Shown one piece after another: positions 1 through 64,000 of a stretch of DNA of 64,000 bases. The stretch lies in the IMG/VR virus record IMGVR_UViG_3300009182_000039, positions 1-64,000 of that record. The stretch is one strand, 5' to 3'. The first letter of the stretch is position 1. Every line of letters begins with the position of its first letter. The translations under genes and the position numbers were made by a program. Under the pieces are notes generated by a model, which worked only from the letters and a program-made list of their open reading frames with translations, had not been told where the DNA came from and did not search any database. Origin of the DNA: a virus.

Positions 1-1
1 A

Positions 2-316
2 CGACGAATTAGTGTAGAGTCCGCAAGAGTATCGTGGTGGCATAATGTTAGGCCAACAGGCGGACTACGATTAACTTCTACTGGCTGGCTTGCTCTAGCT
101 GGAGATCTTGATTTAGAATTTTACGAATATAAAATAAAAGATCCTGTAGCATTTAATCAACATATGATATTGGCATTGGATCGAAAATTACAAATGCCTT
201 ATTATATTGTAGCCACAAAAGGCGTGCCAAAAGCTGTGGTATTTTTTGATAGTAAAGAAGCGGTGTTAGCCAATTTATATGGTGATTTAGAAAAGTTTCT
301 TGACAATTATAATTAA
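2..316 (+). CDS. Conserved-looking phage protein, 3' part only
   Basis: The frame is open from the left edge of the window to the TAA at 314-316, giving the last 104 residues of a protein whose start lies outside. An N-terminal patch rich in Trp and Gly (WWHN, then RPTGGLRLT, then GWLAL) is followed by a predicted alpha/beta segment and an acidic C-terminus. I do not recognise a family with confidence; the WWHNVRPTGG type of motif reads like a conserved small phage protein of unknown role. It ends 21 bases before a tRNA gene, so transcription probably continues into the tRNA. The coding call is supported by frame length and typical amino-acid composition. Confidence 0.7.
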   Translation, partial: RRISVESARVSWWHNVRPTGGLRLTSTGWLALAGDLDLEFYEYKIKDPVAFNQHMILALDRKLQMPYYIVATKGVPKAVVFFDSKEAVLANLYGDLEKFLDNYN

Positions 317-337
317 AGGTGTTATATTAACAATATA

Positions 338-412
338 GGGCCAATAGCTTAATGGTAAAGCAATCGACTCATAATCGATTGAGTCTAGGTTCAATTCCTA
401 GTTGGCCCACCA
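338..412 (+). tRNA. tRNA with CAT anticodon (Met or lysidine-type Ile2)
   Basis: The acceptor stem GGGCCAA pairs with TTGGCCC, and a discriminator A and an encoded CCA (410-412) follow. The anticodon arm ATCGA/TCGAT holds the loop CTCATAA, hence CAT. The T arm carries TTCAATT. The acceptor begins with a G-C pair, so an initiator tRNA is unlikely. Elongator Met and Ile2 cannot be separated by eye. Confidence 0.93.
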
Positions 413-427
413 GAACTAAATAACTTT

Positions 428-595
428 ATGGAACAGAACAAAAAACCCGTTGATAAGTTTTTTTACTCTGAAAAAGAGTGGGATCGTTTAGGATGTGGTC
501 CGTTGCCCGACGAGCGTGATCGTAATAAGTTTCAAGAAGTACACGCAAAAGGTAATCCAAAGATTGACGGCAAGGCTGTAAAAGGATATAACTAA
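428..595 (+). CDS. Small charged protein of unknown function, 55 aa
   Basis: This 55-residue product starts MEQNKKPVDKFFYSEKEWDR and is strongly charged with an LGCGPLPDER centre. There is no signal peptide or membrane segment. It starts 15 bases after the CAT tRNA and stops one base before the ATG of the next tiny gene, so both probably lie on one transcript with the tRNA. No clear Shine-Dalgarno sequence precedes the ATG. I do not recognise a family; the call rests on codon composition and the tight spacing. Confidence 0.55.
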   Translation: MEQNKKPVDKFFYSEKEWDRLGCGPLPDERDRNKFQEVHAKGNPKIDGKAVKGYN

Positions 596-596
596 A

Positions 597-683
597 ATGG
601 CTATGGTAGGTTTATTAGTTTGCGTAGCAATTTTATTATATGCTCTAGTAGTATTAAAAGATTATTATAAAGATAATCAGTAA
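597..683 (+). CDS. Single-span membrane micropeptide, 28 aa
   Basis: A 28-residue peptide begins MAMVGLLVCVAILLYALVVL and continues into a short charged tail (KDYYKDNQ). The N-terminal 20 residues are a complete hydrophobic helix, so the product should sit in the inner membrane with a cytoplasmic or periplasmic charged end. It is placed immediately after the previous small gene (one base between stop and ATG), which argues for translational coupling. Such one-helix peptides are common in large phages, but the role here is unknown. Confidence 0.5.
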   Translation: MAMVGLLVCVAILLYALVVLKDYYKDNQ

Positions 684-684
684 A

Positions 685-1018
685 GAATTGTTGTAATTCC
701 TCCGTAAGGAAGGCGCTGTGGACGGGAGTTCGATTCTCCCCGGATCCACCAAAGCATACTCCGAACCAAGTTATTGGTAGCAAGGGTGTAGCCCGAGTAT
801 GCTTTAGTGGGTCCGACCGGTTTCGACATGGTGAGATAATGAAAGAGGCAACACGGTAGGCGATGACCGTTAATCAAGCAAATCTCGTAAATGCAAAAGC
901 ATCTACTGGCGAAGTAACTGTTTCAGCTAAGAACATCAAGTTCCGCACTTTAGCAGCTAAAGGCCAATCATTAGCAGTTTAATCACTGCTTAGGGCAGGA
1001 AATGCCTCGTAACAGAAA
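685..1018 (+). ncRNA. ssrA: Circularly permuted (two-piece) tmRNA gene
   Basis: The parts of tmRNA occur in permuted order. The 3' acceptor piece comes first: a T arm (GGGAG, loop TTCGATT, CTCCC) and CGGATCC + A + CCA ending at 751. The 5' piece follows: GGGTCCG at 809-815, pairing over all seven bases with CGGATCC at 741-747 (one G-T pair), then the tmRNA signature GGTTTCGACATGG. Between the two lies an intervening segment closed by a perfect 10-bp stem (752-761 with 795-804) that processing would remove. The resume codon, tag frame and stop (893-982) and an intrinsic terminator (1025-1050) follow. Permuted ssrA genes are established in Alphaproteobacteria, some Betaproteobacteria and cyanobacteria. 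Outer limits are approximate. Confidence 0.9.
893..982 (+). other. tmRNA proteolysis-tag reading frame
   Basis: Following the likely resume codon GCA (893-895, preceded by GTAAAT as in many tmRNAs), the frame runs 29 codons to TAA at 980-982. The deduced tag starts AKASTGEV and ends TLAAKGQSLAV. The stop lies in a small hairpin (AGCAGT, loop TTAATC, ACTGCT) that matches the position of helix 5 in standard tmRNA, which supports the frame. The ending LAV rather than LAA, the length, and an internal TLAA before the true end are unusual. The resume codon could instead be the GCA at 899. Confidence 0.7.
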
Positions 1019-1024
1019 CCACCA

Positions 1025-1050
1025 GAACCCGCTTCGGCGGGTTTCTTTTT
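1025..1050 (+). terminator. Intrinsic terminator of the tmRNA gene
   Basis: A GC-rich stem GAACCCGC / GCGGGTTTC with a TTCG tetraloop is followed by TTTTT. It sits directly after the coding piece of the permuted tmRNA. Confidence 0.88.
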
Positions 1051-1145
1051 GTCATAATCAACCAAAATCTAGTAATTTTTTGCTGTCTAAGACAAAAACG
1101 CAATAAATATTAGTTCAGTATTACAAACATAAAGGAAATATTAGA

Positions 1146-1598
1146 ATGAAAAAAGTACTATTAGCAGTAGCATTATTAGCATCAACAACTTTTGCGTTTG
1201 CAACTGATGTTGGCGTTTTCGGTGGCCGCAACATGGGCTCTAAGCAAGACGCTGTAGGTGTTTCCGTTGGTCAGTCATTTGGCAAATTTGGCGTTCAAGG
1301 AACATTTGATCGCAGTACAATTGGTCCTATTGATGTAAATCGTTACACTACATCAGTAAGCTACGATGTCGTTAAATTAGGTCCTGTACAAACTAATGTT
1401 CGTGCTGGCGCTGCATTTATTGATACTCAAAAGCCAGGTGTAGGCAATGGCGGTGCCGGATTTGTTGGCGCTGGTGTAGCTTATCAAGTAGTGAAAAATG
1501 TAAATTTGGTTGCTGATTATGCTTACCAAAAAGGTAATAACATTACTAAGGCCTACGATGGTAACATCGTAACCGCAGGTGTTAAGTACTCGTTCTAA
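1146..1598 (+). CDS. Outer-membrane beta-barrel-type protein with signal peptide
   Basis: The 150-residue product opens with a classical signal peptide (MKK, hydrophobic LLAVALLAST, cleavage near FAFA/T at about residue 20). The mature part is made of alternating polar and hydrophobic strands rich in Gly, Val and Tyr, and the last residue is Phe (KYSF), the usual end of outer-membrane barrels. It is the size of small opacity- or OmpW-like 8-stranded barrels. A good AAAGGA ribosome site precedes the ATG and a palindromic terminator follows, so it forms its own transcription unit. Carriage of a secreted barrel by a phage suggests modification of the infected cell surface, for example exclusion of other phages; that role is inferred. 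Confidence 0.8.
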   Translation: MKKVLLAVALLASTTFAFATDVGVFGGRNMGSKQDAVGVSVGQSFGKFGVQGTFDRSTIGPIDVNRYTTSVSYDVVKLGPVQTNVRAGAAFIDTQKPGVGNGGAGFVGAGVAYQVVKNVNLVADYAYQKGNNITKAYDGNIVTAGVKYSF

Positions 1599-1614
1599 AT
1601 TTTACGAGTTTAAT

Positions 1615-1639
1615 AAAAAGGACCCTAGGGTCCTTTTTT
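1615..1639. terminator. Palindromic terminator after the barrel gene
   Basis: AAAAAGGACCC is followed immediately by its complement GGGTCCTTTTT. It can terminate transcription in either direction and directly follows the outer-membrane protein gene. Confidence 0.85.
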
Positions 1640-1694
1640 ATTGACCATTTAGTATCGCTATAATGATATGATTTAGTTCTTAAATAGTTGTATC

Positions 1695-1949
1695 ATGCGA
1701 GCACTTTGGGACAAGTATCCCGAGCTTCCTTATAGGGCTGTAGCACCATGGCCTATCATAGAAACCAACGGGAATCTAGATTGGGTTGCCGCAGTTGATA
1801 CGATGAAATCCTGGCTTGAATCCGCAGTTGGTAGGCACTATGTCCGGTGGACTTGGACTATGTGGACTTTGGATCAAACTGATTTATGCGGTGTGAGTTT
1901 TGCCCGTGACACTGATAGTACGCTGTTTTTACTAAAATGGAACCATTAG
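1695..1949 (+). CDS. Small protein, member of the window's F-x-L-K-W family, 84 aa
   Basis: This 84-residue protein is Trp-rich (WTWTMWTL near residue 52) and ends in a segment DSTLFLLKWNH. The ending resembles those of at least six other small proteins encoded between 14.6 and 20.0 kb, all of which close with an aromatic strand, a short acidic/polar loop, and a helix of the type A-x-x-F-x-L-K-W/Y. I read them as one divergent phage family of unknown function. A CTTAAATA element ends 8 bases before the ATG; a TATAAT at 1659 lacks a properly spaced -35. Confidence 0.65.
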   Translation: MRALWDKYPELPYRAVAPWPIIETNGNLDWVAAVDTMKSWLESAVGRHYVRWTWTMWTLDQTDLCGVSFARDTDSTLFLLKWNH

Positions 1950-1961
1950 TACAAACAAAGG

Positions 1962-1990
1962 TTGACAAACAAACATAAATACCTTACAAT
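1962..1990 (+). promoter_or_regulatory. Sigma-70-type promoter, TTGACA-N17-TACAAT
   Basis: TTGACA at 1962-1967 and TACAAT at 1985-1990 are spaced by exactly 17 bases. The expected start site is about four bases before the ATG at 2001, so the message would be almost leaderless. Confidence 0.75.
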
Positions 1991-2000
1991 ATACAATACT

Positions 2001-2111
2001 ATGAAAAACATTATTCATTCTTCATTATTACAGCCAACACAAGGCGGGCTAGCCTATTGGGCAGTGGATTGCGGCATGATTAATGTACTAGAAGCAAAGG
2101 GTCTTAGTTAA
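2001..2111 (+). CDS. 36-aa peptide, possible leader peptide
   Basis: The frame gives 36 residues starting MKNIIHSSLLQPTQGG and ending INVLEAKGLS. It lies immediately behind a strong sigma-70-type promoter with hardly any leader, and its last bases form one arm of a stem (2099-2111 with 2130-2142) that competes with a following terminator hairpin (2140-2169). That layout is like an attenuator, with this frame as leader peptide, though it contains no run of a single amino acid. It may equally be an independent small protein. No family recognised. Confidence 0.45.
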   Translation: MKNIIHSSLLQPTQGGLAYWAVDCGMINVLEAKGLS

Positions 2112-2139
2112 TATTGTATTAATATATTTTTAACCAAGA

Positions 2140-2169
2140 CCCTGGAACTAAACACTCCAGGGTTTTTTT
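2140..2169 (+). terminator. Terminator hairpin, possibly part of an attenuator
   Basis: CCCTGGA (2140-2146) pairs with TCCAGGG (2156-2162) and is followed by seven T. Its first three bases are also used by an upstream alternative stem (2099-2111 with 2130-2142), so the two structures compete. Confidence 0.8.
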
Positions 2170-2189
2170 ATTTTGAAAAGGAAAGAAAG

Positions 2190-2348
2190 ATGATAGATTA
2201 TACCAAATTGAATGATCGTATTATCGAGCAGGCTTATTCGAACATTTTGACGCCAGAAGAAAAACGCAGGCTGATCGAAGAAAAATTTAATCGTGCTGCT
2301 CAATATTATAAATCGGTACAAGCACCAATCTACCCAATTAAGGACTAG
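2190..2348 (+). CDS. Small helical protein of unknown function, 52 aa
   Basis: A 52-residue product, MIDYTKLNDRIIEQAYSNIL then TPEEKRRLIEEKF, is predicted to be two amphipathic helices joined by the TPEE cap. A good ribosome site (AAAGGAAAGAAAG) precedes the ATG. It begins 20 bases downstream of the terminator hairpin at 2140-2169 and would be the gene controlled by it if that region acts as an attenuator. No membrane segment and no recognised family. A sigma-70-like promoter (2346-2374) starts at its stop codon. Confidence 0.6.
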   Translation: MIDYTKLNDRIIEQAYSNILTPEEKRRLIEEKFNRAAQYYKSVQAPIYPIKD

Positions 2349-2374
2349 ACAAAGTAGTTGAATTGTAGTATAAT
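2346..2374 (+). promoter_or_regulatory. Sigma-70-type promoter TAGACA-N17-TATAAT
   Basis: TAGACA (2346-2351) and a perfect TATAAT (2369-2374) have 17-base spacing. It points toward the structured segment and the tRNA-Cys gene, which has no other visible promoter. Confidence 0.6.
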
Positions 2375-2551
2375 GTGTTATGGGAAACGAGATCCTGGTC
2401 TGCACGTAAAACATGGACCGAATGGGCGGGCACTAAGATGAAACTCCTTGTGTGGAGCGAAAAATCAGTGTATAGTAAAGCGCATTGGACGATCCGAGTT
2501 ATCGGAAGCAAACATCATAAGTGGCTAGTGCGCTTTACTATATATAATAAT
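2375..2551 (+). ncRNA. Possible structured transcript upstream of tRNA-Cys
   Basis: The stretch between the promoter at 2346-2374 and tRNA-Cys contains a perfect 14-bp inverted repeat (2471-2484 TATAGTAAAGCGCA with 2529-2542), with a smaller hairpin (CCGA, GTTA, TCGG) in its loop. A Trp-rich frame is open here (ATG at 2438), but it runs into the tRNA gene and stops inside it, so I favour an RNA element or tRNA leader over a protein. Low certainty. Confidence 0.3.
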
Positions 2552-2629
2552 GGGACGGTGGCGGAGTGGCCCAACGCAAGGGACTGCAAATCCCTAAAAC
2601 CGTGAGTTCAAATCTCACCCGTCCCTCCA
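2552..2629 (+). tRNA. tRNA-Cys (GCA)
   Basis: Acceptor GGGACGG pairs with CCGTCCC, followed by T and an encoded CCA. The anticodon arm AGGGA/TCCCT carries the loop CTGCAAA, giving GCA. The T arm is GTGAG, TTCAAAT, CTCAC. Confidence 0.95.
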
Positions 2630-2634
2630 TATTT

Positions 2635-2642
2635 AATAAATA
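2635..2642 (+). promoter_or_regulatory. T4-late-type element AATAAATA
   Basis: AATAAATA ends five bases before the ATG at 2648. If it is read like a T4 late promoter (element at -13 to -6), +1 falls on the A of the start codon. Confidence 0.45.
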
Positions 2643-2647
2643 TATCT

Positions 2648-3253
2648 ATGCGTTATACTGATAATATCCCTTTACATTGTTTTCCCGTTGATACTAAAAT
2701 TGATATACCTAAGTTGTATGAAAGTGTAGTAATTTTATTACAAAGATTAGGATTAAGTCTTATCGTAGTCGATAGTATACTCAAAAAACAAAAAGCATTC
2801 GCAATAAATTTAACACATTTGCCGCACTTAACAGGCGATGCAAGGTGGAAGGCTCATACAGGCACACATGATTTGGTTAAAAAAGAAGGTGTAAACGAAG
2901 GTGACTTTGTTACAGTACTAGCCGAGTTAGAGGGATTATATTTAGCTCAAGTGTTTAATGATATACTTAGAATTCATGGCAAACCATTTCAAGGTAGAAC
3001 TCAACTGTCGTGGCGAGGCGCCGGATCATTATATCAATTCCATACTGATCCACATACAGCTAATAGATACCATATACCCATTGTAACCAACAACAAATGT
3101 TATTGGGTATTTAAAAATAAAGAAGAATTCATCAAAGTAACTATGCCAGCTGACGGAAGGGCGTGGTATGTAGACCCAACTAAATTAAAACATACTTTTA
3201 TTAACGATTCAAATGAAGCTAGATTGCATTTATTAATGACTAGCGAAATATAG
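2648..3253 (+). CDS. 2OG-Fe(II) dioxygenase, aspartyl/asparaginyl hydroxylase-like
   Basis: This 201-residue protein has the double-stranded beta-helix signature of the aspartyl/asparaginyl beta-hydroxylase group. The iron ligands appear as H132-T-D134, followed by R140-Y-H-I-P, with a distal H182 and the 2OG-binding Arg at R192 (EARLHLLM). The family hydroxylates Asp/Asn side chains or related small substrates using Fe(II), 2-oxoglutarate and oxygen; the substrate here is unknown. The start is fixed by AATAAATA five bases upstream and the lack of a ribosome site. It is one of about twelve 2OG-type enzymes in the window, most of them too divergent from each other to be recent copies. Confidence 0.8.
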   Translation: MRYTDNIPLHCFPVDTKIDIPKLYESVVILLQRLGLSLIVVDSILKKQKAFAINLTHLPHLTGDARWKAHTGTHDLVKKEGVNEGDFVTVLAELEGLYLAQVFNDILRIHGKPFQGRTQLSWRGAGSLYQFHTDPHTANRYHIPIVTNNKCYWVFKNKEEFIKVTMPADGRAWYVDPTKLKHTFINDSNEARLHLLMTSEI

Positions 3254-3266
3254 TAATATATCTATC

Positions 3267-3335
3267 GCGGGATAGAGATATAATATCTCGAGGGTCTCGC
3301 CTTATTTCTTGGTGTAATCAAAGATCCCGCAACCA
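3267..3335 (+). other. tRNA-like element, degenerate
   Basis: GCGGGAT (3267-3273) pairs fully with ATCCCGC (3324-3330) and AACCA follows, as at a tRNA end but with one base too many before CCA. Internal arms are poor: GAGATAT/ATATCTC replaces a normal D arm and no standard anticodon or T loop can be drawn. It may be a decayed tRNA or a mimic, next to functional tRNA-Asp. Confidence 0.35.
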
Positions 3336-3340
3336 AACAC

Positions 3341-3417
3341 GGTTTGGTAGTTCAATTGGTTAGAGCACCGCCCTGTCACGGCGGAAGTTGCGAGTTCGAG
3401 TCTCGTCCAGACCGCCA
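3341..3417 (+). tRNA. tRNA-Asp (GTC)
   Basis: Acceptor GGTTTGG pairs with CCAGACC, discriminator G, CCA encoded. The anticodon arm CCGCC/GGCGG has loop CTGTCAC, giving GTC. D arm GTTCAATTGGTTAGAGC and T loop TTCGAGT are standard. Confidence 0.95.
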
Positions 3418-3420
3418 AGA

Positions 3421-3577
3421 ATGTCGCCCGACCTAGGGGTTGAAACTAGGGGTTGCTGACTCGCCATAGCAGTCAGGGTTAGGTAGGTTAGACAAAAATC
3501 TCCACGCAGGTTGTAGCGGATACAACTAACAGTGATAACTCAAGCCCGGGGCTCTACGACAATGAGTAGCCGGGCAC
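3421..3577 (+). other. Structured spacer between tRNA-Asp and tRNA-Glu
   Basis: No frame of useful length is seen. The spacer carries at least three strong stems: ACCTAG with TTAGGT enclosing CTGACT/AGTCAG, then GTTGTA/TACAAC (3510-3515 with 3521-3526), then GCCCGG/CCGGGC (3544-3549 with 3570-3575). This is much more structure than neighbouring spacers hold and could be a small RNA or a processed precursor. Confidence 0.4.
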
Positions 3578-3580
3578 TTC

Positions 3581-3656
3581 GCTCCCATCGTCTAGAGGCC
3601 TAGGACACCGCCCTTTCACGGCGGGTACGCCGGTTCGAATCCGGCTGGGAGCGCCA
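3581..3656 (+). tRNA. tRNA-Glu (TTC)
   Basis: Acceptor GCTCCCA pairs with TGGGAGC, discriminator G, CCA encoded. Anticodon arm CCGCC/GGCGG with loop CTTTCAC gives TTC. Confidence 0.95.
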
Positions 3657-3674
3657 AACATTAAATAATAATAC

Positions 3675-3749
3675 GAGTCCCTGATGTCAACGGTAGCATG
3701 TCGGTCTCCAAAACCGATCGTCGGAGTTCGAATCTCTGGGGATTCGCCA
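3675..3749 (+). tRNA. tRNA-Trp (CCA)
   Basis: Acceptor GAGTCCC pairs with GGGATTC (one G-T), discriminator G, CCA encoded. Anticodon arm TCGGT/ACCGA with loop CTCCAAA gives CCA. The D arm (TGTCAACGGTAGCA) is weaker than usual. Confidence 0.92.
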
Positions 3750-3769
3750 AATAAATTTGAAAGATATTA

Positions 3770-4243
3770 ATGAAATTTAACATACCTCAAATCAAAGAAT
3801 TTGTTGACCGACAGGGTCCTGATACTAGGATTTATATTGGTGTAGACTCTGAGCGAATTAAAAGAGATAAAGTTTGGTATGCTGATTATACTGCGGCCAT
3901 TGTAGTACACATCGATGGCAAGCACGGATGTAAGTTATTTGGCGAAGTAACTCGCGAACGAGATTATGATAGAGTAGACAAGCCTAATACTAGACTAATG
4001 ATGGAAGTGTTTAAGGTTAGTGAGCTATACTTAAAACTTGCTGAAGTCTTAGAAAATAGAGCAGTAGAAGTACACTTAGATATTAATCCAGACGAAAATC
4101 ACACAAGTTCTAATGTGGTGGCGCAGGCAATAGGATATATACGAGGCACTTGTAATGTTGAACCACTTGTTAAACCTCGCGCATTCGCAGCAACTTATGC
4201 GGCAGATAGGATGAAAGGGTTACGAGTAGCAAACGAATTTTAA
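3770..4243 (+). CDS. RNase H-like nuclease, DUF458/YkuK type
   Basis: This 157-residue protein matches the ribonuclease H-like DUF458 (YkuK) family in its whole layout. A first strand is IYIGVDSERI with acidic D26, a second strand region is TAAIVVHIDG, a helix contains LMMEVFKVSELY, then VHLDINPDENHTSS with D104 and D108, and a last helix AATYAADR with D146. These acidic residues could form a two-metal site. The exact substrate of this family is not established; RNA or DNA cleavage is the expected chemistry. It sits alone between tRNA-Trp and tRNA-Leu, so a link to tRNA or RNA processing is tempting but unproven. Confidence 0.8.
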   Translation: MKFNIPQIKEFVDRQGPDTRIYIGVDSERIKRDKVWYADYTAAIVVHIDGKHGCKLFGEVTRERDYDRVDKPNTRLMMEVFKVSELYLKLAEVLENRAVEVHLDINPDENHTSSNVVAQAIGYIRGTCNVEPLVKPRAFAATYAADRMKGLRVANEF

Positions 4244-4244
4244 T

Positions 4245-4329
4245 GGGAATGTGGAGAAACAGGTATACTCACAAGACTTAAAATCTTGCGCCGTAAGGCA
4301 TGGCGGTTCGATCCCGCCCATTCCTACCA
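4245..4329 (+). tRNA. tRNA-Leu (TAA)
   Basis: Class II tRNA with acceptor GGGAATG/CATTCCT (first pair G-T), discriminator A and encoded CCA. Anticodon arm CAAGA/TCTTG with loop CTTAAAA gives TAA. The extra arm is short (CGCCGTAAGGCA). It starts one base after the stop of the RNase H-like gene. Confidence 0.93.
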
Positions 4330-4346
4330 GGAGTCAAAGTTTTAAT

Positions 4347-4380
4347 GCGAGGTTAGTTTAATGGTATTGAGAGCATAGCG
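4347..4380 (+). pseudogene. 5' tRNA-half-like fragment
   Basis: GCGAGGTTAGTTTAATGGTA looks like an acceptor strand plus D arm. No anticodon arm follows; intact tRNA-Gly begins at 4382. The 3' strand ACTCCGC at 5215-5221 can pair with GCGAGGT at six of seven positions (one G-T), so this may be the 5' remnant of a tRNA split by the tRNA-Gly/HNH insert. The heptamer AGCATAG occurs here (4372-4378) and at 5181-5187. Confidence 0.35.
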
Positions 4381-4381
4381 A

Positions 4382-4453
4382 GCGGGTGTAACTCAGTGGT
4401 AGAGTGTCAGCCTTCCAAGCTGTTCGTCGCAGGTTCAATCCCTGTCACCCGCT
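4382..4453 (+). tRNA. tRNA-Gly (TCC), no encoded CCA
   Basis: Acceptor GCGGGTG pairs with CACCCGC and the discriminator is T, but the next bases are CGG, not CCA, unlike most tRNA genes of the window. The anticodon arm TCAGC/GCTGT with loop CTTCCAA gives TCC. The antisense HNH gene ends inside this tRNA. Confidence 0.9.
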
Positions 4454-5171
4454 CGGTATGTTTTTGATTCCAGATATGAATTTTTTCTAATAATTGTTCA
4501 ATAGTTAGGTCGCATTTGCTGTGTTTAATTTTATTTTTTGAATGTAACATTATTCGGCAATTAGCAGGATGAGAAATAATTTTTGGATCAATATTATTAG
4601 CAAATCCGTAACTAACAGATATAATATGATCTCGACTAACTCCTAAAACATTTTTAGGGTGTCCTTTTCTTTTTAATCCTGGGCAAGTATACCATCCATG
4701 TTGTTCTATTAGTGACAGGTCAAATTCTCCTGGATAGTGATATACATTAAATCTAAATCTAGCAGAAGCATAATATTGCTCTTTAATAGTTTTGATATAT
4801 GGTGAAGATTTACGAATAGTGCCGTCTGGATTTTTATTAGAATAATATCGATTAGTATGTTTGCATAATATAAATTTTATTTTAGAATACGGAAATTTTT
4901 CTGTAGCAGTGGGTCCTCTTTTTCGAGAAATACTATTTGTAATTTTAGACGCACAACTATTTGAGCAATATTTATTTTTTCTTTTATTAAACTTGAGGGG
5001 TGTTTGACAACATTTACATTTAACAGGATTGAGGCTATATTTGATTTTAGATTTTTCTAAATTGGTTTTATTTCTAAAAGTAGTTCCGCATGATAAGGAA
5101 CAGAATTTTCCATATGATCCTGGAGTTATATTAAATAGGTTAGAACAATGTTGACAAATAGCAGTTTTCAT
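4407..5171 (-). CDS. HNH homing-type endonuclease with zinc ribbons
   Basis: The 254-residue protein starts MKTAICQHC; I chose this ATG over one 15 bases upstream because GCTAAATA lies five bases before it. Two zinc-ribbon-like units come first (C6-x2-C9 with C24-x3-C28; C52-x2-C55 with CSNSC). A C-terminal HNH nuclease core follows (SRDHIISVSYGF, then HPANCRIMLHSKNKIKH). The gene is antisense to the tRNAs and its last codons read through the complement of tRNA-Gly (ending TGIEPATNSLEG), as expected for a mobile gene dropped among tRNA genes. tRNA pieces flank both sides. It probably spreads by cutting sites in related phages; the target is unknown. Confidence 0.82.
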   Translation of the reverse strand: MKTAICQHCSNLFNITPGSYGKFCSLSCGTTFRNKTNLEKSKIKYSLNPVKCKCCQTPLKFNKRKNKYCSNSCASKITNSISRKRGPTATEKFPYSKIKFILCKHTNRYYSNKNPDGTIRKSSPYIKTIKEQYYASARFRFNVYHYPGEFDLSLIEQHGWYTCPGLKRKGHPKNVLGVSRDHIISVSYGFANNIDPKIISHPANCRIMLHSKNKIKHSKCDLTIEQLLEKIHIWNQKHTERVTGIEPATNSLEG

Positions 5172-5176
5172 ACTAT

Positions 5177-5184
5177 TATTTAGC
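5177..5184 (-). promoter_or_regulatory. T4-late-type element GCTAAATA
   Basis: On the minus strand GCTAAATA ends five bases before the ATG of the HNH gene (5171). The same spacing recurs before many genes here. Confidence 0.35.
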
Positions 5185-5190
5185 ATAGTT

Positions 5191-5225
5191 TAAGGAAAAG
5201 AGTTCGATTCTCTCACTCCGCTCCA
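5191..5225 (+). pseudogene. 3' tRNA-half fragment with CCA
   Basis: A T arm (AGAG, TTCGATT, CTCT), acceptor strand ACTCCGC, discriminator T and CCA (5223-5225) are present without any matching 5' portion directly upstream. It abuts the start region of the HNH gene. It may be the displaced 3' end of the tRNA whose 5' half is at 4347-4380. Confidence 0.5.
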
Positions 5226-5244
5226 TTATTTAAAGGTCACTATT

Positions 5245-5835
5245 ATGTTTGAAGATTTTAATTTTTTACCAGGAGACAAAATACTATTTGCTGGCAAATT
5301 GCCTGATGAAATTTTTTCGGAAATAGCTCAATTTGTTGAGCATTGTAGGAAAATTAAAGACCATCCATTGGGTCACTTGTATAATCATGTAAATAAAGGT
5401 AAAAATTCATATCAGATATCAGTTCCAAGACATCTATTAGAGCAATCATTTTTATTTCCATATATGATTAAGTTAGGTGAATATTATTTAAAAGAATATA
5501 ATATTAATAATACTTATGTAAAACCGGTAAGATTAAGATCAAACCATAATCATTACGACGGATACGATTGTTGGATTAATTTTACGACTAAAGGCGATAG
5601 TAATCCGCAACATTATCATAGTGGAGCATTGTCAGGCGTAATTTATTATTCTAATATTGATAAATGTCCAACTATTTTTGAAAACGGTGTAAGCTATGCT
5701 GGTAAAGAACAAGAAATTATAATTTTCCCTGCTAAGTTAGAGCATTCTGTAGCTACACATATTAGTGATAATGAACGTATTACATTAAGTTTTAATTTAG
5801 AATTATTAGAGAGTAAAAATGCGGGTATGGTGTAA
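5245..5835 (+). CDS. 2OG-Fe(II) oxygenase, 2OG-FeII_Oxy_5 type
   Basis: The 196-residue protein has the layout of the phage-common putative 2OG-Fe(II) oxygenase family. The motif is NPQHYHSGALSGVIYY with H123 and H125, a distal H167 in FPAKLEHSV and an Arg at R178 (ERITLSFNLEL). These should bind Fe(II) and 2-oxoglutarate; the substrate is unknown. Members of this type are very frequent in aquatic phages. The last 15 bases of the gene overlap the first bases of tRNA-Gly(GCC), so the stop codon lies inside the tRNA acceptor region. Upstream lies the broken tRNA 3' half, with no obvious promoter. Confidence 0.82.
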   Translation: MFEDFNFLPGDKILFAGKLPDEIFSEIAQFVEHCRKIKDHPLGHLYNHVNKGKNSYQISVPRHLLEQSFLFPYMIKLGEYYLKEYNINNTYVKPVRLRSNHNHYDGYDCWINFTTKGDSNPQHYHSGALSGVIYYSNIDKCPTIFENGVSYAGKEQEIIIFPAKLEHSVATHISDNERITLSFNLELLESKNAGMV

Positions 5836-5894
5836 TGGTAACCCGAGACCTTGCCAAGGTTTAGTTGAGAGTTCGATTCTCTCTACCCGCTCCA
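5821..5894 (+). tRNA. tRNA-Gly (GCC)
   Basis: Acceptor GCGGGTA pairs with TACCCGC, discriminator T, CCA encoded. Anticodon arm AGACC/GGTTT with loop TTGCCAA gives GCC. Overlaps the 3' end of the upstream oxygenase gene by 15 bases. Confidence 0.93.
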
Positions 5895-5900
5895 ATCAAT

Positions 5901-5976
5901 GGTAACTGTAGTTCAATGGTAGAATCCAGGATTGTGATTCCTGTCGTTGTGGGTTCGAGTCCCATCAGTTACCCCA
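5901..5976 (+). tRNA. tRNA-His (GTG)
   Basis: The extra G-1 typical of tRNA-His is encoded (5901) and pairs with C73 (5973). The acceptor is GTAACTG/CAGTTAC, CCA encoded. Anticodon arm CAGGA/TCCTG with loop TTGTGAT gives GTG. Confidence 0.93.
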
Positions 5977-6052
5977 AACTATGTAATTTTGGTAAGATTG
6001 TTGTCAACTTAATGTAAACTTCAAGCGTTAATATAGTATGCTAGGAGGCATT

Positions 6053-6208
6053 ATGTTAACAACTACAAAACCCAATTACAAAGATCCTAAAGTAGGATAC
6101 TCTACGCAAGATTCATATTTGCGAATGAAATGTCCTAACTGTGATAAACGTCGTAGCGGGCCTTGTAGTCATCCCAGCATACTTAACCTTAAAGGAAATT
6201 CAAAATGA
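6053..6208 (+). CDS. Small zinc-binding-like protein, 51 aa
   Basis: A 51-residue product carries C27-P-N-C30 and a further Cys/His pair in SGPCSHPS, a plausible single zinc site. The rest is polar with no membrane segment. The ATG has a strong ribosome site (AGGAGG, seven bases upstream). The stop TGA overlaps the next ATG (ATGA at 6205-6208), so it is translationally coupled to the secreted Lys/Ala-rich protein. Function unknown; the motif would fit a small regulator or RNA/DNA-binding peptide. Confidence 0.65.
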   Translation: MLTTTKPNYKDPKVGYSTQDSYLRMKCPNCDKRRSGPCSHPSILNLKGNSK

Positions 6209-6378
6209 AACAATTAATCGCAATCGTAGCAAGTGTATTCGCATTATCAGCAGTTGCTGCAGACGCACCTAAAGCGCCAGCCGCACCAGCTAAGGTAGAG
6301 AAAAAGGACGCACAGCCTTCCAAAAGCGCCGCGCCTGCTGTCAAAGAAACAAAAACAGCGACTCCAGCTTCTAAGTAA
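6205..6378 (+). CDS. Secreted Ala/Lys/Pro-rich small protein, 57 aa
   Basis: The first 19 residues (MKQLIAIVASVFALSAVAA) form a signal peptide with an AxA-type cleavage site. The mature part is a low-complexity string of Ala, Lys and Pro (APKAPAAPAKVEKK), likely unstructured in the periplasm. It overlaps the upstream zinc-type gene by four bases. A coding-like frame directly downstream (6377-6568) lacks its own start and lies in the +1 frame relative to this gene, which raises the possibility of a frameshifted fusion. No family is recognised. Confidence 0.6.
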   Translation: MKQLIAIVASVFALSAVAADAPKAPAAPAKVEKKDAQPSKSAAPAVKETKTATPASK

Positions 6379-6568
6379 TTTTAAATTTGAAGATTCAGAC
6401 GATGACTACTACGAGGATACTCCGGATATCCATGTAGGACGTTGTCGTCCTGAACTTATTAAAGTTGATGTTATTGATAACGACATTGACTTAACTGATG
6501 ATATTAAAATTAGATTAGCTGTAGCCAGATTAAAGGCGCTGAAGAAATATGAAAAGGTTTGGGGATAA
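6377..6568 (+). CDS. Coding-like frame without a standard start, about 63 aa
   Basis: From 6377 to the TAA at 6566-6568 the frame encodes an acidic stretch (FEDSDDDYYEDTPD) and a helical end (DIKIRLAVARLKALKKYEKVWG) that reads like a genuine protein. Upstream the frame is open back to 6299 but contains no ATG, GTG or TTG. It is +1 relative to the signal-peptide gene ending at 6378. Options are a programmed +1 frameshift near TCT-AAG-TAA, a rare start codon, a decayed gene, or an assembly error. I cannot decide between them from sequence alone. Confidence 0.4.
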   Translation, partial: NFKFEDSDDDYYEDTPDIHVGRCRPELIKVDVIDNDIDLTDDIKIRLAVARLKALKKYEKVWG

Positions 6569-6586
6569 TACTCTAAACCTTTTTCA
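6552..6586 (+). terminator. Terminator-like hairpin
   Basis: AAAAGGTTT (6552-6560) pairs with AAACCTTTT (6575-6583), with T residues on the 3' arm. The 5' arm lies inside the end of the preceding coding frame. The U tract is partly used in the stem. Confidence 0.55.
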
Positions 6587-6627
6587 TTTGTAGTACAATT
6601 TTTTATTAATTTAGAAAGGAGCACGAT

Positions 6628-7233
6628 ATGCCAGCAGTATTTTTAGTTAGTGATACGCACTTTGGTCACGCAGGTGTATGTCGCTTCACTCGCAATGATG
6701 GCGTGACAAAACTTCGCCCGTGGGACAATGCCGAGGAAATGGATGAAGCCATGATCAAGGCATGGAACGAGCGAGTACGGCCAAACGATAAAGTTTACCA
6801 CTTAGGCGATGTTGTTATTAATCGTAAGGCCTTGCCTATATTAAATAGGCTCAACGGTGATAAAGTTCTGATCCGTGGTAACCATGATATTTTTAAGGAC
6901 GAAGACTATACTCCTTACTTCCGTAGTCTTCGTGGATACCATGTTATGAACGGAATGATTCTTAGTCATATTCCTCTTCATACGGAAAGCCTTGGACGCT
7001 TTGGTGTTAACATTCACGGACACCTTCACGCTAATCGCGTAAAGAAAATTCGTAGCGTTAATGTTAAGACCGGTGAACTTCTTTACAGTAATGAGAACGA
7101 TGTCCGCTACCATTGCGTATGCGTAGAACAGACCCCGGACTTCGCTCCTATCCTTTTTGAAGATGTTATCAAACGCATTGAAGCCGAAGGTGGTGTAGTT
7201 GGATTTCAAAATGGAAACGGTCCAACGATGTAG
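6628..7233 (+). CDS. Calcineurin-like metallophosphoesterase
   Basis: All blocks of the calcineurin-like phosphoesterase superfamily are present in order: SDTHFGH (D9, H11), GDVV (D61), RGNHD (N85, H86), SH at 113-114 and HGHLH (130-134). These residues build the two-metal site. At 201 residues it has just the catalytic domain, of the size seen in small bacterial and phage phosphoesterases that act on nucleotides or nucleic-acid ends; the substrate cannot be told. A good ribosome site (AAAGGAG) precedes the ATG and it appears to start its own unit after the hairpin at 6552-6586. Confidence 0.92.
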   Translation: MPAVFLVSDTHFGHAGVCRFTRNDGVTKLRPWDNAEEMDEAMIKAWNERVRPNDKVYHLGDVVINRKALPILNRLNGDKVLIRGNHDIFKDEDYTPYFRSLRGYHVMNGMILSHIPLHTESLGRFGVNIHGHLHANRVKKIRSVNVKTGELLYSNENDVRYHCVCVEQTPDFAPILFEDVIKRIEAEGGVVGFQNGNGPTM

Positions 7234-7236
7234 TGG

Positions 7237-7244
7237 GCTAAATA
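7237..7244 (+). promoter_or_regulatory. T4-late-type element GCTAAATA
   Basis: GCTAAATA ends four bases before the ATG at 7249. No ribosome site is present, so a leaderless transcript is likely if this is a promoter. Confidence 0.4.
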
Positions 7245-7248
7245 TTAT

Positions 7249-7890
7249 ATGCGTAAAATTTTTAGCCCACTGCCCAATATTAAAGTAGATATTAATCGAT
7301 TATATTCGGAGATGCTTTATTACTGGCATCCAAACCTATCGTCTAGAGCTACTAGTGCAAGTTTTACCACAGCAAAAAAATATGTAGATGATCTTAATTG
7401 TGATTTTCTTAAATATACCGGTGCCGCTTATTTGTTGTCAAAAGATTCAATGGTGATGAAGTATCCTGATGGGGAGATCGATCAGGAATTAATATATTGG
7501 CCTAAATTACTGGAAAATAGTTATATGAAAGAATTAGGTGATCGCTTTGCTAATTTATTACAAGTTAAAAATTATCGAGCTAGAGCAAGTTATATGAATA
7601 CCTATGGCCTAATAGAAGATTTCCCCGCAGGAGATCTTCATACAGATCAGCACACGCCTTATAGATTACACATAGCACTAAATACTAGTCTTGGTGTAAA
7701 ATGGAGATTTGAAAACGAAGCCGGGCTAACTCAGTATATACATCAACCAGCCGATGGAGTACCAGTATTGATAGAAACTGGAAAAACTAAACACCAAGTC
7801 ATAATCCCTAAAGATTCTATAAGAATCCATCTGTATTATCAATATTACGAAGATATTGATCAAACTTTGTTAGATAATATACTACAATGA
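7249..7890 (+). CDS. 2OG dioxygenase, aspartyl/asparaginyl hydroxylase-like
   Basis: The 213-residue protein shows H131-T-D133, then R139-L-H-I-A, and a distal pair H182 and R192 (KDSIRIHLYYQ). This is the same cupin-type arrangement as in the enzyme at 2648-3253, although overall sequence is very different. The reaction should be Fe(II)/2OG-dependent hydroxylation of an unknown substrate. It overlaps the QueC-like gene by four bases (ATGA), so the two products may act in one pathway. Confidence 0.75.
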   Translation: MRKIFSPLPNIKVDINRLYSEMLYYWHPNLSSRATSASFTTAKKYVDDLNCDFLKYTGAAYLLSKDSMVMKYPDGEIDQELIYWPKLLENSYMKELGDRFANLLQVKNYRARASYMNTYGLIEDFPAGDLHTDQHTPYRLHIALNTSLGVKWRFENEAGLTQYIHQPADGVPVLIETGKTKHQVIIPKDSIRIHLYYQYYEDIDQTLLDNILQ

Positions 7891-8507
7891 ATATAATCTG
7901 TGGTCCAGAAAATGATAAGCGTACTATCTCTATTACTCTCCCTAAACAAAAATCTCGAATAGGTATATTTGTTAGTGGCGGATTAGATAGTGCTATACTA
8001 TACTATTTGTTATTAATAGAAAATAACTTGCGTGGAAACTTTCACGAAATTATACCTATCTCTGTTATGCGTAAAGAAGGATCAAAATACTGTAGTAAAA
8101 TTGTAGCAGGCCATATCCACGGACATTTTAAATTACCCCAATTAGATCCATTAATTATGGGAGACAATACGCTACCCGAAGAAGAACAAGTAAAATCTGG
8201 AATTGAACAAGCTCTTGCTAACCAATTTGATTTAGTCTATGCTGGAGTAATTGAACAACTACCGCAACATATGGTTGGGTGGCAACCTATACCTTCACAA
8301 GAAACTAAAAAATTTAAAACTCCTTTTAAAACTCTTAATAAAAGTCATATCATAGATTTAATAAGCAAACTTAATCAAGAAACATTATTTTATATTACAC
8401 ATAGTTGCTCTGTACAAGAAATAGGCAGATGTAACTACTGTAACGGATGTAACGAACGAGCTTGGGGATTCAAGCAGTTAGGATTGTCTGATCCAGGAAC
8501 TATATAA
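7887..8507 (+). CDS. QueC-like PP-loop enzyme with zinc site
   Basis: The N-terminal PP-loop SGGLDS (30-35) marks an ATP-pyrophosphatase-type enzyme. The C-terminus has four Cys (C174, then C182-x2-C185-x2-C188) followed by RAWGFKQLGLSDPGT, which matches the ending of 7-cyano-7-deazaguanine synthase (QueC). QueC turns 7-carboxy-7-deazaguanine into preQ0; phages use such products to modify DNA or tRNA. No other queuosine or DNA-transglycosylase gene lies in the window, and the middle part is divergent, so a related amidation or nitrile-forming reaction on another acid is also possible. Co-translated with the 2OG enzyme upstream. Confidence 0.72.
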   Translation: MNIICGPENDKRTISITLPKQKSRIGIFVSGGLDSAILYYLLLIENNLRGNFHEIIPISVMRKEGSKYCSKIVAGHIHGHFKLPQLDPLIMGDNTLPEEEQVKSGIEQALANQFDLVYAGVIEQLPQHMVGWQPIPSQETKKFKTPFKTLNKSHIIDLISKLNQETLFYITHSCSVQEIGRCNYCNGCNERAWGFKQLGLSDPGTI

Positions 8508-9090
8508 ATTTTGTTATTATATTAACAAGATCTCGATAATTAGCAGGCCTAGGAGTTGGTTTGGTCTTTGAATTAAATTGAATAATATCTTCATAACATA
8601 ATTCAAGATCTGTAGTAATACTCTCTACTATCTTATTAGACTCTAATATATGCTTTATACAAATATTAATCTTCTCTTCATCTAACATAATAAGATCATT
8701 TGACTGAAACTCTGTTATAGATTTTTCAAACTGTGATAAGTTATTCCTGTTTTCTCCCCAATACACCCAAACATTTCTTATTAGTGCAATGTAGTAGCTA
8801 GCTATTTGTTCAACTATATCTTTGCGACTGAGTTTAATTTTAAAATTTTGATCAGCAAAAATATACTCTGTAAGAGTTGCTGGATAGGTAGGTATGTGAT
8901 CTACTATTATTTTTAAAACATGTTTATTTTTAGATTGTTCAATAAATTGTTCTAGTTGAAAATCTGGCGCTGGCTCGCTATAGTACAACACACCTGGATT
9001 AGAATTTGCAATATGATAACCAATTGCGTTACTTCCTGTTCTGGGACTAGCAAATATAACTACTGGATATTTTGTAATATTAATATTCAT
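8500..9090 (-). CDS. Sulfotransferase-family protein
   Basis: The start of the 196-residue protein, VIFASPRTGSNAIGYHIA (residues 11-28), is the 5'-phosphosulfate-binding loop of sulfotransferases, and KLSRKDIVEQIASYY (86-100) has the R and S of the 3'-phosphate site. The protein is smaller than most family members, and the C-terminus is poorly conserved. It would transfer sulfate from PAPS to a sugar, lipid or small molecule, or may have lost catalysis. It is the last gene of a minus-strand unit with two 2OG-type genes and converges with the QueC-like gene (8-base overlap). Confidence 0.75.
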   Translation of the reverse strand: MNINITKYPVVIFASPRTGSNAIGYHIANSNPGVLYYSEPAPDFQLEQFIEQSKNKHVLKIIVDHIPTYPATLTEYIFADQNFKIKLSRKDIVEQIASYYIALIRNVWVYWGENRNNLSQFEKSITEFQSNDLIMLDEEKINICIKHILESNKIVESITTDLELCYEDIIQFNSKTKPTPRPANYRDLVNIITKFI

Positions 9091-9135
9091 TTAACCAAAA
9101 ATCGTATTTGTTTAATAATTCTTTATATAACTTAT

Positions 9136-9669
9136 TCATTTGTGTATAGATAAATCTGGTGTAAAGCGTACACTAAGAATCATTCTAGTGTGATTAGAAA
9201 AATTTGTTACGCTATGTGGAGTATCAATGTCTACAACCATCGGGCAATCAACTTTAACAATTTTTGCTAGATTAGGACCGTGATGCCAAATTATATCTAA
9301 ATATGCTAGCCCACGATTATCTTCTGTTTTTAAAGTATAGGCGCCGTCATACCAAAACATTTCAGCATCGCTTGATGTAATAGGAATATTTACAGCCCAG
9401 TTTGGGTGACCTTCCCTATTAGGTTTTATTCCATCAACATGAATTATTCCTCTTAACTTAGGCGGCTGAATAAAAATTATTGCGTTAGCAACTTTATGTT
9501 CTAATTTAGTAAATGCGTTGACATCGGATAAAATCTGTTCTGCTATCCAATTTCTTTCATCGGCAGATAATACTATGCTCCGTTTATTATGAGCAATTAA
9601 TTCTTTATCTTTGAACTTATCTTGTATAATTTTCCAGTTAGATATAGTAATTGGCTGTGTATATTTCAT
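9136..9669 (-). CDS. 2OG dioxygenase-like protein
   Basis: The 177-residue protein has H77-V-D79 in GIIHVDG, a core strand NWAVNIPI, a distal H152 in DTPHSV and R162 in TRMILSVRF. This is the HxD...H plus Arg arrangement of 2OG-Fe(II) dioxygenases. Its ATG overlaps the stop of the upstream frameshifted gene (ATGA), so the three genes in this stretch form one minus-strand operon. The substrate is unknown. Confidence 0.7.
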   Translation of the reverse strand: MKYTQPITISNWKIIQDKFKDKELIAHNKRSIVLSADERNWIAEQILSDVNAFTKLEHKVANAIIFIQPPKLRGIIHVDGIKPNREGHPNWAVNIPITSSDAEMFWYDGAYTLKTEDNRGLAYLDIIWHHGPNLAKIVKVDCPMVVDIDTPHSVTNFSNHTRMILSVRFTPDLSIHK

Positions 9670-9814
9670 AATATATAATCTTTAAAAATTTCAAGTGATT
9701 CTTGCATAGTAACTCGTTCGCGGGTTGATTTATGTTTAAAAACTCTATTACCGATAAGTTAGTGTTAAAAAGAGGCAACCCTAAGTTAAGATCTACACAA
9801 TATTCATTTATCAT
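9666..9814 (-). pseudogene. Short frameshifted gene between two 2OG-type genes
   Basis: An ATG at 9814 (overlapping the end of the upstream gene by 11 bases) opens a frame starting MINEYCVDLNLGLPLF. The frame that ends with an ATGA overlap onto the next gene encodes NRVFKHKSTRERV...EIFKDYIL. The two lie in different frames and join near 9750. One frameshift would produce a protein of about 49 residues with normal couplings at both ends. Either the gene is broken or the assembly has a single-base error. Confidence 0.5.
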
Positions 9815-10388
9815 GATAAGTTATATTAGGTATCGGGGGAAGCGAGAAATCAGTTCGGTTACTCCACGGTAATAATCTAATACTTATACCTATAGCCACT
9901 TCGTCACTAGTATTGGTAAGATTATGCCACTGAGCCACATTAGATATAAACGGTGTTGTACAAAAGATATCTTGCAATGGTCTAGTATCTTTTAATTTTA
10001 TACTAGGTACTGCGTTAAATTTTTTCTTTTCACTGTAGTTAAATATAGCATCTGGGTTAACAACTTTGTGCCAAAACCATTTTAATTTATCGCAATTTTT
10101 CAAAGGTAACATAAGAGTTTGATTTATAAGTAAATCTGCTGGCATATCTTTACGATTATCCGAATGAATAACAATTGATGAATTTGGCAGGAAATATACT
10201 AATAATATGTTATGCCCATCATAGGTTGATTTATCTACTCGTAGTAATTCAAAAATTTGTTGCTGGATATGCTCGTCTAATCTTCCCACAAATCCTATTT
10301 TTGGATTAGGAATATCTGGAGGATCAATTAATTTTAAAATTTTATCTATCGGAGGATCAATCCAAGTTACTGGTTTATGTAGTTCCAT
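9804..10388 (-). CDS. 2OG/cupin-type dioxygenase-like protein
   Basis: With the start at 10388 (MELHKPVTW) the protein has 194 residues. H75-S-D77 appears in IVIHSDNR, followed by the strand LMLPL, with a distal H155 (QWHNLTN) and R171 (ISIRLLPW). This fits the divergent aspartyl-hydroxylase-like 2OG group. I chose this ATG over the one at 10415 because AATAAATA lies exactly five bases upstream, as for many genes here, and neither candidate has a ribosome site. It leads a minus-strand operon with the frameshifted gene, another 2OG gene and the sulfotransferase. Confidence 0.65.
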   Translation of the reverse strand: MELHKPVTWIDPPIDKILKLIDPPDIPNPKIGFVGRLDEHIQQQIFELLRVDKSTYDGHNILLVYFLPNSSIVIHSDNRKDMPADLLINQTLMLPLKNCDKLKWFWHKVVNPDAIFNYSEKKKFNAVPSIKLKDTRPLQDIFCTTPFISNVAQWHNLTNTSDEVAIGISIRLLPWSNRTDFSLPPIPNITYHDK

Positions 10389-10393
10389 AGAAA

Positions 10394-10401
10394 TATTTAT
10401 T
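10394..10401 (-). promoter_or_regulatory. T4-late-type element AATAAATA
   Basis: On the minus strand AATAAATA ends five bases before the ATG at 10388 and decides the start chosen for that gene. A perfect TATAAATA also reads on the plus strand at 10401-10408. Confidence 0.4.
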
Positions 10402-10432
10402 ATAAATATTTTCATGGTAAAAGATAAAAAAC

Positions 10433-10461
10433 TTGACTAATATTAATTTTTATAGTATAAT
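10433..10461 (+). promoter_or_regulatory. Sigma-70-type promoter TTGACT-N17-TATAAT
   Basis: TTGACT (10433-10438) and TATAAT (10456-10461) have 17-base spacing, followed by an AAGGA ribosome site and the ATG at 10486. It should drive the basic protein, the omega-like gene and tRNA-Ser. Confidence 0.85.
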
Positions 10462-10485
10462 ATATGTAACTTGAAAGGAATCATT

Positions 10486-10656
10486 ATGGCAAAAACACCA
10501 AAACAACAAACTGCTACCGATTTACAACGCACCTTAGCTGGTCAATGGAGTAAAACAGAAAAACGAGCAGAAGCAAGTCGCCAGATCATGGCCAGCAAGA
10601 AAAAAACACACGAAATTAATAAAGCCTTCCGTAACGCACAAATTTTAGCAAGATAA
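10486..10656 (+). CDS. Small basic protein, 56 aa
   Basis: The 56-residue product (MAKTPKQQTATDLQRTLAGQ, then RQIMASKKKTHEINKAF) is Lys/Arg-rich and probably helical, which fits a nucleic-acid-binding peptide. The ATG at 10486 has AAGGA eight bases upstream and follows a strong sigma-70 promoter, so it is likely expressed early. An in-frame TTG at 10471 is part of the ribosome-site region and was rejected as start. Nineteen bases separate it from the omega-like gene. No family recognised. Confidence 0.65.
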   Translation: MAKTPKQQTATDLQRTLAGQWSKTEKRAEASRQIMASKKKTHEINKAFRNAQILAR

Positions 10657-10675
10657 CCAACCATAAAGGTATAAT

Positions 10676-10975
10676 ATGAAACTAGTAGCTCAATCGCCAA
10701 CTGGCGATAAAATTGTTCCACGCTTAGTCCAATCTAAATATGATCCAACTAGTACAGTAGGCCGCACTTCGGAAGCGGCAGCCAAAGTAGTTGGACGCTA
10801 CGAACTAATTGCGATTGGTGCGGCTCGTATCCGTGAACTTCGGTCAGGTCATGCTAAACGAGTTCCATCAACATACGGCGACCTAGTCACAGTATTATTG
10901 GAAATTGAAGCTGGCGAGATTGATGCTGGCGAATATTTGTTAAAATCTACAGCGCCACCAAAGCGTTACAAGTAA
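10676..10975 (+). CDS. rpoZ-like: RNA polymerase omega-subunit-like protein
   Basis: The 99-residue protein contains GRYELIAIGAARIRELRSGH (about residues 41-60), which matches the helix of bacterial omega with its F/Y-E-L, A-x-R-A/I and SG features. It is followed by VTVLLEIEAGEI, the position of the second conserved omega helix. Omega binds beta-prime and stabilises RNA polymerase. A phage copy could replace host omega or tune promoter choice, for example away from ppGpp control; that is inference. It lies in a sigma-70-driven unit between a small basic protein and tRNA-Ser. Confidence 0.68.
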   Translation: MKLVAQSPTGDKIVPRLVQSKYDPTSTVGRTSEAAAKVVGRYELIAIGAARIRELRSGHAKRVPSTYGDLVTVLLEIEAGEIDAGEYLLKSTAPPKRYK

Positions 10976-10986
10976 AAAAGTATTAC

Positions 10987-11079
10987 GGAGAGCTGGCCGA
11001 GCGGTCGAAGGCACCCGCCTACTAAGCGGGCATGGATCTAAACAGTCCATCTGGGGTTCGAATCCCTAGCTCTCCGCCA
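10987..11079 (+). tRNA. tRNA-Ser with ACT anticodon
   Basis: Class II tRNA: acceptor GGAGAGC/GCTCTCC, discriminator G, CCA encoded, extra arm TGGA...TCCA. The anticodon arm CCCGC/GCGGG encloses CTACTAA, giving ACT where bacterial tRNA-Ser for AGY normally has GCT. A at the wobble position is very rare in bacteria. Confidence 0.92.
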
Positions 11080-11136
11080 AGAATTTTTGCCCGGTATATG
11101 ACCATTAATAAGTAAAATTACAACAAAGGAATACAC

Positions 11137-11376
11137 ATGGCAACCAAAGGTGGAAATCAAAAATCTCATAAATCAGATCCAATGCGTACCAAGAACGGTA
11201 AAGAGCGATTGGGTCCGTTAAATATTAGCCAATTAGAAAAATTATTATCTAATGCCCGTAAAAAAAATGTCGCTAAAATTCATCGTAGAATTAATGAATT
11301 AAAAAGTCGACCAGGATTCGTCAAAGCAGTTGAAGTATCTGCAGCAGAAGCCGCAGTGGTGGAGTCGTTGCTGTAA
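11137..11376 (+). CDS. Basic protein of unknown function, 79 aa
   Basis: The 79-residue protein starts with a Lys/Gly-rich flexible segment (MATKGGNQKSHKSDPMRTKN) and continues with two predicted helices (LNISQLEKLLSNARKKNVAK and IHRRINELKSRPGF) and an Ala-rich C-terminus. A good AAAGGA site precedes the ATG. The composition suggests nucleic-acid binding. It lies between tRNA-Ser and tRNA-Thr and probably shares their transcript. No family recognised. Confidence 0.65.
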   Translation: MATKGGNQKSHKSDPMRTKNGKERLGPLNISQLEKLLSNARKKNVAKIHRRINELKSRPGFVKAVEVSAAEAAVVESLL

Positions 11377-11390
11377 AGTAGTAAATCTGT

Positions 11391-11463
11391 GCCCTTATAG
11401 CTCAGTTGGTAGAGCACCGGTTTTGTAAACCGGTTGTCCCGTGTTCGAATCATGGTGGGGGCA
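11391..11463 (+). tRNA. tRNA-Thr (TGT), CCA not encoded
   Basis: Acceptor GCCCTTA pairs with TGGGGGC (two G-T pairs), discriminator A, then TAC rather than CCA. Anticodon arm CCGGT/ACCGG with loop TTTGTAA gives TGT. T arm CGTG, TTCGAAT, CATG is short. Confidence 0.9.
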
Positions 11464-11475
11464 TACCAGTATTAT

Positions 11476-11551
11476 TCCGGTCAAGCAAACACGGTGTAGG
11501 CGGTGGACTATTAATCCATGAAGCCTGGTTCGATTCCAGGGACCGGAGCCA
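11476..11551 (+). tRNA. tRNA-Asn with ATT anticodon
   Basis: Acceptor TCCGGTC pairs perfectly with GACCGGA, discriminator G, CCA encoded. The anticodon arm GTGGA/TCCAT encloses CTATTAA, giving ATT where GTT is expected. It is the second tRNA in this stretch with A in place of wobble G. Confidence 0.9.
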
Positions 11552-11558
11552 AAAATAT

Positions 11559-11876
11559 ATGACAACTAAGAAAAATATAGACCCGGGTAGACCAATAAGT
11601 CGCCCAATGGCCCCAATAACAACTGATACCAATTGGGGTAAGCAATTAACTAAAGCCGAATGGAAAAAGTTAATGAAAAAGTTAGACGCTAAGAAAAAGG
11701 AAAGAGAAATGTCAAAATTATCAGACACACTAGCCAAAGCATTGGCAAAGAAACAAGGCAAGACTCACGTAGACGGCAGTGATGCTGGCGCTACGGTAGA
11801 AAAAAAATCTAAAGTTAAACCTTCAGCTGGCCCGGCTAAAAAACCGCCTACTCGTAGTGCTGGACGAGGTCGTTAA
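11559..11876 (+). CDS. Lys-rich protein of unknown function, 105 aa
   Basis: The 105-residue product begins MTTKKNIDPGRPISRPMAP, has a central charged helix (WKKLMKKLDAKKKEREM) and ends in a low-complexity basic tail (KKPPTRSAGRGR) typical of nucleic-acid-binding proteins. The frame stays open further upstream through two tRNA genes, but the ATG at 11559, seven bases after tRNA-Asn, is the only sensible start. It converges directly with the minus-strand gene at 11877. Unknown family. Confidence 0.65.
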   Translation: MTTKKNIDPGRPISRPMAPITTDTNWGKQLTKAEWKKLMKKLDAKKKEREMSKLSDTLAKALAKKQGKTHVDGSDAGATVEKKSKVKPSAGPAKKPPTRSAGRGR

Positions 11877-12473
11877 TTATAATCCAAATAATGTTTTTTT
11901 AGCGTCATTGAAATAAAAAGATGCAGGATTGGTTATTCGTAGTGTTAGTACCATTCGTCGATTAGTGGATTGTCTATTATCAAAATCATGCCAGATATCC
12001 GTATTAAATAAAATACATTCGTTAGGTTTAGCCGTCATCGATTTAACTGGAGTATGTTTAGTTTTATCAAATCCGACAGCTTCTCTAGACGCATTTTCCC
12101 AATTAAGCCCTGTAATAGGGTAGTTAGACAAATCATTATCACTGTACCAATTAGTTACGCATTTATCATCTAAAATTTCTACGGTATAATTTAAACTTAT
12201 CCTATTATCACAACCATCTTTGTGTGCGCGGTAATATCTGCCGCCTTTAGTAACAAACATAGATGCCCTATTCTGTTGTAGAGCTAGACTCTGCGACAAT
12301 GGTGTAATAGCTAATATCTCTTGACGAATTTCTGGAGGGAATTTATAATGAGTAAATGTTTTTTCCAAATCTACCCCGTTCATGCCTTGTTTACAAATAT
12401 TGATAATCTTATCAAGACCATCGTGCGTGAATCTAATATAGTAAGGGCTACAATCTTCAATTACGGTGTACAT
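11877..12473 (-). CDS. 2OG dioxygenase-like protein
   Basis: The 198-residue protein carries H84-K-D86 in YYRAHKDGC, then a core strand RISLNYTVEI, a distal H162 in DIWHDFDNR and an Arg at 172/173 before MVLTLRI. This is a clear HxD...H plus Arg set of the 2OG-Fe(II) superfamily. A minus-strand AATAAATA lies four bases before its ATG. It stands alone on the minus strand between plus-strand units, converging with the Lys-rich gene (no gap). Substrate unknown. Confidence 0.75.
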   Translation of the reverse strand: MYTVIEDCSPYYIRFTHDGLDKIINICKQGMNGVDLEKTFTHYKFPPEIRQEILAITPLSQSLALQQNRASMFVTKGGRYYRAHKDGCDNRISLNYTVEILDDKCVTNWYSDNDLSNYPITGLNWENASREAVGFDKTKHTPVKSMTAKPNECILFNTDIWHDFDNRQSTNRRMVLTLRITNPASFYFNDAKKTLFGL

Positions 12474-12477
12474 CCAA

Positions 12478-12485
12478 TATTTATT
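12478..12485 (-). promoter_or_regulatory. T4-late-type element AATAAATA
   Basis: AATAAATA on the minus strand ends four bases before the ATG at 12473. No ribosome site is seen between them. Confidence 0.42.
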
Positions 12486-12491
12486 AGGTAG

Positions 12492-12520
12492 TTGACTAGG
12501 AATTGATATTCAGCTATACT
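12492..12520 (+). promoter_or_regulatory. Sigma-70-type promoter TTGACT-N17-TATACT
   Basis: TTGACT (12492-12497) and TATACT (12515-12520) are 17 bases apart. The start site seven bases downstream would be the A of the ATG at 12527: a leaderless message. Confidence 0.72.
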
Positions 12521-12526
12521 AACATT

Positions 12527-12706
12527 ATGATTAAATTAGAAGAAGCCTGTGAAACCATTTATCATTTTGCCGAAGCTAATCAAACCGATCCGCTTACGGG
12601 TATTGAACTTATGGTTAAGTATTTTAAGCAATTAAACCCAAAAGAACGGCAATCTTTGGTGGTTTTTATGGATGCAACTAAGGTAGTTGACAAAGAATTG
12701 ATTTAA
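12527..12706 (+). CDS. Small acidic protein, 59 aa
   Basis: The product (MIKLEEACETIYHFAEANQT, then LMVKYFKQLNPKERQSLVVF) is a short mostly helical acidic protein of unknown function. An in-frame TTG at 12503 lies inside the promoter spacer, so the ATG at 12527 is the start, coinciding with the expected transcript start of the promoter at 12492-12520. The promoter of the downstream MoxR gene overlaps its 3' end, so the two are separately controlled. Confidence 0.65.
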   Translation: MIKLEEACETIYHFAEANQTDPLTGIELMVKYFKQLNPKERQSLVVFMDATKVVDKELI

Positions 12707-12715
12707 TCGTATAAT
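12687..12715 (+). promoter_or_regulatory. Consensus sigma-70 promoter of the MoxR gene
   Basis: A perfect TTGACA (12687-12692), 17-base spacer and perfect TATAAT (12710-12715) lie 55 bases before the ATG of the AAA+ ATPase. The -35 lies inside the preceding small gene. Confidence 0.9.
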
Positions 12716-12769
12716 AGCACTTATAGTAGTATTTTTATTATAGTTTAACTTTAAAAGGAAACACAGCCC

Positions 12770-13855
12770 ATGTCAGAAACAAGACAAGTCACCACTGTAC
12801 AAGCCAAACGTAGTTTACTCAAGGCTTTTAATCATAAGCGTCCATTATTTTTATGGGGCCCTCCAGGAATTGGTAAGTCAGAATTAGTAGCCGACATTGC
12901 CAAAGAACTAGGCGGTTATATGATTGACCTTCGCTTAGGTCAAATGGAGCCCACAGACATTCGTGGTATCCCGTTTTATAATAAAGAAGTCGGTAAAATG
13001 GATTGGGCAGAGCCAATTGATTTGCCAGATGAAGAACTAGCTAGTCAGTATCCAATCGTAGTATTGTTTATGGACGAGATGAATAGTGCGGCTCCTAGTG
13101 TACAGGCGGCGGCTTATCAGCTAATTTTGAATCGTCGTATTGGCAAATATAAACTGCCAGACAATGTTGTAATGGTTGCCGCTGGCAATCGTGAGTCGGA
13201 CAAAGGTGTTACATATCGTATGCCTACTCCACTGGCTAATCGTTTTATTCACCAAGAGATGAAAGTAGACTTTGCTTCTTGGCAAGATTGGGCAGTTACT
13301 CATAATATTCACAAAGATATTATCGGTTACTTAGGCTCTAATAAACAAGACTTATACGACTTTGATCCAAAAAGTTCTAGTCGTGCTTTTGCTACTCCCC
13401 GTAGTTGGTCCTTTGTAAGCGAAATTTTGTCAGACGATGACGGTGATGAAGAAACAATTACCAATTTAATCTCTGGTACAATCGGTGAAGGCTTGGCTAT
13501 TAAATTTAATGGCCACCGTAAGATTTCGGGTCGTATGCCTAAGCCAGAAGAAATTTTGTCTGGTAAAGTAACTACCTTGGATGTCAAAGAAGTTTCAGCT
13601 ATGTACTCTTTGGTTATCAGTATGTGCTATGAACTTAAAGATGCCGTGGAGAAGAAAGTATCCGACAAAGATTTCCACACTATGTCAGATTACTTCTTTG
13701 CCTACATGATGAAAAACTTTGAAACTGAGTTAGTGGTCATGGGTGCTCGTATTGCGTTAACTGTGTACAATCTTCCATTCCAACCAACTAAGTTGAAGAA
13801 CTTTGATGAGTTCCATAAGAAGTACGGCAAGTATATTCTGTCAGCTTCGGCATAA
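12770..13855 (+). CDS. MoxR-type AAA+ ATPase
   Basis: The 361-residue protein has a Walker A GPPGIGKS (30-37), a Walker B IVVLFMDE (96-103), an AAA+ sensor region (VVMVAAGNRESDKG) and an arginine-bearing ANRF segment, as in MoxR ATPases. MoxR proteins work with VWA-domain partners as chaperones that insert cofactors or remodel complexes. Here the partner is surely the metallopeptidase/VWA protein at 16894-18186. A consensus promoter and an AAAGGAA ribosome site indicate strong expression. Similar ATPase/VWA pairs occur in large phages, with no established role. Confidence 0.9.
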   Translation: MSETRQVTTVQAKRSLLKAFNHKRPLFLWGPPGIGKSELVADIAKELGGYMIDLRLGQMEPTDIRGIPFYNKEVGKMDWAEPIDLPDEELASQYPIVVLFMDEMNSAAPSVQAAAYQLILNRRIGKYKLPDNVVMVAAGNRESDKGVTYRMPTPLANRFIHQEMKVDFASWQDWAVTHNIHKDIIGYLGSNKQDLYDFDPKSSSRAFATPRSWSFVSEILSDDDGDEETITNLISGTIGEGLAIKFNGHRKISGRMPKPEEILSGKVTTLDVKEVSAMYSLVISMCYELKDAVEKKVSDKDFHTMSDYFFAYMMKNFETELVVMGARIALTVYNLPFQPTKLKNFDEFHKKYGKYILSASA

Positions 13856-13863
13856 TAGCTCAC

Positions 13864-13917
13864 AGGAGGGTGGTGTAGTAGTTGTACACAGGGCTGTGTT
13901 CGCACCGCCCTCCTACC
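13864..13917 (+). other. Mini tRNA-like hairpin element
   Basis: AGGAGGG (13864-13870) pairs with CCCTCCT (13908-13914), followed by ACC. Between them lie GTGTA/TACAC and GCTGTG/CACCGC arms with a TTCG loop. At 54 bases it resembles a tRNA lacking the anticodon arm. It could also act as a terminator or mRNA-end structure after the MoxR gene. Confidence 0.35.
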
Positions 13918-13935
13918 TTTTATAACTTATAACTT

Positions 13936-14688
13936 ATGACTATACCTAATATTATTGTAAACTCCATACATGGGCCAATGATTGTTAATGAAAATGATCA
14001 ATATATTGGCCAGTCCATACGACAGCTAGGAGCATGGGCACAAGATGACATTGACTTAATTGCCAGTTTTTGTGATATCATACTAGACAATAAACCTAAA
14101 ATGGTATTATACGATGTTGGGGCTAACATTGGTACCCATAGTATAGCATTGGCTAAGAAATATGGCAATCGTATCTCTATTAGATCATTTGAAGCACAAA
14201 GACAAATATACTATATGCTTTGTGGCAATGTTGCTATAAATGGGCTAGACAATATTATCTGTGAATATCTTGCTGTAAGTGATAGGCCCGATGAAACTAT
14301 CGACATAGCATTACCTGATTATAATACTGTTAATAATTTTGGCGGTGTGGAGTTGATCAAAGCTGAACACAGTGATAATCAAAATATGATTAAACCTAAT
14401 ACCGAATCCGTAGTAACCTGTACTCTAGACGACTTTGAAGAAGCTGTTGATTTTATCAAGATGGATGTAGAAGGTATGGAGCATTTGGCATTAGAAGGCG
14501 CCAGGCAACTATTAGCCAAACACAGGCCTGTTTGCTTTGTGGAAATAATGAAAACAGATCAAAATCGTGTTCGGCAAATATTTAAAGAACTTAACTATAT
14601 TGCCTATGCGTATAAACAAGATGATTGGATCTTTTGCCCAGCAGAAGGTGATTTTGAATTAAATGGAGTTAGTACCGTTGATTTATGA
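13936..14688 (+). CDS. FkbM-family SAM methyltransferase
   Basis: The 250-residue protein contains DVGANIGTHS (60-69), the SAM-binding motif I typical of FkbM methyltransferases, and IKMDVEGMEHLALEGA (about 173-188), the family's second signature. These enzymes methylate hydroxyl groups of sugars or small molecules. Its 3' end overlaps the next small gene by 26 bases. It lies between the MoxR gene and a chain of tiny genes; the closest likely partners are the sugar-active proteins further right. The substrate is not known. Confidence 0.9.
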   Translation: MTIPNIIVNSIHGPMIVNENDQYIGQSIRQLGAWAQDDIDLIASFCDIILDNKPKMVLYDVGANIGTHSIALAKKYGNRISIRSFEAQRQIYYMLCGNVAINGLDNIICEYLAVSDRPDETIDIALPDYNTVNNFGGVELIKAEHSDNQNMIKPNTESVVTCTLDDFEEAVDFIKMDVEGMEHLALEGARQLLAKHRPVCFVEIMKTDQNRVRQIFKELNYIAYAYKQDDWIFCPAEGDFELNGVSTVDL

Positions 14689-14926
14689 TTTGAATCCTAT
14701 TAATAATGAGCATTTTAAATATAATATTAAAATACCCATGATGCTTGATTTTCATCGTGTAAGACAATGGTTATCGGTTACTTATGGCTATAGCGATATA
14801 TTAGATGACGATAATCCTGCTAATGAGCATTGGGCATTTATAATTAGGTTAACCAGTAATGTAGTTTATTTAAAAGGCGAAAAAGAAGTTGCTTGGTTTA
14901 AAATTAAGTACGGTGAGTCATTATGA
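14663..14926 (+). CDS. Small F-x-L-K-W-family protein, 87 aa
   Basis: The 87-residue product ends WAFIIRLTSNVVYLKGEKEV then AWFKIKYGESL: an aromatic beta strand, a short loop and a terminal helix with A-W-F-x-I-K-Y. This pattern recurs in its neighbours. It is the first of six to eight overlapping small genes between the FkbM and VWA genes. The start overlaps the FkbM gene by 26 bases, and the end overlaps the next ATG (ATGA). Function unknown. Confidence 0.65.
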   Translation: MELVPLIYDLNPINNEHFKYNIKIPMMLDFHRVRQWLSVTYGYSDILDDDNPANEHWAFIIRLTSNVVYLKGEKEVAWFKIKYGESL

Positions 14927-15195
14927 ATTACTACTACGAAGTTCCCGAAGGTACTAGTGTACTTGGTCGACCAGGTGGCGGCTACTATTACCAAGCTCAT
15001 TGTAGTCCAGCACAAGGTGGCAGTCTAAATCATCTTGTACATAATCAAGCAGTAAATGTCAGCACCCGAGTATGGTTAGAAAATGCCAATGGAGTTACAC
15101 TGGTCAAAGCGCCGCCTAATGATACCAGTTATGGGCGAATTGACGCACGAGAATTTGTCATGGTAAAACTTAGAGCTAGGAATTTAGTGGGATGA
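14923..15195 (+). CDS. Small Gly/Tyr-rich protein, 90 aa
   Basis: The 90-residue product begins MNYYYEVPEGTSVLGRPGGG and is rich in Gly, Tyr and Asn with predicted beta structure; the C-terminus is REFVMVKLRARNLVG. It differs from the F-x-L-K-W family around it, yet is coupled to both neighbours by four-base overlaps (ATGA at both ends). No family recognised, and no signal peptide. Confidence 0.65.
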   Translation: MNYYYEVPEGTSVLGRPGGGYYYQAHCSPAQGGSLNHLVHNQAVNVSTRVWLENANGVTLVKAPPNDTSYGRIDAREFVMVKLRARNLVG

Positions 15196-15437
15196 TTTGT
15201 CGCCCGGGCACTCCAGCTCAATTAAAGTCTAATAGATTTCAATTAACTATTAACCCTATGAGTGGATCACCGGGGCTAATGGTCTTGGATCATATGTACT
15301 GGATAGAAAACGAACGAGAAATACTTAATTGGATGAATGAAACATTGCCGCAAGGTGTCGATCATATTGAAGGTATGACTATCCGGTTTAATAATGATTT
15401 TGATCGTATTAACTTTTTAATGAAGTGGGGGCCATGA
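15192..15437 (+). CDS. Small F-x-L-K-W-family protein, 81 aa
   Basis: The 81-residue product ends MTIRFNNDFDRINFLMKWGP, the clearest example of the strand-loop-helix ending shared by the small-protein family. Residues around LMVLDHMYWIENEREIL form a central helix. It overlaps both neighbours by four bases. Function unknown. Confidence 0.68.
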   Translation: MICRPGTPAQLKSNRFQLTINPMSGSPGLMVLDHMYWIENEREILNWMNETLPQGVDHIEGMTIRFNNDFDRINFLMKWGP

Positions 15438-15823
15438 TGGATAGAGACTTACAGGAGGATATGAAAAATTCTTCCTGGTTTATGGAAAAAATTAAAGAAG
15501 ATCGCTATGCCCAAAATATCTATGCCGCATTGTGTAATATGCGTTGGCAATCGCAAGATGTTTGGCCTGTACTTAAAGATGAGTACTGGACTTGTTCTTG
15601 GCGTAGTGCCGGTGGTATCGTAGCTGAATTACAAGGACACGGTGACTATTTAAATTGGTATTGCTCAGGTATAGGCGGGCTGGCTACATATAACGGAGAA
15701 GAAGGCGAACAAACTATGTTGGCTAAGAAACATGTTCCCGAAGGTACTGTTACAGATGAAGTGGCCGAAGATTTATTAAAATTAGGATGGGCGCCAAGTC
15801 CTTGGCCTGATGACAAACAATAA
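15434..15823 (+). CDS. Phage protein of unknown function, 129 aa
   Basis: The protein has a helical N-terminus (LQEDMKNSSWFMEKI) and a distinctive centre, DEYWTCSWRSAGGIVAEL followed by DYLNWYCSGIGG, then a C-terminal VTDEVAEDLLKLGW. I have the impression that this combination recurs in phage genomes, but no function is known to me. I chose the ATG at 15434 (ATGA overlap with the preceding stop) over an in-frame GTG at 15425. The 3' end overlaps the next gene by 14 bases. Confidence 0.72.
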   Translation: MMDRDLQEDMKNSSWFMEKIKEDRYAQNIYAALCNMRWQSQDVWPVLKDEYWTCSWRSAGGIVAELQGHGDYLNWYCSGIGGLATYNGEEGEQTMLAKKHVPEGTVTDEVAEDLLKLGWAPSPWPDDKQ

Positions 15824-16073
15824 CCTTTATTCTAATACAGCCGCAAGATTAAATACTATCATAGGAGATAGTAAAACTATTTGGCTTCAAATTATATCCG
15901 CAAAAAGAGAGTTTGATACTACTACTCATCCACAGATTGAGTTTTATTCTTGGCTTGATCAAAACTACGGGGTTAAATTAAAATTAACACCTAATGGTGA
16001 AATGAGTTTGGAAAATGATATTACCGATGAGCAAAAATATCTTCTTTTTATGTTAAAGCATAGTAGCAAATGA
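15810..16073 (+). CDS. Small F-x-L-K-W-family protein, 87 aa
   Basis: The 87-residue product has a central IEFYSWLDQNYGVKLKL and ends DITDEQKYLLFMLKHSSK, a variant of the shared ending with His in place of Trp/Tyr. It overlaps the preceding gene by 14 and the next by 4 bases. Function unknown. Confidence 0.65.
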   Translation: MTNNNLYSNTAARLNTIIGDSKTIWLQIISAKREFDTTTHPQIEFYSWLDQNYGVKLKLTPNGEMSLENDITDEQKYLLFMLKHSSK

Positions 16074-16303
16074 GATTTAACAAAAAATATAGCCAGCCAA
16101 TGTTGGATAACTTAGTTGAAACCCGTGGGTGGGGTAAGATTAAGTATCGTCCTGCTAGATTTGAATACGCTGGCGAAAATCGTAGTCCAGAAGTAGAATG
16201 GACCGAAGAGTATTGTAAAAAAGATGTACAATACCTCGATGGATGTTTTTATTTTGCAGATCCTGCCGAAGCCACAGCGTTTGCATTGGTGTGGATCAAA
16301 TGA
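16070..16303 (+). CDS. Small F-x-L-K-W-family protein, 77 aa
   Basis: The 77-residue product begins with a basic stretch (MRFNKKYSQPMLDNLVE) and ends GCFYFADPAEATAFALVWIK: aromatic strand, acidic loop, then A-F-A-L-V-W. It is coupled to both neighbours by ATGA overlaps. Function unknown. Confidence 0.66.
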   Translation: MRFNKKYSQPMLDNLVETRGWGKIKYRPARFEYAGENRSPEVEWTEEYCKKDVQYLDGCFYFADPAEATAFALVWIK

Positions 16304-16524
16304 TTGACTGGAGTTATTTTATTGCTCGTCTAGTTAGTGCTATTGGATCTTGGATTGATTCTAGTAACCTTAGAAACAGAGTTTATAAGATGGCCGAGGA
16401 ATCAGAAATTATGATGACTGCGTTAGAAGATATCGAACGTATGAGCAAAGAAGAACATATCAAAAAGTACGCTCGAAAAGCCATAGAAACTATTAAAGGA
16501 TTACCTGTTGAAGATACAAATTAA
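16300..16524 (+). CDS. Small helical protein, 74 aa
   Basis: The product starts MIDWSYFIARLVSAIGSWID, possibly an amphipathic or membrane-associated helix, and continues with charged helices (MAEESEIMMTALEDIERM, then YARKAIETIKGL). The ATG at 16300 overlaps the previous stop (ATGA). It is not a member of the F-x-L-K-W family, though embedded in that cluster. Unknown function. Confidence 0.62.
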   Translation: MIDWSYFIARLVSAIGSWIDSSNLRNRVYKMAEESEIMMTALEDIERMSKEEHIKKYARKAIETIKGLPVEDTN

Positions 16525-16792
16525 ACGCAATTTAATTATTTTTGAAGATCCGTACGAGTGGACCTTTGTTAGAGATCAAGTCAAAAAAGATTTTGGAGAT
16601 CAAATTTTTGCTATTTCTTGGAGGCTCAAACGAGAACTTGGATTTACTGTTAGACATCATAAGGCATTAGTTCCATGGCACGAAGATAGTACTAGGTTTA
16701 GTTATGCCGACCAAATACACTTAGATTTCTACAACGAATCCATGTTATCTTGGTTTGTACTTAAATATGTGAATACGGGGGATGACGCATGA
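16508..16792 (+). CDS. Small F-x-L-K-Y-family protein with TTG start, 94 aa
   Basis: The 94-residue product ends IHLDFYNESMLSWFVLKYVNTGDDA, with the same strand-loop-helix ending as its relatives plus a short tail. No ATG is available; the TTG at 16508 has an AAAGGA ribosome site six bases upstream, which decides the start. It overlaps the previous gene by 17 bases. Basic overall (RLKRELGFTVRHHK), so binding to nucleic acid is conceivable. Function unknown. Confidence 0.62.
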   Translation: MKIQIKRNLIIFEDPYEWTFVRDQVKKDFGDQIFAISWRLKRELGFTVRHHKALVPWHEDSTRFSYADQIHLDFYNESMLSWFVLKYVNTGDDA

Positions 16793-16872
16793 TTATTTGG
16801 GCAAAAACCCCTTGTTGCCCTAAAAGTTGCCAGTTGACAAACAATTCATTTAAATGTATAATAGTAGTATAG
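16789..16872 (+). CDS. Possible Cys-containing micropeptide, 27 aa
   Basis: An ATG overlapping the previous stop (ATGA) opens a 27-codon frame, MIIWAKTPCCPKSCQLTNNS and on, with four Cys. The coupling is as for real genes here, but the frame runs through the promoter at 16834-16862 and a GGGCAA/TTGCCC hairpin, so it may be fortuitous. Confidence 0.25.
   Translation: MIIWAKTPCCPKSCQLTNNSFKCIIVV
16834..16862 (+). promoter_or_regulatory. Consensus sigma-70 promoter of the VWA gene
   Basis: Perfect TTGACA (16834-16839) and TATAAT (16857-16862) with 17-base spacing lie 31 bases before the ATG of the metallopeptidase/VWA gene. The MoxR gene has an equally perfect promoter. Confidence 0.92.
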
Positions 16873-16893
16873 TTAATAATAAAGGACATCGTA

Positions 16894-18186
16894 ATGGCTA
16901 CAGCAAGTACTACTAATAATTCCAAAGAATCTGATAAGTTCAAGGACTTACTAGGTCCTATGGATTTCAAATTAGATGCCCAAGTACGCGAAAAACTTAT
17001 TACAGCTCGTGTAGGTTTATTACTCCGTGCTAGTTTCTTTGGTAATTTAGCGACTCGATTAAAATTGGTTAACGCAGACGAATGGCTTACGACAGCCGCT
17101 ACGGATGGCCGTAACTTTTATTATAATAGTCGTTTTATTGATATGCTCCGACCAAAAGAAATTGAATTTTTGTTTGGGCATGAGGTATTACATTGTGTAT
17201 ATGACCACATGGGACGCCGAGGTGATCGCAATCCGCAACTTTGGAATATTGCCGACGACTATTGTGTAAATGGTGATTTAATCAAACATCGTGTTGGAGA
17301 AAAAATTACTACAGTACCTTGCTTGTATGATCACAAATATGACGGCATGTGTGCCGAAGAAGTCTACGACATCTTGTATGAAAATGCTGAAAAAATTGAT
17401 ATCAATTCATTGGTTGAAAAATTACTCGACGACCATCTAGAAGGTGAAGGCGAGGGCGAAGGTGGCGAGGGAGATGACAATGGCAAATCTGGAGGTAGTG
17501 GTCGTCCAAAATTATCACAAGCCGAAAAAGATGCTATTCGTGATGAAATTAAAGAAGCAGTACTAGCGGCTGCCGCGGCATCAGATAACGCTGGAAACTT
17601 GCCTGCGGGAGTCAAGCGTCTTATTCAAGACATGACAGCACCCAAGATGAATTGGCGCGAATTATTGCGTATGCAACTTGAATCTACAATTAAATCGGAT
17701 TTTACTTGGATGCGAGCAAGTCGTAGAGGTTGGCATATGGATGCGGTAATGCCTGGTATGCAACTTGATCCGATGATTGATATCGCTATAAGTATTGATG
17801 CTTCGGGTAGTATGCTTGATAAAATGCTTAAAGATTTTTTAGCTGAGGTACAGGGCATTATGGATTCCTTCCCAGCATACAAGATTCATATTCTCACTTT
17901 TGATACACAAGTATATAACCCACAACAATATGATAGCGAAAACCTAGACACTATCTGCGATTATGAAGTACACGGGGGCGGTGGCACAGACTTTGATTGT
18001 GTATTTGATTACTTTAAAGAAAACGATATCCAACCTAAGCGTCATATTATGTTTACGGACGGTTATCCAAACGGCAGTTGGGGTGATGAAAACTATTGCG
18101 ATACAGTATTCATTATGCATGGCACTACAAGTATTGTTCCCCCATTTGGACAATATGCTTATTATGAAGAAGAGAAAACACACTAA
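16894..18186 (+). CDS. Metallopeptidase-like/VWA-domain protein, partner of MoxR
   Basis: The 430-residue protein has an N-terminal putative metallopeptidase domain (DUF2201-type) with H96-E-V-L-H100, a linker rich in Gly, Glu and Asp (about 182-205), and a C-terminal VWA-like domain with the MIDAS residues D302-A-S-G-S306, a Thr in the GGGGTDFD loop (361-368) and T388-D389-G. Such proteins are encoded with MoxR ATPases, which supports a joint chaperone or activation role with the product of 12770-13855. Here the pair is split by nearly 3 kb of small genes but each gene has a consensus promoter. A small two-span membrane protein follows. Confidence 0.88.
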   Translation: MATASTTNNSKESDKFKDLLGPMDFKLDAQVREKLITARVGLLLRASFFGNLATRLKLVNADEWLTTAATDGRNFYYNSRFIDMLRPKEIEFLFGHEVLHCVYDHMGRRGDRNPQLWNIADDYCVNGDLIKHRVGEKITTVPCLYDHKYDGMCAEEVYDILYENAEKIDINSLVEKLLDDHLEGEGEGEGGEGDDNGKSGGSGRPKLSQAEKDAIRDEIKEAVLAAAAASDNAGNLPAGVKRLIQDMTAPKMNWRELLRMQLESTIKSDFTWMRASRRGWHMDAVMPGMQLDPMIDIAISIDASGSMLDKMLKDFLAEVQGIMDSFPAYKIHILTFDTQVYNPQQYDSENLDTICDYEVHGGGGTDFDCVFDYFKENDIQPKRHIMFTDGYPNGSWGDENYCDTVFIMHGTTSIVPPFGQYAYYEEEKTH

Positions 18187-18195
18187 GGAATAATT

Positions 18196-18357
18196 ATGAA
18201 TAAATTTAAATTATGGTATCTTAACAATCGAACTGAAATCACTTGGTTTTTAATGGGTTGGTTAGTATTAGCCGGGATTCAAGATTTGAGTCACGAAAAC
18301 TATATTGGCGCTTTAATTTCATTTGGTTTGGCGTATATTAACTATAAACTCAAGTAA
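18196..18357 (+). CDS. Small two-span membrane protein, 53 aa
   Basis: The 53-residue product has two hydrophobic segments (EITWFLMGWLVLAGIQ and YIGALISFGLAYIN) flanking a short polar loop, with Lys/Asn at both ends, so both termini should face the cytoplasm. An AAGGA site precedes the ATG, nine bases after the VWA gene, and a terminator follows at 18376. It probably forms one operon with the VWA gene. No known function. Confidence 0.7.
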   Translation: MNKFKLWYLNNRTEITWFLMGWLVLAGIQDLSHENYIGALISFGLAYINYKLK

Positions 18358-18375
18358 ACTCAACCCAATTTTACC

Positions 18376-18407
18376 AAAATGCCTCTTTTATGGGGCATTT
18401 TATTTTT
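18376..18407 (+). terminator. Intrinsic terminator after VWA/membrane-protein unit
   Basis: AAAATGCC (18376-18383) pairs with GGCATTTT (18394-18401), followed by TATTTTT. It closes the transcription unit of the VWA protein. Confidence 0.8.
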
Positions 18408-18424
18408 AGCAAGCCTTATTCTTT

Positions 18425-18432
18425 ATTAAATA
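18425..18432 (+). promoter_or_regulatory. T4-late-type element ATTAAATA
   Basis: ATTAAATA ends five bases before the ATG at 18438, directly behind a terminator. No ribosome site lies between. Confidence 0.45.
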
Positions 18433-18437
18433 TCTAT

Positions 18438-18695
18438 ATGGAAAATTCAACTCAAATCACTGTAGCAGATCTTGGTGCTCTTCATGGCATAGTAGATCTA
18501 GCGGCGTCTCGCGGAGCATTCCGTGGAGCCGAATTAACACAAGTTGGTGCTATCTACGATAAGCTCACAACTTTTCTAAATGATGTAATGGCACAAGCTA
18601 AAGCAGCTGCTGAAACTAATGCTATTACCGAAGATGGAGAAACAATTACACCCGATGCCGCCAAGCCAACTAGCGACGCACCACAAGGAGAATAA
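18438..18695 (+). CDS. Phage protein of unknown function, 85 aa
   Basis: The product (MENSTQITVADLGALHGIVD, then ASRGAFRGAEL and VGAIYDKLTTFLNDV) is helical with an acidic, Pro/Asp-rich tail. The ADLxALxxIVDxAxxRGAF pattern looks like small proteins I associate with T4-like and marine phages, of unknown role. I rejected the upstream in-frame ATG at 18390 because it lies in the terminator; ATTAAATA five bases before 18438 supports this start. It is one base from the next gene. Confidence 0.7.
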   Translation: MENSTQITVADLGALHGIVDLAASRGAFRGAELTQVGAIYDKLTTFLNDVMAQAKAAAETNAITEDGETITPDAAKPTSDAPQGE

Positions 18696-18696
18696 T

Positions 18697-19449
18697 ATGG
18701 CACAGATTAAACACGTAGGCAGAAATGGTGACCGCAAGGTCCTAGTATTATATCGCGAAGTTCCAGGTGACGAGCACATGTGCTTGGTAGTCTATCCTGA
18801 AATTTTAAATGCTTCATGGCAGGATGCTATTCAAAAGGTTGTAGAAAGTGATGTTGGTCAGCAGGCTATTCAATTAGCTGACGCACTACATCGTTCTTTC
18901 TTGCCAGACGGTCGTCCTATTCTTGAAACATTACACACCGAGCGTATGATTAAAAAAATTCGTTGCTCCGATGTAATTATGACTCCTAGTACAAACGCAA
19001 GTGTTCGTTTAGATGAACTTAACAAGTTAGTCAACGAAATGAACAAAGGCGCAGAAGCTATGAAAAAGATGGAAGAGAACGAAGCATCAAGAGGTATGGT
19101 TGATCCACAAGTTAAACGTGCCGCCGAAGCCAAGTATAAAGAAGAGCAACTTTCTAAACAACAAGCTGCTGAATCTCGTTACCAAACCCCAGATACACTC
19201 AGCGCACCGCAAGATGGTGTATTAAGTGATCGTGCCATTGCCGCCAATATGTTAGCCCAAGCTAAGAAGATGGAGCAAGAAGCTACTGCTATGATTTCAG
19301 AAGCTGCTCGTATGAAAAAAGATGCCGAGCGTATGGTACCAGGAGTTAATCCAGCAGAAGCTACTTGGACTCCAGCAGAACCAGAGGCTCCCAAGCGTCG
19401 TGGCCGTCCACCTAAAGCAGAAGCCGCGGTGACCGATGCTGCCAATTGA
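18697..19449 (+). CDS. Coiled-coil phage protein with C-terminal basic motif, 250 aa
   Basis: An N-terminal folded part (QIKHVGRNGDRKVLVLYREV, then HMCLVVYPEIL) is followed by long charged helices, probably coiled coil (LNKLVNEMNKGAEAMKK; AANMLAQAKKMEQEATAM). The C-terminus carries KRRGRPPK, an AT-hook-like DNA-binding motif. AAGGAG precedes the ATG. This organisation suggests a DNA-associated structural or regulatory phage protein, but the family is not named in my knowledge. It overlaps the next gene by 14 bases. Confidence 0.72.
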   Translation: MAQIKHVGRNGDRKVLVLYREVPGDEHMCLVVYPEILNASWQDAIQKVVESDVGQQAIQLADALHRSFLPDGRPILETLHTERMIKKIRCSDVIMTPSTNASVRLDELNKLVNEMNKGAEAMKKMEENEASRGMVDPQVKRAAEAKYKEEQLSKQQAAESRYQTPDTLSAPQDGVLSDRAIAANMLAQAKKMEQEATAMISEAARMKKDAERMVPGVNPAEATWTPAEPEAPKRRGRPPKAEAAVTDAAN

Positions 19450-19738
19450 TGAGTTGGTTGACCAGTGGGAAATTATTGTTAAAGAAGTAAACAAAACAGA
19501 TGTACCACTGGAGTGCATTAAAAAAATTATAATTAAGTTAAATAGCGGTAAACAAAAAACTATTAACTTACATACACTTATCAAACAAGGGCTACAAATC
19601 GAAGATATCAACGCATTAGTTTCCAGAACATTTGCTGAAATGGATACTGAGATTAAAGACGTTGACTTTGTTGTAGATATTAAAAGTGTTGCGGCATTAG
19701 TCCAACCTGAAACAGATAAGATATTGGGCAAACTTTAG
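19436..19738 (+). CDS. Acidic helical protein of unknown function, 100 aa
   Basis: The 100-residue product (MLPIDELVDQWEIIVKEVNK ... KIIIKLNSGKQKTINLHTLI) is acidic and mostly helical. It begins inside the end of the coiled-coil gene (14-base overlap) and is therefore likely coupled to it. No motif is recognised. A promoter for the next gene starts just after its stop. Confidence 0.62.
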   Translation: MLPIDELVDQWEIIVKEVNKTDVPLECIKKIIIKLNSGKQKTINLHTLIKQGLQIEDINALVSRTFAEMDTEIKDVDFVVDIKSVAALVQPETDKILGKL

Positions 19739-19739
19739 G

Positions 19740-19768
19740 TTGTAAAATTCCTAAAGTTCTGCTACAAT
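19740..19768 (+). promoter_or_regulatory. Sigma-70-type promoter TTGTAA-N17-TACAAT
   Basis: TTGTAA (19740-19745) and TACAAT (19763-19768) are spaced by 17 bases. The start site expected seven bases later is the A of the ATG at 19775, so the message would be leaderless. Confidence 0.65.
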
Positions 19769-19774
19769 ATCAAT

Positions 19775-20014
19775 ATGATTAAAATCAATTTTCATAGTTT
19801 TGGTATGGGTGATGTAGAAGACCCCGAACTTTATGCGGCGTTTCCGTTAGGTGAATTTATGGAGACAGAAAAAGGCAAATGGATCAAATCTAATTGTAAG
19901 GATCCAAAATATATTATTCGACCTGATAATGCTACATTTGGCAATCGCATAATTGTCTACGGCGAAGTAGAAGAAAAACTCGCAACAGAATATTTTTTGA
20001 AGTGGGCTGAATGA
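19775..20014 (+). CDS. Small F-x-L-K-W-family protein, 79 aa
   Basis: The 79-residue product begins MIKINFHSFGMGDVEDPELY and ends RIIVYGEVEEKLATEYFLKWAE, the same strand-loop-helix ending as the small-gene cluster at 14.6-16.8 kb and the gene at 1695. It has its own leaderless promoter and its stop overlaps the ATG of the epimerase gene. Function unknown. Confidence 0.68.
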   Translation: MIKINFHSFGMGDVEDPELYAAFPLGEFMETEKGKWIKSNCKDPKYIIRPDNATFGNRIIVYGEVEEKLATEYFLKWAE

Positions 20015-20961
20015 AAATCTTAGTAACCGGCGGCCTTGGATTTATCGGACATAATGTAGTTCGTATACTCGAAAGTTTCCGTCACGAATGTGCTATTATA
20101 GATAGCAAAACTGATTATGGCATTATACCTAAAAGCGAATTAGATTATCTAATGACCGAACGACTATGTAGAATTCGAACTCGAAATATTACGCTAGCTG
20201 ATATTTCTGAACCATTTGACGATAGTATATTCGACGGTGTGGATGTTGTTATACATTTAGCTAGTTTTCCTAGACAAAAAGTAGTTAACAAGAACCCTGT
20301 ACAAGGTAGCAGGGTAATGATTGAAGGATTACTTAACTTACTAGAGCAAAGTGTTAAACACAATGTAAGGAAATTTGTTTATGTTAGCAGTAGTATGGTG
20401 TATGGCAATTTTAATAAACACGCTGTATTTGATGGCATTGATGAAAGTAGTGATTGTAAACCCATAGGCCAGTACGGCATTATGAAATTAACAGGCGAGT
20501 GGCTAGTAAAAGATTATAGCAGACAACATAAATTAGATTACACTATTGTTCGCCCTAGCGCAGTATACGGTCCATACGATGTTGAAGATAGAGTAATCAG
20601 TAAGTTTTTAACACAAGCCATGCGAGGCGAAGAATTAACAGTTAATGGCATCGACGATGCTTTAGATTTTACTTATATCGACGACGCTGCGATGGGCATA
20701 GCACTAGCGGCTATTAGCGAAGATACAAAAAATACTGTTTACAATATTGCTCGCAGCAAATCTTATACCTTAATAGAAGCTGCCAAACTGATAGTTAATA
20801 TAGTAGGCAAAGGTTCCGTGTGTGTTAAAAATCGTGATGTTGATTTTCCTGTTCGGGGACAATTAAATATACTTAGAGCTAAAAGCGATTTTGGATATTA
20901 CCCTACAGTTGATTTAGAAGCAGGGTTACTAGAATATTATGATTGGCTTAAAAATGCTTGA
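20011..20961 (+). CDS. NAD-dependent sugar epimerase/dehydratase
   Basis: The 316-residue protein is an extended short-chain dehydrogenase of the nucleotide-sugar epimerase type. It has the NAD-binding TGGLGFIG (6-13), the SSS active-site strand (126-128), and Y155-G-I-M-K159 as the catalytic Tyr/Lys. Members interconvert UDP- or GDP-sugars for glycan synthesis. It overlaps the small gene upstream (ATGA) and the glycosyltransferase-like gene downstream, so a sugar-donor to glycosyltransfer pathway is likely. The exact sugar cannot be told. Confidence 0.92.
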   Translation: MKILVTGGLGFIGHNVVRILESFRHECAIIDSKTDYGIIPKSELDYLMTERLCRIRTRNITLADISEPFDDSIFDGVDVVIHLASFPRQKVVNKNPVQGSRVMIEGLLNLLEQSVKHNVRKFVYVSSSMVYGNFNKHAVFDGIDESSDCKPIGQYGIMKLTGEWLVKDYSRQHKLDYTIVRPSAVYGPYDVEDRVISKFLTQAMRGEELTVNGIDDALDFTYIDDAAMGIALAAISEDTKNTVYNIARSKSYTLIEAAKLIVNIVGKGSVCVKNRDVDFPVRGQLNILRAKSDFGYYPTVDLEAGLLEYYDWLKNA

Positions 20962-22336
20962 TGTTTATTATATTCCCATAGAAAAAATAAAAAAAATAAA
21001 ATGGGAAGGCAATGCTCAATTATATGACACAAAACTATACAATTTAGGCCAAGATCACAATGAATTTATTATTGCTAATCCTGATTTTTGCAACTATCAG
21101 TTTTATAAAAATATAAAATCTTTGCCTTTAAGAAGTTCTAATCGATGTGTAGTTTGGAAATATGAAGGACAATGGATAGCAAAATATTTTACTGCTGAAT
21201 GGATCAATGAACAAAAGTATTGGGAAGTAGATCTTAAACTTGACTGGGTCAAAAATCCAGCTATCGATTCATCCATTGTATTCGAAGATATAATTATCCA
21301 AGATTGGTATGATTTAAATTATGAAATGACTTGGTATTTAGATTCGCGATTTAACCTTACAGCAGATAAAATTTGGGTGGCAAAATGTCAGTTATCAAAT
21401 ACCGATACGTTAGGTACAAAAGACATGGGATATGTTTCTCCTAAAATAACATATAATCCAGAACTTCCCAATTTAGAATATACGATTACTGAAAGAATTC
21501 CATATTATGATTTAGTATACGAACACATATGGTTAGTCGATGATAGTATGACTGGTAACAAATCAAATATATGGGCTGTTAAAATTACTCCAACAGATTC
21601 ACTAGGTACAAAAATAGCAGGAACAGTTAAAATCAATTTGCCAAAACAGTTAGATGTAGTATTCATAAGTTATAATGAACCTAATGCTGAAGAAAACTGG
21701 CGTCGAGTTTTAGAAAAGTCACCACATGCATATCGGATAAACGGCATCAAAGGTATAGTAAATGCTCATATATGTGCTGCAGAATTATCAACTACTGATA
21801 TGTTTTATGTAGTCGACGGAGATGCGTATTTAACTGATGATTGGGACTTTGAATATCAACCAAGTATTTTTGACCGCGATTGTGTTCATGTATGGCGCAG
21901 TATAAATCCTATAAATGATTTAGAGTATGGGTATGGTGGAGTTAAATTGCTACCTAAACAACTAACTTTAGATGTAGATTTAAATTGTGTCGACATGACT
22001 ACTAGTGTTAGTGATAAATTTAAACTAATGAAAAAAATAAGTAATTCTACTAATTTTAACACTGATGAATTCAATACATTTCGCAGCGCATTTAGAGAGT
22101 GTGCTAAATTAAGTAGCAATATTTTAAAAAGACAACAAGCAAGAGAAAGTATGAAAAGATTAGATGTTTGGTGTACAGCTGGTGAAGATAAAAAGTTTGG
22201 AAAATGGTCTATTGCTGGAGCACTTGCTGGCAAAAAATTTGGATTGTTTTATCAAAATAACACCGATGAATTACAAAAAATAAATGATAGTGAATGGATA
22301 CAAAACAAATTTAATGAATTGTGTTTTAATAAATAG
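20954..22336 (+). CDS. Glycosyltransferase-like protein with N-terminal repeats
   Basis: The 460-residue protein has two parts. Residues 1-230 contain at least two related units with W-x-L/V-D...IWxxK...TDTLGTK / TDSLGTK. Residues about 233-430 form a GT-A-like domain: LDVVFISYNEPNAEENWRRV, then DMFYVVDGDAYL with D288-G-D290, then CVHVWRSINPINDLEYGYGG. The second domain is homologous to the minus-strand gene at 48501-49439. The function is probably sugar transfer; the donor may come from the overlapping epimerase. The ATG at 20954 (8-base overlap) was preferred over an in-frame ATG at 20939. Confidence 0.72.
   Translation: MLDVYYIPIEKIKKIKWEGNAQLYDTKLYNLGQDHNEFIIANPDFCNYQFYKNIKSLPLRSSNRCVVWKYEGQWIAKYFTAEWINEQKYWEVDLKLDWVKNPAIDSSIVFEDIIIQDWYDLNYEMTWYLDSRFNLTADKIWVAKCQLSNTDTLGTKDMGYVSPKITYNPELPNLEYTITERIPYYDLVYEHIWLVDDSMTGNKSNIWAVKITPTDSLGTKIAGTVKINLPKQLDVVFISYNEPNAEENWRRVLEKSPHAYRINGIKGIVNAHICAAELSTTDMFYVVDGDAYLTDDWDFEYQPSIFDRDCVHVWRSINPINDLEYGYGGVKLLPKQLTLDVDLNCVDMTTSVSDKFKLMKKISNSTNFNTDEFNTFRSAFRECAKLSSNILKRQQARESMKRLDVWCTAGEDKKFGKWSIAGALAGKKFGLFYQNNTDELQKINDSEWIQNKFNELCFNK
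22328..22335 (+). promoter_or_regulatory. T4-late-type element AATAAATA
   Basis: AATAAATA, overlapping the stop of the glycosyltransferase-like gene, ends six bases before the ATG at 22342. Confidence 0.42.
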
Positions 22337-22341
22337 GTACT

Positions 22342-23547
22342 ATGGAAAACGAATTAGGTTATTATTCAGTTAATAATCAAAAATATACAAACAAAATTCA
22401 AGCTGTTTTAGAAGCACAAAAAACCTTAGCTGAAATTACTTGGAATTTTCATAATGATATCTTTAATCAAATTGACTGGCTTACTGAGCCCGATCTTTCG
22501 TTAGATATACTGTACAAAATGCGGGCTCAGCAAATACGCGATAGATACGACTATGTTATTGTGATGTGTAGTGGCGGTGCTGATAGTACCAATGTTATAA
22601 AAAGTTTTTTAGATAATAATATTCATGTAGACGAAATAGTAGCAGGAGCGCCCATGTCAGGTTTAAATAACTGGAACTGGAATGATCAAGATACTTCAGT
22701 AAACAATACTATAAGCGAAACCAAATATGCGCTATTTCCACTATTAACTAGTATTGCTAGCCAATATCCTAATGTAAAAATTACATTCAATGACTATTTT
22801 GAAAATATTATAAATTATAAAACAGACGAATGGTTATATAATTGTCAAGACTGGATTAACCCTGTTGTAAATGCTAAAGGTAGATTGGATAAGTTTAAAC
22901 ATATTGTAGACTTAGCCGAACAGGGGAAACGAATTGGAGTAGTATGGGGCATTGACAAGCCAGCTTTGCGATACGACCAAGAAGGTAATATATACACAAT
23001 AATATCTGACACAGGAGTAAATGTTGCCGATGCCCCTTTTGATAAAAATTATCCTAATGTAGATCGTATATTATTTTACTGGGCGGCCAATTTTCCTGAA
23101 ATTATGATTAAACAAGCTCATGTTGTGTCAAAGGTTGCTCACAAAAAAGAAAATTTGTGGTTACTGGATTTAATAAAAAAAATGGGATTAGGCAACAATA
23201 AATGGTGGAAGCCTAACTCGCCGAACGATCTTATGAAAGATAATCATACTAAGAATGATTATCAACGTAGTATTGTTCCTTTAATATATGAAACTACAGT
23301 TGAGCAAGTATTTCAGTGTCAAAAATCTCGATTTACATTCATGCCAAAACAGCATGATTGGTTCTATACCTTACACAAAGATACACCAATATATCAATTA
23401 ATCGACAGTGACTTCCGTTTATTTTATAAAAATTTAAATAAAAAATATTTAAAAATTGATCAAACTGGAACTGTTTTTGGGTTTACATCATTTATCCAAA
23501 CATATAAAATTGGTCACTATACAAAATTTATGGAACCAAAACTATGA
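22342..23547 (+). CDS. PP-loop ATPase, asparagine-synthetase-like, copy A
   Basis: The 401-residue protein has an N-terminal segment (LGYYSVNNQKYTNKIQAVLE), a helix YKMRAQQIRDRYDY, and the PP-loop CSGGADSTNV (SGGADS 77-82) of the adenine-nucleotide alpha-hydrolase fold. Later come RIGVVWGIDKPAL and VDRILFYWAANFPE, which are shared with the paralogues. PP-loop enzymes adenylate a substrate and then attach N, S or another nucleophile. No glutaminase domain is present. It is a tandem duplicate of the next gene (stop/start overlap of four bases). The substrate is unknown; the neighbourhood points to small-molecule or glycan synthesis. Confidence 0.82.
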   Translation: MENELGYYSVNNQKYTNKIQAVLEAQKTLAEITWNFHNDIFNQIDWLTEPDLSLDILYKMRAQQIRDRYDYVIVMCSGGADSTNVIKSFLDNNIHVDEIVAGAPMSGLNNWNWNDQDTSVNNTISETKYALFPLLTSIASQYPNVKITFNDYFENIINYKTDEWLYNCQDWINPVVNAKGRLDKFKHIVDLAEQGKRIGVVWGIDKPALRYDQEGNIYTIISDTGVNVADAPFDKNYPNVDRILFYWAANFPEIMIKQAHVVSKVAHKKENLWLLDLIKKMGLGNNKWWKPNSPNDLMKDNHTKNDYQRSIVPLIYETTVEQVFQCQKSRFTFMPKQHDWFYTLHKDTPIYQLIDSDFRLFYKNLNKKYLKIDQTGTVFGFTSFIQTYKIGHYTKFMEPKL

Positions 23548-24722
23548 AAGATTATTTAGGAATTTACTCCGTCAATGATAGAGTATACACTGACAAGATT
23601 GAAGCAATATTAGAAGCTAACAAAACTAATGCGGAAATTACTTGGGATTTTCATCAAGCTAGATTTAGAAAAATTAACTGGAGTGTTGAACCCTCCACAT
23701 CTTTAACTGAACTTTATAAAATTAGAGCTCAGCAAATTCGAGACGAGTATGATTATGTTATTGTTATGTTCAGTGGTGGTGCCGATAGTACAAATGTATT
23801 ACATAGCTTTTTAAGTAATAATATTCATGTAGACGAAATAGTATCAAGTATTCCGTTATCAGGGTTGCGTGACTTCAAAGCGTCATATGATACCAGTGCT
23901 ACCAATAATGCTAGTGAGTGGTTTTTAACTACCACTCCTTATTTAAAAGAAGTAGCTCAAAAATATCCTAACATAAAAATTTCAATTAATGATTTTTTTG
24001 AGACTATGTTAGATTTTAAAACTGATGAATGGATATATAAATCATCTGATCATATACATCCTACTACCTCAGCACGATATGATCTTTCTAAATTAACTCA
24101 TATTAGACAACTAGCAGATCAAGGTAAAAAAATTGCGGTTATATATGGTAGCGAAAAACCAATGTTAATAATCCACGAAAATAAAATTTTTAATAGCATA
24201 ACAGATGTAGGTGTAAATGTCCCAAGACCGCCGTTTGCTGATTTTTACTCCAATGTAGATATAGTTCTTTTTTATACTACTCCTCGCATGCCAGAAATTT
24301 TAGCAAAACAATCGCATGAAATTTCAAAAGCTATGTTTAATTTGCCACAACATCAATATATAAAAGATATTATACTCAATAGTTCATGGCCAACAGAAAA
24401 AAAATTAGCTTATGATAATGGGTTTTTACAAAGAGCTACCGTTCCCATAATCTACCCAGATATAAAATATAACTCTTTCCAAGCGTCAAAATCCAAAAGT
24501 GTTTTTATGGCAGATCACGATTGGTGGTTTTATAATTTGCATAAGGATAGCAGATTAAACCAGCTAGTAACAAGCGATTTCACTAACTTTTTTAACAGCA
24601 TAAAACCCACCTATTTACGCGATAATCCATATACAAAAGGACATGCATTTAAATCATATACCAACTATTACGGTATAGGATCCATAGAAAATTTCAAAAT
24701 ACGGTTAGAAAATAATTCTTGA
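23544..24722 (+). CDS. PP-loop ATPase, asparagine-synthetase-like, copy B
   Basis: The 392-residue protein follows copy A almost motif for motif: LGIYSVNDRVYTDKIEAILE, YKIRAQQIRDEYDY, FSGGADSTNV (77-82), IAVIYGSEKPML and VDIVLFYTTPRMPE. The conserved positions in both copies fall around the ATP site, whereas the substrate-side segments differ, which suggests related but not identical substrates. It is translationally coupled to copy A. The next gene (DctP-like) has its own ribosome site. Confidence 0.82.
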   Translation: MKDYLGIYSVNDRVYTDKIEAILEANKTNAEITWDFHQARFRKINWSVEPSTSLTELYKIRAQQIRDEYDYVIVMFSGGADSTNVLHSFLSNNIHVDEIVSSIPLSGLRDFKASYDTSATNNASEWFLTTTPYLKEVAQKYPNIKISINDFFETMLDFKTDEWIYKSSDHIHPTTSARYDLSKLTHIRQLADQGKKIAVIYGSEKPMLIIHENKIFNSITDVGVNVPRPPFADFYSNVDIVLFYTTPRMPEILAKQSHEISKAMFNLPQHQYIKDIILNSSWPTEKKLAYDNGFLQRATVPIIYPDIKYNSFQASKSKSVFMADHDWWFYNLHKDSRLNQLVTSDFTNFFNSIKPTYLRDNPYTKGHAFKSYTNYYGIGSIENFKIRLENNS

Positions 24723-24754
24723 GACTAAATAACAGTATACTTTCACAAGGAGAA

Positions 24755-25714
24755 ATGATGAATCAAACTAAGAAAATTACCTGGGTTATTGCCCATGATC
24801 CCGCGTATTTGTTTATTCGTGCCGCTAAATTTTTCAAGGATGCGCTAGAAAAGCGTGTTCCAGGGCAAATCGAAATTGAAGTATTAACAGACAGTGAATA
24901 TAGCGCCAAGTACAATAATGGTGTACCTGTTGGCAAGAAAGATGTTTTAGATTTAATGGAAGCTGGTAAGATTCAAGTAAGTCAATTATATACAACTTGG
25001 TTAGCAGATCGCTATTCTCGTACAATGAATGTTATCGACATGCCATTTTTGTTTAAAGATCATGATCATGCTGCTCGTGTATTCGACGGTGCTATCGGTG
25101 AAGAGCTTTTAGGCAAACTAGAGTCCGAAGGCGGCGACAAGATCAAAGCATTAGCATTTACATACAGTGGTGGTTTCAGAACTATCCCTGCTACTAAGTC
25201 TATTGCTAGTGTAGAAGATTTTAAAGGCGTTAAATTCCGTGTTAGTAGCGGTCCAGTTATCAAAGATACATTTGATGCGTTGGGTGCTGAAACTACATTC
25301 TTCCCAGTTGAAGAATTAACAGAGCGTACATTGTCTGGCGAAGTAGAAGCCGGCGAATGTACATATACTCGTTACTATCCATTAAACCAAGACAAAGCGA
25401 TGTCGTTTATTAATGATATGGAACACAACATTTCTTGTACCAGTATCATTGTTAATCGCGAATTTTGGAATACTTTAACTGAAGAGCAACAAGCCGCTAT
25501 GAAGGCTGCTGGTGTAGCCAGTGCTAAGATTGAGCGTGTTGAAAGTGTTGAAGATGCTGTTCGTATTGAAGCAGAATGCCGCGAAAATGGTGTTACCATT
25601 ACTAAGTGGGACGATACAGAAGTTGCTAAATTTAAAGCAATGATGACTCCAATCTATGACAAGTATACTACATACTTCTCGGATGATTTGGTTAATCGCA
25701 TTAAAAATGCTTAA
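24755..25714 (+). CDS. TRAP-type (DctP) solute-binding protein without signal peptide
   Basis: The 319-residue product has the fold landmarks of DctP periplasmic binding proteins: ITWVIAHDPAYLFIRAAKFF at the start, MPFLFKDHDHAARVFDG, KGVKFRVSSGPVIKDTFDALG, and FFPVEELTERTLSGEVEAGE. The family binds organic acids for TRAP transporters. There is no signal sequence: the start MMNQTKK (ATG at 24755) has an AAGGAG site, and the longer frame upstream is not hydrophobic either. So the protein should remain in the cytoplasm or be packaged. A strong terminator follows, and codon use is smoother than in its AT-rich neighbours, suggesting high expression. Confidence 0.83.
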   Translation: MMNQTKKITWVIAHDPAYLFIRAAKFFKDALEKRVPGQIEIEVLTDSEYSAKYNNGVPVGKKDVLDLMEAGKIQVSQLYTTWLADRYSRTMNVIDMPFLFKDHDHAARVFDGAIGEELLGKLESEGGDKIKALAFTYSGGFRTIPATKSIASVEDFKGVKFRVSSGPVIKDTFDALGAETTFFPVEELTERTLSGEVEAGECTYTRYYPLNQDKAMSFINDMEHNISCTSIIVNREFWNTLTEEQQAAMKAAGVASAKIERVESVEDAVRIEAECRENGVTITKWDDTEVAKFKAMMTPIYDKYTTYFSDDLVNRIKNA

Positions 25715-25732
25715 TTAACAAGTATTGAAATC

Positions 25733-25760
25733 AAAGGACTCTTCGGAGTCCTTTTTTTTT
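25733..25760 (+). terminator. Strong intrinsic terminator after the DctP-like gene
   Basis: AAAGGACTC (25733-25741), tetraloop TTCG, GAGTCC and a run of nine T. Confidence 0.92.
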
Positions 25761-25812
25761 GGTGAGCAATTTGTATGCTAAGTATTGAACTTATATAAAG
25801 AAAAACAGCACA

Positions 25813-26691
25813 ATGAAAAAAATATTATTAATATTAACATTACTCGTCGGCAATGCGTGGGCATCAACAGATACAACGACTATTACGGTAGGCTACGGGC
25901 CCGGTGGTACCGACACTATCATTCGAACACTAGCGGGCGATGCTGAGGCCTATACTGATTTTAAATTTACAGTAGAAAATAAAGTAGGTGCGAATGGTGT
26001 TATCGCATTAAAATATTATTTTGCTCTGCCAGTTGGCAATAAGAATGCGTTAGGAATATCAGGCGGGCAAGTACTATTTGAAGCTATTGCTAATCCTGAA
26101 AATAATTTTATTCAACGATTAAAATTTGTTGGCCCGGTGTTGTCTAGTCCATTAGCAATTGGTGTTAGTAGCAAGAGTCAATTTAAAACCTTAGACAAAT
26201 TGTTTAATAAAAATATACCACGCCAGCGTATTAATATTGGAGTGGCCGGCGAATCACATAATATGTTAGTCGAACAACTAAAAAAATATAGTCATCACGA
26301 TATACAAGCTATACGATTTAAGGGTAGTACCGAATCGTACACCGCATTATTAGGAGGCCATATAGATATGCAATCAGATGCTTATGGCTTTTTTAAACAA
26401 AAAGAAGGCGCTGTTCGTATTTTAGGTGTAGCCGATGCTGATTCTATTGACGGAGTGCCTAGTTTACACAAATATGCGCCTACCGCAAATTTAGTTAATT
26501 TTTTTGCTGTTGCGGTAAATCGAGATACCCCGGATAATCGTAATCTAGCAGATGCGTTGACTGTTGGATTTGTAAAAGCAAATAGATACGAATATTTTAA
26601 AAATCTAGGATATAATGTTGATATGAATCGCAAATCTGACTATGTAGAGCGAGTAGTAGTCCCAACTTATAAAAAATGGGCGACTAAATAG
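25813..26691 (+). CDS. TctC/Bug-family periplasmic binding protein, copy 1
   Basis: The 292-residue protein has a signal peptide (MKKILLILTLLVGNAWAS) and the Bug/TctC hallmarks: ITVGYGPGGTDTIIRTLA near residue 24, a central KFVGPVLSSPLAIGV, and INIGVAGESHNMLVEQL. The family captures carboxylates for tripartite tricarboxylate transporters and is greatly expanded in Burkholderiales. No TctA or TctB membrane gene is present, so it would have to use host permeases, act as a decoy, or do something else. It stands behind a terminator and four bases ahead of the amidohydrolase gene. Confidence 0.87.
   Translation: MKKILLILTLLVGNAWASTDTTTITVGYGPGGTDTIIRTLAGDAEAYTDFKFTVENKVGANGVIALKYYFALPVGNKNALGISGGQVLFEAIANPENNFIQRLKFVGPVLSSPLAIGVSSKSQFKTLDKLFNKNIPRQRINIGVAGESHNMLVEQLKKYSHHDIQAIRFKGSTESYTALLGGHIDMQSDAYGFFKQKEGAVRILGVADADSIDGVPSLHKYAPTANLVNFFAVAVNRDTPDNRNLADALTVGFVKANRYEYFKNLGYNVDMNRKSDYVERVVVPTYKKWATK
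26683..26690 (+). promoter_or_regulatory. T4-late-type element ACTAAATA
   Basis: ACTAAATA at the very end of the TctC-like gene ends five bases before the ATG at 26696. Confidence 0.42.
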
Positions 26692-26695
26692 CTGC

Positions 26696-27760
26696 ATGCG
26701 AATCATCGACTGCGACAGTCATTTTTTAACTTGTGATATTTACAAAAATATTGAAGAACAATATCAACAGTTTCTTCCTAGATATGTTTTTGACTCACAC
26801 AATCGTGTAATCGATATACAATTTGATCAAGACCCTTGTGCCTTCGAGGACCCTACTAACAAATTTAATAATTATTGTGACGAAGCTGGAATTAACAATA
26901 TTGATATAAGATTAAACGATTTTAAAAAATTAAAAATAGATTTACAACTACTTGCTCCGCAAGAAAGAGCAATGCGATTTAATTACTCTGTAGAAAAAAA
27001 TCTTGCGGCAGCAATGGCTCATAGTTATAATATAGAAATTAAAAAAATTGTTGATCAATATCCTGATAAATTTTTTGCTGTAGCTTTAGTGCCTTTACAA
27101 GATATAGAGCTTGCTCTTAAAGAAATAAAATGGATTATTTCTAACAATTTTAAAGCCATCTATATAGATTGTGTTTCATATAACCCAGCACAATTTGCCG
27201 GATGTCCAATATCAAATCAAGAAAGAATAGATGAAATTTTTGCTATATGCGAAGAAAAAGAATTAATAATATATCAGCATCATTTTATGCATAAAATTAC
27301 ATCCAATGGCAACAATACTATTAATGATGTATTAAACGGAAACCCAATTAGCAGAGTTAGAATATCTATCTACGATTGGATAACAAATGGTACTTTTGAT
27401 AGGTTTCCTAAACTTCGGGTAATATTCAGCGAAACTGCTGAAAAATTTATAAAACCTATATTTGAAAATTTAAAAAGTGCGTATAACGAAACTAAACTAA
27501 TCTGTAAAGAAGATCCAATAGTATACTTTAAAAAAAACATATTCATTACTATAGAAGTAGAAAATAAAGACAATGTTTACTACTTAATAAACCAATTTGG
27601 CAGCGACCGTTTACTATTTAATACTGATTATCCGCACGTTGACCCAGCAGGGTCAAATAAATGGAACGATGTCGACGATTTATATAAATTAGAATTATCG
27701 CAAAAAGATTTAGAAAATATCGCATTTCGCAATGCTGAAAAGCTATTTAAACTAATATAA
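26696..27760 (+). CDS. Amidohydrolase-2 family metal-dependent hydrolase
   Basis: The 354-residue protein starts IIDCDSHF, the family's metal-site strand (here D-x-D-S-H rather than HxH). Later come LIIYQHHFMH, a KLRVIFSETA strand and the signature LLFNTDYPHVDPAG, with the closing NIAFRNAEKLFKL. Amidohydrolase-2 enzymes hydrolyse or decarboxylate cyclic or aromatic acids. It follows a carboxylate-binding-protein gene with four bases between, which hints at use of one substrate, but that is inference. Terminal codons overlap a perfect TATAAATA for the next gene. Confidence 0.85.
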   Translation: MRIIDCDSHFLTCDIYKNIEEQYQQFLPRYVFDSHNRVIDIQFDQDPCAFEDPTNKFNNYCDEAGINNIDIRLNDFKKLKIDLQLLAPQERAMRFNYSVEKNLAAAMAHSYNIEIKKIVDQYPDKFFAVALVPLQDIELALKEIKWIISNNFKAIYIDCVSYNPAQFAGCPISNQERIDEIFAICEEKELIIYQHHFMHKITSNGNNTINDVLNGNPISRVRISIYDWITNGTFDRFPKLRVIFSETAEKFIKPIFENLKSAYNETKLICKEDPIVYFKKNIFITIEVENKDNVYYLINQFGSDRLLFNTDYPHVDPAGSNKWNDVDDLYKLELSQKDLENIAFRNAEKLFKLI

Positions 27761-27763
27761 ATA
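27756..27763 (+). promoter_or_regulatory. T4-type late promoter TATAAATA
   Basis: A perfect TATAAATA, the T4 late-promoter consensus, overlaps the stop codon of the amidohydrolase gene. It lies 43 bases before the ATG at 27807, which has an AAGGAG ribosome site. A second element, GATAAATA, lies at 27778-27785. Confidence 0.6.
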
Positions 27764-27806
27764 ATAACCGCTTCTTCGATAAATAGATTATAAGGAGCAG
27801 CACAAT

Positions 27807-28112
27807 ATGCTACTAACATTCACATTAACAACAACTAAACCAGACGGTGTATTATGGTTTCCCGATTTTTCTGAAGAGAATCGGCAGATTGTTACTCGTA
27901 TTAATACCTGGACTAGTTTGCAACCAGGATTTATTAGACAAACTACCGTAGATATAGATGTAAATACCAGAGTTATGACTTTTGAATTTGATTCTGTAGA
28001 AAATTATGCTAATTGGTTTTCATTAAGAAATCAACTACCGGAGCAAAGTATTCGATTTGCGTATATTAGAGCTAATGGCATGACCGTTACAACAAACGAA
28101 ACTTTATCATAA
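27807..28112 (+). CDS. Beta-rich protein of unknown function, 101 aa
   Basis: The 101-residue product (MLLTFTLTTTKPDGVLWFPD ... RVMTFEFDSVENYANWF) alternates beta strands and loops, with no signal peptide. AAGGAG precedes the ATG and a perfect late-type promoter lies upstream, so it may be a minor virion or late protein. It is followed by 108 bases that contain a nested inverted repeat (CCTAG ... AGTATA GCAC TATACT ... CTAGG, 28118-28155) that may end transcription. No family recognised. Confidence 0.65.
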   Translation: MLLTFTLTTTKPDGVLWFPDFSEENRQIVTRINTWTSLQPGFIRQTTVDIDVNTRVMTFEFDSVENYANWFSLRNQLPEQSIRFAYIRANGMTVTTNETLS

Positions 28113-28220
28113 ATTAACCTAGTTCTTTTAATTTTTAGTATAGCACTATACTAGGATATATACTTGTCTCAAAGATGAATAACTTCAAAATTTTTTGAGC
28201 AACTACACTAGGGTACTAAT

Positions 28221-29363
28221 ATGGATGCATTTGACAATTTTCCGCAAGGATATTGGTTAGTCAACAATCAAAAATTTATCAATAAGTACGAAGCATTACT
28301 TTATGCCACAAAACAAAATTTACCGGTACATTATAAATTTTTTAACGAGGTATGGGAATCGTTTGATAGATCGCAACTAGGAAATTTTAGTTTACAAGAA
28401 GTATATAAACAACGAGCACAACAATTAAGAGACAAATACGATTATTTAATTTTATATTTTTCTGGCGGAGCAGATAGTTATAATGTGTTGCGCTCGTTTA
28501 TCGATAATGGAATTAAATTAGACGAAATATGCGTTAAGTGGTGTAATGATACATTAACAGCAAATTCAGTAATTTATAAACCAAATACAACAGAAAAATC
28601 AGCTCGTAACTATTTGAGCGAATGGGATTACGCTATTAAGCCTGTACTCGATGATATTTCTAAAACTTATCCAGAAATTAAAATAGAAATAGTTGATTGG
28701 TTTAAAGATAGAAGTTTAATCGGTAGTGAAGAAATTTTTAAAATAGTTAATCACTGGCACGATGTTGAAGTTCCATCATTAGCTACTTGGTCTCCATCGG
28801 AATTAAAATTAATTGACCAAGGTAAGCGAGTTGGTTCAATATATGGTATTGATAAACCTCAAATTTATTTTGAAGATGATGGGTCAGCTTATATGTTTTT
28901 TCTCGATTCTGCTACAACTATGGGTACTCCAAATCCATGTAATGTATACGGTACTGAATATTTTTACTGGGCGCCAAGTTTTCCGTTAATTACTTTTGAA
29001 ACTGCTAGTGCGGCTATTGCTGCATTTAGAACTGACACTATTTTAAAATCTGCTGTGTTTGATAAAGAAGTTAAAACTAATTTAAGAAAATTTGTTGAAC
29101 GAATACAAATACAACAAAAAAATTTAAGAAGTGTACTGTATGATAATTGGACTAATCGATTTCAAGCATCAAAACCACTAGCTCTCAATCGTTCCGATAA
29201 ACACTTTTGGATTTACAGAAGTCCAGAATTAAAGAATTTTAAAAATAGTTACCAGGATATGATAAAGTTGCATACTAGCCAACTGAGACCCGATATGATT
29301 TATACTGGGCTTACTACAACTATGTATAAATTTATAGCATCTAAAAAATTTTTTATATCATGA
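28221..29363 (+). CDS. PP-loop ATPase, asparagine-synthetase-like, copy C
   Basis: The 380-residue protein is the third member of the family of copies A and B: WLVNNQKFINKYEALLYATK, YKQRAQQLRDKYDY, FSGGADSYNV (SGGADS 81-86), VGSIYGIDKPQI and EYFYWAPSFP. It is more distant than A and B are from each other. It overlaps by four bases the aminotransferase-like gene, so the adenylated product may be passed to a PLP enzyme. No glutaminase domain. Confidence 0.82.
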   Translation: MDAFDNFPQGYWLVNNQKFINKYEALLYATKQNLPVHYKFFNEVWESFDRSQLGNFSLQEVYKQRAQQLRDKYDYLILYFSGGADSYNVLRSFIDNGIKLDEICVKWCNDTLTANSVIYKPNTTEKSARNYLSEWDYAIKPVLDDISKTYPEIKIEIVDWFKDRSLIGSEEIFKIVNHWHDVEVPSLATWSPSELKLIDQGKRVGSIYGIDKPQIYFEDDGSAYMFFLDSATTMGTPNPCNVYGTEYFYWAPSFPLITFETASAAIAAFRTDTILKSAVFDKEVKTNLRKFVERIQIQQKNLRSVLYDNWTNRFQASKPLALNRSDKHFWIYRSPELKNFKNSYQDMIKLHTSQLRPDMIYTGLTTTMYKFIASKKFFIS

Positions 29364-30265
29364 CACCACAAGAATTATTAAAATTAAAAAGTCTTCCGTA
29401 TGGTAGCATTCACGCAATTTCTGATCCTTATATGGAAGCAGAAGTTAATAAAATTATTACCAAAGTTACACGAGACGGATGCTTGAATAACCCTACTATA
29501 CACACTAAATTTTTAAATAGATTCTACGACTGGATTTTAGAAACAAAGAACAACACAATTACAGGATTAGAAAACTTTACTGCTAAAGTAATTACTAACG
29601 GATCAACAGAAGCATTCGATAAGTTTTATTTAAAAAATAAAACTCGTAGACTACGCTATTTTAAAGGCGAGTATATGTATCATGCCGCCGCTAGTAAAAG
29701 TTATTTTGAATTAGCACCGCATATAGACGATGCGCCAATAGATTCCAACGATGTTATAGTAATAAGTTTACCATTTGCCGACACAGGCGGCGAGCATACA
29801 AGAATGAATGAAATATTAACTACTTGTAGCAAGTTGGATGTGCCTGTATTAATAGATTGCTGTTATTACGGTGCGTGTGCCAACTTAACTATGAATTTTA
29901 ATTATAGTTGTATTACTGATATTACCTTTAGTCTAGCAAAAAGTTTTCCTGTAGGTTTTATGCGAGTGGGCATGCGTTTAACTCGAGAAGATAACAATGA
30001 TCCATTATTTGTTTATAATAAGAATAACTATGTTAATCGTATTGCAGCCGCGGTAGGATTAGAATTGCTAAATGTGTATAGTCCTGATTATAACTACAAT
30101 GCCTATCAGTATGTACAAAAATATTTTTGTAAAGAGTTAGGAGTTGAGCCTTCTAAATGTGTATTTTTTGCTACGAGTAAAGACAAATTTCCAGAATATA
30201 ATCGCGGAACAGATTCAAATCGGTTGTGCTTTTCAAAATACTTGTATCAGCAAAAACTGCCGTAA
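29360..30265 (+). CDS. PLP-dependent aminotransferase-like protein (fold type I)
   Basis: The 301-residue protein has the core of class I/II aminotransferases: TNGSTEAFDKFY at 79-90 (cofactor phosphate-binding loop), VLIDCCYYGA at 163-172 with D166 and Y169/Y170 at the pyridine and phenolate positions, and FSLAKSFPVGFMRVGMRL with the likely Schiff-base K194. It is shorter than usual (about 400 residues), lacking much of the small domain. It may transaminate or carry out another PLP reaction on an intermediate made by the coupled PP-loop enzyme. It converges with the minus-strand 2OG gene, two bases apart. Confidence 0.75.
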   Translation: MTPQELLKLKSLPYGSIHAISDPYMEAEVNKIITKVTRDGCLNNPTIHTKFLNRFYDWILETKNNTITGLENFTAKVITNGSTEAFDKFYLKNKTRRLRYFKGEYMYHAAASKSYFELAPHIDDAPIDSNDVIVISLPFADTGGEHTRMNEILTTCSKLDVPVLIDCCYYGACANLTMNFNYSCITDITFSLAKSFPVGFMRVGMRLTREDNNDPLFVYNKNNYVNRIAAAVGLELLNVYSPDYNYNAYQYVQKYFCKELGVEPSKCVFFATSKDKFPEYNRGTDSNRLCFSKYLYQQKLP

Positions 30266-30267
30266 AT

Positions 30268-30951
30268 TTATTTTTGTTTAGCATCATCTAAGTATTTTTC
30301 CCACAGTGGTAACAAACAGTTGTCGTATGATTTTTTAACTCCGATTTCATCTAACCATTTGTATACTTCAGGTGTATTTGAATGTTCTTTAATCGTGACT
30401 GCCGTTTCGTTGGCCGGTAGCACATCAATAACAGCAGTATATATATTTGTAATACTATTATTTTGCGCCCAGTGAGGAATATATCCGTTAGTGTCATATA
30501 CAACACCATCTTCAAAAATATACTGATCATCATCAAAGTACAAATAAGGAGTACTGTCGTGTATTATTGGCAGAACAATCCTACGGCAATATTTAAATAT
30601 GTTATATGGGCCATCTGTATGTCTATGAACTTTATGCCCTGGCGGTAATCTTATGATGCAAGCCCGTACAGTAGAACCATTAATTATTTTTTCTACCTGA
30701 TTTAATAAATTTACCCAACTGTTTTTAAATTCTTCATTTTCGCATATATTAATATTATTAATAGTATGTAGAAAATTGTCAAGAGTTTCGGTATGATTTT
30801 GTAGCCACAAACTATGACAATCGCTAAAATTTTTATTGACTTTACGCCTGGAATCTTGAGCCCATACCATTTCAGGTAGTTCTAATAATGGTTTTTTAAT
30901 ATCAGTAACATTAAGTTTTCCTAATATCTGAACTTTCCCGTCAAGATACAT
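30268..30951 (-). CDS. 2OG dioxygenase, aspartyl/asparaginyl hydroxylase-like
   Basis: The 227-residue protein has KVHRHTDG with H109/H111 and D113, R123-R124-I-V-L-P, and a distal H160 in GYIPHWAQN, then a strand YTAVIDVL. This is the aspartyl/asparaginyl beta-hydroxylase type of 2OG fold. It abuts the stop of the B12-radical SAM gene upstream (no gap) and ends a five-gene minus-strand operon (34669 to 30268) with two more 2OG enzymes and a TctC-like gene. Substrate unknown. Confidence 0.8.
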   Translation of the reverse strand: MYLDGKVQILGKLNVTDIKKPLLELPEMVWAQDSRRKVNKNFSDCHSLWLQNHTETLDNFLHTINNINICENEEFKNSWVNLLNQVEKIINGSTVRACIIRLPPGHKVHRHTDGPYNIFKYCRRIVLPIIHDSTPYLYFDDDQYIFEDGVVYDTNGYIPHWAQNNSITNIYTAVIDVLPANETAVTIKEHSNTPEVYKWLDEIGVKKSYDNCLLPLWEKYLDDAKQK

Positions 30952-32388
30952 TTAATACTCCATAGCTTTATCGTAATATTTACTAATCATTATATCTGTT
31001 AAATTTTGTTCTTTTCTTATTTTGTGTATTTTTTTGTAAGTAGAATTTAAAATAACATCGCGAGTAAACCCTAGATTTTTTAAAGACGAATAATTCCACA
31101 CGCTTGGAATTCTGATTGATCTTGTTTGTTTACGATTATTTTCGCACCAAGCGTGAGCCTGTCTTTCTGTTACAAAATCTGTTTCCCAATCTGGTCCATT
31201 AAATCTGTAACCATATTTTTCTGGTTCTTTTTCAAATTCGCTTAACCCTAATGTAGGCGCTATATACAATTTATTATAATGCCAGTCGTGTACTTTAGAT
31301 TGTATTAACCAATCGTTGGATTCTTCCCAATCTTGTTCTGTTTCTTTACCTAATCCAGCAATCATAGAAACATTAACAATAACATCATCTCCCCATGTTT
31401 CGCCAATGTATGTTAAAAACTTTTTGTTATTCTTAGCTCCCCATCCCTTGCCAATCATAGTACACGAAAGCGGATCAAATGATTCAATTCCAAAATGACA
31501 ACTAGACAATCCAGACTCAGGCAATATTTCAAGTTGCTCCGGCCATATACTTAATAAATCCATTCTAACATACCCAATAAATTCTATTTTAAACGGTAAC
31601 TCTTTAGTCATAGCATAGAATTGTTTAGTTCTTTCCCTGTGCGAGTTTAATGTATCATCTGTGATGTGATAAGCTGTGGTTCCAAATTTTTCGTAGTTAG
31701 ATATAAGAGAATCTCTAATGTTCGACATATCTTTGTTAAAATCATCTTTGTCTTTTCCAATATGTGGATACTGACAGAACTTACATTTAAAAATACAACC
31801 CCGACTAAATTCTAAAGGTAAAGATTCGCCTGGCAAAATAAAATCATTTTCAGCAAATGTCATATTACATGATTGAATATTGTATAAAGTAGTGGCGTTA
31901 TAAATTTTGTTAAGTCCTGGTCCTAGCGTAAAAACAGGAGCTAGTGTGCCTTTAAAAATATAATTACAATATTCTAAAAAAGAATGTTCTGCTTCGCCAT
32001 CAAATATCCCATCTAATTTAAAATTAATTTTTTTATACCCCCCAGACATAAATCCCCTTACCCATTGGCCTCCGGCAACTATTTTAACCCAGGGAAAGTT
32101 ATCCTTGATTTCATTAAGAATATCAAATATTGGTTGTTCACCTTTTGTCATTTGTTGCGGACTTTCTAGCATACAAAATGGAGAATATCCTATTACTTTT
32201 GTTTCGTGCGTTATAAACTTTTTAAACAATGTTAATCTTTGTTCACTAGTCATAAAATATAAGAACTCTAGTACTTGTGTTGAAAATCCATGTTGCCGTA
32301 GCCACCACGCAATTTGGTATGGCCCTAAATATCTTACTTGTCGACCAGGGTCTGTATTAGTTGTTAGTATTACTACTTGCATTAGCAA
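30952..32388 (-). CDS. B12-binding-type radical SAM protein, copy 1
   Basis: The 478-residue protein has an N-terminal Rossmann-like cobalamin-binding-type domain (VVILTTNTDPGRQVRYLGPY, IVAGGQW) and a radical SAM core with C198-IFK-C202-KF-C205. HITDDTLNSH and FGIESFDP fall at the expected strands of the TIM-like barrel. Such enzymes methylate unactivated carbons or rearrange their substrates. It overlaps the upstream 2OG gene by 32 bases (26 if the second ATG is used). It shares layout with the gene at 34705-36246. Confidence 0.87.
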   Translation of the reverse strand: MLMQVVILTTNTDPGRQVRYLGPYQIAWWLRQHGFSTQVLEFLYFMTSEQRLTLFKKFITHETKVIGYSPFCMLESPQQMTKGEQPIFDILNEIKDNFPWVKIVAGGQWVRGFMSGGYKKINFKLDGIFDGEAEHSFLEYCNYIFKGTLAPVFTLGPGLNKIYNATTLYNIQSCNMTFAENDFILPGESLPLEFSRGCIFKCKFCQYPHIGKDKDDFNKDMSNIRDSLISNYEKFGTTAYHITDDTLNSHRERTKQFYAMTKELPFKIEFIGYVRMDLLSIWPEQLEILPESGLSSCHFGIESFDPLSCTMIGKGWGAKNNKKFLTYIGETWGDDVIVNVSMIAGLGKETEQDWEESNDWLIQSKVHDWHYNKLYIAPTLGLSEFEKEPEKYGYRFNGPDWETDFVTERQAHAWCENNRKQTRSIRIPSVWNYSSLKNLGFTRDVILNSTYKKIHKIRKEQNLTDIMISKYYDKAMEY

Positions 32389-32968
32389 TTAATCCTTGTT
32401 GGTCCAAATCTGACACTAAATTATTATAAGATGTAAAATCAGCCGGACCACCTAACAATGTAGTTGTTGGTGTTTTACTAAATGCAGCAAGAGTTAATAC
32501 ATACCTATTTTTTTTACTATAGTTAATTGCCATATGTGGAATTTGAGCATTTAACAGATAAAAAGTCTGCGGTTCGTATTTTAAACGACTAAATCGCTGA
32601 TAGGTAAATTGAGTAATATCCAAATTAATTTCTTTAGGATATTCATGAGCAAAAAGTGTTAGATAGTCATCGTCATCTGTTAATAACAAATTAAATGACC
32701 ACATTCTCCACGCATCTCGATGCCAGTTATATTGATGTTCTGACTCTATTAAAAATATTTTAGCCCCTAAATTATATTTTTTCATTAAATCGTAAATAGG
32801 TTCTCCCTTAAAATAATCTGCTGTCAAATTATGTCTAAGAAAAGTTCTATTACTATCATATAGCTTAACATCTACATGTTGGTAATTGTAATTTAAGTGA
32901 TCCGTAAAAATTGGATGATCTTTCGGAAGTGTGATATTTAATTTTTCAAAACAACTATTGTTATTCAT
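32357..32968 (-). CDS. 2OG dioxygenase-like protein
   Basis: The 203-residue protein carries H83-R-D85 in YNWHRDAWRMW with R88, a core strand WSFNLLL and a distal His in QIPHMAIN followed by NRYVLTLA with its Arg. The order and spacing fit the divergent aspartyl-hydroxylase-like group. It overlaps both neighbours in the minus-strand operon (4 bases with the upstream 2OG gene, 32 with the radical SAM gene). The acidic patch DDDDY is unusual. Substrate unknown. Confidence 0.72.
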   Translation of the reverse strand: MNNNSCFEKLNITLPKDHPIFTDHLNYNYQHVDVKLYDSNRTFLRHNLTADYFKGEPIYDLMKKYNLGAKIFLIESEHQYNWHRDAWRMWSFNLLLTDDDDYLTLFAHEYPKEINLDITQFTYQRFSRLKYEPQTFYLLNAQIPHMAINYSKKNRYVLTLAAFSKTPTTTLLGGPADFTSYNNLVSDLDQQGLIANASSNTNN

Positions 32969-33729
32969 AGTTTATACACAGAGGTAGGGGTGGCTTCTGC
33001 TAATCGCTTATCTGTTTCAGCAGTCCGTAACCCAGTAATCGTTAAATTAGGTCTAGGTTTAGTACTAACATTGGCTGTACTATGCGGTACATTTAATGTA
33101 TCAAAAATGTGTACATCGCCGGCGTGCCATTGATTGTGAAATAAATTGCCGTATGTTACATATTGGCCTGGTTCAAAATCATCTAAATTTACAATAATAC
33201 GAACAATGCGTGATGGATCTCCTGGATTTCTATGCCATAGTTTATCGACGTGAACAGCAAAAAATTGACCGGGCCATTGTACATGAGCGCGGTAACTTAC
33301 ATTTTCTAAACACCAATAATCCACAATCTTTTTAATACTGGAAAACTGATCTAAATAATCTTCTAATACAACATTAGTGTATTCAATGTCCTTAAGACCG
33401 CGAACTTCTCTATCGTGTTCTTCTTGACTAATCATCGGGCTAACACCACCCTTAAATCCTGGACGATTGCCTGACTTAGTAATGGCCGCCCAATCCAGTT
33501 CTTTAGATTTTTCTATAATTTTAGCAACATCAGCAGGATCTATACCTTCAAAATTTCCTAATAAATGAAACCAATCGCCAATTTGTTCTTCTTTAAATTT
33601 ATCAAAATGATAATTACTCAAAGTTTTACTATAATCCCAGGAGCTTTTAAATTTGGCACCATCTTGGTGATTAAAGTCTGCTGGTAGTTGTTTAAATTTA
33701 GTTCTATTAGCATATTGATTGATGTCCAT
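32965..33729 (-). CDS. 2OG dioxygenase-like protein, 254 aa
   Basis: The protein has H160-V-D162 in FFAVHVDKLWHR, then IVRIIVNLDDFEPGQ, a distal H216 in NVPHSTAN and R226 in KPRPNLTITG. This is a full 2OG-Fe(II) dioxygenase set. The N-terminal 80 residues are an added helical/aromatic segment. A perfect minus-strand TATAAATA (33735-33742) lies five bases before its ATG, so it can be transcribed separately from the TctC-like gene upstream. Substrate unknown. Confidence 0.8.
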   Translation of the reverse strand: MDINQYANRTKFKQLPADFNHQDGAKFKSSWDYSKTLSNYHFDKFKEEQIGDWFHLLGNFEGIDPADVAKIIEKSKELDWAAITKSGNRPGFKGGVSPMISQEEHDREVRGLKDIEYTNVVLEDYLDQFSSIKKIVDYWCLENVSYRAHVQWPGQFFAVHVDKLWHRNPGDPSRIVRIIVNLDDFEPGQYVTYGNLFHNQWHAGDVHIFDTLNVPHSTANVSTKPRPNLTITGLRTAETDKRLAEATPTSVYKL

Positions 33730-33734
33730 AATAC

Positions 33735-33742
33735 TATTTATA
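33735..33742 (-). promoter_or_regulatory. T4-type late promoter TATAAATA, leaderless
   Basis: A perfect TATAAATA on the minus strand ends five bases before the ATG at 33729; with T4 late spacing, +1 is the start codon. Confidence 0.6.
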
Positions 33743-33745
33743 CTC

Positions 33746-34669
33746 TTAATTTTTAATCTTAGCTAATTTTTGTTTACTAGCATTCACAGCTTCGATAAAC
33801 GGCTGTGCGCCTGGAGTAGCTTTGATTGTAAAATCTTTTACAAATTCTTCTTGAACTTGTTTGTTACTGAGGTAATTGTTTAAATATTCGCCCCAAAATC
33901 TTACAGCAGAAGGATCTGTGTTTTTGTGTACAACAATACCAAACCCATCATATTCTTTCCACTTAGGAAATTTAGATTCTATTGTTGGAGCATTATATTC
34001 AGGAAGTTTAGCTCTTGTAGTAGCCAACAATCTAAGTTTACCAGCATCTACATGACCTTTCACTAAGGTAAAAGGAACTTGTGCTACATCAACTGTGCCG
34101 CTTAATAAATCGTTGATCACTGGACCGCCTCCCTTATAAGGAACTAATAAAGGTTTGTTTTTAGATTTAGCAAATACAAACAACTGTTCCAACAACATAA
34201 GTTGGCCTGGCGCACCGTAACCAAATTTTATATCGTCACCACGAGCTAATCCTTTAGTGAGATCGTCTATGGACATAATAGATGTTTTTGGATTAGTTAC
34301 AAAAGCACCTATACTGTCGCGGATGCCGCCGATTACTTGTACTTGTTCATTAGGATATTGTAGCGTATAGTTAGCTACTACTCCTACTGTAGTAACTGTA
34401 ATAGTGTATCCGTCTGCGGATGCTGTTTGTAATTCGCGCATACTTACAATCCCGTCTGCTCCAGGTTTGTACACAGCAACTAATTCAATTCCTCTATCTA
34501 TAGAATATTTTTGTAAATTTCTAAAAGTCATGTCTACACCACCACCTGGCGCAAACGGAATAATAACTGTAACTGGTTTTTTGTTAGGATAAAATCCAGC
34601 GGCATTTCCTGAAATAGAAACTGCCATAGCCAAAATAAACGCCAAGGTAAATCGATTTAAAAAATTCAT
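33746..34669 (-). CDS. TctC/Bug-family periplasmic binding protein, copy 2
   Basis: The 307-residue protein has a signal peptide (MNFLNRFTLAFILAMAVSIS, cleaved near GNAAG) and clear Bug/TctC motifs: VTVIIPFAPGGGVDMTFRNL, KFGYGAPGQLMLLEQLF, VPYKGGGPVINDLLSGTVDV, and RLLATT. This copy is closer to the standard family than the one at 25813. Again no transporter membrane subunits are nearby. A CGGAG ribosome site precedes the ATG. It heads the minus-strand group with three 2OG enzymes and a radical SAM protein. Confidence 0.92.
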   Translation of the reverse strand: MNFLNRFTLAFILAMAVSISGNAAGFYPNKKPVTVIIPFAPGGGVDMTFRNLQKYSIDRGIELVAVYKPGADGIVSMRELQTASADGYTITVTTVGVVANYTLQYPNEQVQVIGGIRDSIGAFVTNPKTSIMSIDDLTKGLARGDDIKFGYGAPGQLMLLEQLFVFAKSKNKPLLVPYKGGGPVINDLLSGTVDVAQVPFTLVKGHVDAGKLRLLATTRAKLPEYNAPTIESKFPKWKEYDGFGIVVHKNTDPSAVRFWGEYLNNYLSNKQVQEEFVKDFTIKATPGAQPFIEAVNASKQKLAKIKN

Positions 34670-34704
34670 AATTTCTCCGAATAATAATTTATAATACAGT
34701 TTTT

Positions 34705-36246
34705 TTACAACAAAGTCAAGTACTTTTGAAAGTGGTTTATATCTAATTGTTTGATATATTCTTCGGTTTCAGAAACGGTCATTCCATCAAATGGACGATT
34801 ATTGATTACAGCCGGGAGTAATTGAGCTTTATACTGTTCTGGAAGTAATGATTTAACAAAGGCAAAATTATGTTTACCAATCTTACCTTTTGCTAATTTT
34901 AATTTATTATACTTTTCATGAATTATGTCAGCATCGCGGGTCGCTTCGATAAAATTGTAAGTATCTGTTTGCCAAATTAAACAATCATCTTGAACTACCG
35001 TTCGTATTCTATCACTAATAATTTTAAATTCACTAGTATCCATAATTCTATAACCACTTTCAGCATAATGTTCATCTAAATAGCTAATACCAGTAGTTGG
35101 CATAATATACAAAGGCTTAACAAAAAATGAATGTAATGTTTTGTTTTTGTATTGTTCTGCTAACCACGCATCAAGCTCGTGTGCTGTAGCTGGTGTATCA
35201 TAACGCAAACCAAGAATAAAACTAGCATTAACAAATACATCATCTTTCCACACTTTGTGAATTTTGTTAAGTGTTTCTTCTATACGTTTTACTCCCAAGC
35301 CCTTACCTACTGCTTTACCGCTACGATCATTAATAGTTTCAAGTCCAAAGGAGCAAGCTTCTAAACCCATGTCTTTTAACTTTTGTGTCATACTAGGAAA
35401 CTTCCATAGCAAGTCTAATCGTAAAAAGCCGCCGAATGTAGGTTTAAAAGGTAAGTTGCTAACGGCATCTAATAACATATCTACTTTTTCTTCACTATCG
35501 TTAATAGTTTCGTCGGCAACATAGTAATCAGTTGTGCCCCATTCGTTGTAATTGCGAATTAATTCTTCACGAATGAGATTTTTTTGTTTAGTATAGTCGC
35601 CCATCTTCTTACCAATAAGGTCATACCCACAAAACTTACATTTAAAAATACAGCCGCGGGCTATTTCAATAGGCAAGCCTTCCCCGTGTTGGATTCCATC
35701 CTCGTTAGTAAAATAGTTAAATGTAGAATTAAAGTCATCAAAGGCATAAGTCTTATCTGTGATAATTCTAGGTTTAGTCACAGTATTAAATGTAATCTTT
35801 TCACCTTGTGTAATATGTTTAAGCAATTTTATAATAGCGGTTTCGCCCTGTCCTTTGACTGCGTAGTCAAAGTAATTAAAGTTTGCTAAAAACGCATCGT
35901 TTGCTCCAGTAACTTGTGCTCCACCTAAACATAATTTTATGTGCGGAAATAGTTCTTTTAGTTGTGTGAAACGTTCGCGAGTTTTGTCATTTGTAATACC
36001 AAAGAACTGAGAGTCTTCTAAATTTGCTAGTACTGTGGCCCCAAGCCCGACTAATACTGTACTATCAGAGATAAATTGATTAGCCAATTCATAGAATTGT
36101 TCGTCGGATAACTTTACATATCCGTGTATGACTTTTACAGTATAACCATTTTCTCTCAAATGATTTGCTAGACGGTATACTCCCATACCTTTACCGTGTA
36201 GCGGACGATATATATCGGAAAATAAAATAATGTTATAATTTGGCAT
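34705..36246 (-). CDS. B12-binding-type radical SAM protein, copy 2
   Basis: The 513-residue protein has an N-terminal cobalamin-binding-type domain (NIILFSDIYRPLHGKGMGVY, LCLGGAQVTG) and a radical SAM core with C199-IFK-C203-KF-C206, followed by YYVADETINDSEE and CSFGLETI. It resembles the gene at 30952-32388 in layout and key motifs (RGCIFKCKFC in both), so they are paralogues. Reaction unknown; carbon methylation or ring rearrangement are typical for the class. A minus-strand AATAAATA lies four bases before the ATG, divergent from the Rieske gene. Confidence 0.88.
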   Translation of the reverse strand: MPNYNIILFSDIYRPLHGKGMGVYRLANHLRENGYTVKVIHGYVKLSDEQFYELANQFISDSTVLVGLGATVLANLEDSQFFGITNDKTRERFTQLKELFPHIKLCLGGAQVTGANDAFLANFNYFDYAVKGQGETAIIKLLKHITQGEKITFNTVTKPRIITDKTYAFDDFNSTFNYFTNEDGIQHGEGLPIEIARGCIFKCKFCGYDLIGKKMGDYTKQKNLIREELIRNYNEWGTTDYYVADETINDSEEKVDMLLDAVSNLPFKPTFGGFLRLDLLWKFPSMTQKLKDMGLEACSFGLETINDRSGKAVGKGLGVKRIEETLNKIHKVWKDDVFVNASFILGLRYDTPATAHELDAWLAEQYKNKTLHSFFVKPLYIMPTTGISYLDEHYAESGYRIMDTSEFKIISDRIRTVVQDDCLIWQTDTYNFIEATRDADIIHEKYNKLKLAKGKIGKHNFAFVKSLLPEQYKAQLLPAVINNRPFDGMTVSETEEYIKQLDINHFQKYLTLL

Positions 36247-36250
36247 GATC

Positions 36251-36258
36251 TATTTATT
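36251..36258 (-). promoter_or_regulatory. T4-late-type element AATAAATA (minus)
   Basis: AATAAATA on the minus strand ends four bases before the ATG at 36246. It is part of a divergent pair with 36279-36286. Confidence 0.45.
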
Positions 36259-36278
36259 TTAACATAAATTCACACTAA

Positions 36279-36286
36279 TGTAAATA
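36279..36286 (+). promoter_or_regulatory. T4-late-type element TGTAAATA (plus)
   Basis: TGTAAATA ends five bases before the ATG of the Rieske gene at 36292, divergent from the element at 36251-36258. Confidence 0.4.
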
Positions 36287-36291
36287 CATTT

Positions 36292-37134
36292 ATGCTATTT
36301 GACAACCCTCCTAAAATACTATCACATATTTCAGCATTAGATTTTGGAAATTTCGTTGCTCCAGAATATATTCTTAATAAAGGCGATACCGATGTAAATT
36401 TATTTCACCGGTATTGTCCCCATCGTATGTATCCACTTGGCGAACCTGGAAAAATTGTAAATGAAATAGTTTGTAAATTTCATGGCTACAAGTGGGCTAA
36501 AGATGGAACTGCTGTCAATAATGATAAAAAATTATCATGCGGTGTTGCTGTAGTTGGTAAATCTGGATTAGTATTTAAAGATTTTGTAGAACCCGATCAC
36601 TACTGGGTAGAAGATCTTGCTAAAGAAACTAATTTAGAATTTAGTCATATAGTAGAAGGTAAAAGTTCTGGTAGTTGGCTTTGGATGATGGAAATTCAAG
36701 CAGACTTATTACATATACGCAAAGGCGATGATGTCGTACACCCTACTCTTGCCAAGGTAACAAACTTAGACAATGTTGGCATGGAGCAAGGCAATGGTTG
36801 GATACTCCAAACGTGTAGTACCGGATGGTGGTTGTTTATCTATCCCTTTACATTTATTGAATATAGCCCAGGATGTTTATCGGTCAACTATACAATACCT
36901 AATGATACAGATAATGAGTTTGGCTTTGATTGGATTACACAATTTTTCTACGACCCAGTAACTACAACCGACAAACGACATGACTTTGAAACATTAAGCG
37001 ATGTATTTAACGAAGATGTTAGCACAATCGAATTACAAAAAGGAAAATATTTTCCTTTGATGAAAACCGTTAATCACTTAGAAGATCACTGCATTCATTT
37101 CGGACAATGGGTTACTAAGAACCGATCTGCTTAA
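36292..37134 (+). CDS. Rieske non-haem iron oxygenase
   Basis: The 280-residue protein has a Rieske [2Fe-2S] site (C42-P-H44-R, C61-K-F-H64-G-Y-K-W). It also has a reduced catalytic domain with a possible iron-binding stretch MEIQADLLHIRKGDDVVHP that resembles the N/D-x-x-H-x(n)-H motif of ring-hydroxylating and sterol/chlorophyll-type oxygenases. It is shorter than typical alpha subunits (about 350-450 residues). It would hydroxylate or desaturate an organic substrate, with electrons from host reductases. It converges with the PP-loop gene on the minus strand with a 20-base overlap. Confidence 0.85.
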   Translation: MLFDNPPKILSHISALDFGNFVAPEYILNKGDTDVNLFHRYCPHRMYPLGEPGKIVNEIVCKFHGYKWAKDGTAVNNDKKLSCGVAVVGKSGLVFKDFVEPDHYWVEDLAKETNLEFSHIVEGKSSGSWLWMMEIQADLLHIRKGDDVVHPTLAKVTNLDNVGMEQGNGWILQTCSTGWWLFIYPFTFIEYSPGCLSVNYTIPNDTDNEFGFDWITQFFYDPVTTTDKRHDFETLSDVFNEDVSTIELQKGKYFPLMKTVNHLEDHCIHFGQWVTKNRSA

Positions 37135-38041
37135 TTAATTCTTCTTGTGAAAAAATATAACTCTTGTCTGAAACTACCCCACGAATATATTTTTTTCCAA
37201 ATTCTAGCATAAAGGGCTGTACCAACGATTTGGATTTATCTGGATGTTGCCCTTCGAACCCAACTAGCTTTTGTCGTAAATCTAAAGTGGGCCAATATTC
37301 TTGATGTACTTGACACTTTGTAGACTCATTAGATAGCTTACCAGAAATTTCATCATTTAATAATTGCCGAACAAAAGGCAAGTTAAAATATGATACCAGT
37401 AATTCTGGAGAATATTCATACCAATCAGTTATACATGGACGATTTATGGTTTTATGATATATAGCCCAGTGATGACATTTCTCGTCTAGTTCAAATACCC
37501 AAGGATATTTCTTACTCATATCACGACTTCTGCGTCTAATGTATGGATTGCCACTTCCTAAAATAGGTAGTCCATCACAGTACTCTGTTAATTTCATATG
37601 CGGTAGCCAACCAGATTCAGAAGCAAATACTTTTTGTTGTATATCGTATGCTTCATTTTCAAAAAACTTTTGCAAGTTAAAGTCTATAATCTTAGGAGTA
37701 ACATTTAGATCCTTACAAGTTTTGAGTGCGTGTGTATATTCTGGAAGATTATAATTATTTTCGTATTTAAAAATGTAAACATTAATCGGGACGCCGAGGT
37801 CTTTATAGACTCGTAAGATAATTTCACTATCTACTCCGCCAGAAAATAATAAATCAAGCGGTCCAGAAAATGTATCTCTGATAATCCTGCCATTTTCAAG
37901 TAATTCTTCGTAGTAACTTTTTACAGGACGATCAATCGTATTTTTGAGTATTATTTTGAATTCTGCCTTGGGGTGTAACTTAGGGCCGTATTCAGGACCA
38001 TTGTCATATGTCCACGAAAACCAATTATTTTTATAAAACAT
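37115..38041 (-). CDS. PP-loop ATPase, short asparagine-synthetase-like form, copy D
   Basis: The 308-residue protein has the PP-loop FSGGVDSEII (SGGVDS 67-72), then VYIFKYENNYNLPEYTHAL, LNVTPKIIDFNL and ILGSGNPYIRRR. It belongs with copy E (39451-40371), sharing the FENxYN and DFN-x3-F features, and is distinct from the longer copies A-C. The gene overlaps the upstream GNAT-like gene by 11 bases. The pair has a mirror-image counterpart on the other side of the desaturase gene. Confidence 0.8.
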   Translation of the reverse strand: MFYKNNWFSWTYDNGPEYGPKLHPKAEFKIILKNTIDRPVKSYYEELLENGRIIRDTFSGPLDLLFSGGVDSEIILRVYKDLGVPINVYIFKYENNYNLPEYTHALKTCKDLNVTPKIIDFNLQKFFENEAYDIQQKVFASESGWLPHMKLTEYCDGLPILGSGNPYIRRRSRDMSKKYPWVFELDEKCHHWAIYHKTINRPCITDWYEYSPELLVSYFNLPFVRQLLNDEISGKLSNESTKCQVHQEYWPTLDLRQKLVGFEGQHPDKSKSLVQPFMLEFGKKYIRGVVSDKSYIFSQEELIKQIGS

Positions 38042-38609
38042 ATTTTTCCATATTCCTATTCCAGCACTCTTCGCCTTGATCTGTTAAATGATGTAGCATT
38101 ACCCATTGTTTCATACTATTTGGATCTTCTATATAAGCAGGACCATTTATAGCATACTTGTTAGGTTTCATTGTAAAAATAGTATTACAATTAACTTCAA
38201 TTAATTTTAAGTATTCTTCAAAGCCTGTTAAGTTATCTCCCCGACTAATAAACACACAATCTAACCCAATTAGCCTTGCTTTGGCTAACTGCAACGGTAA
38301 ACAATATGTAGTATTCAGGAATTTTGACCCACTAGTAAATTTTCCTGAATGTCTGTAGTCTGGATGAATCCACATTCTTGTACTAACTCTACCAATACCA
38401 GAGCCCCACCATTCGTTATTAATTTGTAACCCACTAAAGCATACAATTACATTGTTGATTATTACTACGGGAAATGAAACGTAATTACGAGGGTCTAGAT
38501 CGATGTAATTATATTTTAAATTATCCGTTGTTGTCATCACATATTGTTGAAATTGGTTCCAAAGTTTGCTATCAAAACTTGTGGCAAAGTCAACTATTTT
38601 TGTCATCAT
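38031..38609 (-). CDS. GNAT-like acyltransferase, partner of PP-loop copy D
   Basis: The 192-residue protein has the general pattern of a GNAT fold: a strand pair VSFPVVIINNVIVCFSGLQI, a segment IGRVSTRMWIHPDYRHSG where the acetyl-CoA pocket would begin, and LIGLDCVFISRG. The usual Q/RxxGxG/A loop is weak, so activity is not assured. It is followed by, and overlaps, the PP-loop gene. A minus-strand AGTAAATA lies four bases before the ATG. The pair suggests that an adenylated or amidated product is acylated. Confidence 0.5.
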   Translation of the reverse strand: MMTKIVDFATSFDSKLWNQFQQYVMTTTDNLKYNYIDLDPRNYVSFPVVIINNVIVCFSGLQINNEWWGSGIGRVSTRMWIHPDYRHSGKFTSGSKFLNTTYCLPLQLAKARLIGLDCVFISRGDNLTGFEEYLKLIEVNCNTIFTMKPNKYAINGPAYIEDPNSMKQWVMLHHLTDQGEECWNRNMEKYVL

Positions 38610-38613
38610 CTCA

Positions 38614-38621
38614 TATTTACT
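38614..38621 (-). promoter_or_regulatory. T4-late-type element AGTAAATA (minus)
   Basis: AGTAAATA on the minus strand ends four bases before the ATG at 38609; it overlaps the plus-strand element for the desaturase. Confidence 0.38.
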
Positions 38622-38627
38622 TAAATA
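38620..38627 (+). promoter_or_regulatory. T4-late-type element CTTAAATA (plus)
   Basis: CTTAAATA ends five bases before the desaturase ATG at 38633. With 38614-38621 it makes a divergent, overlapping pair in a 23-base intergenic region. Confidence 0.42.
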
Positions 38628-38632
38628 GCAGC

Positions 38633-39451
38633 ATGCCTAAAACTAATTCTTTCCTTAACTATATCCTTTATCCTACTCACGCTATTGCTTGGTTGGGTAC
38701 AATCCTTTATTTGATATTTTTTGATTTTACTTGGGTCAATTTTTTACAAGTATTAATTGGATGGATTATAATCGAAGGATTGGGCGTTGCTGTTATACTA
38801 CACAGATATGTAAGCCACAGAGCCGTTGAATTACGCCCAGGATTAAAACCAATTTTACTTTGGATCAGCTGTTTGAGTTTACAAGGAAGTCCTTTGGGTT
38901 GGGCCGCTGTACATCGAGGAAGCCATCATAGATATTCTGATACTGAAAAAGATGCTCATGCTCCTAGTAAAGGAAAATGGTATGCTTGGCATAGTTGGTT
39001 ACATGACTGGGACAAATATTTCAATCCTAAATATGCCATCGACTTGATTAAAGATCCAATGCACATGTGGTTTGCTAAAAATTATAATTGGATTATATTA
39101 GTTACTTACACTATAGTCGGACTAATGTCATGGGAGTTACTATTATTTGGTTTTATGATACCAGCCGCCTTAAGTTTATATATGGAAAGTAATATCAATG
39201 TATTCTGTCATACGCCAGGCTATGGTTATAGAAACTTTGATACTAAAGATGATAGTCGTAATGTTCCGCTACTTGCTTGGATTACATGGGGACAGGGTTG
39301 GCATAACAATCATCATTCTAAAGCAAGCGCCTACGATTTTGGGACTAGTGTTAGCGGTAAGAAATCTGAATGGGATTTTAGTTTAATATTTTTACCATTA
39401 ATTGCTACTAAGGAAAGTAGAAAACAAATACTCGATGGACGCAAGGTTTAA
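38633..39451 (+). CDS. Membrane fatty-acid desaturase (delta-9 type)
   Basis: The 272-residue protein has the three His boxes of acyl-CoA/acyl-lipid desaturases: HRYVSH (57-62), HRGSHH (94-99) and GWHNNHH near 227. There are also four hydrophobic spans in the usual pairs (about 20-55 and 165-195). It would introduce a double bond into membrane or substrate acyl chains using a di-iron site and oxygen. I placed the start at 38633 (CTTAAATA five bases before); the frame is open further upstream but lies antisense to the GNAT gene. TAATG couples it to the following PP-loop gene, so it belongs to an operon with PP-loop, GNAT and two 2OG enzymes. Confidence 0.92.
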   Translation: MPKTNSFLNYILYPTHAIAWLGTILYLIFFDFTWVNFLQVLIGWIIIEGLGVAVILHRYVSHRAVELRPGLKPILLWISCLSLQGSPLGWAAVHRGSHHRYSDTEKDAHAPSKGKWYAWHSWLHDWDKYFNPKYAIDLIKDPMHMWFAKNYNWIILVTYTIVGLMSWELLLFGFMIPAALSLYMESNINVFCHTPGYGYRNFDTKDDSRNVPLLAWITWGQGWHNNHHSKASAYDFGTSVSGKKSEWDFSLIFLPLIATKESRKQILDGRKV

Positions 39452-40371
39452 TGAATTTTACCCATCAAAATCATCTAAAGTATTCTATAGGTGGCAGAGA
39501 ATATGGATATCGAGAAACTCCTACTGAAAAATTTGAAGTTATTTTAGGCGCTGTAGATCCAGATCAATATAGAACTAGTTCATTTTCAAATGAAATGCAC
39601 CGTACGGCGGATTTAGTACATAAAGATTTAGGAAATGATCTTGTATTGTTTTTATCAGGTGGCACAGATAGTGAACTTGTATTAAGAAGTTTTATACATA
39701 ACGGGGTTAAACCTCAGTGCGCGGTAGTGAGATTTGAAAATGACTATAATGCCTCTGAAGTTGAGGAAGCAAAAAGTGTAGCTGAAGAATTAGATGTAAA
39801 ATTAGAAATTTTAGATTTTAATGTAAAAGAATTTTATTATTCGGGCGAAGCTAAAGAATTTGGCGAGAGTGTACAAGGTACGCAAATAACTTATCTAACA
39901 ATATTTAAAAATATCTTAAAATTAGGTGCTCCAGCAGTCATGGGCGGCGAGGCTGGGCTTACAAGACAAGTTAATAAAACTGATAGTTTTTGGTATTATG
40001 CCTTTCGCGAAAACGAAGACGGTGGTGCTATGCGATTTTCTAACAAGTTTAATATCCCGCTAGTCAACGAATGGTTTTCTTATACACCAGAAATGTTGCT
40101 ATATTATTTAGAATGCGAGAGTGTTAAAAAGTTAGTAACAGAAAAATTTAATTATAAACTTACCGCGGCCTCAAGTAAAAATAAAATTTTAAAAGAATTG
40201 TTTGATAATTTTAGGCAAAAATTTAAAAGACACGGATTCGAAAAATTAATCGCTTTTAATAGTGTTGCTTATGCTGGCATTGGTATCGATCAAGTTCCTA
40301 GATTAGAGTCCAGTTTAGACGGTATACCCTATGATGTCGCAGTCAAACAATTAAAGGGGCTAGTAGAATGA
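39451..40371 (+). CDS. PP-loop ATPase, short asparagine-synthetase-like form, copy E
   Basis: The 306-residue protein has the PP-loop LSGGTDSELV (SGGTDS 69-74), CAVVRFENDYNASEVEEA, LEILDFNVKEFY and AVMGGEAGL. It parallels copy D at the equivalent positions. The start codon overlaps the desaturase stop (TAATG) and the stop overlaps the GNAT-like gene (four bases). Reaction unknown: adenylation-dependent amidation or thiolation is expected for the fold. Confidence 0.8.
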   Translation: MNFTHQNHLKYSIGGREYGYRETPTEKFEVILGAVDPDQYRTSSFSNEMHRTADLVHKDLGNDLVLFLSGGTDSELVLRSFIHNGVKPQCAVVRFENDYNASEVEEAKSVAEELDVKLEILDFNVKEFYYSGEAKEFGESVQGTQITYLTIFKNILKLGAPAVMGGEAGLTRQVNKTDSFWYYAFRENEDGGAMRFSNKFNIPLVNEWFSYTPEMLLYYLECESVKKLVTEKFNYKLTAASSKNKILKELFDNFRQKFKRHGFEKLIAFNSVAYAGIGIDQVPRLESSLDGIPYDVAVKQLKGLVE

Positions 40372-40967
40372 AACTTATAGAATTAAACGAAACGCATAAA
40401 GATGCTATCTTACATTTGTTTTATACTAAAAACTATATGGGGGCAGATTTTCAAACTTATTTTGGGACCGGTGATCCCAACGATGGCGTTGAAAAAATTT
40501 ATCATGCTGCTTTTTCAAATACCTATCTTACAGGATTAAAACAATATAAAGCATTAGGATTACAAGACGAAAATGGCGACATTCAAGGATTAATAGCATT
40601 TTATATTAGTTCAACAGAACCTTGTTGGTATGGTACTATGATTCGATCAGCTAAAAATAAAGATCATGTCAGATTATTATTAGATGCGGCTATAAATTTT
40701 CATGAACACGAGGGACGATATAAGTTTTACACATTGTGGTCAGTCAAACATGCTAAATTATTAAGAAGATTTGCGTTTAGTAACGATGCTAATAATCGAT
40801 ACGATTATTTTGACGAATGTATAGTCCCAACTAAAACTAGATGTATCTATCAAAATTTTTGGACTATCTTGTTTAATCGTGTATTGTTGCCTACCGATAC
40901 TGTTGTACGTTGTACCTATCTTAAAAAGGAACATAGACCGAACACGCCGATTGGAGGTAATTTATGA
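40368..40967 (+). CDS. GNAT-like acyltransferase, partner of PP-loop copy E
   Basis: The 199-residue protein opens like a GNAT (MKLIELNETHKDAILHLFY), has a strand DENGDIQGLIAFYISSTEP where GNATs carry their central sheet, and a helix HVRLLLDAAINFHE. The canonical acetyl-CoA loop is not clear. Two four-base overlaps tie it to the PP-loop and 2OG genes. With 38031-38609 it defines a repeated PP-loop/GNAT module. Confidence 0.52.
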   Translation: MKLIELNETHKDAILHLFYTKNYMGADFQTYFGTGDPNDGVEKIYHAAFSNTYLTGLKQYKALGLQDENGDIQGLIAFYISSTEPCWYGTMIRSAKNKDHVRLLLDAAINFHEHEGRYKFYTLWSVKHAKLLRRFAFSNDANNRYDYFDECIVPTKTRCIYQNFWTILFNRVLLPTDTVVRCTYLKKEHRPNTPIGGNL

Positions 40968-41572
40968 ATTGTTTAGTTAGTTCATTTAAATTATTTCAAG
41001 AAGATTTAAATAGTTTTATAATAGACACAAATGTCGAATTAGGCGATGATCTACGAAAGTATTTTAAAGATTCTGAAAACAATTACTTATGGAAAATTAG
41101 TACGCATAGACAAACTGTTACACAGGCATTAAGATTTACCGAATCAATACATTTGAGACATTTAAAAGATTTGCCACCAAAATCAAATACACTACAAGCT
41201 AATCAACACATGAATGTAGTTCAGTCGAACATCGCTAATTTCCCTATATTTAAAAAATCCATCGAATGGGTTGAATTGGCACTAAAATCTAAAGGGGCAA
41301 AAAATGTTGAATTTGGTAGAATTTTTGTAAGCAAACTAGCAGCTAATTCTAAAGTTGATCCACACACAGACAGTGGTAAATATTTTTCTTACTACGACCG
41401 ATTTCATTTTACAGTTACTGCCGCAAAAGAAAATATCTTTTCAATCAGAGATGAGAATTGTATTTTAGAAATGGATTCTTTATACTGGGTTAATAATCAT
41501 GTGCCGCATTGGCTAGAAAATAGAAGTGACGAAGATAGGATTAACTTTATTATAGATGCAAGATTATCATGA
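40964..41572 (+). CDS. 2OG dioxygenase, aspartyl/asparaginyl hydroxylase-like
   Basis: The 202-residue protein has H134-T-D136 in VDPHTDSGKYF, R146-F-H148-F-T-V, a distal H182 in NHVPHWLENR and R192 in DRINFIID. The set is nearly identical in spacing to the enzyme at 30268-30951, with a conserved P-H-W-x-x-N. It is in an operon with desaturase, PP-loop, GNAT and TauD-type genes (four-base overlaps). The substrate may be the product of the PP-loop step; inferred. Confidence 0.82.
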   Translation: MNCLVSSFKLFQEDLNSFIIDTNVELGDDLRKYFKDSENNYLWKISTHRQTVTQALRFTESIHLRHLKDLPPKSNTLQANQHMNVVQSNIANFPIFKKSIEWVELALKSKGAKNVEFGRIFVSKLAANSKVDPHTDSGKYFSYYDRFHFTVTAAKENIFSIRDENCILEMDSLYWVNNHVPHWLENRSDEDRINFIIDARLS

Positions 41573-42450
41573 ATATTACAAACATAAAAAACAACTGGGG
41601 TTCAGTAGTTGAGTTAGATTCGCCCGGCGAATTTTTTAGTTATAGCGCAGATTACTGGCGCAAGTTAGCTTACGAACGCGAAGTAATTTTTTTTAAAAAA
41701 GTTAAATTTACAAAAGAACAATATTCAGAATTTAGTTTTTATTTTGGATCGCCTTGGAAGGGCGAAGACTATGTTTATTCTAGAGAGATTGTAGAAAAAG
41801 TAAAAACTAAAAACGGCGATCAAGTTATAAGTCCATTTAGTAATACCCTTATTAAGAGAATAGCCCCTAAACACATGCCATGGCATGCTGATATCCCTAA
41901 CAGAGATTATAAACCGTATCCATTTAGAAGTTTATGGATTACTGATAATCCTAATCCAGAAAAATCAGGAAAAACTAGTTGGCTTAATTTAGAAGATGCG
42001 TATGATTATCTTACACCTGAAATGTTAGATTTAGTTAATCGGGTGACCGTAGTACAGCAAAGCTGGTATGAGCCGGGGGCCGACATTAAAGAATTTCCTT
42101 TGTTAAAAATACATCCTATTACTGGTAAAAAATCATTAAGATTAAATCATTACAATTGGGGCAGTAACAAAGTTGCTTGGATTATTGATGTTAAAATTGA
42201 CGGTGTATCGCAAGGGCATTGTTTTTTAATTAGACAATGGATTAATTTTTTAGAAAATATTCCTGAGCTAATATATGAACATCAATGGGATCTATATGAT
42301 ATTTCAATTTATGATAATTACCCGTTTATACACTCGAGAAGTGCATTGAAACTCGATTCCAATGCCGCAACTAGACATTTTTACAGAATTAACATTGATC
42401 ATTTAGACGAACAAGAGTGGATTGAACACAAAAACAAATATTTTTTATGA
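41569..42450 (+). CDS. TauD/TfdA-type 2OG dioxygenase
   Basis: The 293-residue protein has MPWHADI with H106 and D108, GKTSW downstream as in TauD enzymes, and the distal block YDNYPFIHSRS with its His, followed by the Arg of ATRHFYRINI. TauD-type enzymes hydroxylate taurine, alkylsulfates or clavaminate-like intermediates. It is clearly different from the cupin-type 2OG enzymes around it. Four-base overlaps with both neighbours place it in the desaturase operon. Confidence 0.88.
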   Translation: MNITNIKNNWGSVVELDSPGEFFSYSADYWRKLAYEREVIFFKKVKFTKEQYSEFSFYFGSPWKGEDYVYSREIVEKVKTKNGDQVISPFSNTLIKRIAPKHMPWHADIPNRDYKPYPFRSLWITDNPNPEKSGKTSWLNLEDAYDYLTPEMLDLVNRVTVVQQSWYEPGADIKEFPLLKIHPITGKKSLRLNHYNWGSNKVAWIIDVKIDGVSQGHCFLIRQWINFLENIPELIYEHQWDLYDISIYDNYPFIHSRSALKLDSNAATRHFYRINIDHLDEQEWIEHKNKYFL

Positions 42451-43049
42451 CAACACTAGTTATTCCTAAAAGAAATTACGGCGGTCGCGATGATCAAAAA
42501 TTTCATCCACTAATTAGTCCCGACGACGATAACAACGGGTGGACTGTAAGATATCTATGGATCCAACATCGACATAACAACGATGCGTTTTATGAAAATT
42601 ACTTCGACCCAACAAAAAAACAAACTGGCATGAATGTAAGGAAACAAACTGTTGCGTTACAAAAAGACTGGACCGCTCATAATCAAATCTTCCACGATTC
42701 ACACAAAAACGGAAATTTAGTATGGCGTCTTAAGGTAGGCAATCCTATTAGTCGTAGTATAGATTATATTGAAATCTGGCGCAATGCTGATATTATAACT
42801 CAATATTTTTCGCCGCAACCTATTACACAAATTAATGAAAATATTAGTTGGCCGAAAGAAGATAGACTTAACTTTAACAAAGAATTATATGATGCTGGGT
42901 TTGATATAAGATCTTGGGTGCCGTATCGCAATATATCAAAGTTACACGCTATGAAAACTTATAAAAAATTTATAGACCTATATGAAAGCGGTTCTGGTAA
43001 TATTATTTTTAACTCTTGGTGGAAGCGAGAGCTTAATCCTTACCAATAA
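42447..43049 (+). CDS. Protein of unknown function, end of desaturase operon, 200 aa
   Basis: The 200-residue protein (MTTLVIPKRNYGGRDDQKFH, then WIQHRHNNDAFYENYF and LNFNKELYDAGFDIRSW) has many aromatic and His residues, no signal peptide and no membrane segment. No motif is recognised. The start overlaps the TauD-type gene (ATGA), the end overlaps the convergent 2OG gene by 17 bases. By context it should act in the same pathway as the desaturase, PP-loop and 2OG enzymes. Confidence 0.68.
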   Translation: MTTLVIPKRNYGGRDDQKFHPLISPDDDNNGWTVRYLWIQHRHNNDAFYENYFDPTKKQTGMNVRKQTVALQKDWTAHNQIFHDSHKNGNLVWRLKVGNPISRSIDYIEIWRNADIITQYFSPQPITQINENISWPKEDRLNFNKELYDAGFDIRSWVPYRNISKLHAMKTYKKFIDLYESGSGNIIFNSWWKRELNPYQ

Positions 43050-43797
43050 GTTTTGCTTTTATTTCTGGTTTAAATTTGCCGTCAATTCTAATAGAAAAAC
43101 TAAAATGATCAACTGGGTCAGTGCCGTGATAATCCATTTCATTCCACCATACAAACTTTTTAGTAGGATCAGGATAAACTTTTTCTAGTGTTTCACCGTC
43201 CATTACATATATACCCTTAGAATTTGGTTTTGTTGAAAGCCATATAAAATCATCGTTGGGTTTTTCAGCTCGTTGTTCATCGTTAGCGACATCATAATGC
43301 GGAACTGTTTGATTGTTGGCCTCTGTCATAAAAAACATTACACGACCTATACCTTCAAATGGCATTGATTCAATAAGTTTCACTAATGATGGAAATAATG
43401 TAGCAGTTGGAGTCCAAAAACAATCTTCAGGAGTAGCTTTGTTATATACTCCTGTTTTTTCAACTCTTTTATTCCATCTTAAAAATATAACCCAAAACGG
43501 GTGCGGGGTATGAGTTAATGCGTTAAGGAATTTTATTTTTTCATCTGTTGAATTTAATGAAACAAAAATTTTCAATTGTTCTTCAGTTAATCTATTTTTT
43601 AAATCCATGAATGTTGTGGTTATTTCTTTTTCCGCCCAATTTTTGTGGACGCCACTAGATACAAATTTTTTATTCCATTCGGCTTTAGCAATACCTAAGG
43701 ATACTTCGTTGTGAAGTTTTTCCCAGTCTGGTGCCTCTATATATTCATCTAAATATTTAAAAGGAGTTTGGATCGAATCTAATCCGATTATTGCCAT
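43033..43797 (-). CDS. 2OG dioxygenase-like protein, 254 aa
   Basis: The protein has H167-Y-D169 in QTVPHYDVAND, a strand DDFIWLSTKP, a distal H224 in MDYHGTDP (H231 also near) and R237 in SFSIRIDG. This fits the 2OG-Fe(II) fold, with a long helical N-terminal half (EEQLKIFVSLNSTDEKI). It stands alone on the minus strand, divergent from the radical SAM gene. A perfect TATAAATA (43825-43832, minus) lies 27 bases upstream of its ATG. Confidence 0.72.
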   Translation of the reverse strand: MAIIGLDSIQTPFKYLDEYIEAPDWEKLHNEVSLGIAKAEWNKKFVSSGVHKNWAEKEITTTFMDLKNRLTEEQLKIFVSLNSTDEKIKFLNALTHTPHPFWVIFLRWNKRVEKTGVYNKATPEDCFWTPTATLFPSLVKLIESMPFEGIGRVMFFMTEANNQTVPHYDVANDEQRAEKPNDDFIWLSTKPNSKGIYVMDGETLEKVYPDPTKKFVWWNEMDYHGTDPVDHFSFSIRIDGKFKPEIKAKLIGKD

Positions 43798-43824
43798 CGT
43801 GAAGTGCCTTTATTTGTACAGTAA

Positions 43825-43832
43825 TATTTATA
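43825..43832 (-). promoter_or_regulatory. T4-type late promoter TATAAATA (minus)
   Basis: A perfect TATAAATA on the minus strand, 27 bases upstream of the ATG at 43797. Together with the plus-strand copy two bases away it forms a back-to-back pair. Confidence 0.62.
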
Positions 43833-43834
43833 CC

Positions 43835-43842
43835 TATAAATA
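43835..43842 (+). promoter_or_regulatory. T4-type late promoter TATAAATA (plus)
   Basis: A perfect TATAAATA on the plus strand, 16 bases upstream of the ATG at 43859, which has a weak AAAGAG ribosome site. Confidence 0.62.
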
Positions 43843-43858
43843 TGACAAAGAGAAAAAC

Positions 43859-44911
43859 ATGGACTTTACACCTGGAAAACCAATCAGAACTTATGACGAA
43901 AATGGATCATGGAGAGATTGGAGTACCGACGAATTAGTTGGCGCTAAATTAAATTATTTGCCAGGATGGAAGTGTGGTGCTGGTGTCGATAGTCTGTATA
44001 TCGACATGGACGGTGGTGTGTGGACTGCTAGTTGTCGGGTAGGCGGCAAATTAGGCAATGTATGGGAAAAATTTAAAAGTCCTGAAGATTGGATTAACTG
44101 TACAAGAAATGTCTGTAGCTGCGGAGCTGACCTTTTTATTCCCAAAGTAAGTAAAATAGAATTTAAAAATTTACTTCGCAAAGGTCAAAATTTATCTCCC
44201 CAGAATGATTTGCGTGACAACGAGCAAACAGAGTTTATTGCGTTGGAAAGGACCCACGCTAGTACACAAAAACAAGTTTATTGGGAAATTGGTCGTAGAT
44301 GTAACTACGACTGCGGCTATTGTTGGCCTTGGATACATAATAACACAGATCCACATAAAACATTAGAAGAACTAATGAAAGCTACACATAATATTGAAGA
44401 AAATTTTACACAAGGTGAAAGTGTAAACTTTATTATTAGTGGCGGTGAGCCTACTGTAAACAAACACTTTTTAGAGTGGTTGCGTTACTTGAATAGTTGC
44501 GGGCATCATGTTAGTTTACATAGTAATGGTTCTAGACTGCCTGAATATTACAAAGAAATTATTCATTTTGGAGATTTAAATTTAAGCGTACACTTTGAAT
44601 TTTACGACAAGGAAAAATTTTTAAAAGTAGTAGAAGCTGTTACTGCTGAAAAAGTTGCTAATAAAAACCGAGGAGTTGGGCATCTAGAAATTAAGTTTAT
44701 GATGCCTCCGCATAATCGTGAAGAAGCATTAGAATTAGAAGCAGAACTTAAAAATATTCCTGAATTTATCAACTACTGTACTTGGGCTATCGTGCCTATT
44801 CGTGGTAGTTTAGATAATAATAAGATTACTGATATGACTCGTGGTGCTGGCAGCGAAATTATGACGGGATATACTAAAGAAGATTATTTGTTATTTGGCG
44901 ACCGTAAGTAA
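43859..44911 (+). CDS. Radical SAM protein with N-terminal SPASM-like Cys domain
   Basis: The 350-residue protein has a radical SAM core with C148-NYD-C152-GY-C155 and IISGGEPT. Before it, residues 34-92 hold a Cys cluster (C39, C59, C81, C86, C88) in the pattern C-x-x-G...YIDMDGGV...C...LGN...CT...C-x-C, which looks like the SPASM/auxiliary cluster segment normally found after the core, as in the gene at 46994-47950. Such enzymes modify peptides or sugars. I chose ATG 43859 over an upstream GTG because the late promoter and a weak ribosome site sit in front. It overlaps the convergent gene by 21 bases. Confidence 0.85.
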   Translation: MDFTPGKPIRTYDENGSWRDWSTDELVGAKLNYLPGWKCGAGVDSLYIDMDGGVWTASCRVGGKLGNVWEKFKSPEDWINCTRNVCSCGADLFIPKVSKIEFKNLLRKGQNLSPQNDLRDNEQTEFIALERTHASTQKQVYWEIGRRCNYDCGYCWPWIHNNTDPHKTLEELMKATHNIEENFTQGESVNFIISGGEPTVNKHFLEWLRYLNSCGHHVSLHSNGSRLPEYYKEIIHFGDLNLSVHFEFYDKEKFLKVVEAVTAEKVANKNRGVGHLEIKFMMPPHNREEALELEAELKNIPEFINYCTWAIVPIRGSLDNNKITDMTRGAGSEIMTGYTKEDYLLFGDRK

Positions 44912-46282
44912 TTTACATTCGTTATAAAAATCAACCATTTCAGGAAATGTAGCAGCAAAATTTAAATTTCTTCTTGCTGTAAGTTTATCAATATTTTCCG
45001 CAAACTCTTTCTTAGCTTGATCATTTTTATCAGGATTTAGAATACCATTTTTAATTGTTTTAAGAAATTCTACATAAGCTGGCCATGGTCCGTATGGCGA
45101 ATATTTAGAATGATCGTTAATTGCGACCATTTCTTTCTTTAATATTTCGATGCTTTCATCAATGTATCTGGCATACTCGGGCGGCAAGATATAAGGATCT
45201 AACCATTGCGGATAAACAATTTGGTTGGGTCTAAGATGAACCCTGCGTCCTGTCTTTTTCTGTAGTTCAATGACAAATTTAAAAAAGTTAGGTAAATCAC
45301 TAATACACAATGCGTTTAACGCTATTTGAAAATTAAAAATAACTCTAAATTGTGCTGGGTCGTGTTCTTGTAAAAATACTAAAAACTTATCTATGTTAGC
45401 TGTCATTAATTGCCAATCGGTGCCGGTCCTAATAAATTCAGCACGATCGCCAATTGCTTCACAACTAACATTAAAATCTAATTTCAATTGCTTTGAACTT
45501 GCAATCTTCTTGACTGTATCTAGAAATCTATTGTAAAATTTAATTGGCGTATTAAAATTACTTACAATGCTTATGTTACGCCAATAGTCGGTTGTATTTG
45601 TGTTATAAAAATCTATTATTCTGTTGCTATACAAATAAAATTTTTCAATAATTAGTGGTTCACCACCGATAAAGTTAATTGCCGATGCGGTTGGCCCGGC
45701 ACTATTGTCAAACCATGCCCACCATAAATCTTCATAAACAGTATCTGTAATTTTTGGAAGCTCGCGTTCAACGTCTTGTATACGAATTTCGCCATATTTT
45801 AAATTTTCGGCTGCCCATTGACTACTATAATGATGATGGCAGTACATACATTTTAAATCACATGTATTACCTAAAGAAATTTCTATCATCCTAACAGATT
45901 CTAAATTTACGAGAGTGTCTATTTCTTCAGGGGTAAGAGATTTTAATTTTTCTTTTAACTGTTCTTTAGATAAGCCAGGCCATACTTGATTTTTATTTAC
46001 AAAATTAACAAAACTATCCATTCGCGACCGTGGACCACGACCGCCGCTTGCTTCAATACTCCAACAAGAATTGCAATCCTTATGTTGTACTCCTGTAAGT
46101 AAACTACGTCTAACATCTACTATTGGAATAAATTTATTGAATAATTCTATCCCTGTTTTAAAATCTTCTTCTGCTAATGTATTCGATCTGGCTCTACAAC
46201 AATACCGTAACTCGTTTCGAGATAGATTTAATACAGGATAGTCCCAAGCAAAAATACAAATAGTATCTTCAATATTATTCAT
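44891..46282 (-). CDS. Twitch-type radical SAM protein
   Basis: The 463-residue protein has the radical SAM motif C141-DLK-C145-MY-C148, FIGGEPLI and a strand RNISIVSNFNTP. The N-terminal part holds further Cys (C28-C29, C70-x2-C73, C9) like an auxiliary cluster or twitch domain. It closes a ten-gene minus-strand operon starting at 51822, and overlaps the sulfotransferase-like gene by four bases. The family acts on peptides or small molecules; the substrate is unknown. Confidence 0.85.
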   Translation of the reverse strand: MNNIEDTICIFAWDYPVLNLSRNELRYCCRARSNTLAEEDFKTGIELFNKFIPIVDVRRSLLTGVQHKDCNSCWSIEASGGRGPRSRMDSFVNFVNKNQVWPGLSKEQLKEKLKSLTPEEIDTLVNLESVRMIEISLGNTCDLKCMYCHHHYSSQWAAENLKYGEIRIQDVERELPKITDTVYEDLWWAWFDNSAGPTASAINFIGGEPLIIEKFYLYSNRIIDFYNTNTTDYWRNISIVSNFNTPIKFYNRFLDTVKKIASSKQLKLDFNVSCEAIGDRAEFIRTGTDWQLMTANIDKFLVFLQEHDPAQFRVIFNFQIALNALCISDLPNFFKFVIELQKKTGRRVHLRPNQIVYPQWLDPYILPPEYARYIDESIEILKKEMVAINDHSKYSPYGPWPAYVEFLKTIKNGILNPDKNDQAKKEFAENIDKLTARRNLNFAATFPEMVDFYNECKLLTVAK

Positions 46283-47007
46283 TGTGTTAATTTTGTTATA
46301 AAATTCTTTACTTCTTCGGCATTAATTATAAATTGATAAGTATCAACTGGAAGCTGTTTCTGTACCGTTACATCTAGAATACTTATAGGCATCTGTAATA
46401 TCTTAGACAAATCTTCTATTGCTGTTTCATAATGAATCACTGGTAAATTTGTTAAATTAAATATTCTTAATATACCGTCAAATCCTTTCAAATTCATGTA
46501 CGCCCAATAAATTGTTCTGAATCCCTCTCCATCGATCATCACCGAAGAATTTAGTATACCGTTTCCGTAAAAACTATTCCAATTGTGTGTTTTATGTGCT
46601 ACAGCATGACTTAATAGTTGTTTTTTTATATCATTTCGTTTAAGTATCATAAATTCAAAACCACAATCATGTAATACTTTTAATATTTTATCTAAATGGG
46701 GTAACAAATAATCGTAAGGAAATAATTTAACTACAAGAGGTTGTTCTGGATCACCTTCCATAAGAACAGATATTACATTGTTTATACGATCAGTTAACAA
46801 CAGATTTCCGTCTACCTGCTCAGAGTGTTGTATGGCTTTATCATTAGTTAATATGGGTTTGTAAGGTTGATTCTCAGTAAATGGTTCAAGCATATCATAA
46901 ACATGACAGTTTACATATTGTTTAATTGTTCCTGCAATAATTTGTGCTACGTATTGACTGCCAGACCGAGGGGTTCCTATAATACACCATCGATTATTCA
47001 TCAACAA
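46279..47007 (-). CDS. Sulfotransferase-family protein
   Basis: The 242-residue protein begins CIIGTPRSGSQYVAQIIAG, the PAPS 5'-phosphosulfate loop (about residues 8-20), and has FMILKRNDIKKQLLSHAVA, the 3'-phosphate-binding segment with Arg and Ser. It resembles the protein at 8500-9090 only in these motifs. Adjacent radical SAM, methyl- and glycosyltransferase genes (4-14 base overlaps) suggest sulfation of a glycan or modified small molecule. Confidence 0.82.
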   Translation of the reverse strand: MLMNNRWCIIGTPRSGSQYVAQIIAGTIKQYVNCHVYDMLEPFTENQPYKPILTNDKAIQHSEQVDGNLLLTDRINNVISVLMEGDPEQPLVVKLFPYDYLLPHLDKILKVLHDCGFEFMILKRNDIKKQLLSHAVAHKTHNWNSFYGNGILNSSVMIDGEGFRTIYWAYMNLKGFDGILRIFNLTNLPVIHYETAIEDLSKILQMPISILDVTVQKQLPVDTYQFIINAEEVKNFITKLTQ

Positions 47008-47950
47008 ATTCCTTTGTGCTCATAATATCAAAATTGCAATGGCACATTTTTTTAGTACACCGCACAGGTTGTGTAGGTAAACTTAAATCTGGGTCAACAA
47101 TATTACCTAGCAAGCCGCCTTCTTTACACCAACCTCGAAAGATGGCTCCGCGTTGATCCACAATTAATTGTTCGACGCCAGCATAACAATCCCACCCTGA
47201 CCAGTCATTTGCTTTTTCATTGATAAACCTATGGGCACTTGCTACCAAAGAAGTATCATTTGGATACAACATTTTCATAGCGCCTCTGTAATAATCAAAT
47301 GACTTATCAAATTTTATATATTTGCTAATTAATTCGTGCTGGCGATCGATAATTTGTTTTTGTTCTGGTGTGTAGTCATATAACACTTCGCCAAAATCGT
47401 GTATTAGAGGCTGGAGGGCCATGGAAATGTTACCAAGAAGTTTTATTTTGTCTGCTATTTCATAGCAGTAGTCAAATTTTTCAGGACTCATCATAATATT
47501 AACATGAGTTCTTACAGTCTTGTTCAATATTTTTACAACTTCAATGAAATGTTCTGAATCTCCAAATTCTGGATGGAAACTTAAACATACATGATCAAAA
47601 TACTGTTTGTTTTCTTCCCAATATCTTAAAGTTCTGGATCCGTTAGAAATTAAACCTACTCTAACTCCTTGTTCTGTACAAAACTGACAAATATCAATAA
47701 AATGTTTGTACAATGTAACTTCGCCGCCAGTAAATTCAAAATAAAGTTTTTTATTGGGGTGTGTTTCTTTAACTTTTAAGATAAAATTTTTAATAGTCTC
47801 TGGAGTCGGCCACGGATTAGACCCATCGTGTAAATTTGCTGGACAATAACTGCAGCTAAAATTACAAGTATTACCCAAACACCAGTTAACTACAAACCAG
47901 TCTGTATTAGTTTCTTGAGCGTGCACTAATTTAAAATATTTTTTCTTCAT
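46994..47950 (-). CDS. Radical SAM protein with C-terminal SPASM-like domain
   Basis: The 318-residue protein has C29-NFS-C33-SY-C36, FTGGEVTLY and GLISNGSRTL in the core. A C-terminal cluster region follows: WDCYAGVEQLIVDQRGAIF ... GWC ... LLGN ... RCTKKMCHC. This last block has the same order of features as the N-terminal block of the protein at 43859. The enzyme belongs to the large group acting on peptides or sugars. Placed between the sulfotransferase-like gene and the methyltransferase. Confidence 0.87.
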   Translation of the reverse strand: MKKKYFKLVHAQETNTDWFVVNWCLGNTCNFSCSYCPANLHDGSNPWPTPETIKNFILKVKETHPNKKLYFEFTGGEVTLYKHFIDICQFCTEQGVRVGLISNGSRTLRYWEENKQYFDHVCLSFHPEFGDSEHFIEVVKILNKTVRTHVNIMMSPEKFDYCYEIADKIKLLGNISMALQPLIHDFGEVLYDYTPEQKQIIDRQHELISKYIKFDKSFDYYRGAMKMLYPNDTSLVASAHRFINEKANDWSGWDCYAGVEQLIVDQRGAIFRGWCKEGGLLGNIVDPDLSLPTQPVRCTKKMCHCNFDIMSTKEFVDE

Positions 47951-47958
47951 TATAATTT

Positions 47959-48501
47959 TTATTTAATTCCGATTAACATATATCTGGTAAATTTCCATTC
48001 TGGATACACAAAGCGTAATTCGCCTCGGTAAACAATTTCCGACAACGGATAATGATTTGCAAAATCGGATATAGTTGTAGAATGTACAACATGGTCATCG
48101 TGCGGCATATTATTGCCTTGTAGTATAACTCTAGTACCTTTAGGGATACAGTCAAACCATTCCATGCTTTCAAAATGTTCTGTACTAGTATTTATAATTA
48201 AATCTGGTGTGCCCTTTACACCTTGATTACAATCTAATGTAAAGGCTTTGAACTGCCATTCTTTAATTACCCAATTTTCATTAATCACATCAGCAATCGC
48301 TTCGCATGACGGATCAATGTCAAAACTTTCTATACGGTCAACTTTAAATCGTTCTCTACTAAGCAATAAAAATCCTAATACACCGTACCACCCACCGTAG
48401 ATATGTGTTAGTTCACTAGTCCAGCCGAGTTTTTCTAATTCTTGGCACAACCAAAGTTTGCTATCAATTTGTCCATTAGAAAACGCATCTTTATTGAACA
48501 T
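47959..48501 (-). CDS. SAM-dependent methyltransferase (Rossmann type)
   Basis: The 180-residue protein has an IYGGWYGVLGFLLLS motif I, RIESFDIDPSCEAIADV as the acidic loop that binds SAM, and DLIINTSTEHFESM as motif IV. It is at the small end for class I methyltransferases. The start at 48501 overlaps the stop of the glycosyltransferase-like gene (TAATG). It probably methylates the product assembled by this operon; inferred from position. Confidence 0.8.
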   Translation of the reverse strand: MFNKDAFSNGQIDSKLWLCQELEKLGWTSELTHIYGGWYGVLGFLLLSRERFKVDRIESFDIDPSCEAIADVINENWVIKEWQFKAFTLDCNQGVKGTPDLIINTSTEHFESMEWFDCIPKGTRVILQGNNMPHDDHVVHSTTISDFANHYPLSEIVYRGELRFVYPEWKFTRYMLIGIK

Positions 48502-49439
48502 TACCACCCCTCTAACTGACGGATAACATCAATTTCTCGAACCATAATACCTTTATTATGCCAGTCGTTTCGATAATGTGCTTTAAAAAATTTACTTGCT
48601 GTTTCATCTAACATGGTAATAGGTAAGTCTAACTGAGTCAATAAATCTGCGGCTATTCTGCCGGCAATTTGTTCTGGATTGTGTCCGTCGATGGTGTCGT
48701 ATATTGTTTTAAGCGCATCAAAGTTTTGAACTTCTTTGTAATCCCAAGTAGGATTAAGCATTAACATATAAGTACCCATTCGTGCGCCTAATATAGCCCA
48801 AACCCCATTTTCTACATCACGGCCAACATTTTGCCAGATGGTTAAATGATCAAGATTTCGACTGTTCACTTTATTTTTAAATTCTGTAACACTTGGTTTA
48901 ACTCCGCGGTTTAAACACATCTTTACGCCTTCTCTAAATCCCGACCGCCATGCTTGATAGGGAGTAGCATTAGGATAAGTGGTACTATAACAATCGTACA
49001 TAGCAATATAGTTAGGATAGAAACAAAACTCTACATCATTTGCCGCTGTGCCATCGCTGTTTTCGTGAGTTTTCATATTGTAAATAAAATCTTTAGTCCA
49101 ACAACTTAGTCCGCCATTGCCATACATTAATCCGTTAATGATATTACGAGCTCGCCACCGGAAAACGCAATCTTTATCGTTATCATCGATAGAAAGAGCA
49201 AGGTCAAAAAAGTTATCGTCAGGAACATTGTCGCCATCGATCAATACAAATCGATCTGTAATAGCAGCATCGGCGGCGGCTTTATGTGCTGCATCTGAAC
49301 CTTTAACTCCGTCAACACGCATTGCCCAAGGCACCATATTTTTAATTTTAACCCAATTTTCTTCTTTATTGGGTTCATCATATGTCAAGTATATGCAGTC
49401 TAATTCTGCTATATCTATTTTGTTCACCTTAAACTCCAT
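48501..49439 (-). CDS. Glycosyltransferase-like protein (GT-A, DGD motif)
   Basis: The 312-residue protein begins with a strand LDCIYLTYDEPNKEENWVKI and has DRFVLIDGDNVPDDNFF (DGD), CVFRWRARNIINGLMYGNGGL and AWRSGFREGVKM. Each block is matched by the C-terminal domain of the protein at 20954-22336 (ISYNEPNAEENW, VVDGDAY, VWRSINPINDLEYGYGG, FRSAFRECAKL), so they are homologues. The exact donor and acceptor are unknown. It lies in the minus-strand operon adjacent to the tail genes. Confidence 0.78.
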   Translation of the reverse strand: MEFKVNKIDIAELDCIYLTYDEPNKEENWVKIKNMVPWAMRVDGVKGSDAAHKAAADAAITDRFVLIDGDNVPDDNFFDLALSIDDNDKDCVFRWRARNIINGLMYGNGGLSCWTKDFIYNMKTHENSDGTAANDVEFCFYPNYIAMYDCYSTTYPNATPYQAWRSGFREGVKMCLNRGVKPSVTEFKNKVNSRNLDHLTIWQNVGRDVENGVWAILGARMGTYMLMLNPTWDYKEVQNFDALKTIYDTIDGHNPEQIAGRIAADLLTQLDLPITMLDETASKFFKAHYRNDWHNKGIMVREIDVIRQLEGW

Positions 49440-49741
49440 TTAATATTTGGTTCCGTTTTTTTAACTACTATACTGACATCGGTGGGATGACACGGAATAC
49501 CAGTTTTGGCAGGGTACAATCTTTTTACTATCGATGTATCGAGCACAACTATGTTATTATCAACTACTCTTATGTGTGTAGGAGGATTAACATATACTTC
49601 TCTAGTAATGTCTATATAATTACCTGGCAAATCCTCTTGGCTATAAAAAAGTGGCTGGCCTTGATCATCATAATACAGCCTATATAGAATAGGTTTTGGT
49701 TCTGCGGGTGTTAATGCCGCCCAAAATTCTTGTTCATTCAT
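49424..49741 (-). CDS. Phage protein of unknown function, 105 aa
   Basis: The 105-residue product (MNEQEFWAALTPAEPKPILY, then YYDDQGQPLFYSQEDLPGNY) has a compact beta pattern and ends with strands IRVVDNNIVVLDTSIV and DVSIVVKK. I recognise the type as small conserved phage protein but cannot name a function. It overlaps neighbours by 16 and 8 bases in the minus operon. Possibly a chaperone or specificity factor for the flanking transferases; inferred. Confidence 0.72.
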   Translation of the reverse strand: MNEQEFWAALTPAEPKPILYRLYYDDQGQPLFYSQEDLPGNYIDITREVYVNPPTHIRVVDNNIVVLDTSIVKRLYPAKTGIPCHPTDVSIVVKKTEPNIKWSLR

Positions 49742-50021
49742 CGTGTAAGCCGTGATGTGGTCGGTCGATATCTTGGAATAAGCGTTTTTCCTGTGCTGTT
49801 AGTTTATCTTTTCCTTTGGCCGTTTCGTTATGCCGAGGATTAGAGCACATAGGACAATGCGGGATGCCGCAATCCATAGCATGATGTTTAGCCAAGCGAT
49901 GCGGTTCCTCGATTGGTTTAGTAAGCCCATGAGACTTAGCAATTCTTAATTGTTTTTTAATTGCGGTCCAGGCTTTGTGTAAACGCTTACTATGTTTAAT
50001 CTTATCTTCATCTTTACTCAT
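49734..50021 (-). CDS. Small Cys/His zinc-type protein, 95 aa
   Basis: The 95-residue product is basic and helical at the N-terminus (HSKRLHKAWTAIKKQLRIAK), followed by a Cys/His cluster HHAMDCGIPHCPMCSNPRH that should bind one zinc, and an acidic end. It is coupled to both neighbours by 8-base overlaps. The layout would fit a nucleic-acid-binding regulator or a structural zinc protein. No named family. Confidence 0.72.
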   Translation of the reverse strand: MSKDEDKIKHSKRLHKAWTAIKKQLRIAKSHGLTKPIEEPHRLAKHHAMDCGIPHCPMCSNPRHNETAKGKDKLTAQEKRLFQDIDRPHHGLHDE

Positions 50022-50736
50022 TTACTAGATCCTTTATATGATAATGTACTAAACCCCACTGTGCTACTGTGTTAATTCTAACTCCAGGATTAGTATGTTC
50101 GCATACTAATTCCCTACTCCAATCTTCTGAAATAATAGGTATCATATGTTTTTTCATATGAACTATAGTCGGCCCTGCTGGTAAGGTAACTTGTTCAACG
50201 CCTATAATAACTGAAGCTAATCCATAAACTACATCAGTAGTAGGTATTTCGTCTGGGAATTTTAATAATGTTTTATAACTTTTCCAATTTTCAAATATAT
50301 TACGAACCAATGTAAAAAATTCTTTAGCTAAGTCACTCGCTTCCCAATATGTGATGGCATTGTAAACATCCGGCAAGTTATTGTTATCAAATATTTTACG
50401 ATAGACCCTTGATTTACCAGGTTGATCATAAAAATCTCTACACCCTTGGCTGATGACTACATTGCGATTGGAAAATAATTCCCACCAATGATCGATAGGA
50501 CTAGCGCACCACATATCAGCTTCTAACTTAATAGTTTTTTTATAAGGGCTTGCCTCGTAACATTGCCAGTCATTGGCAAAACCTTTAAGTTTTCCATAGG
50601 GCAACATATCTTCTGTTAAAATTGTAATATTAGCACTAGGATGCCACGCTAATATACTATCCGCTAATTGTTTAGCACATTTAACATAGACATCGCCTAT
50701 AGCTGGAATTAAATAACCTTGATCAACTAGCAACAA
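50014..50736 (-). CDS. Glycosyltransferase-like protein (GT8-like)
   Basis: The 240-residue protein has a nucleotide-sugar-binding start (AIGDVYVKCAKQLADSIL, then ITILTEDMLPYG), the metal-site segment KKTIKLEADMWCASPI (with E-A-D in the DxD position) and a distal PTIVHMKKHM. Its length and order resemble GT8-like enzymes found beside phage tail genes. It overlaps the second glycosyltransferase-like gene by 14 bases. Confidence 0.76.
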   Translation of the reverse strand: MLLVDQGYLIPAIGDVYVKCAKQLADSILAWHPSANITILTEDMLPYGKLKGFANDWQCYEASPYKKTIKLEADMWCASPIDHWWELFSNRNVVISQGCRDFYDQPGKSRVYRKIFDNNNLPDVYNAITYWEASDLAKEFFTLVRNIFENWKSYKTLLKFPDEIPTTDVVYGLASVIIGVEQVTLPAGPTIVHMKKHMIPIISEDWSRELVCEHTNPGVRINTVAQWGLVHYHIKDLVNE

Positions 50737-51517
50737 TATCTCCTAAATGCTTTTTACCCATGGCATGAAAATCTTGTGCCAAAGTTATATAGCGTGGTTT
50801 TAGATCAGGAGTTAAAAAATCTACGCGATAGTTATCTTCGCTAACTTTTGTTAATTTATGTGCCGGAGTAACTGATGCTAAACCCCAAGGAATATCAGTG
50901 TAATTAAGTATGTGTCCGTTAACAATGCCTAACGCTATACTTAACGCAAAATCGTTGCGATATGTTGGTCTATTAACACCATATAAATTTTTAAAGTGTT
51001 GCCAATTATTTTTTATCATAGCCATACAATCAAAAATCATTTTAGCTTCTGTAGAACGTCTAAACATCATTACAGTTGCCCACCACATAGGCATATTATA
51101 ATTTCCAAAATTGTTAAGCTCGTCAAAATTATCTTGCTTGACTACATCGTACGCTGTTTTGTGTGCTACAAAATTTTCTTTTATATTTAAAATTTTTTTT
51201 AATTCGCTACTGGCTACAACATAATCAGCATCTAACACCAAAGTTTGACCCCACGGCGTTAACTCATATGCGTTAACTCGATTGCCGTTATACCATGTTA
51301 CATTTTCTGCTTGATCTTCAAATTTTCTAGAATAGTTGCCTTCGGGAATAGCCGGGATTACCTGTTCAAAAAAATAGTTATGAGGAATTGTTTGATCTGT
51401 TACTACTGCTACTGGTAATTGTAAATGTCTGCGGATATTTTTAGCTGACCAATTAGCCATGGCAAGATAATCTATATGTTCATTATTAAAAGCAAATATT
51501 AATACACCAGTTGTCAT
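50723..51517 (-). CDS. Glycosyltransferase-like protein (GT-A, LDADYV)
   Basis: The 264-residue protein starts GVLIFAFNNEHIDYLAMANW, has QTLVLDADYVVAS with a clear DxD, YNMPMWWATVMMF in the acceptor region and ends with HAMGKKHLGDI. It is a compact GT-A glycosyltransferase-type protein. With the 50014 gene it forms a coupled pair at the head of the decorating operon next to the tail-fibre genes; modification of tail fibres or capsid is a reasonable guess. Confidence 0.78.
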   Translation of the reverse strand: MTTGVLIFAFNNEHIDYLAMANWSAKNIRRHLQLPVAVVTDQTIPHNYFFEQVIPAIPEGNYSRKFEDQAENVTWYNGNRVNAYELTPWGQTLVLDADYVVASSELKKILNIKENFVAHKTAYDVVKQDNFDELNNFGNYNMPMWWATVMMFRRSTEAKMIFDCMAMIKNNWQHFKNLYGVNRPTYRNDFALSIALGIVNGHILNYTDIPWGLASVTPAHKLTKVSEDNYRVDFLTPDLKPRYITLAQDFHAMGKKHLGDIVAS

Positions 51518-51822
51518 CTATTTTTGCTAAGTTGTTCGTGTTCTTCAAACCATAACTTCATAGTTTCTTGCCAGCGGGTTTTTGCTAAATTTAATAATTC
51601 TTTATAATCAACTATAACTGGAGTTTCATACAAATCAAATAAGTATAATACTTGTTGACCTTCTGATGCTTTAAGTATGTTAATCAATTCGGGCCCAGCT
51701 TTAAACATTCCACCATTATAAGCAAAAATAAGTTTGCTTTGATATTTTTCTTTGAGTGTCCGTTTGGCTGCCGCATGTTCAAAACGACTACGGCCGTGAG
51801 CAACTAAATTATCAGTATCCAT
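51514..51822 (-). CDS. Phage protein of unknown function, 102 aa
   Basis: The 102-residue product (MDTDNLVAHGRSRFEHAAAK, then LIFAYNGGMFKAGPELINIL and QQVLYLFDLYETPVIV) looks like a conserved phage protein found near tail genes, function unknown. It is the first gene of the minus-strand decorating operon and is coupled to the glycosyltransferase gene by four bases. A TATAAT-like sequence ends six bases before the ATG, so the transcript may be leaderless. Confidence 0.74.
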   Translation of the reverse strand: MDTDNLVAHGRSRFEHAAAKRTLKEKYQSKLIFAYNGGMFKAGPELINILKASEGQQVLYLFDLYETPVIVDYKELLNLAKTRWQETMKLWFEEHEQLSKNR

Positions 51823-51854
51823 GTGTTTATTATACTACGAAAAGGGACAAAAGT

Positions 51855-51876
51855 AAAGGGGCTATACCCCTTTTGG
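51855..51876 (-). terminator. Terminator between tail-fibre gene and decorating operon
   Basis: Read on the minus strand, AAAAGGGG and CCCCTTT form a stem around TATAG. It lies 15 bases after the stop of the tail-fibre-like gene and before the start of 51822. Confidence 0.7.
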
Positions 51877-51890
51877 TAAAAATAAAACGA

Positions 51891-52838
51891 TTAAACTACG
51901 CCAACGGTTGACGCAACACTTGGAGTGCCCCAAGTATTTGTCAAATAGGTTGTTGCTGGTGGGAAATAGGTTACAACAGTAGCCGGCGCTGTGCCGAAAG
52001 CTATACCGGTAGTAGCAGTTCCGCCAGCAATAGCGGCGTTGATGTCATCGCCGTTACTATACCATGTTGTAACTAAAGTAAGATTAGTGGATCCATTCCA
52101 TGCTGCAGTAACTTGAACATAATTACTGGAATAAGCCGCGCCAGAATCAAATTGTTTGTAAATGATTGTAGGGCTTGATATAAGTTGAGCAAACCCTGTG
52201 CTTGTGGTTAAAATAGTCGGAGTTCCCGTACCACCAATTTTAGTAGTACCTGTATAAGTTACACCATTAATACTTTTACTAGCACCAGTACTTGACAAAT
52301 AAATTGCGCCGCAGGTTGTACCAATAAAGCTATTCCATTCAGTATCAACCCCTGTACCTGTGGATGTTTTACTAAATTGAATTTTAACTGTTGCTCCAGA
52401 ATTAAAGAAATTACTTGCTGCTGTAGCATTGGCAAAGGTAACGGTATCAGTAAATGTTATTGTCCAAGACGCAGTTCCAGAGCCAGCGCCCGAAGTAGCA
52501 CTGGCAGATCCAGTCCATCCAGTAAATTGTGTGCCTTGTGTTGACGCATTATACTTATTGGTATTAATGCTAGTAATATCAGTACTTAAATTATTTAAAA
52601 CTGAGATTACATTACCTGTTTGAGGATTAGTTCTTGTTGTAATACTTGTGCCTTGATGACTGGCAGCACTACTAACCGTTGTATTTAAATTTGCCCAAGA
52701 ATTAGCGTTAACTGTATCTCCAGCTGATATATTGGCAGCAACTGATTGACCGTAGCTCGCATTCCAAACAGCATTAACATTGCCATTAAAGCCATTATAA
52801 TCTGATGCTTGTATCAGGCCACCGGTTACATACGTCAT
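51891..52838 (-). CDS. Tail-fibre/virion structural protein
   Basis: The 315-residue protein has the Ser/Thr/Gly/Asn-rich, strand-forming composition of tail-fibre proteins. The start TYVTGGLIQASDYNGFNGNV is a typical attachment-type segment, followed by repeated short strands and a compact Val-rich C-terminus (TLVTTWYSNGDDIN). No enzymatic motif is visible. It lies downstream of the other structural genes, with an AGGA ribosome site and a terminator after it. Probably a receptor-contacting or whisker-like part of the virion. Confidence 0.78.
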   Translation of the reverse strand: MTYVTGGLIQASDYNGFNGNVNAVWNASYGQSVAANISAGDTVNANSWANLNTTVSSAASHQGTSITTRTNPQTGNVISVLNNLSTDITSINTNKYNASTQGTQFTGWTGSASATSGAGSGTASWTITFTDTVTFANATAASNFFNSGATVKIQFSKTSTGTGVDTEWNSFIGTTCGAIYLSSTGASKSINGVTYTGTTKIGGTGTPTILTTSTGFAQLISSPTIIYKQFDSGAAYSSNYVQVTAAWNGSTNLTLVTTWYSNGDDINAAIAGGTATTGIAFGTAPATVVTYFPPATTYLTNTWGTPSVASTVGVV

Positions 52839-52853
52839 TGTTGTTCCTAATTT

Positions 52854-54140
52854 TTATTTGATGGTTACAATAGCTTCAACGGTACCAATACCAGAATCTA
52901 ATTTATTTACAAGTGATCGACCAATAACATTAAATGCCGTTGCTTCGCCTGCTTTAGCTGCTCTTGCCATACCAGCGCCTGCGGAAACTAAACGGTCACC
53001 TTTGTTGACTACACCTGTAACTTGAACTGGCACACGACCTGTCATAGCCACCGGCGGGTGGGTTAAATCATTACCGGCTCCGTTATTCATCAAGTAAGCA
53101 GCGTTTGTACTGATAACTCCAAATACAGATTCACTTAGTTCTGTATTAGATTGAGTAATTTCAGCAATACCGCCTAGCTCAACTACTGTACCTGGAGCAT
53201 ATTCTGTATCGGCTTCAAAGCGTTCTGCCACGTCGGCATAATTAGCTGTAATTCCAAATTGACTACTTACAATGCCAGTGGAGCCATTAATTGTCAATGC
53301 TGTCGAAGGAGTACTTGCTTTATTAACGCTAAAATTAATATTACCATTTAAATCAGCATTACTTAAAGTAACTGTTGTACCCGAAACTCCTACAGCAAAA
53401 TCATTACCAGCACCTACAGATAAACCTGTGTTGTTAACTACTCTTAATGTTCCTGTTGTTGATGTATTAGCATCTGAACGCATAAATGAATTGCCATACA
53501 CACCATTTAATTGTAGTGCGTTGGTTGCTGTACCTGTGAACAACGGAACTTGTGAGTTAATTGTTGAAGCAAGCGTGATGCCTGGATAAACTTGTGTAAA
53601 TCCTGGAATAGCTGTTTGCGGAGTAAACGCAGCATCTTCAGAAATAAATCCAATAATAGCATTATTAACATACAGTTCAACAACAACGTGAGATGTTGCT
53701 GTATTATCAAGGATTGTGGCAGGAATAGCACCAGTAATACCTGTAGTTGAATTGTAAATTGGGCCCACTAATAACCACGCTGTGCCGGTCCATACATTAA
53801 GTTGTTGTGTTGTAGTATTATACCACAAATCACCAGTAGAATTATTAGTTGGTGCTGAACTAGCTGACTGAGCTCCGCCTAATGATTTCCATCCAACGCC
53901 GTTATAAACTTGTAATACAGATGTAGTGGTATTAAACCATAACTGGCCTTTTAACGGAGTTGAAGGTGATGTGCTATTGGCGGCATTTTCTAATAAATGT
54001 ACAAAATTGTCGTCTAAAAACTGACCGTATCCTGCGTAATTTTTACCAACCAATGTTTGCGAACAAGCTGTAGTGTTGATAGTTCCATCTGGTATTGTAG
54101 TTAAAACATTACCATTTGTTAGATTAATTGTGTATGACAT
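52854..54140 (-). CDS. Tail fibre with C-terminal self-processing-type domain
   Basis: The 428-residue protein starts with repeated carbohydrate/structure-type units (PLKGQLWFNTTTSVLQVYNG; STGDLWYNTTTQQLNVWTG), the repeats seen in many phage fibres. Its C-terminal part has NYADVAERFEADTEYAPGTV, VFGVISTNAAY, HPPVAMTGRVPVQV, and KGDRLVSAGAGMAR. This block is known from many tail fibres and resembles peptidase-G2-like domains that may cut or help fold trimers. An AAGGACGGAG ribosome site precedes the ATG. Confidence 0.87.
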   Translation of the reverse strand: MSYTINLTNGNVLTTIPDGTINTTACSQTLVGKNYAGYGQFLDDNFVHLLENAANSTSPSTPLKGQLWFNTTTSVLQVYNGVGWKSLGGAQSASSAPTNNSTGDLWYNTTTQQLNVWTGTAWLLVGPIYNSTTGITGAIPATILDNTATSHVVVELYVNNAIIGFISEDAAFTPQTAIPGFTQVYPGITLASTINSQVPLFTGTATNALQLNGVYGNSFMRSDANTSTTGTLRVVNNTGLSVGAGNDFAVGVSGTTVTLSNADLNGNINFSVNKASTPSTALTINGSTGIVSSQFGITANYADVAERFEADTEYAPGTVVELGGIAEITQSNTELSESVFGVISTNAAYLMNNGAGNDLTHPPVAMTGRVPVQVTGVVNKGDRLVSAGAGMARAAKAGEATAFNVIGRSLVNKLDSGIGTVEAIVTIK

Positions 54141-54189
54141 TTAGTTTACTCCGTCCTTTTTATTATTTATGGCCATTTAATATACATAT

Positions 54190-54798
54190 TTATGCGGCGC
54201 TTAAATTTGTTAATGTCTGTATTCTAAGGGTATAATCTATCTGAATTTGGCGATTTAAACTCTTTTGTACAGGATGAAAAATAACATGGGTAATTAGGAA
54301 TAAATCAGTGGCTGAACCGTTCCAGCATTGTAATCCTAACTCATCAAAAACATATTCTCCATTAAAATTGGTGCTATTATCGAACGCTTGCTGGCCAGCA
54401 GGCTGTCCGTAGTCTAATAAACATGAAACTAGTATGTCTGTATATGGATTTCCTGAAGTGTGCAACACCGTCATATTGTTATTAGCGGGATCTAAATTAT
54501 CAGCAGAATTGCCATCCACTACTTGAACGTATGTTTCGTTGTATAAACTAGCATTTTGTCCGGTGACATTAGGCGGCAAATATGTGATAACTCCTGTGGG
54601 ATCTACAGCTGATCCACCATTACCAAAAGCCATGGAATAAATCCAACCTTTACCTTGATCACTGAGTGTATTAGCCATAGCAATGCTAATATTTTCATAA
54701 TTAATGGCGTTCTTTTTATCTACCAAAACTTCCCCAGTTGTGGGGTCGGTAATTTTAATAAATCCTTCTATCTTTGCTAAACCTGGCTGAATAATCAT
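54190..54798 (-). CDS. Tail/baseplate structural protein, 202 aa
   Basis: The protein starts LAKIEGFIKITDPTTGEVLV, followed by NAINYENISIAMANTLSDQG and a beta-rich remainder (MAFGNGGSAVDPTGVITYLP; YVFDELGLQCW). The opening is like that of the micropeptide just upstream, so both have the same N-terminal beta module. The type is common next to tail fibres in large phages and probably belongs to the baseplate or fibre attachment. Its ATG overlaps the stop of the upstream gene (ATGA). Confidence 0.72.
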   Translation of the reverse strand: MIIQPGLAKIEGFIKITDPTTGEVLVDKKNAINYENISIAMANTLSDQGKGWIYSMAFGNGGSAVDPTGVITYLPPNVTGQNASLYNETYVQVVDGNSADNLDPANNNMTVLHTSGNPYTDILVSCLLDYGQPAGQQAFDNSTNFNGEYVFDELGLQCWNGSATDLFLITHVIFHPVQKSLNRQIQIDYTLRIQTLTNLSAA

Positions 54799-54935
54799 GC
54801 TTTCTGCTCCACAAATACTTTATGGGTCTGTGGATCAAAAATCTTCACAAAACCATCGACTGTTACAGAGCCCGTATCATTCGGACGCTTTTCAGGTTGA
54901 ACTTGTTGCTGTTGTGTTGGTGTTTTATTTTCCAT
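54795..54935 (-). CDS. Small N-terminal-module paralogue of the next gene, 46 aa
   Basis: The 46-residue product ends VTVDGFVKIFDPQTHKVFVEQKA, which matches AKIEGFIKITDPTTGEVLVDKKNA at the start of the downstream protein (V-x-GF-x-KI-x-DP-x-T-x-x-V-x-V-x-x-K-A). It is thus a stand-alone copy of that module, preceded by a Gln/Pro/Lys-rich arm. AATAAATA lies seven bases before the ATG on the minus strand. Coupled to the next gene by an ATGA overlap. Confidence 0.7.
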   Translation of the reverse strand: MENKTPTQQQQVQPEKRPNDTGSVTVDGFVKIFDPQTHKVFVEQKA

Positions 54936-54942
54936 CGTTCTT

Positions 54943-54950
54943 TATTTATT
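54943..54950 (-). promoter_or_regulatory. T4-late-type element AATAAATA (minus)
   Basis: AATAAATA on the minus strand ends seven bases before the ATG at 54935; a second late-like sequence (TATAAATC) lies slightly upstream in the 53-base spacer. Confidence 0.42.
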
Positions 54951-54988
54951 ATGATTTATATCCATGTCAAACCTTATAGATATTTACC

Positions 54989-57900
54989 TTAATTTAGACC
55001 CCTTAAAAATAGCGCCGCAGGGTTATTGGTTTGCTGTAGCGGAACCCCATCGGATGCTGTCCCAACTCCTGGATTATACCAACTGACTCCGCGACGAACT
55101 ATGATAGTAACTTCAACCCCATCTGCTGGCGGAGTAGCAAAAGATACAATTATCGGAGTTAAGTTTGTTACTCCATACCCGCTAGTTTGTAACGCTCCGC
55201 CAAGATATACCTCTACAGTTTCTATATTACTACCCATACCTACGTCATAATTTCCATCACCTTCTGGATATGAATAATTTGTACTGTCATAAGGAATAGA
55301 TCCAGTCCAATCATTAGCATTATTAACAGTAATATCTGTAGTAAAGTTAGTAGTTGTGCCGTTGCCTAAGAAAGAATTAGTTTCAATATAATTTTGGAAC
55401 TGTTCCGGCATTAAATTGCCTCGGCCCATATTGTATACATAAGCACCAACGGCATGAGAATCTGCTCCGGTACCAGCTGTGCCACGCAATAAGCTACTAA
55501 TAGTATTAGCTTCTATATCAATTTCACGATACATAATGCGCTCGCCGTTGATACTTACTACACCCCATATATTGGCAGCAAACTCAGGAATACTCAATGC
55601 GCCAGCGTTGACTACATGAATGATATCATCGGTTGCTGTGACTGCTTCTGTCACTGTTGTAGTAGTAGAAGGGGTCATGCGATATGTAGCTTGCACACCG
55701 CGCATATCTTGGAATATTCTAAATTCCATAGATTCTGGAACTACTGAATTTGTAACGTTTGTTATTATAATAACATCAGTTGGACCAATTACTCCATTAT
55801 TTAATGTTAATGTGTTATCAACAATAGTATAATCTGTATAAGCTGTTAAGACTCTTCCATTTCTGGATACCCACGGCCGAGATATATCTGTATATGATTG
55901 ATATAGTGTAAAGTCATTAAAATAAATTGTATCGCCTACTGTGGCATCAAATAATCCAGGATCAGCCGACGGAGCACCAGGAGGATTATCATATAAAGTT
56001 GAGTCATATTTTTCATAAATTGAAATACCTTGACTTACTGGCCCAACAAATATTTGTTGGGATAATCGTTGTTCGCGAGTATCATTAAATGTAGTAACTG
56101 AAATTATATCGCCTGCGTGTGGGACAATACCTGTTCCAGAAATAATTGTTAATGTATATGCCATTGGATCAATAATATATTGAGCCGTTACATCAACCGC
56201 AACATATACTTCAGCACCGTCAGCTGGAGCAGTATCTAACACTATATCAGGATAAGCGAATATATATGTAGCTGGCTCTTGTAGTATGCCATCGACATAA
56301 ACACTTAAATTATCTTTAATAATAGTAGTTGGATCAACTCCTAATCTAGTAGGTAACGCAAATGCATCATTTGTGCCATCACCTACACTAGGTTTTCCTG
56401 CACTGCCACTAGCAGTAATGCCACCAATAGTAACTATAGCAGTTACTGGATTTGTATATTCTAAACTAATTGTTGGATCTAAATCATACTCTAGTTGTCC
56501 CGTTGTAGGAACTGTTATAGTTTGAGTTACTGGTATACTCCAGCTATAATTTGTAGTAACGCTATCAATTGTAGTAGGGCTAATGGCTACTAAACTAATA
56601 AAATCATCCGAAGCATAAGTAGAATCAAAAGTTAACGTTGTAGTATTAAAGGCTGTGCCGGCTTCGTATGAATATTCTGTAGTTGGTACGCAACTTCCAT
56701 TTACGAAAATAACAAATTCTTGTATCAAACTATACTGTACTGGTACTGTTAAAGAATTTCCAACATCGGCACCGTTGTATATATTTTTGTAAAGCTGATT
56801 CCCGCCACCAACTTGATATACATAAATGCCTAATTGATCGCCGTTAGCAACCAACGACGAGGAATTTAAAATAGTAAATGTTTGATTTACCCAATTGACT
56901 GTATAATCAGTACCTTCATTTAAATTATAACCTTGTGTTACATCTGTAATTTCTAAATCTGCTGGGAACGATTGTAATCCATCAAAACTTATAGTTGGAT
57001 TTACACTATCGTATATAACTTGTAGTGTTCCTTGTGCAAACCCGTGTCCTAATCCTTGCCAGTCGGCCCCAGGAGTAGTATAAACTCGAAGATCTAAAGT
57101 GTCAAACTCGATACCAGGAACTAATTCTTCTGGTGCGTGGCTTTCGTAGGCATCAACATACTTACCGCCATCAATATTAATGTCGGATGGCCGAGTACCC
57201 AAGTATGGATCAAGATAACTACTTTGGAATATAGTATCAAGTATACCCAAATCGTATGTAGGTTGGCCGTTTGGATCTAATGAAATGTTATCGAATGGGT
57301 TAATATCAAAATTACCGCGGTCAAAACCAGTGTCTTGGTCAAATCTTACAGCAGCAACTTGTACACCTGGGTAATCAATGCCGTCAATCAGTAATGGCAA
57401 CGACAATCCAGGAGTATTAACTGTACTTACATAAAAACCCATTGTGCGATCAGCACCACTTAATACACCAGCATCAACTTGTAACCATTCTGCTGGATCA
57501 AACACAGAATTTGTTACTGATCCACTAGTGCTATCGGCGGCCCAGACCAGATTATCGTAGCGAACTTGTGTTCCATTTTCATATGTTATGTTGGCTTCCC
57601 AGTCGATAATAGTCGATTGATATTCGCAACGGTCATATTTAATTGTAGTATTGAAAGAACGAACTAACGAGTTGTTCATAATAGTTACTGCTTGAGCAAT
57701 TTGTCCTACAAATGTCAATTCCGCTGTTCCATTAACTTCAGTAGCTGTGCCAATTGGTTCTACATTACCTAAAATGCCGGCAGTATCAACTACATAAATG
57801 TTATTCCATGATGTAATAATATTTTCATTCTCTACAACCGATATTCCTGCAGCCCACGGTGTAGGATCGCCAGGTAATCCACCGCCACTAATGGTAATAA

Positions 57901-60900
57901 TTGCATCCGTACTATAACCTGATCCTGGATTTACAACAATAATTTCAATTACTTGTCCAGCAGGATTAATAATAGCTGTCATAGTAGCTTGTGTGATACA
58001 AGTTCCTGTTACAGTAACTACTGGTACCGAGGTATAGCCAGAACCACTATTAACAATACTAACAGCTTGAATGCTTAATAAATAATTTTCAAACCATTGA
58101 CTATACAAACTTGGCAATTGCCATATTTGAGCATTGGGAGCAGTATTACTAGCATTTGAATGATAAGCAGTAATAGCTTCTGTGTATGGGGTTAGTATCG
58201 GACTTACAAATTGCGATACTGGCAGCGATGAATTCCAATAAGCTGGCAAATCATAATCGGTAATATCGCCTAAGAAGTCATCTTCTCCAGTATAAATTAA
58301 ATTAAATTGGCGCACTTGTACGTGATACGGTTTAATTTCTTGAAAATAATTTATAACAAAGTCTTGGTTATCGGCAAGATATGTTTGATAGGGTTTTAAT
58401 GAACGAATTTCGTGATTTACATCAACATAACTAGTTTTAACTAACCAAGAGGGATCAGTAAATTCACTATAAACATAATTAAAGATTAAAATTAAACTGC
58501 TATTTCTTTCAAATAATAAATCGCCAATATAAATTTCTTCATTCAACGCACGAAGAATGTAACGTGTTTCAGTTTGCGGAGTTTCATCAAAATATAATGA
58601 ATCAAATACTTGAGCATCAAATCCAAAATTTCCAACAGTATAGTTCCATAATTCTTCTTTAAATGCAATGGTGCCATCTTCTAACCCAACACGAGTCCAA
58701 TCCTTAACTAAGTCAATGCCTGTTCTTAAATATATTTCCCATTTGCCGGCACCATTACTTATAACTCGCACAGAAGAACCCACTGGTACTGTTTCATAAC
58801 TTAATGTTGCCAATTGAGAATAATTTTGAACAGCCGCTACTGGTGAAAGTGTAGAATTATAACCTGGTAAGTACCAATTAATATAATACCAATATTCGGG
58901 TGTGTCGTAACTTTGGACGCGAATTAACGCTAATGTTTGTCCTGTTTGAACTTCATAAATTGTCCAGCGGCCAAATTGACTACTGTCCGACAATACAAGA
59001 TATTTGTAGCCTACTGGAACTATACTGAGATTTTGATAGCCTAAAATTTCTAAATTGGCTACTTTATAATCCCATGCGCCACTATTTGCTTGTGGAATTG
59101 ATTCAGCGGCATTTAATAAATTAAAACTTCGAGTTTCAGAAATTGGGTATTGTGCTAATATTGTATTTGCCCGGCCTAAATAATTTTCCAAAGCTGTAAA
59201 TCTATCAGTCACCATACTTTGACGGGGTCGGAATTGCACTCCATAACGCATACCAAAACTTAAATTAGGATCCGGCACAGCACTACCTGCAGTGTCAACC
59301 CCGCATAAACTATCTAAAAATTTACGATATAGGTTTGAATTTAAGAACGATTTAGCTACACCATCTTTAATAATTTGATATTCTTGATGGATTACTGCGT
59401 CGTTAAGTTTACGGTCAAACCCAATACTTAAAATAGTATTTGTTGCGTTTAATAAACTTTGTGCGTTGTAAATAGCAATGGTACTAGCATTAAGTCCAGC
59501 AATATATGGTAATCCACTGCTACGAGGATCGGTAATATAGCTAGCCACACCACTAGGACTTAATGTTTTTCCGGCACCAGTAGAAATAGTTGTAATTCCT
59601 CTTACCCAGAAATAATAAAATGTAGTAAAAATATTATTTGTGCCTAGCTGCGAAGTTACACAATAACTTGTGGTACTAAGTGGTGTACCTTGTCCAGTAT
59701 AGCCAGCTGGTGGATTAGAACTTTCTACCCATTGATAAATGTCCACTCTACTTCCTGGGAATATTGATCCCCAACGGCGACTAGCATATACTATATCATC
59801 TTGATTTGGATCAATAAATCTTACAGTATCAGTATCCCACCACATTTGTCCAATACGTTCACGACCCCAAGATTGACCATTATTATGGACTGATCCTTGA
59901 TTATATTGAGCTGGATCTACGGCACCAATATAATTAATGTTGCTTCGAGCTACTCCTAATATTTTACCTTGTAGTGGATCAAAGAAATCAAAATATGTTT
60001 GTGCTTGCCCAGTAACCGTAGTGTTAACTCCGGCCGCTTGTTCTCCGTTATAAGAAAATACTCCGTCGATAGCGTAGACATCAACTACAGGTTGTTGTAC
60101 TCTTATCGGAGCCCAAGCTGGCGTATCATTTAAATTTTTAAATATTGTAACATAACCCGAGTTTGTTGTTTCATAAATCGTACCGCCAGTTGCCCCGACC
60201 ATTAATTTGCCACTTGTATAATTTACTGCGGTTCCAAAAAAGTTACCAGATTGTACTTTGCTATTATAAATTTGTTGCCCAAACGCAAATTGTCCAGGAT
60301 TTTTAATACTACTTTGACTACTTGGGAAATAATCAAAAGTATATGCTACTCCACCATTGTTAACTGGATTAAAGAATGTTGTGCTATGTTCATCAAAATA
60401 TGTTTGGCCGGCATCAAAAGTTGTTGGTTCATAAACGTCGCCGTTCGGAGACCCGACAATTAGATTAACTGCGCTAGTGTCAATGCTTAAACTTGCTCCA
60501 AATTGTCCATTGAATGCTGGCAGCGGGCTTAATATTTGTTGAGTAAACACAAGAGTATTAAATCCTAGTTGGTTGAAAACAGAGGCTACTGTCCCGGGCA
60601 GTACTGTAATTAAATTATACGGTGTACCGGCATCAATATTTTTTACAGATAATGTTAATCTTCCTGATACAACAGTTATAATTCTCCCAGTTGTCGGGGC
60701 ATAAACAAAATAAATGTTTTCTGTGACAGGATCATAAGAATAATCAGTACCGGCGATTTGTAATATGTTGTCTAGGTATACTACAGTTGTGTAAGAACTA
60801 GCATCAGAATATAAAGTTCCAATATTAAAAATTTTAGTGATGCCATCTGCTACAAATTCTAAATCAGAAGTTAATGTGGCTAAAACATTTGGTATATTAG

Positions 60901-63900
60901 CAGAGTTAATTGCAGCAACAAACCCGGCTATTGTATTATTCAAGCCAGTAGGAACCGATACCTGTGTATCATTAATACGCAATGTTCCATTAGCAGTGAG
61001 CGTTGGATTGGCAATTGTAGAGGTTGTGATTCCGTAAACTCTTGATTGATTAATTTGATAATCTACCGATCCAGATAAATCAGTATAGGTACTATCAAAT
61101 GGAGCTCCGACGTATAAACTGCAATTTAATGGACATGAATCAACAGCAAATCCATATTGTGCGTTTTCGTTAACTGTATTACTAGTTAAAGTTTGAATTT
61201 GACTTATTTGATTTGTTTCAATTTCAATTATATCACCGTAGTTGAATATTATATTAGAAAATACAATATCATTACCATCTACAGTAAATTGTCCGCTTGG
61301 CGATTGCTCAATAGTTAATAAGAAAATTCCATTTACACTTACAGCGACTGGTCCAGTAACATTTCCAGGAACAATATATGTTGTTTGTGATGGAGTTGAT
61401 ACTACATAACGTAGAACACTTCTATCAAACACATATACAGTTCCAGTTTCTGTTAAACTATTAGTATCGGTTTTTGGGGCGCCGATCATTATTTGTCTGC
61501 CATCGGTAGTGGCTGCTATACTAGCACCAAAATTATCTCCAGACATCGAATCAGGAGTAGTAATACTTAAAACATATTGCCAATAAGTTGAAGTAGACGC
61601 AATAATTTTTGCGCCGGCGGGTGGTATTGTTATAAATGTTAAAACTGTAGTATTTGAATTGAATGTATAATCTAAATAAGGGCGTTGTACTACATCATTT
61701 ACTCTAATAACGACATTGTTAATAGATGTAGCATTATACAAATATTGATTTAATGTAAAATTATTTGTATTACTAATTCCAGAGCCAGAATAAGAAAATC
61801 CAATTATTTGACCTAGTATATTAATACCTGTTACAGTTATAACTAAATTATTAGCAGGAGTTGCCCCGCCTATTTGCGAACCGTTGATTGTAAGTGTATT
61901 GCCCACCGCATAATTTTGGCCGCCAAATTCTAATGTGGGATAATATACTCCTCTTATAACTTCAACTGTGAAGAGTGCCCCGGTTCCTACACCAGTTGCT
62001 GTATTTTGATGAATAGTATAATAAAAATACTCATCTAATTGTTTAGCTAGGTTACGAGCTATTACTAATGTTTGGCCGTTTACGGGAGGATTAGTGAATA
62101 TTAAATTATTTTGATTTAATGTATAATCTACCCCATAAGTTAATCTAGTTTTGTTAAGAGTAACTATTAACTGATTAGGATAGGTATAGTCAATCTGTAT
62201 TGCGTTAGAATATTCATATATTGATGCGCTATCGGCTGTGGTATATTCAATAGCTTGTGTTTCTACCATTACTTTTTCGTAAGCATATACAGTATTAGCG
62301 CCAGGAGCGCCTATGTACATCCAGTTTTCATCAAGACTAACTATACCCGATGTGCCAAAGCCAATAGGGTCAAAATTTTGGTCAGGTGGTACTAATAACT
62401 GTGATATAGTAATAGTATTTGTGCCGGCTTCTCTATAAATTACTGCAGCATATCCCATACCAGACAGACTAGTATTAGCACCGACTACTGCCCAATTTGA
62501 TTTACCAAACGATATCATATTACCAAAGTTACTAGTATCACTAACGCCTAAACTTATAGTTCTACTAAATTGATAATCACTCAATGGATCTTTAAAATAT
62601 GCTAGTACTGTTCCTACCCCGTTCGCGCCGTTTGGTGCTCCAACTAACGCAAAAAGATTGTTTTGTGTTTGTGCTACACTTGCGCCAAACTGATTGTTTG
62701 CTGATAACCCAGGAGTAATGGTTGAACTTGTAATAAACGGAGCTTGTTTTTGGACCGTCTCCCAGTGGCCGTTGCCATCGTTATCTACCCAAGCAATGGC
62801 ACCGGGCACTAAACTGTTTACATATGGCAATGTTGAAATATCGCTTGCTTGACTTACTCTAGCACTTTGCAAATCAAGTACTAATCCTGTGCCAGTAACC
62901 GTTGTTATATTTGTATTTGTAAAACTATACGAAATAGTAATAGTAGTCGGCGAGGGGCTTGATAAAACACGATAGACACCATTAACAGCATCATTAAAAT
63001 ATTTAATAATAATTAAAGCGCCTGCTGACAAATTGTGTGCGGCACTAAACTGAACAATACTTGTACCATTTAAATTATCAGTAAGTTGAGTCATTTGACC
63101 GTTTACAGCCGTACAGCGATATACTCCCCAATTATAAGGATTAATTTTAGCAATCCAGATGTAAGTACCAATACCTATACTATTAATCTTAGCATCAATT
63201 GCAGTAGGATCGTCAAGACTGAATACAGTAACGTCAACATCATCTAAACATACATAACCAGCAGAAGGTAATGCAGTTGGAATATTACTGCCTTCGTAGG
63301 TAGTAGGTAAAATTTCAGTAGATGTAATGTTGTAACTTTCTCTCCATAAATTTTTTAAATAAATTTGTTGGTTAGCTTGACTTGTTTCTCCAGGATTAAT
63401 AATTTGTATTGTTGATGGGTTATACGACAATAACGATGCGTCCAATTGAATATCAAAATAACTCTTATTAGCTTGAGCGCCGTATGTTCCTGCTAAGACT
63501 CCCCAGTTTTCATAGACATTATAGGCTCCACTTTCTTTGCCGCCTAATAGTGTAGAGTTAAATATTTCTGCTGCTTGTAATGTCCCTTTAGTTCCAATAA
63601 ATTGTTGATAAAGCTGTACCTGGGTTACTCCGTTTAGATTCATCTCGCTCATATATTGTCGAGGACGGAATCCAATTAGTCCAAATGCAAACAAATCATT
63701 ATCAGAAGTTAAATTTGCTTGGTAAACATCATAAGATGTAGTTAATTGATCAGCTTTATTAGCTAGGTTAGGTAATAATCCCTTGTCAATTGCTTGAAAA
63801 TCGCTCTTGACCCAGTCGTTATAATTAAATGTTTCTTGCGGTTCACTAATTGTAATAGCTTGCCAATATGTATTTTTATATAATACAATTTCACCTTTAG

Positions 63901-64000
63901 TGTATTTGGTATAGGCTTTCCATTGCTCAACATTGTTTAAATTAAGAATAAATCCTTGGGCGTTAAGTTGACCGTCCCATTCTGTTGTAGTGGAGGCTAT
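54989..64000 (-). CDS. Giant virion structural protein with FG-GAP repeats, N-terminus outside window
   Basis: The frame is open from the right edge to the stop at 54989-54991, giving at least 3003 residues. There is no convincing start inside the window; coding continues naturally past a TTG at 63694. Between about 60.1 and 62.7 kb at least seven blocks of the FG-GAP/integrin-alpha propeller type occur (for example LVGAPNG, MYIGAPG, IMIGAPKT, LYVGAPF, LIVGSPNG). Interspersed and C-terminal (55.1-62.2 kb) is a recurring 35-45-residue beta module with the pattern V-x-V-[ND]-G...DYT...I-x-F...PP-x-G-x-x-I-x-I. No enzyme motif or signal peptide is visible. Likely a baseplate, long fibre or whisker-like adhesin of the virion. 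Confidence 0.88.
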   Translation of the reverse strand: MASTTTEWDGQLNAQGFILNLNNVEQWKAYTKYTKGEIVLYKNTYWQAITISEPQETFNYNDWVKSDFQAIDKGLLPNLANKADQLTTSYDVYQANLTSDNDLFAFGLIGFRPRQYMSEMNLNGVTQVQLYQQFIGTKGTLQAAEIFNSTLLGGKESGAYNVYENWGVLAGTYGAQANKSYFDIQLDASLLSYNPSTIQIINPGETSQANQQIYLKNLWRESYNITSTEILPTTYEGSNIPTALPSAGYVCLDDVDVTVFSLDDPTAIDAKINSIGIGTYIWIAKINPYNWGVYRCTAVNGQMTQLTDNLNGTSIVQFSAAHNLSAGALIIIKYFNDAVNGVYRVLSSPSPTTITISYSFTNTNITTVTGTGLVLDLQSARVSQASDISTLPYVNSLVPGAIAWVDNDGNGHWETVQKQAPFITSSTITPGLSANNQFGASVAQTQNNLFALVGAPNGANGVGTVLAYFKDPLSDYQFSRTISLGVSDTSNFGNMISFGKSNWAVVGANTSLSGMGYAAVIYREAGTNTITISQLLVPPDQNFDPIGFGTSGIVSLDENWMYIGAPGANTVYAYEKVMVETQAIEYTTADSASIYEYSNAIQIDYTYPNQLIVTLNKTRLTYGVDYTLNQNNLIFTNPPVNGQTLVIARNLAKQLDEYFYYTIHQNTATGVGTGALFTVEVIRGVYYPTLEFGGQNYAVGNTLTINGSQIGGATPANNLVITVTGINILGQIIGFSYSGSGISNTNNFTLNQYLYNATSINNVVIRVNDVVQRPYLDYTFNSNTTVLTFITIPPAGAKIIASTSTYWQYVLSITTPDSMSGDNFGASIAATTDGRQIMIGAPKTDTNSLTETGTVYVFDRSVLRYVVSTPSQTTYIVPGNVTGPVAVSVNGIFLLTIEQSPSGQFTVDGNDIVFSNIIFNYGDIIEIETNQISQIQTLTSNTVNENAQYGFAVDSCPLNCSLYVGAPFDSTYTDLSGSVDYQINQSRVYGITTSTIANPTLTANGTLRINDTQVSVPTGLNNTIAGFVAAINSANIPNVLATLTSDLEFVADGITKIFNIGTLYSDASSYTTVVYLDNILQIAGTDYSYDPVTENIYFVYAPTTGRIITVVSGRLTLSVKNIDAGTPYNLITVLPGTVASVFNQLGFNTLVFTQQILSPLPAFNGQFGASLSIDTSAVNLIVGSPNGDVYEPTTFDAGQTYFDEHSTTFFNPVNNGGVAYTFDYFPSSQSSIKNPGQFAFGQQIYNSKVQSGNFFGTAVNYTSGKLMVGATGGTIYETTNSGYVTIFKNLNDTPAWAPIRVQQPVVDVYAIDGVFSYNGEQAAGVNTTVTGQAQTYFDFFDPLQGKILGVARSNINYIGAVDPAQYNQGSVHNNGQSWGRERIGQMWWDTDTVRFIDPNQDDIVYASRRWGSIFPGSRVDIYQWVESSNPPAGYTGQGTPLSTTSYCVTSQLGTNNIFTTFYYFWVRGITTISTGAGKTLSPSGVASYITDPRSSGLPYIAGLNASTIAIYNAQSLLNATNTILSIGFDRKLNDAVIHQEYQIIKDGVAKSFLNSNLYRKFLDSLCGVDTAGSAVPDPNLSFGMRYGVQFRPRQSMVTDRFTALENYLGRANTILAQYPISETRSFNLLNAAESIPQANSGAWDYKVANLEILGYQNLSIVPVGYKYLVLSDSSQFGRWTIYEVQTGQTLALIRVQSYDTPEYWYYINWYLPGYNSTLSPVAAVQNYSQLATLSYETVPVGSSVRVISNGAGKWEIYLRTGIDLVKDWTRVGLEDGTIAFKEELWNYTVGNFGFDAQVFDSLYFDETPQTETRYILRALNEEIYIGDLLFERNSSLILIFNYVYSEFTDPSWLVKTSYVDVNHEIRSLKPYQTYLADNQDFVINYFQEIKPYHVQVRQFNLIYTGEDDFLGDITDYDLPAYWNSSLPVSQFVSPILTPYTEAITAYHSNASNTAPNAQIWQLPSLYSQWFENYLLSIQAVSIVNSGSGYTSVPVVTVTGTCITQATMTAIINPAGQVIEIIVVNPGSGYSTDAIITISGGGLPGDPTPWAAGISVVENENIITSWNNIYVVDTAGILGNVEPIGTATEVNGTAELTFVGQIAQAVTIMNNSLVRSFNTTIKYDRCEYQSTIIDWEANITYENGTQVRYDNLVWAADSTSGSVTNSVFDPAEWLQVDAGVLSGADRTMGFYVSTVNTPGLSLPLLIDGIDYPGVQVAAVRFDQDTGFDRGNFDINPFDNISLDPNGQPTYDLGILDTIFQSSYLDPYLGTRPSDINIDGGKYVDAYESHAPEELVPGIEFDTLDLRVYTTPGADWQGLGHGFAQGTLQVIYDSVNPTISFDGLQSFPADLEITDVTQGYNLNEGTDYTVNWVNQTFTILNSSSLVANGDQLGIYVYQVGGGNQLYKNIYNGADVGNSLTVPVQYSLIQEFVIFVNGSCVPTTEYSYEAGTAFNTTTLTFDSTYASDDFISLVAISPTTIDSVTTNYSWSIPVTQTITVPTTGQLEYDLDPTISLEYTNPVTAIVTIGGITASGSAGKPSVGDGTNDAFALPTRLGVDPTTIIKDNLSVYVDGILQEPATYIFAYPDIVLDTAPADGAEVYVAVDVTAQYIIDPMAYTLTIISGTGIVPHAGDIISVTTFNDTREQRLSQQIFVGPVSQGISIYEKYDSTLYDNPPGAPSADPGLFDATVGDTIYFNDFTLYQSYTDISRPWVSRNGRVLTAYTDYTIVDNTLTLNNGVIGPTDVIIITNVTNSVVPESMEFRIFQDMRGVQATYRMTPSTTTTVTEAVTATDDIIHVVNAGALSIPEFAANIWGVVSINGERIMYREIDIEANTISSLLRGTAGTGADSHAVGAYVYNMGRGNLMPEQFQNYIETNSFLGNGTTTNFTTDITVNNANDWTGSIPYDSTNYSYPEGDGNYDVGMGSNIETVEVYLGGALQTSGYGVTNLTPIIVSFATPPADGVEVTIIVRRGVSWYNPGVGTASDGVPLQQTNNPAALFLRGLN

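Follow-up and report, generated by a model that had tools for sequence, protein, structure and literature searches.

A permuted phage tmRNA gene with a long conserved tag ending in Ala-Val and a possible phage ClpXP reader

Positions 640-1050 of the window (the whole 64,000-nt stretch of viral DNA analysed here) hold a circularly permuted tmRNA gene on a tailed-phage contig, as called by Rfam and ARAGORN. The most unusual part of the locus is one that the original prediction did not mention, a 29-residue tag, AKASTGEVTVSAKNIKFRTLAAKGQSLAV, that ends in -LAV and is without Ala-Ala. We found no earlier description of the tag family, and it is the part that merits follow-up. The gene almost certainly yields a functional tmRNA. 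For the overall reading, a working permuted phage tmRNA that relies on host SmpB and labels proteins as substrates of a ClpXP encoded by the phage itself, we see an even chance; the tmRNA and its tag are well supported, and the pairing with a private protease is what we infer. The RNA architecture, its covariation and the amino-acid conservation of the tag are direct observations.

The Rfam model beta_tmRNA (RF01850; gathering score 84 bits) matched 640-925 with 112.6 bits (E 1.9e-33), and tmRNA_permuted (RF04321; gathering score 47 bits) matched 689-961 with 109.1 bits; ARAGORN independently called a permuted tmRNA at 659-1073. The two-piece gene proposed from the letters alone was thus borne out, including by the kind of covariance-model check suggested for it. 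All 16 related phage records tested also scored over the RF04321 gathering cut-off. Phage-borne permuted tmRNAs as a kind are already known and not remarkable: a scan of viral contigs gave at least 120 with this arrangement, and the relevant passages of PMC9004378 count 53 putative two-piece tmRNAs in phages, one of them described in an isolate.

All features of the locus lie on the + strand. The acceptor (3′) piece, found at 689-751 by Rfam, ARAGORN and a stem/T-arm search, includes the P2 strand and has a putative 5′ end; it contains the T-arm GGGAG-TTCGATT-CTCCC (724-740) and the acceptor 3′ strand CGGATCC (741-747), followed by A748 and an encoded CCA (749-751). Next comes an intervening segment (752-808), predicted to be removed from the precursor and closed by a perfect 10-bp stem (752-761 with 795-804). 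The coding (mRNA-like) piece spans 809-1024, its 3′ end being putatively set at the last base before the terminator. It opens with the acceptor 5′ strand GGGTCCG (809-815), which makes seven pairs with 741-747, the third a G3-U70 wobble, and GGTTTCGAC stands at 819-827. The coordinates of the acceptor pairing, the CCA, the 10-bp stem and GGTTTCGAC had all been given exactly in the original prediction. G3-U70 is the alanine identity pair of the tRNA-like acceptor stem. The tag reading frame (893-982), assigned by ARAGORN, by the family and by codon analysis, starts at the resume codon GCA (893-895), runs for 29 residues (893-979) and stops at TAA (980-982). Covariation supports two further elements, a helix around the stop codon (973-990; AGCAG 973-977 with CTGCT 986-990) and a 3′ hairpin (GGGCA 993-997 with TGCCT 1003-1007) that is a candidate H-type pseudoknot (993-1023), in that CC at 1022-1023 is complementary to part of its loop, GGAAA (998-1002), in the window by two G-C pairs only. 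An intrinsic terminator (1025-1050) with an 8-bp stem containing five G-C pairs, a loop of four and a T tail closes the locus.

Upstream in the same orientation is a tRNA-Met (CAT) gene (338-412; ARAGORN; Rfam 77.6 bits). A consensus scan found one strong promoter-like site ahead of the two genes, at 300-328 (TTGACA-17-TATATT with an extended -10; 11/12 matches to the consensus), which probably starts a tRNA-Met and tmRNA transcription unit. The site is sigma-70-like, hinting at early or middle transcription, and gives no support to the proposed need for ribosome rescue late in infection.

The tag is where the gene departs from known models. In piece order, G3-U70 acceptor stem, T-arm, GGTTTCGAC, intervening hairpin and tag frame it is like members of RF04321 and RF01850; it differs in its 29 residues and -LAV end, and its family in a covarying pseudoknot after the stop codon. 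The usual tmRNA tag has 10 residues (PMC11915505). By a pattern scan, 60 viral contigs have the same tag core downstream of the resume site, with tags of 28-31 residues. Among these and the window's own gene (61 loci) there are 53 complete tag frames, representing 38 distinct DNA sequences and 31 distinct peptides; all of them end in -AV, none in the canonical Ala-Ala of ssrA tags. The tag has three parts: a conserved core (residues 1-17), a linker free to vary, and a terminus, mostly S-[L/F]-A-V, with [L/F]-A-V invariant in place of -Ala-Ala. In core codons 5-17 silent changes are about four times commoner per site than replacements (pS 0.204 versus pN 0.053), while linker codons 18-25 are unconstrained (0.277 versus 0.272) and end codons 26-29 give 0.154 versus 0.080. 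Ser11 is encoded by both TCN and AGT, and each of the 34 distinct frames of 29 residues closes with Val, even though the second base of codon 29 sits in an RNA loop. The first four codons show hardly any silent change (pS 0.02), so there is RNA-level constraint there too. Very probably, then, the tag is selected as a peptide.

Long tags as such are not confined to phages. About one-fifth of the viral sample has them by ARAGORN, and among about 17 permuted tmRNAs collected from cells by the same DNA pattern three have them too; we rejected the idea of a phage-only trait. A second scan found a sister tag family in 89 viral contigs (87 usable frames), with the core A[NTK]A[DN]TF[DE]FxAMSFTGN[TS]V and a variable linker. 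It too is constrained as a peptide core (codons 5-18, pS 0.36 versus pN 0.036), so that a long core with a degron end is a recurring design; it ends in -LAA in 41 of 43 distinct frames, and the -AV end is specific to the window's family. Sister-family tags take the form ANADTFDFSAMSFTGN[TS]V...ALAA (loci L237-L309, L009, L026, L034, L041, L052, L076 and L084). Odd tags also occur in permuted tmRNAs of Burkholderiaceae: ANTFMSKVTDVGHNYAGFAANDSRFQLVANA in Noviherbaspirillum aerium (L193/L201), VNNVYVEGKDIGSRFAGPVNDACERMTA in N. pedocola (L195/L212), VNNVYAKVGHVGGKYAGFMTNDGDRYSLAA in a MAG (L182/L200) and ANEPQFVAYGT in Herbaspirillum (L185/L199), the three long ones having a V/I-G-x-x-[YF]-A-G core in common.

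Which machinery would read the tag is suggested by the genes of related phages. SmpB was not found in 17 phage records, so host SmpB must serve, and Lon was not found in 14 related phage records. Two relatives of about 340 kb, G119 and G120, whose tags belong to the window's family, encode ClpA, ClpP and ClpX; the Clp genes noted in relatives with this tag are L332 and L333 (ClpX), L329 and L330 (ClpP), and L323 and L324 (ClpA). Several records encode a ClpA-like protein of some 760 residues, among them G123, where a single residue separates the tag from that of the window. The relatives' ClpX proteins score 470-482 bits against an NCBIfam cut-off of 370.75 and have the zinc domain, the GYVG pore loop and the IGF loop that contacts ClpP.

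In E. coli ClpX, T199, V202, R228 and H230 contact the last residues of the tag (PMC7652416). Bacterial ClpX proteins in the PDB have T, V, R and H at these four positions, and the relatives' do not: G120 has S, V, R, Q (T199S and H230Q), G119 has T, I, R, V (V202I and H230V), and G417, whose tag ends in AFA, has H, V, K, H (T199H and R228K, with H230 kept). Across 81 viral ClpX proteins about half (~40; the group of 40 as printed includes the E. coli row) are canonical at all tag-contact sites. Of the 41 H230-bearing phage proteins 40 have T199 and V202, and of the 40 (of 81) that have lost H230 only nine keep both. The viral set (L337-L416) splits roughly in half, into canonical proteins (YVTVRKH) and proteins with changes at the residues that contact ssrA. 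Up to 10 kb of flanking sequence at 80 viral ClpX genes gave no tmRNA by ARAGORN.

ClpX was sought in the window's record and in 39 further phage records that have a tmRNA; of these 40, three gave one (G119, G120 and G417). Among records of at least 200 kb with a tmRNA, it is present in three of four with non-Ala-Ala tags versus none of five with Ala-Ala ends (383, 353, 280, 270 and 212 kb). The fourth non-Ala-Ala record, G121 (228 kb, -LAV), is without ClpX; a 112-kb contig from the same sample has ClpX at the place syntenic to G120, in a part missing from G121, and the two lengths sum to 340 kb. A like partner contig of 149 kb, from the same sample as G122 (197 kb, -FAV), has ClpX at the syntenic place. 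These contigs probably belong with G121 and G122, and their ClpX proteins are altered at 199/202/228/230 (S, V, K, N in L344; S, V, K, T in L345). Tag and ClpX in one record are confined to two members of the window's tag family and one distant relative (the AFA tag), which share ancestry. Because the contigs are paired by synteny and sample, the records may be fragments and the phages are related, we treat the association of tag end and ClpX as a lead and not as a test. No Clp gene was found in the window's own 88.9-kb record, so its ClpX has to be deduced from relatives; in G120 the Clp genes lie at 182-270 kb, outside the part that matches the window's record (319 kb, across the record end, to 83 kb).

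As a mechanism, ordinary trans-translation has the best support, with the tag supplied by the phage. A single precursor would be made and 752-808 removed from it by host tRNA enzymes, after which the two RNA pieces would pair through the acceptor stem. Given G3-U70, host alanyl-tRNA synthetase would charge the RNA with alanine, and host SmpB would load it onto stalled ribosomes. There it would write the phage-only tag of 17-residue core, free linker and [L/F]-A-V end, and the tagged proteins would most likely be degraded by the phage's own ClpXP. That phage ClpXP is the main reader of the tag we rate just short of an even chance. Since the tag-contact residues of phage ClpX differ from the bacterial ones, the phage may sort its unfinished proteins along a route that is in part distinct from that of the host. 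More tentatively still, a jumbo-phage clade might possess a private, orthogonal tag-and-destroy pathway, in which a bipartite 28-31-residue [L/F]-A-V tag would be read mainly by phage ClpXP and poorly by host ClpXP, the pore-2 and RKH-loop residues having changed together with the tag end.

A change of tag and protease together does occur in nature: the SsrA tag of Mesoplasma florum is likewise long, has a non-LAA end (NYAFA) and is read by a dedicated protease, mf-Lon, instead of ClpXP (PMC9382460). That system is cellular and based on Lon, whereas the phage relatives have ClpX, ClpA and ClpP. ClpX, ClpA and ClpP are reported to be scattered in jumbo phages and have been explained by host attack, translocation or virion assembly (PMC7824862); the phages here differ in that they also have a tmRNA whose tag end has shifted, and a ClpX shifted at the tag contacts. 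In the literature searched, whose coverage was partial, we found no description of the tag family or of a possible private protease for it. To our knowledge, no clear reason for the existence of phage tmRNAs has emerged in the years over which they have been catalogued, and a conserved phage-only tag with a ClpX altered at the tag contacts may offer a testable one, quality control of the phage's own split from that of the host. If true, phages would supply a natural orthogonal pair of degron and protease, with uses comparable to those of the M. florum tag and mf-Lon.

The same evidence could be read in another way. The RNA might be an ordinary phage tmRNA that tops up rescue, its long tag read by host ClpXP (or Lon or ClpAP), with the extension and the AV end as neutral lineage markers. 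Host SmpB must be used in any case, the equally conserved long core of the sister family goes with -Ala-Ala, long tags are found in some bacteria, and the fully canonical half of the 81 viral ClpX proteins may count against reading by phage ClpXP. LAV also resembles the AAV-type degrons, and E. coli ClpXP does degrade AAV-ended tags, if at a slower rate, so that host ClpXP may suffice (PMC9382460). Against neutrality, an extension without a function would not be expected to hold its residues constant as silent sites diverge, no reversion of the terminal Val to Ala is seen, and ClpX of the same phages is shifted exactly at the positions that contact the tag. We consider this account less likely, but a real rival and the strongest of the competitors.

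Rescue without destruction, in which truncated proteins would be shielded or sorted by means of the tag, perhaps by a β-hairpin-like core, is improbable. The tag does lack the Ala-Ala end, the part that matters most for ClpXP (PMC7652416), and by eye the core alternates in a strand-turn-strand-like way (EVTV-SGKN-VKF). However, AlphaFold2 gave the tag no fold and no secondary structure (pLDDT 61), searches of Pfam and the PDB gave no homologue, and the relatives keep a complete Clp machinery. By eye the core had also resembled the C-terminal region of HU proteins, an idea dropped when the Pfam and PDB searches gave no match.

Conservation of the RNA itself was assessed over 61 related loci, the 60 viral contigs and the window's own gene. 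A stem/T-arm search, which gives one extra point for G-U, found a complete 7-bp acceptor stem and T-arm in 58; all 58 stems have G3-U70, and pairs 4-7 show compensatory changes. In shuffled upstream DNA the search gave any match in 39 of 1200 trials and a full match with G-U in one of 1200. An intervening hairpin of at least 6 bp is kept in 57 of 58 relatives despite differing sequence and a length of 23-124 nt, and CCA, encoded in the window, is encoded in 32 of 58. In the helix around the stop codon (33 distinct sequences) the first pair is A-T in 21, C-G in nine, T-A in two and G-C in one, and 154 of 165 cells are paired versus a shuffle maximum of 148; this first pair involves the third position of the codon for Leu or Phe, and the tag's choice of L or F therefore goes with its RNA partner. 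For the 3′ hairpin all 155 cells are paired (shuffle maximum 141), and four-base loops (15 sequences) covary with the downstream segment (GTTA/TAAC, ATTA/TAAT or TAGT, ACTA/TAGT), which identifies a pseudoknot; in L138 one pair of the loop with the downstream segment is broken. The tmRNA is therefore maintained as an RNA, through helices and a 3′ pseudoknot that covary. Non-canonical T-loops (GGCGGAG, GGCAGTG, GGCAGAG and TGCAACT) occur in L124, L129, L131, L134-L137, L164 and L168, where the tag and acceptor stem are kept; many of these members were missed by ARAGORN, and those tested were found by Rfam tmRNA_permuted.

Such conservation bears on two further ideas. The tag peptide or the RNA might act against the host, for instance by competing for SmpB or inhibiting a host protease, with tagging secondary, and in the case of phage DS6A a fragment of tmRNA reportedly inhibits the endogenous tmRNA (PMC11915505); conservation here extends to the frame of the tag, its stop codon and the structure at the 3′ end, none of which would matter to a decoy, and we regard this as very improbable. 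A decaying passenger captured from a host, as T-loops such as GGCGGAG or TGCAACT and the lack of an encoded CCA in some relatives might suggest, is scarcely credible against compensatory changes throughout, occurrence in 60 contigs, an upstream gene common to 45 of the 61 loci and purifying selection on the tag core.

The original prediction had also suggested capture from a host with permuted ssrA and held that the gene points to the host lineage. Neither idea gained support: the tag pattern had no match in 84,980 prokaryote genomes, a tag profile had no credible match in 394 Burkholderiaceae genomes, and a cellular relative with the same tag was not found. Weak profile matches in four of the 394 lay outside any tmRNA and were rejected. 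Permuted tmRNA is patchy in Burkholderiaceae (7 of 116 genomes over cut-off) and, in the genomes inspected, usually stands beside a standard tmRNA. Against 50,697 named phages the tag consensus gave no match by tblastn, and blastn for a related tmRNA in named phages returned only short T-arm and terminator matches. Permuted tmRNAs of Methylophilales phage Melnitz and of other phages in PMC9004378 are likewise phage-borne and aquatic, going by the passages concerned; these tie the RNA to Alphaproteobacteria and a glutamine riboswitch and do not discuss a tag family, whereas the window's RNA fits the beta-type model, and Rfam found no riboswitch in the window. Between loci, identity of the tag and of the tRNA-like half is uncorrelated (r 0.06), and L128 and L145 are identical in tag and 3′ end with only 46% likeness in the tRNA-like region. 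The gene is thus modular, its tRNA-like and tag halves shuffled within the phage family, so that neither half dates a capture. The upstream gene common to 45 loci indicates that the locus is stable within one phage group.

The carrier was rightly taken for a phage. The 88.9-kb record encodes a baseplate hub and wedge, virion structural proteins, a late sigma factor and a gp46/47-type nuclease, and ARAGORN found 13 tRNA genes on it. Its proteins are colinear with the corresponding part of G120, a 344-kb uncultivated jumbo phage, so that the window shows about a quarter of a genome. The nearest isolates are PA5oct-like Pseudomonas phages, with a nuclease only 53% identical. Directly 3′ of the tmRNA (1146-1598) is a small outer-membrane β-barrel protein with a signal peptide and weak matches to Porin_4 and OMP_b-brl. 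Between tRNA genes (2648-12473) lie 2-oxoglutarate/aspartyl-hydroxylase-like proteins and a QueC-like protein, followed by a MoxR-like AAA ATPase paired with a VWA/DUF2201 metallopeptidase-like protein (12770-18186), whose place is kept in G120 (82% and 77% identity). A reading frame of 4919 codons (54989-64000, − strand; L177:90-14849) adjoins the baseplate wedge gene and, by position, is putatively a giant virion or fibre protein.
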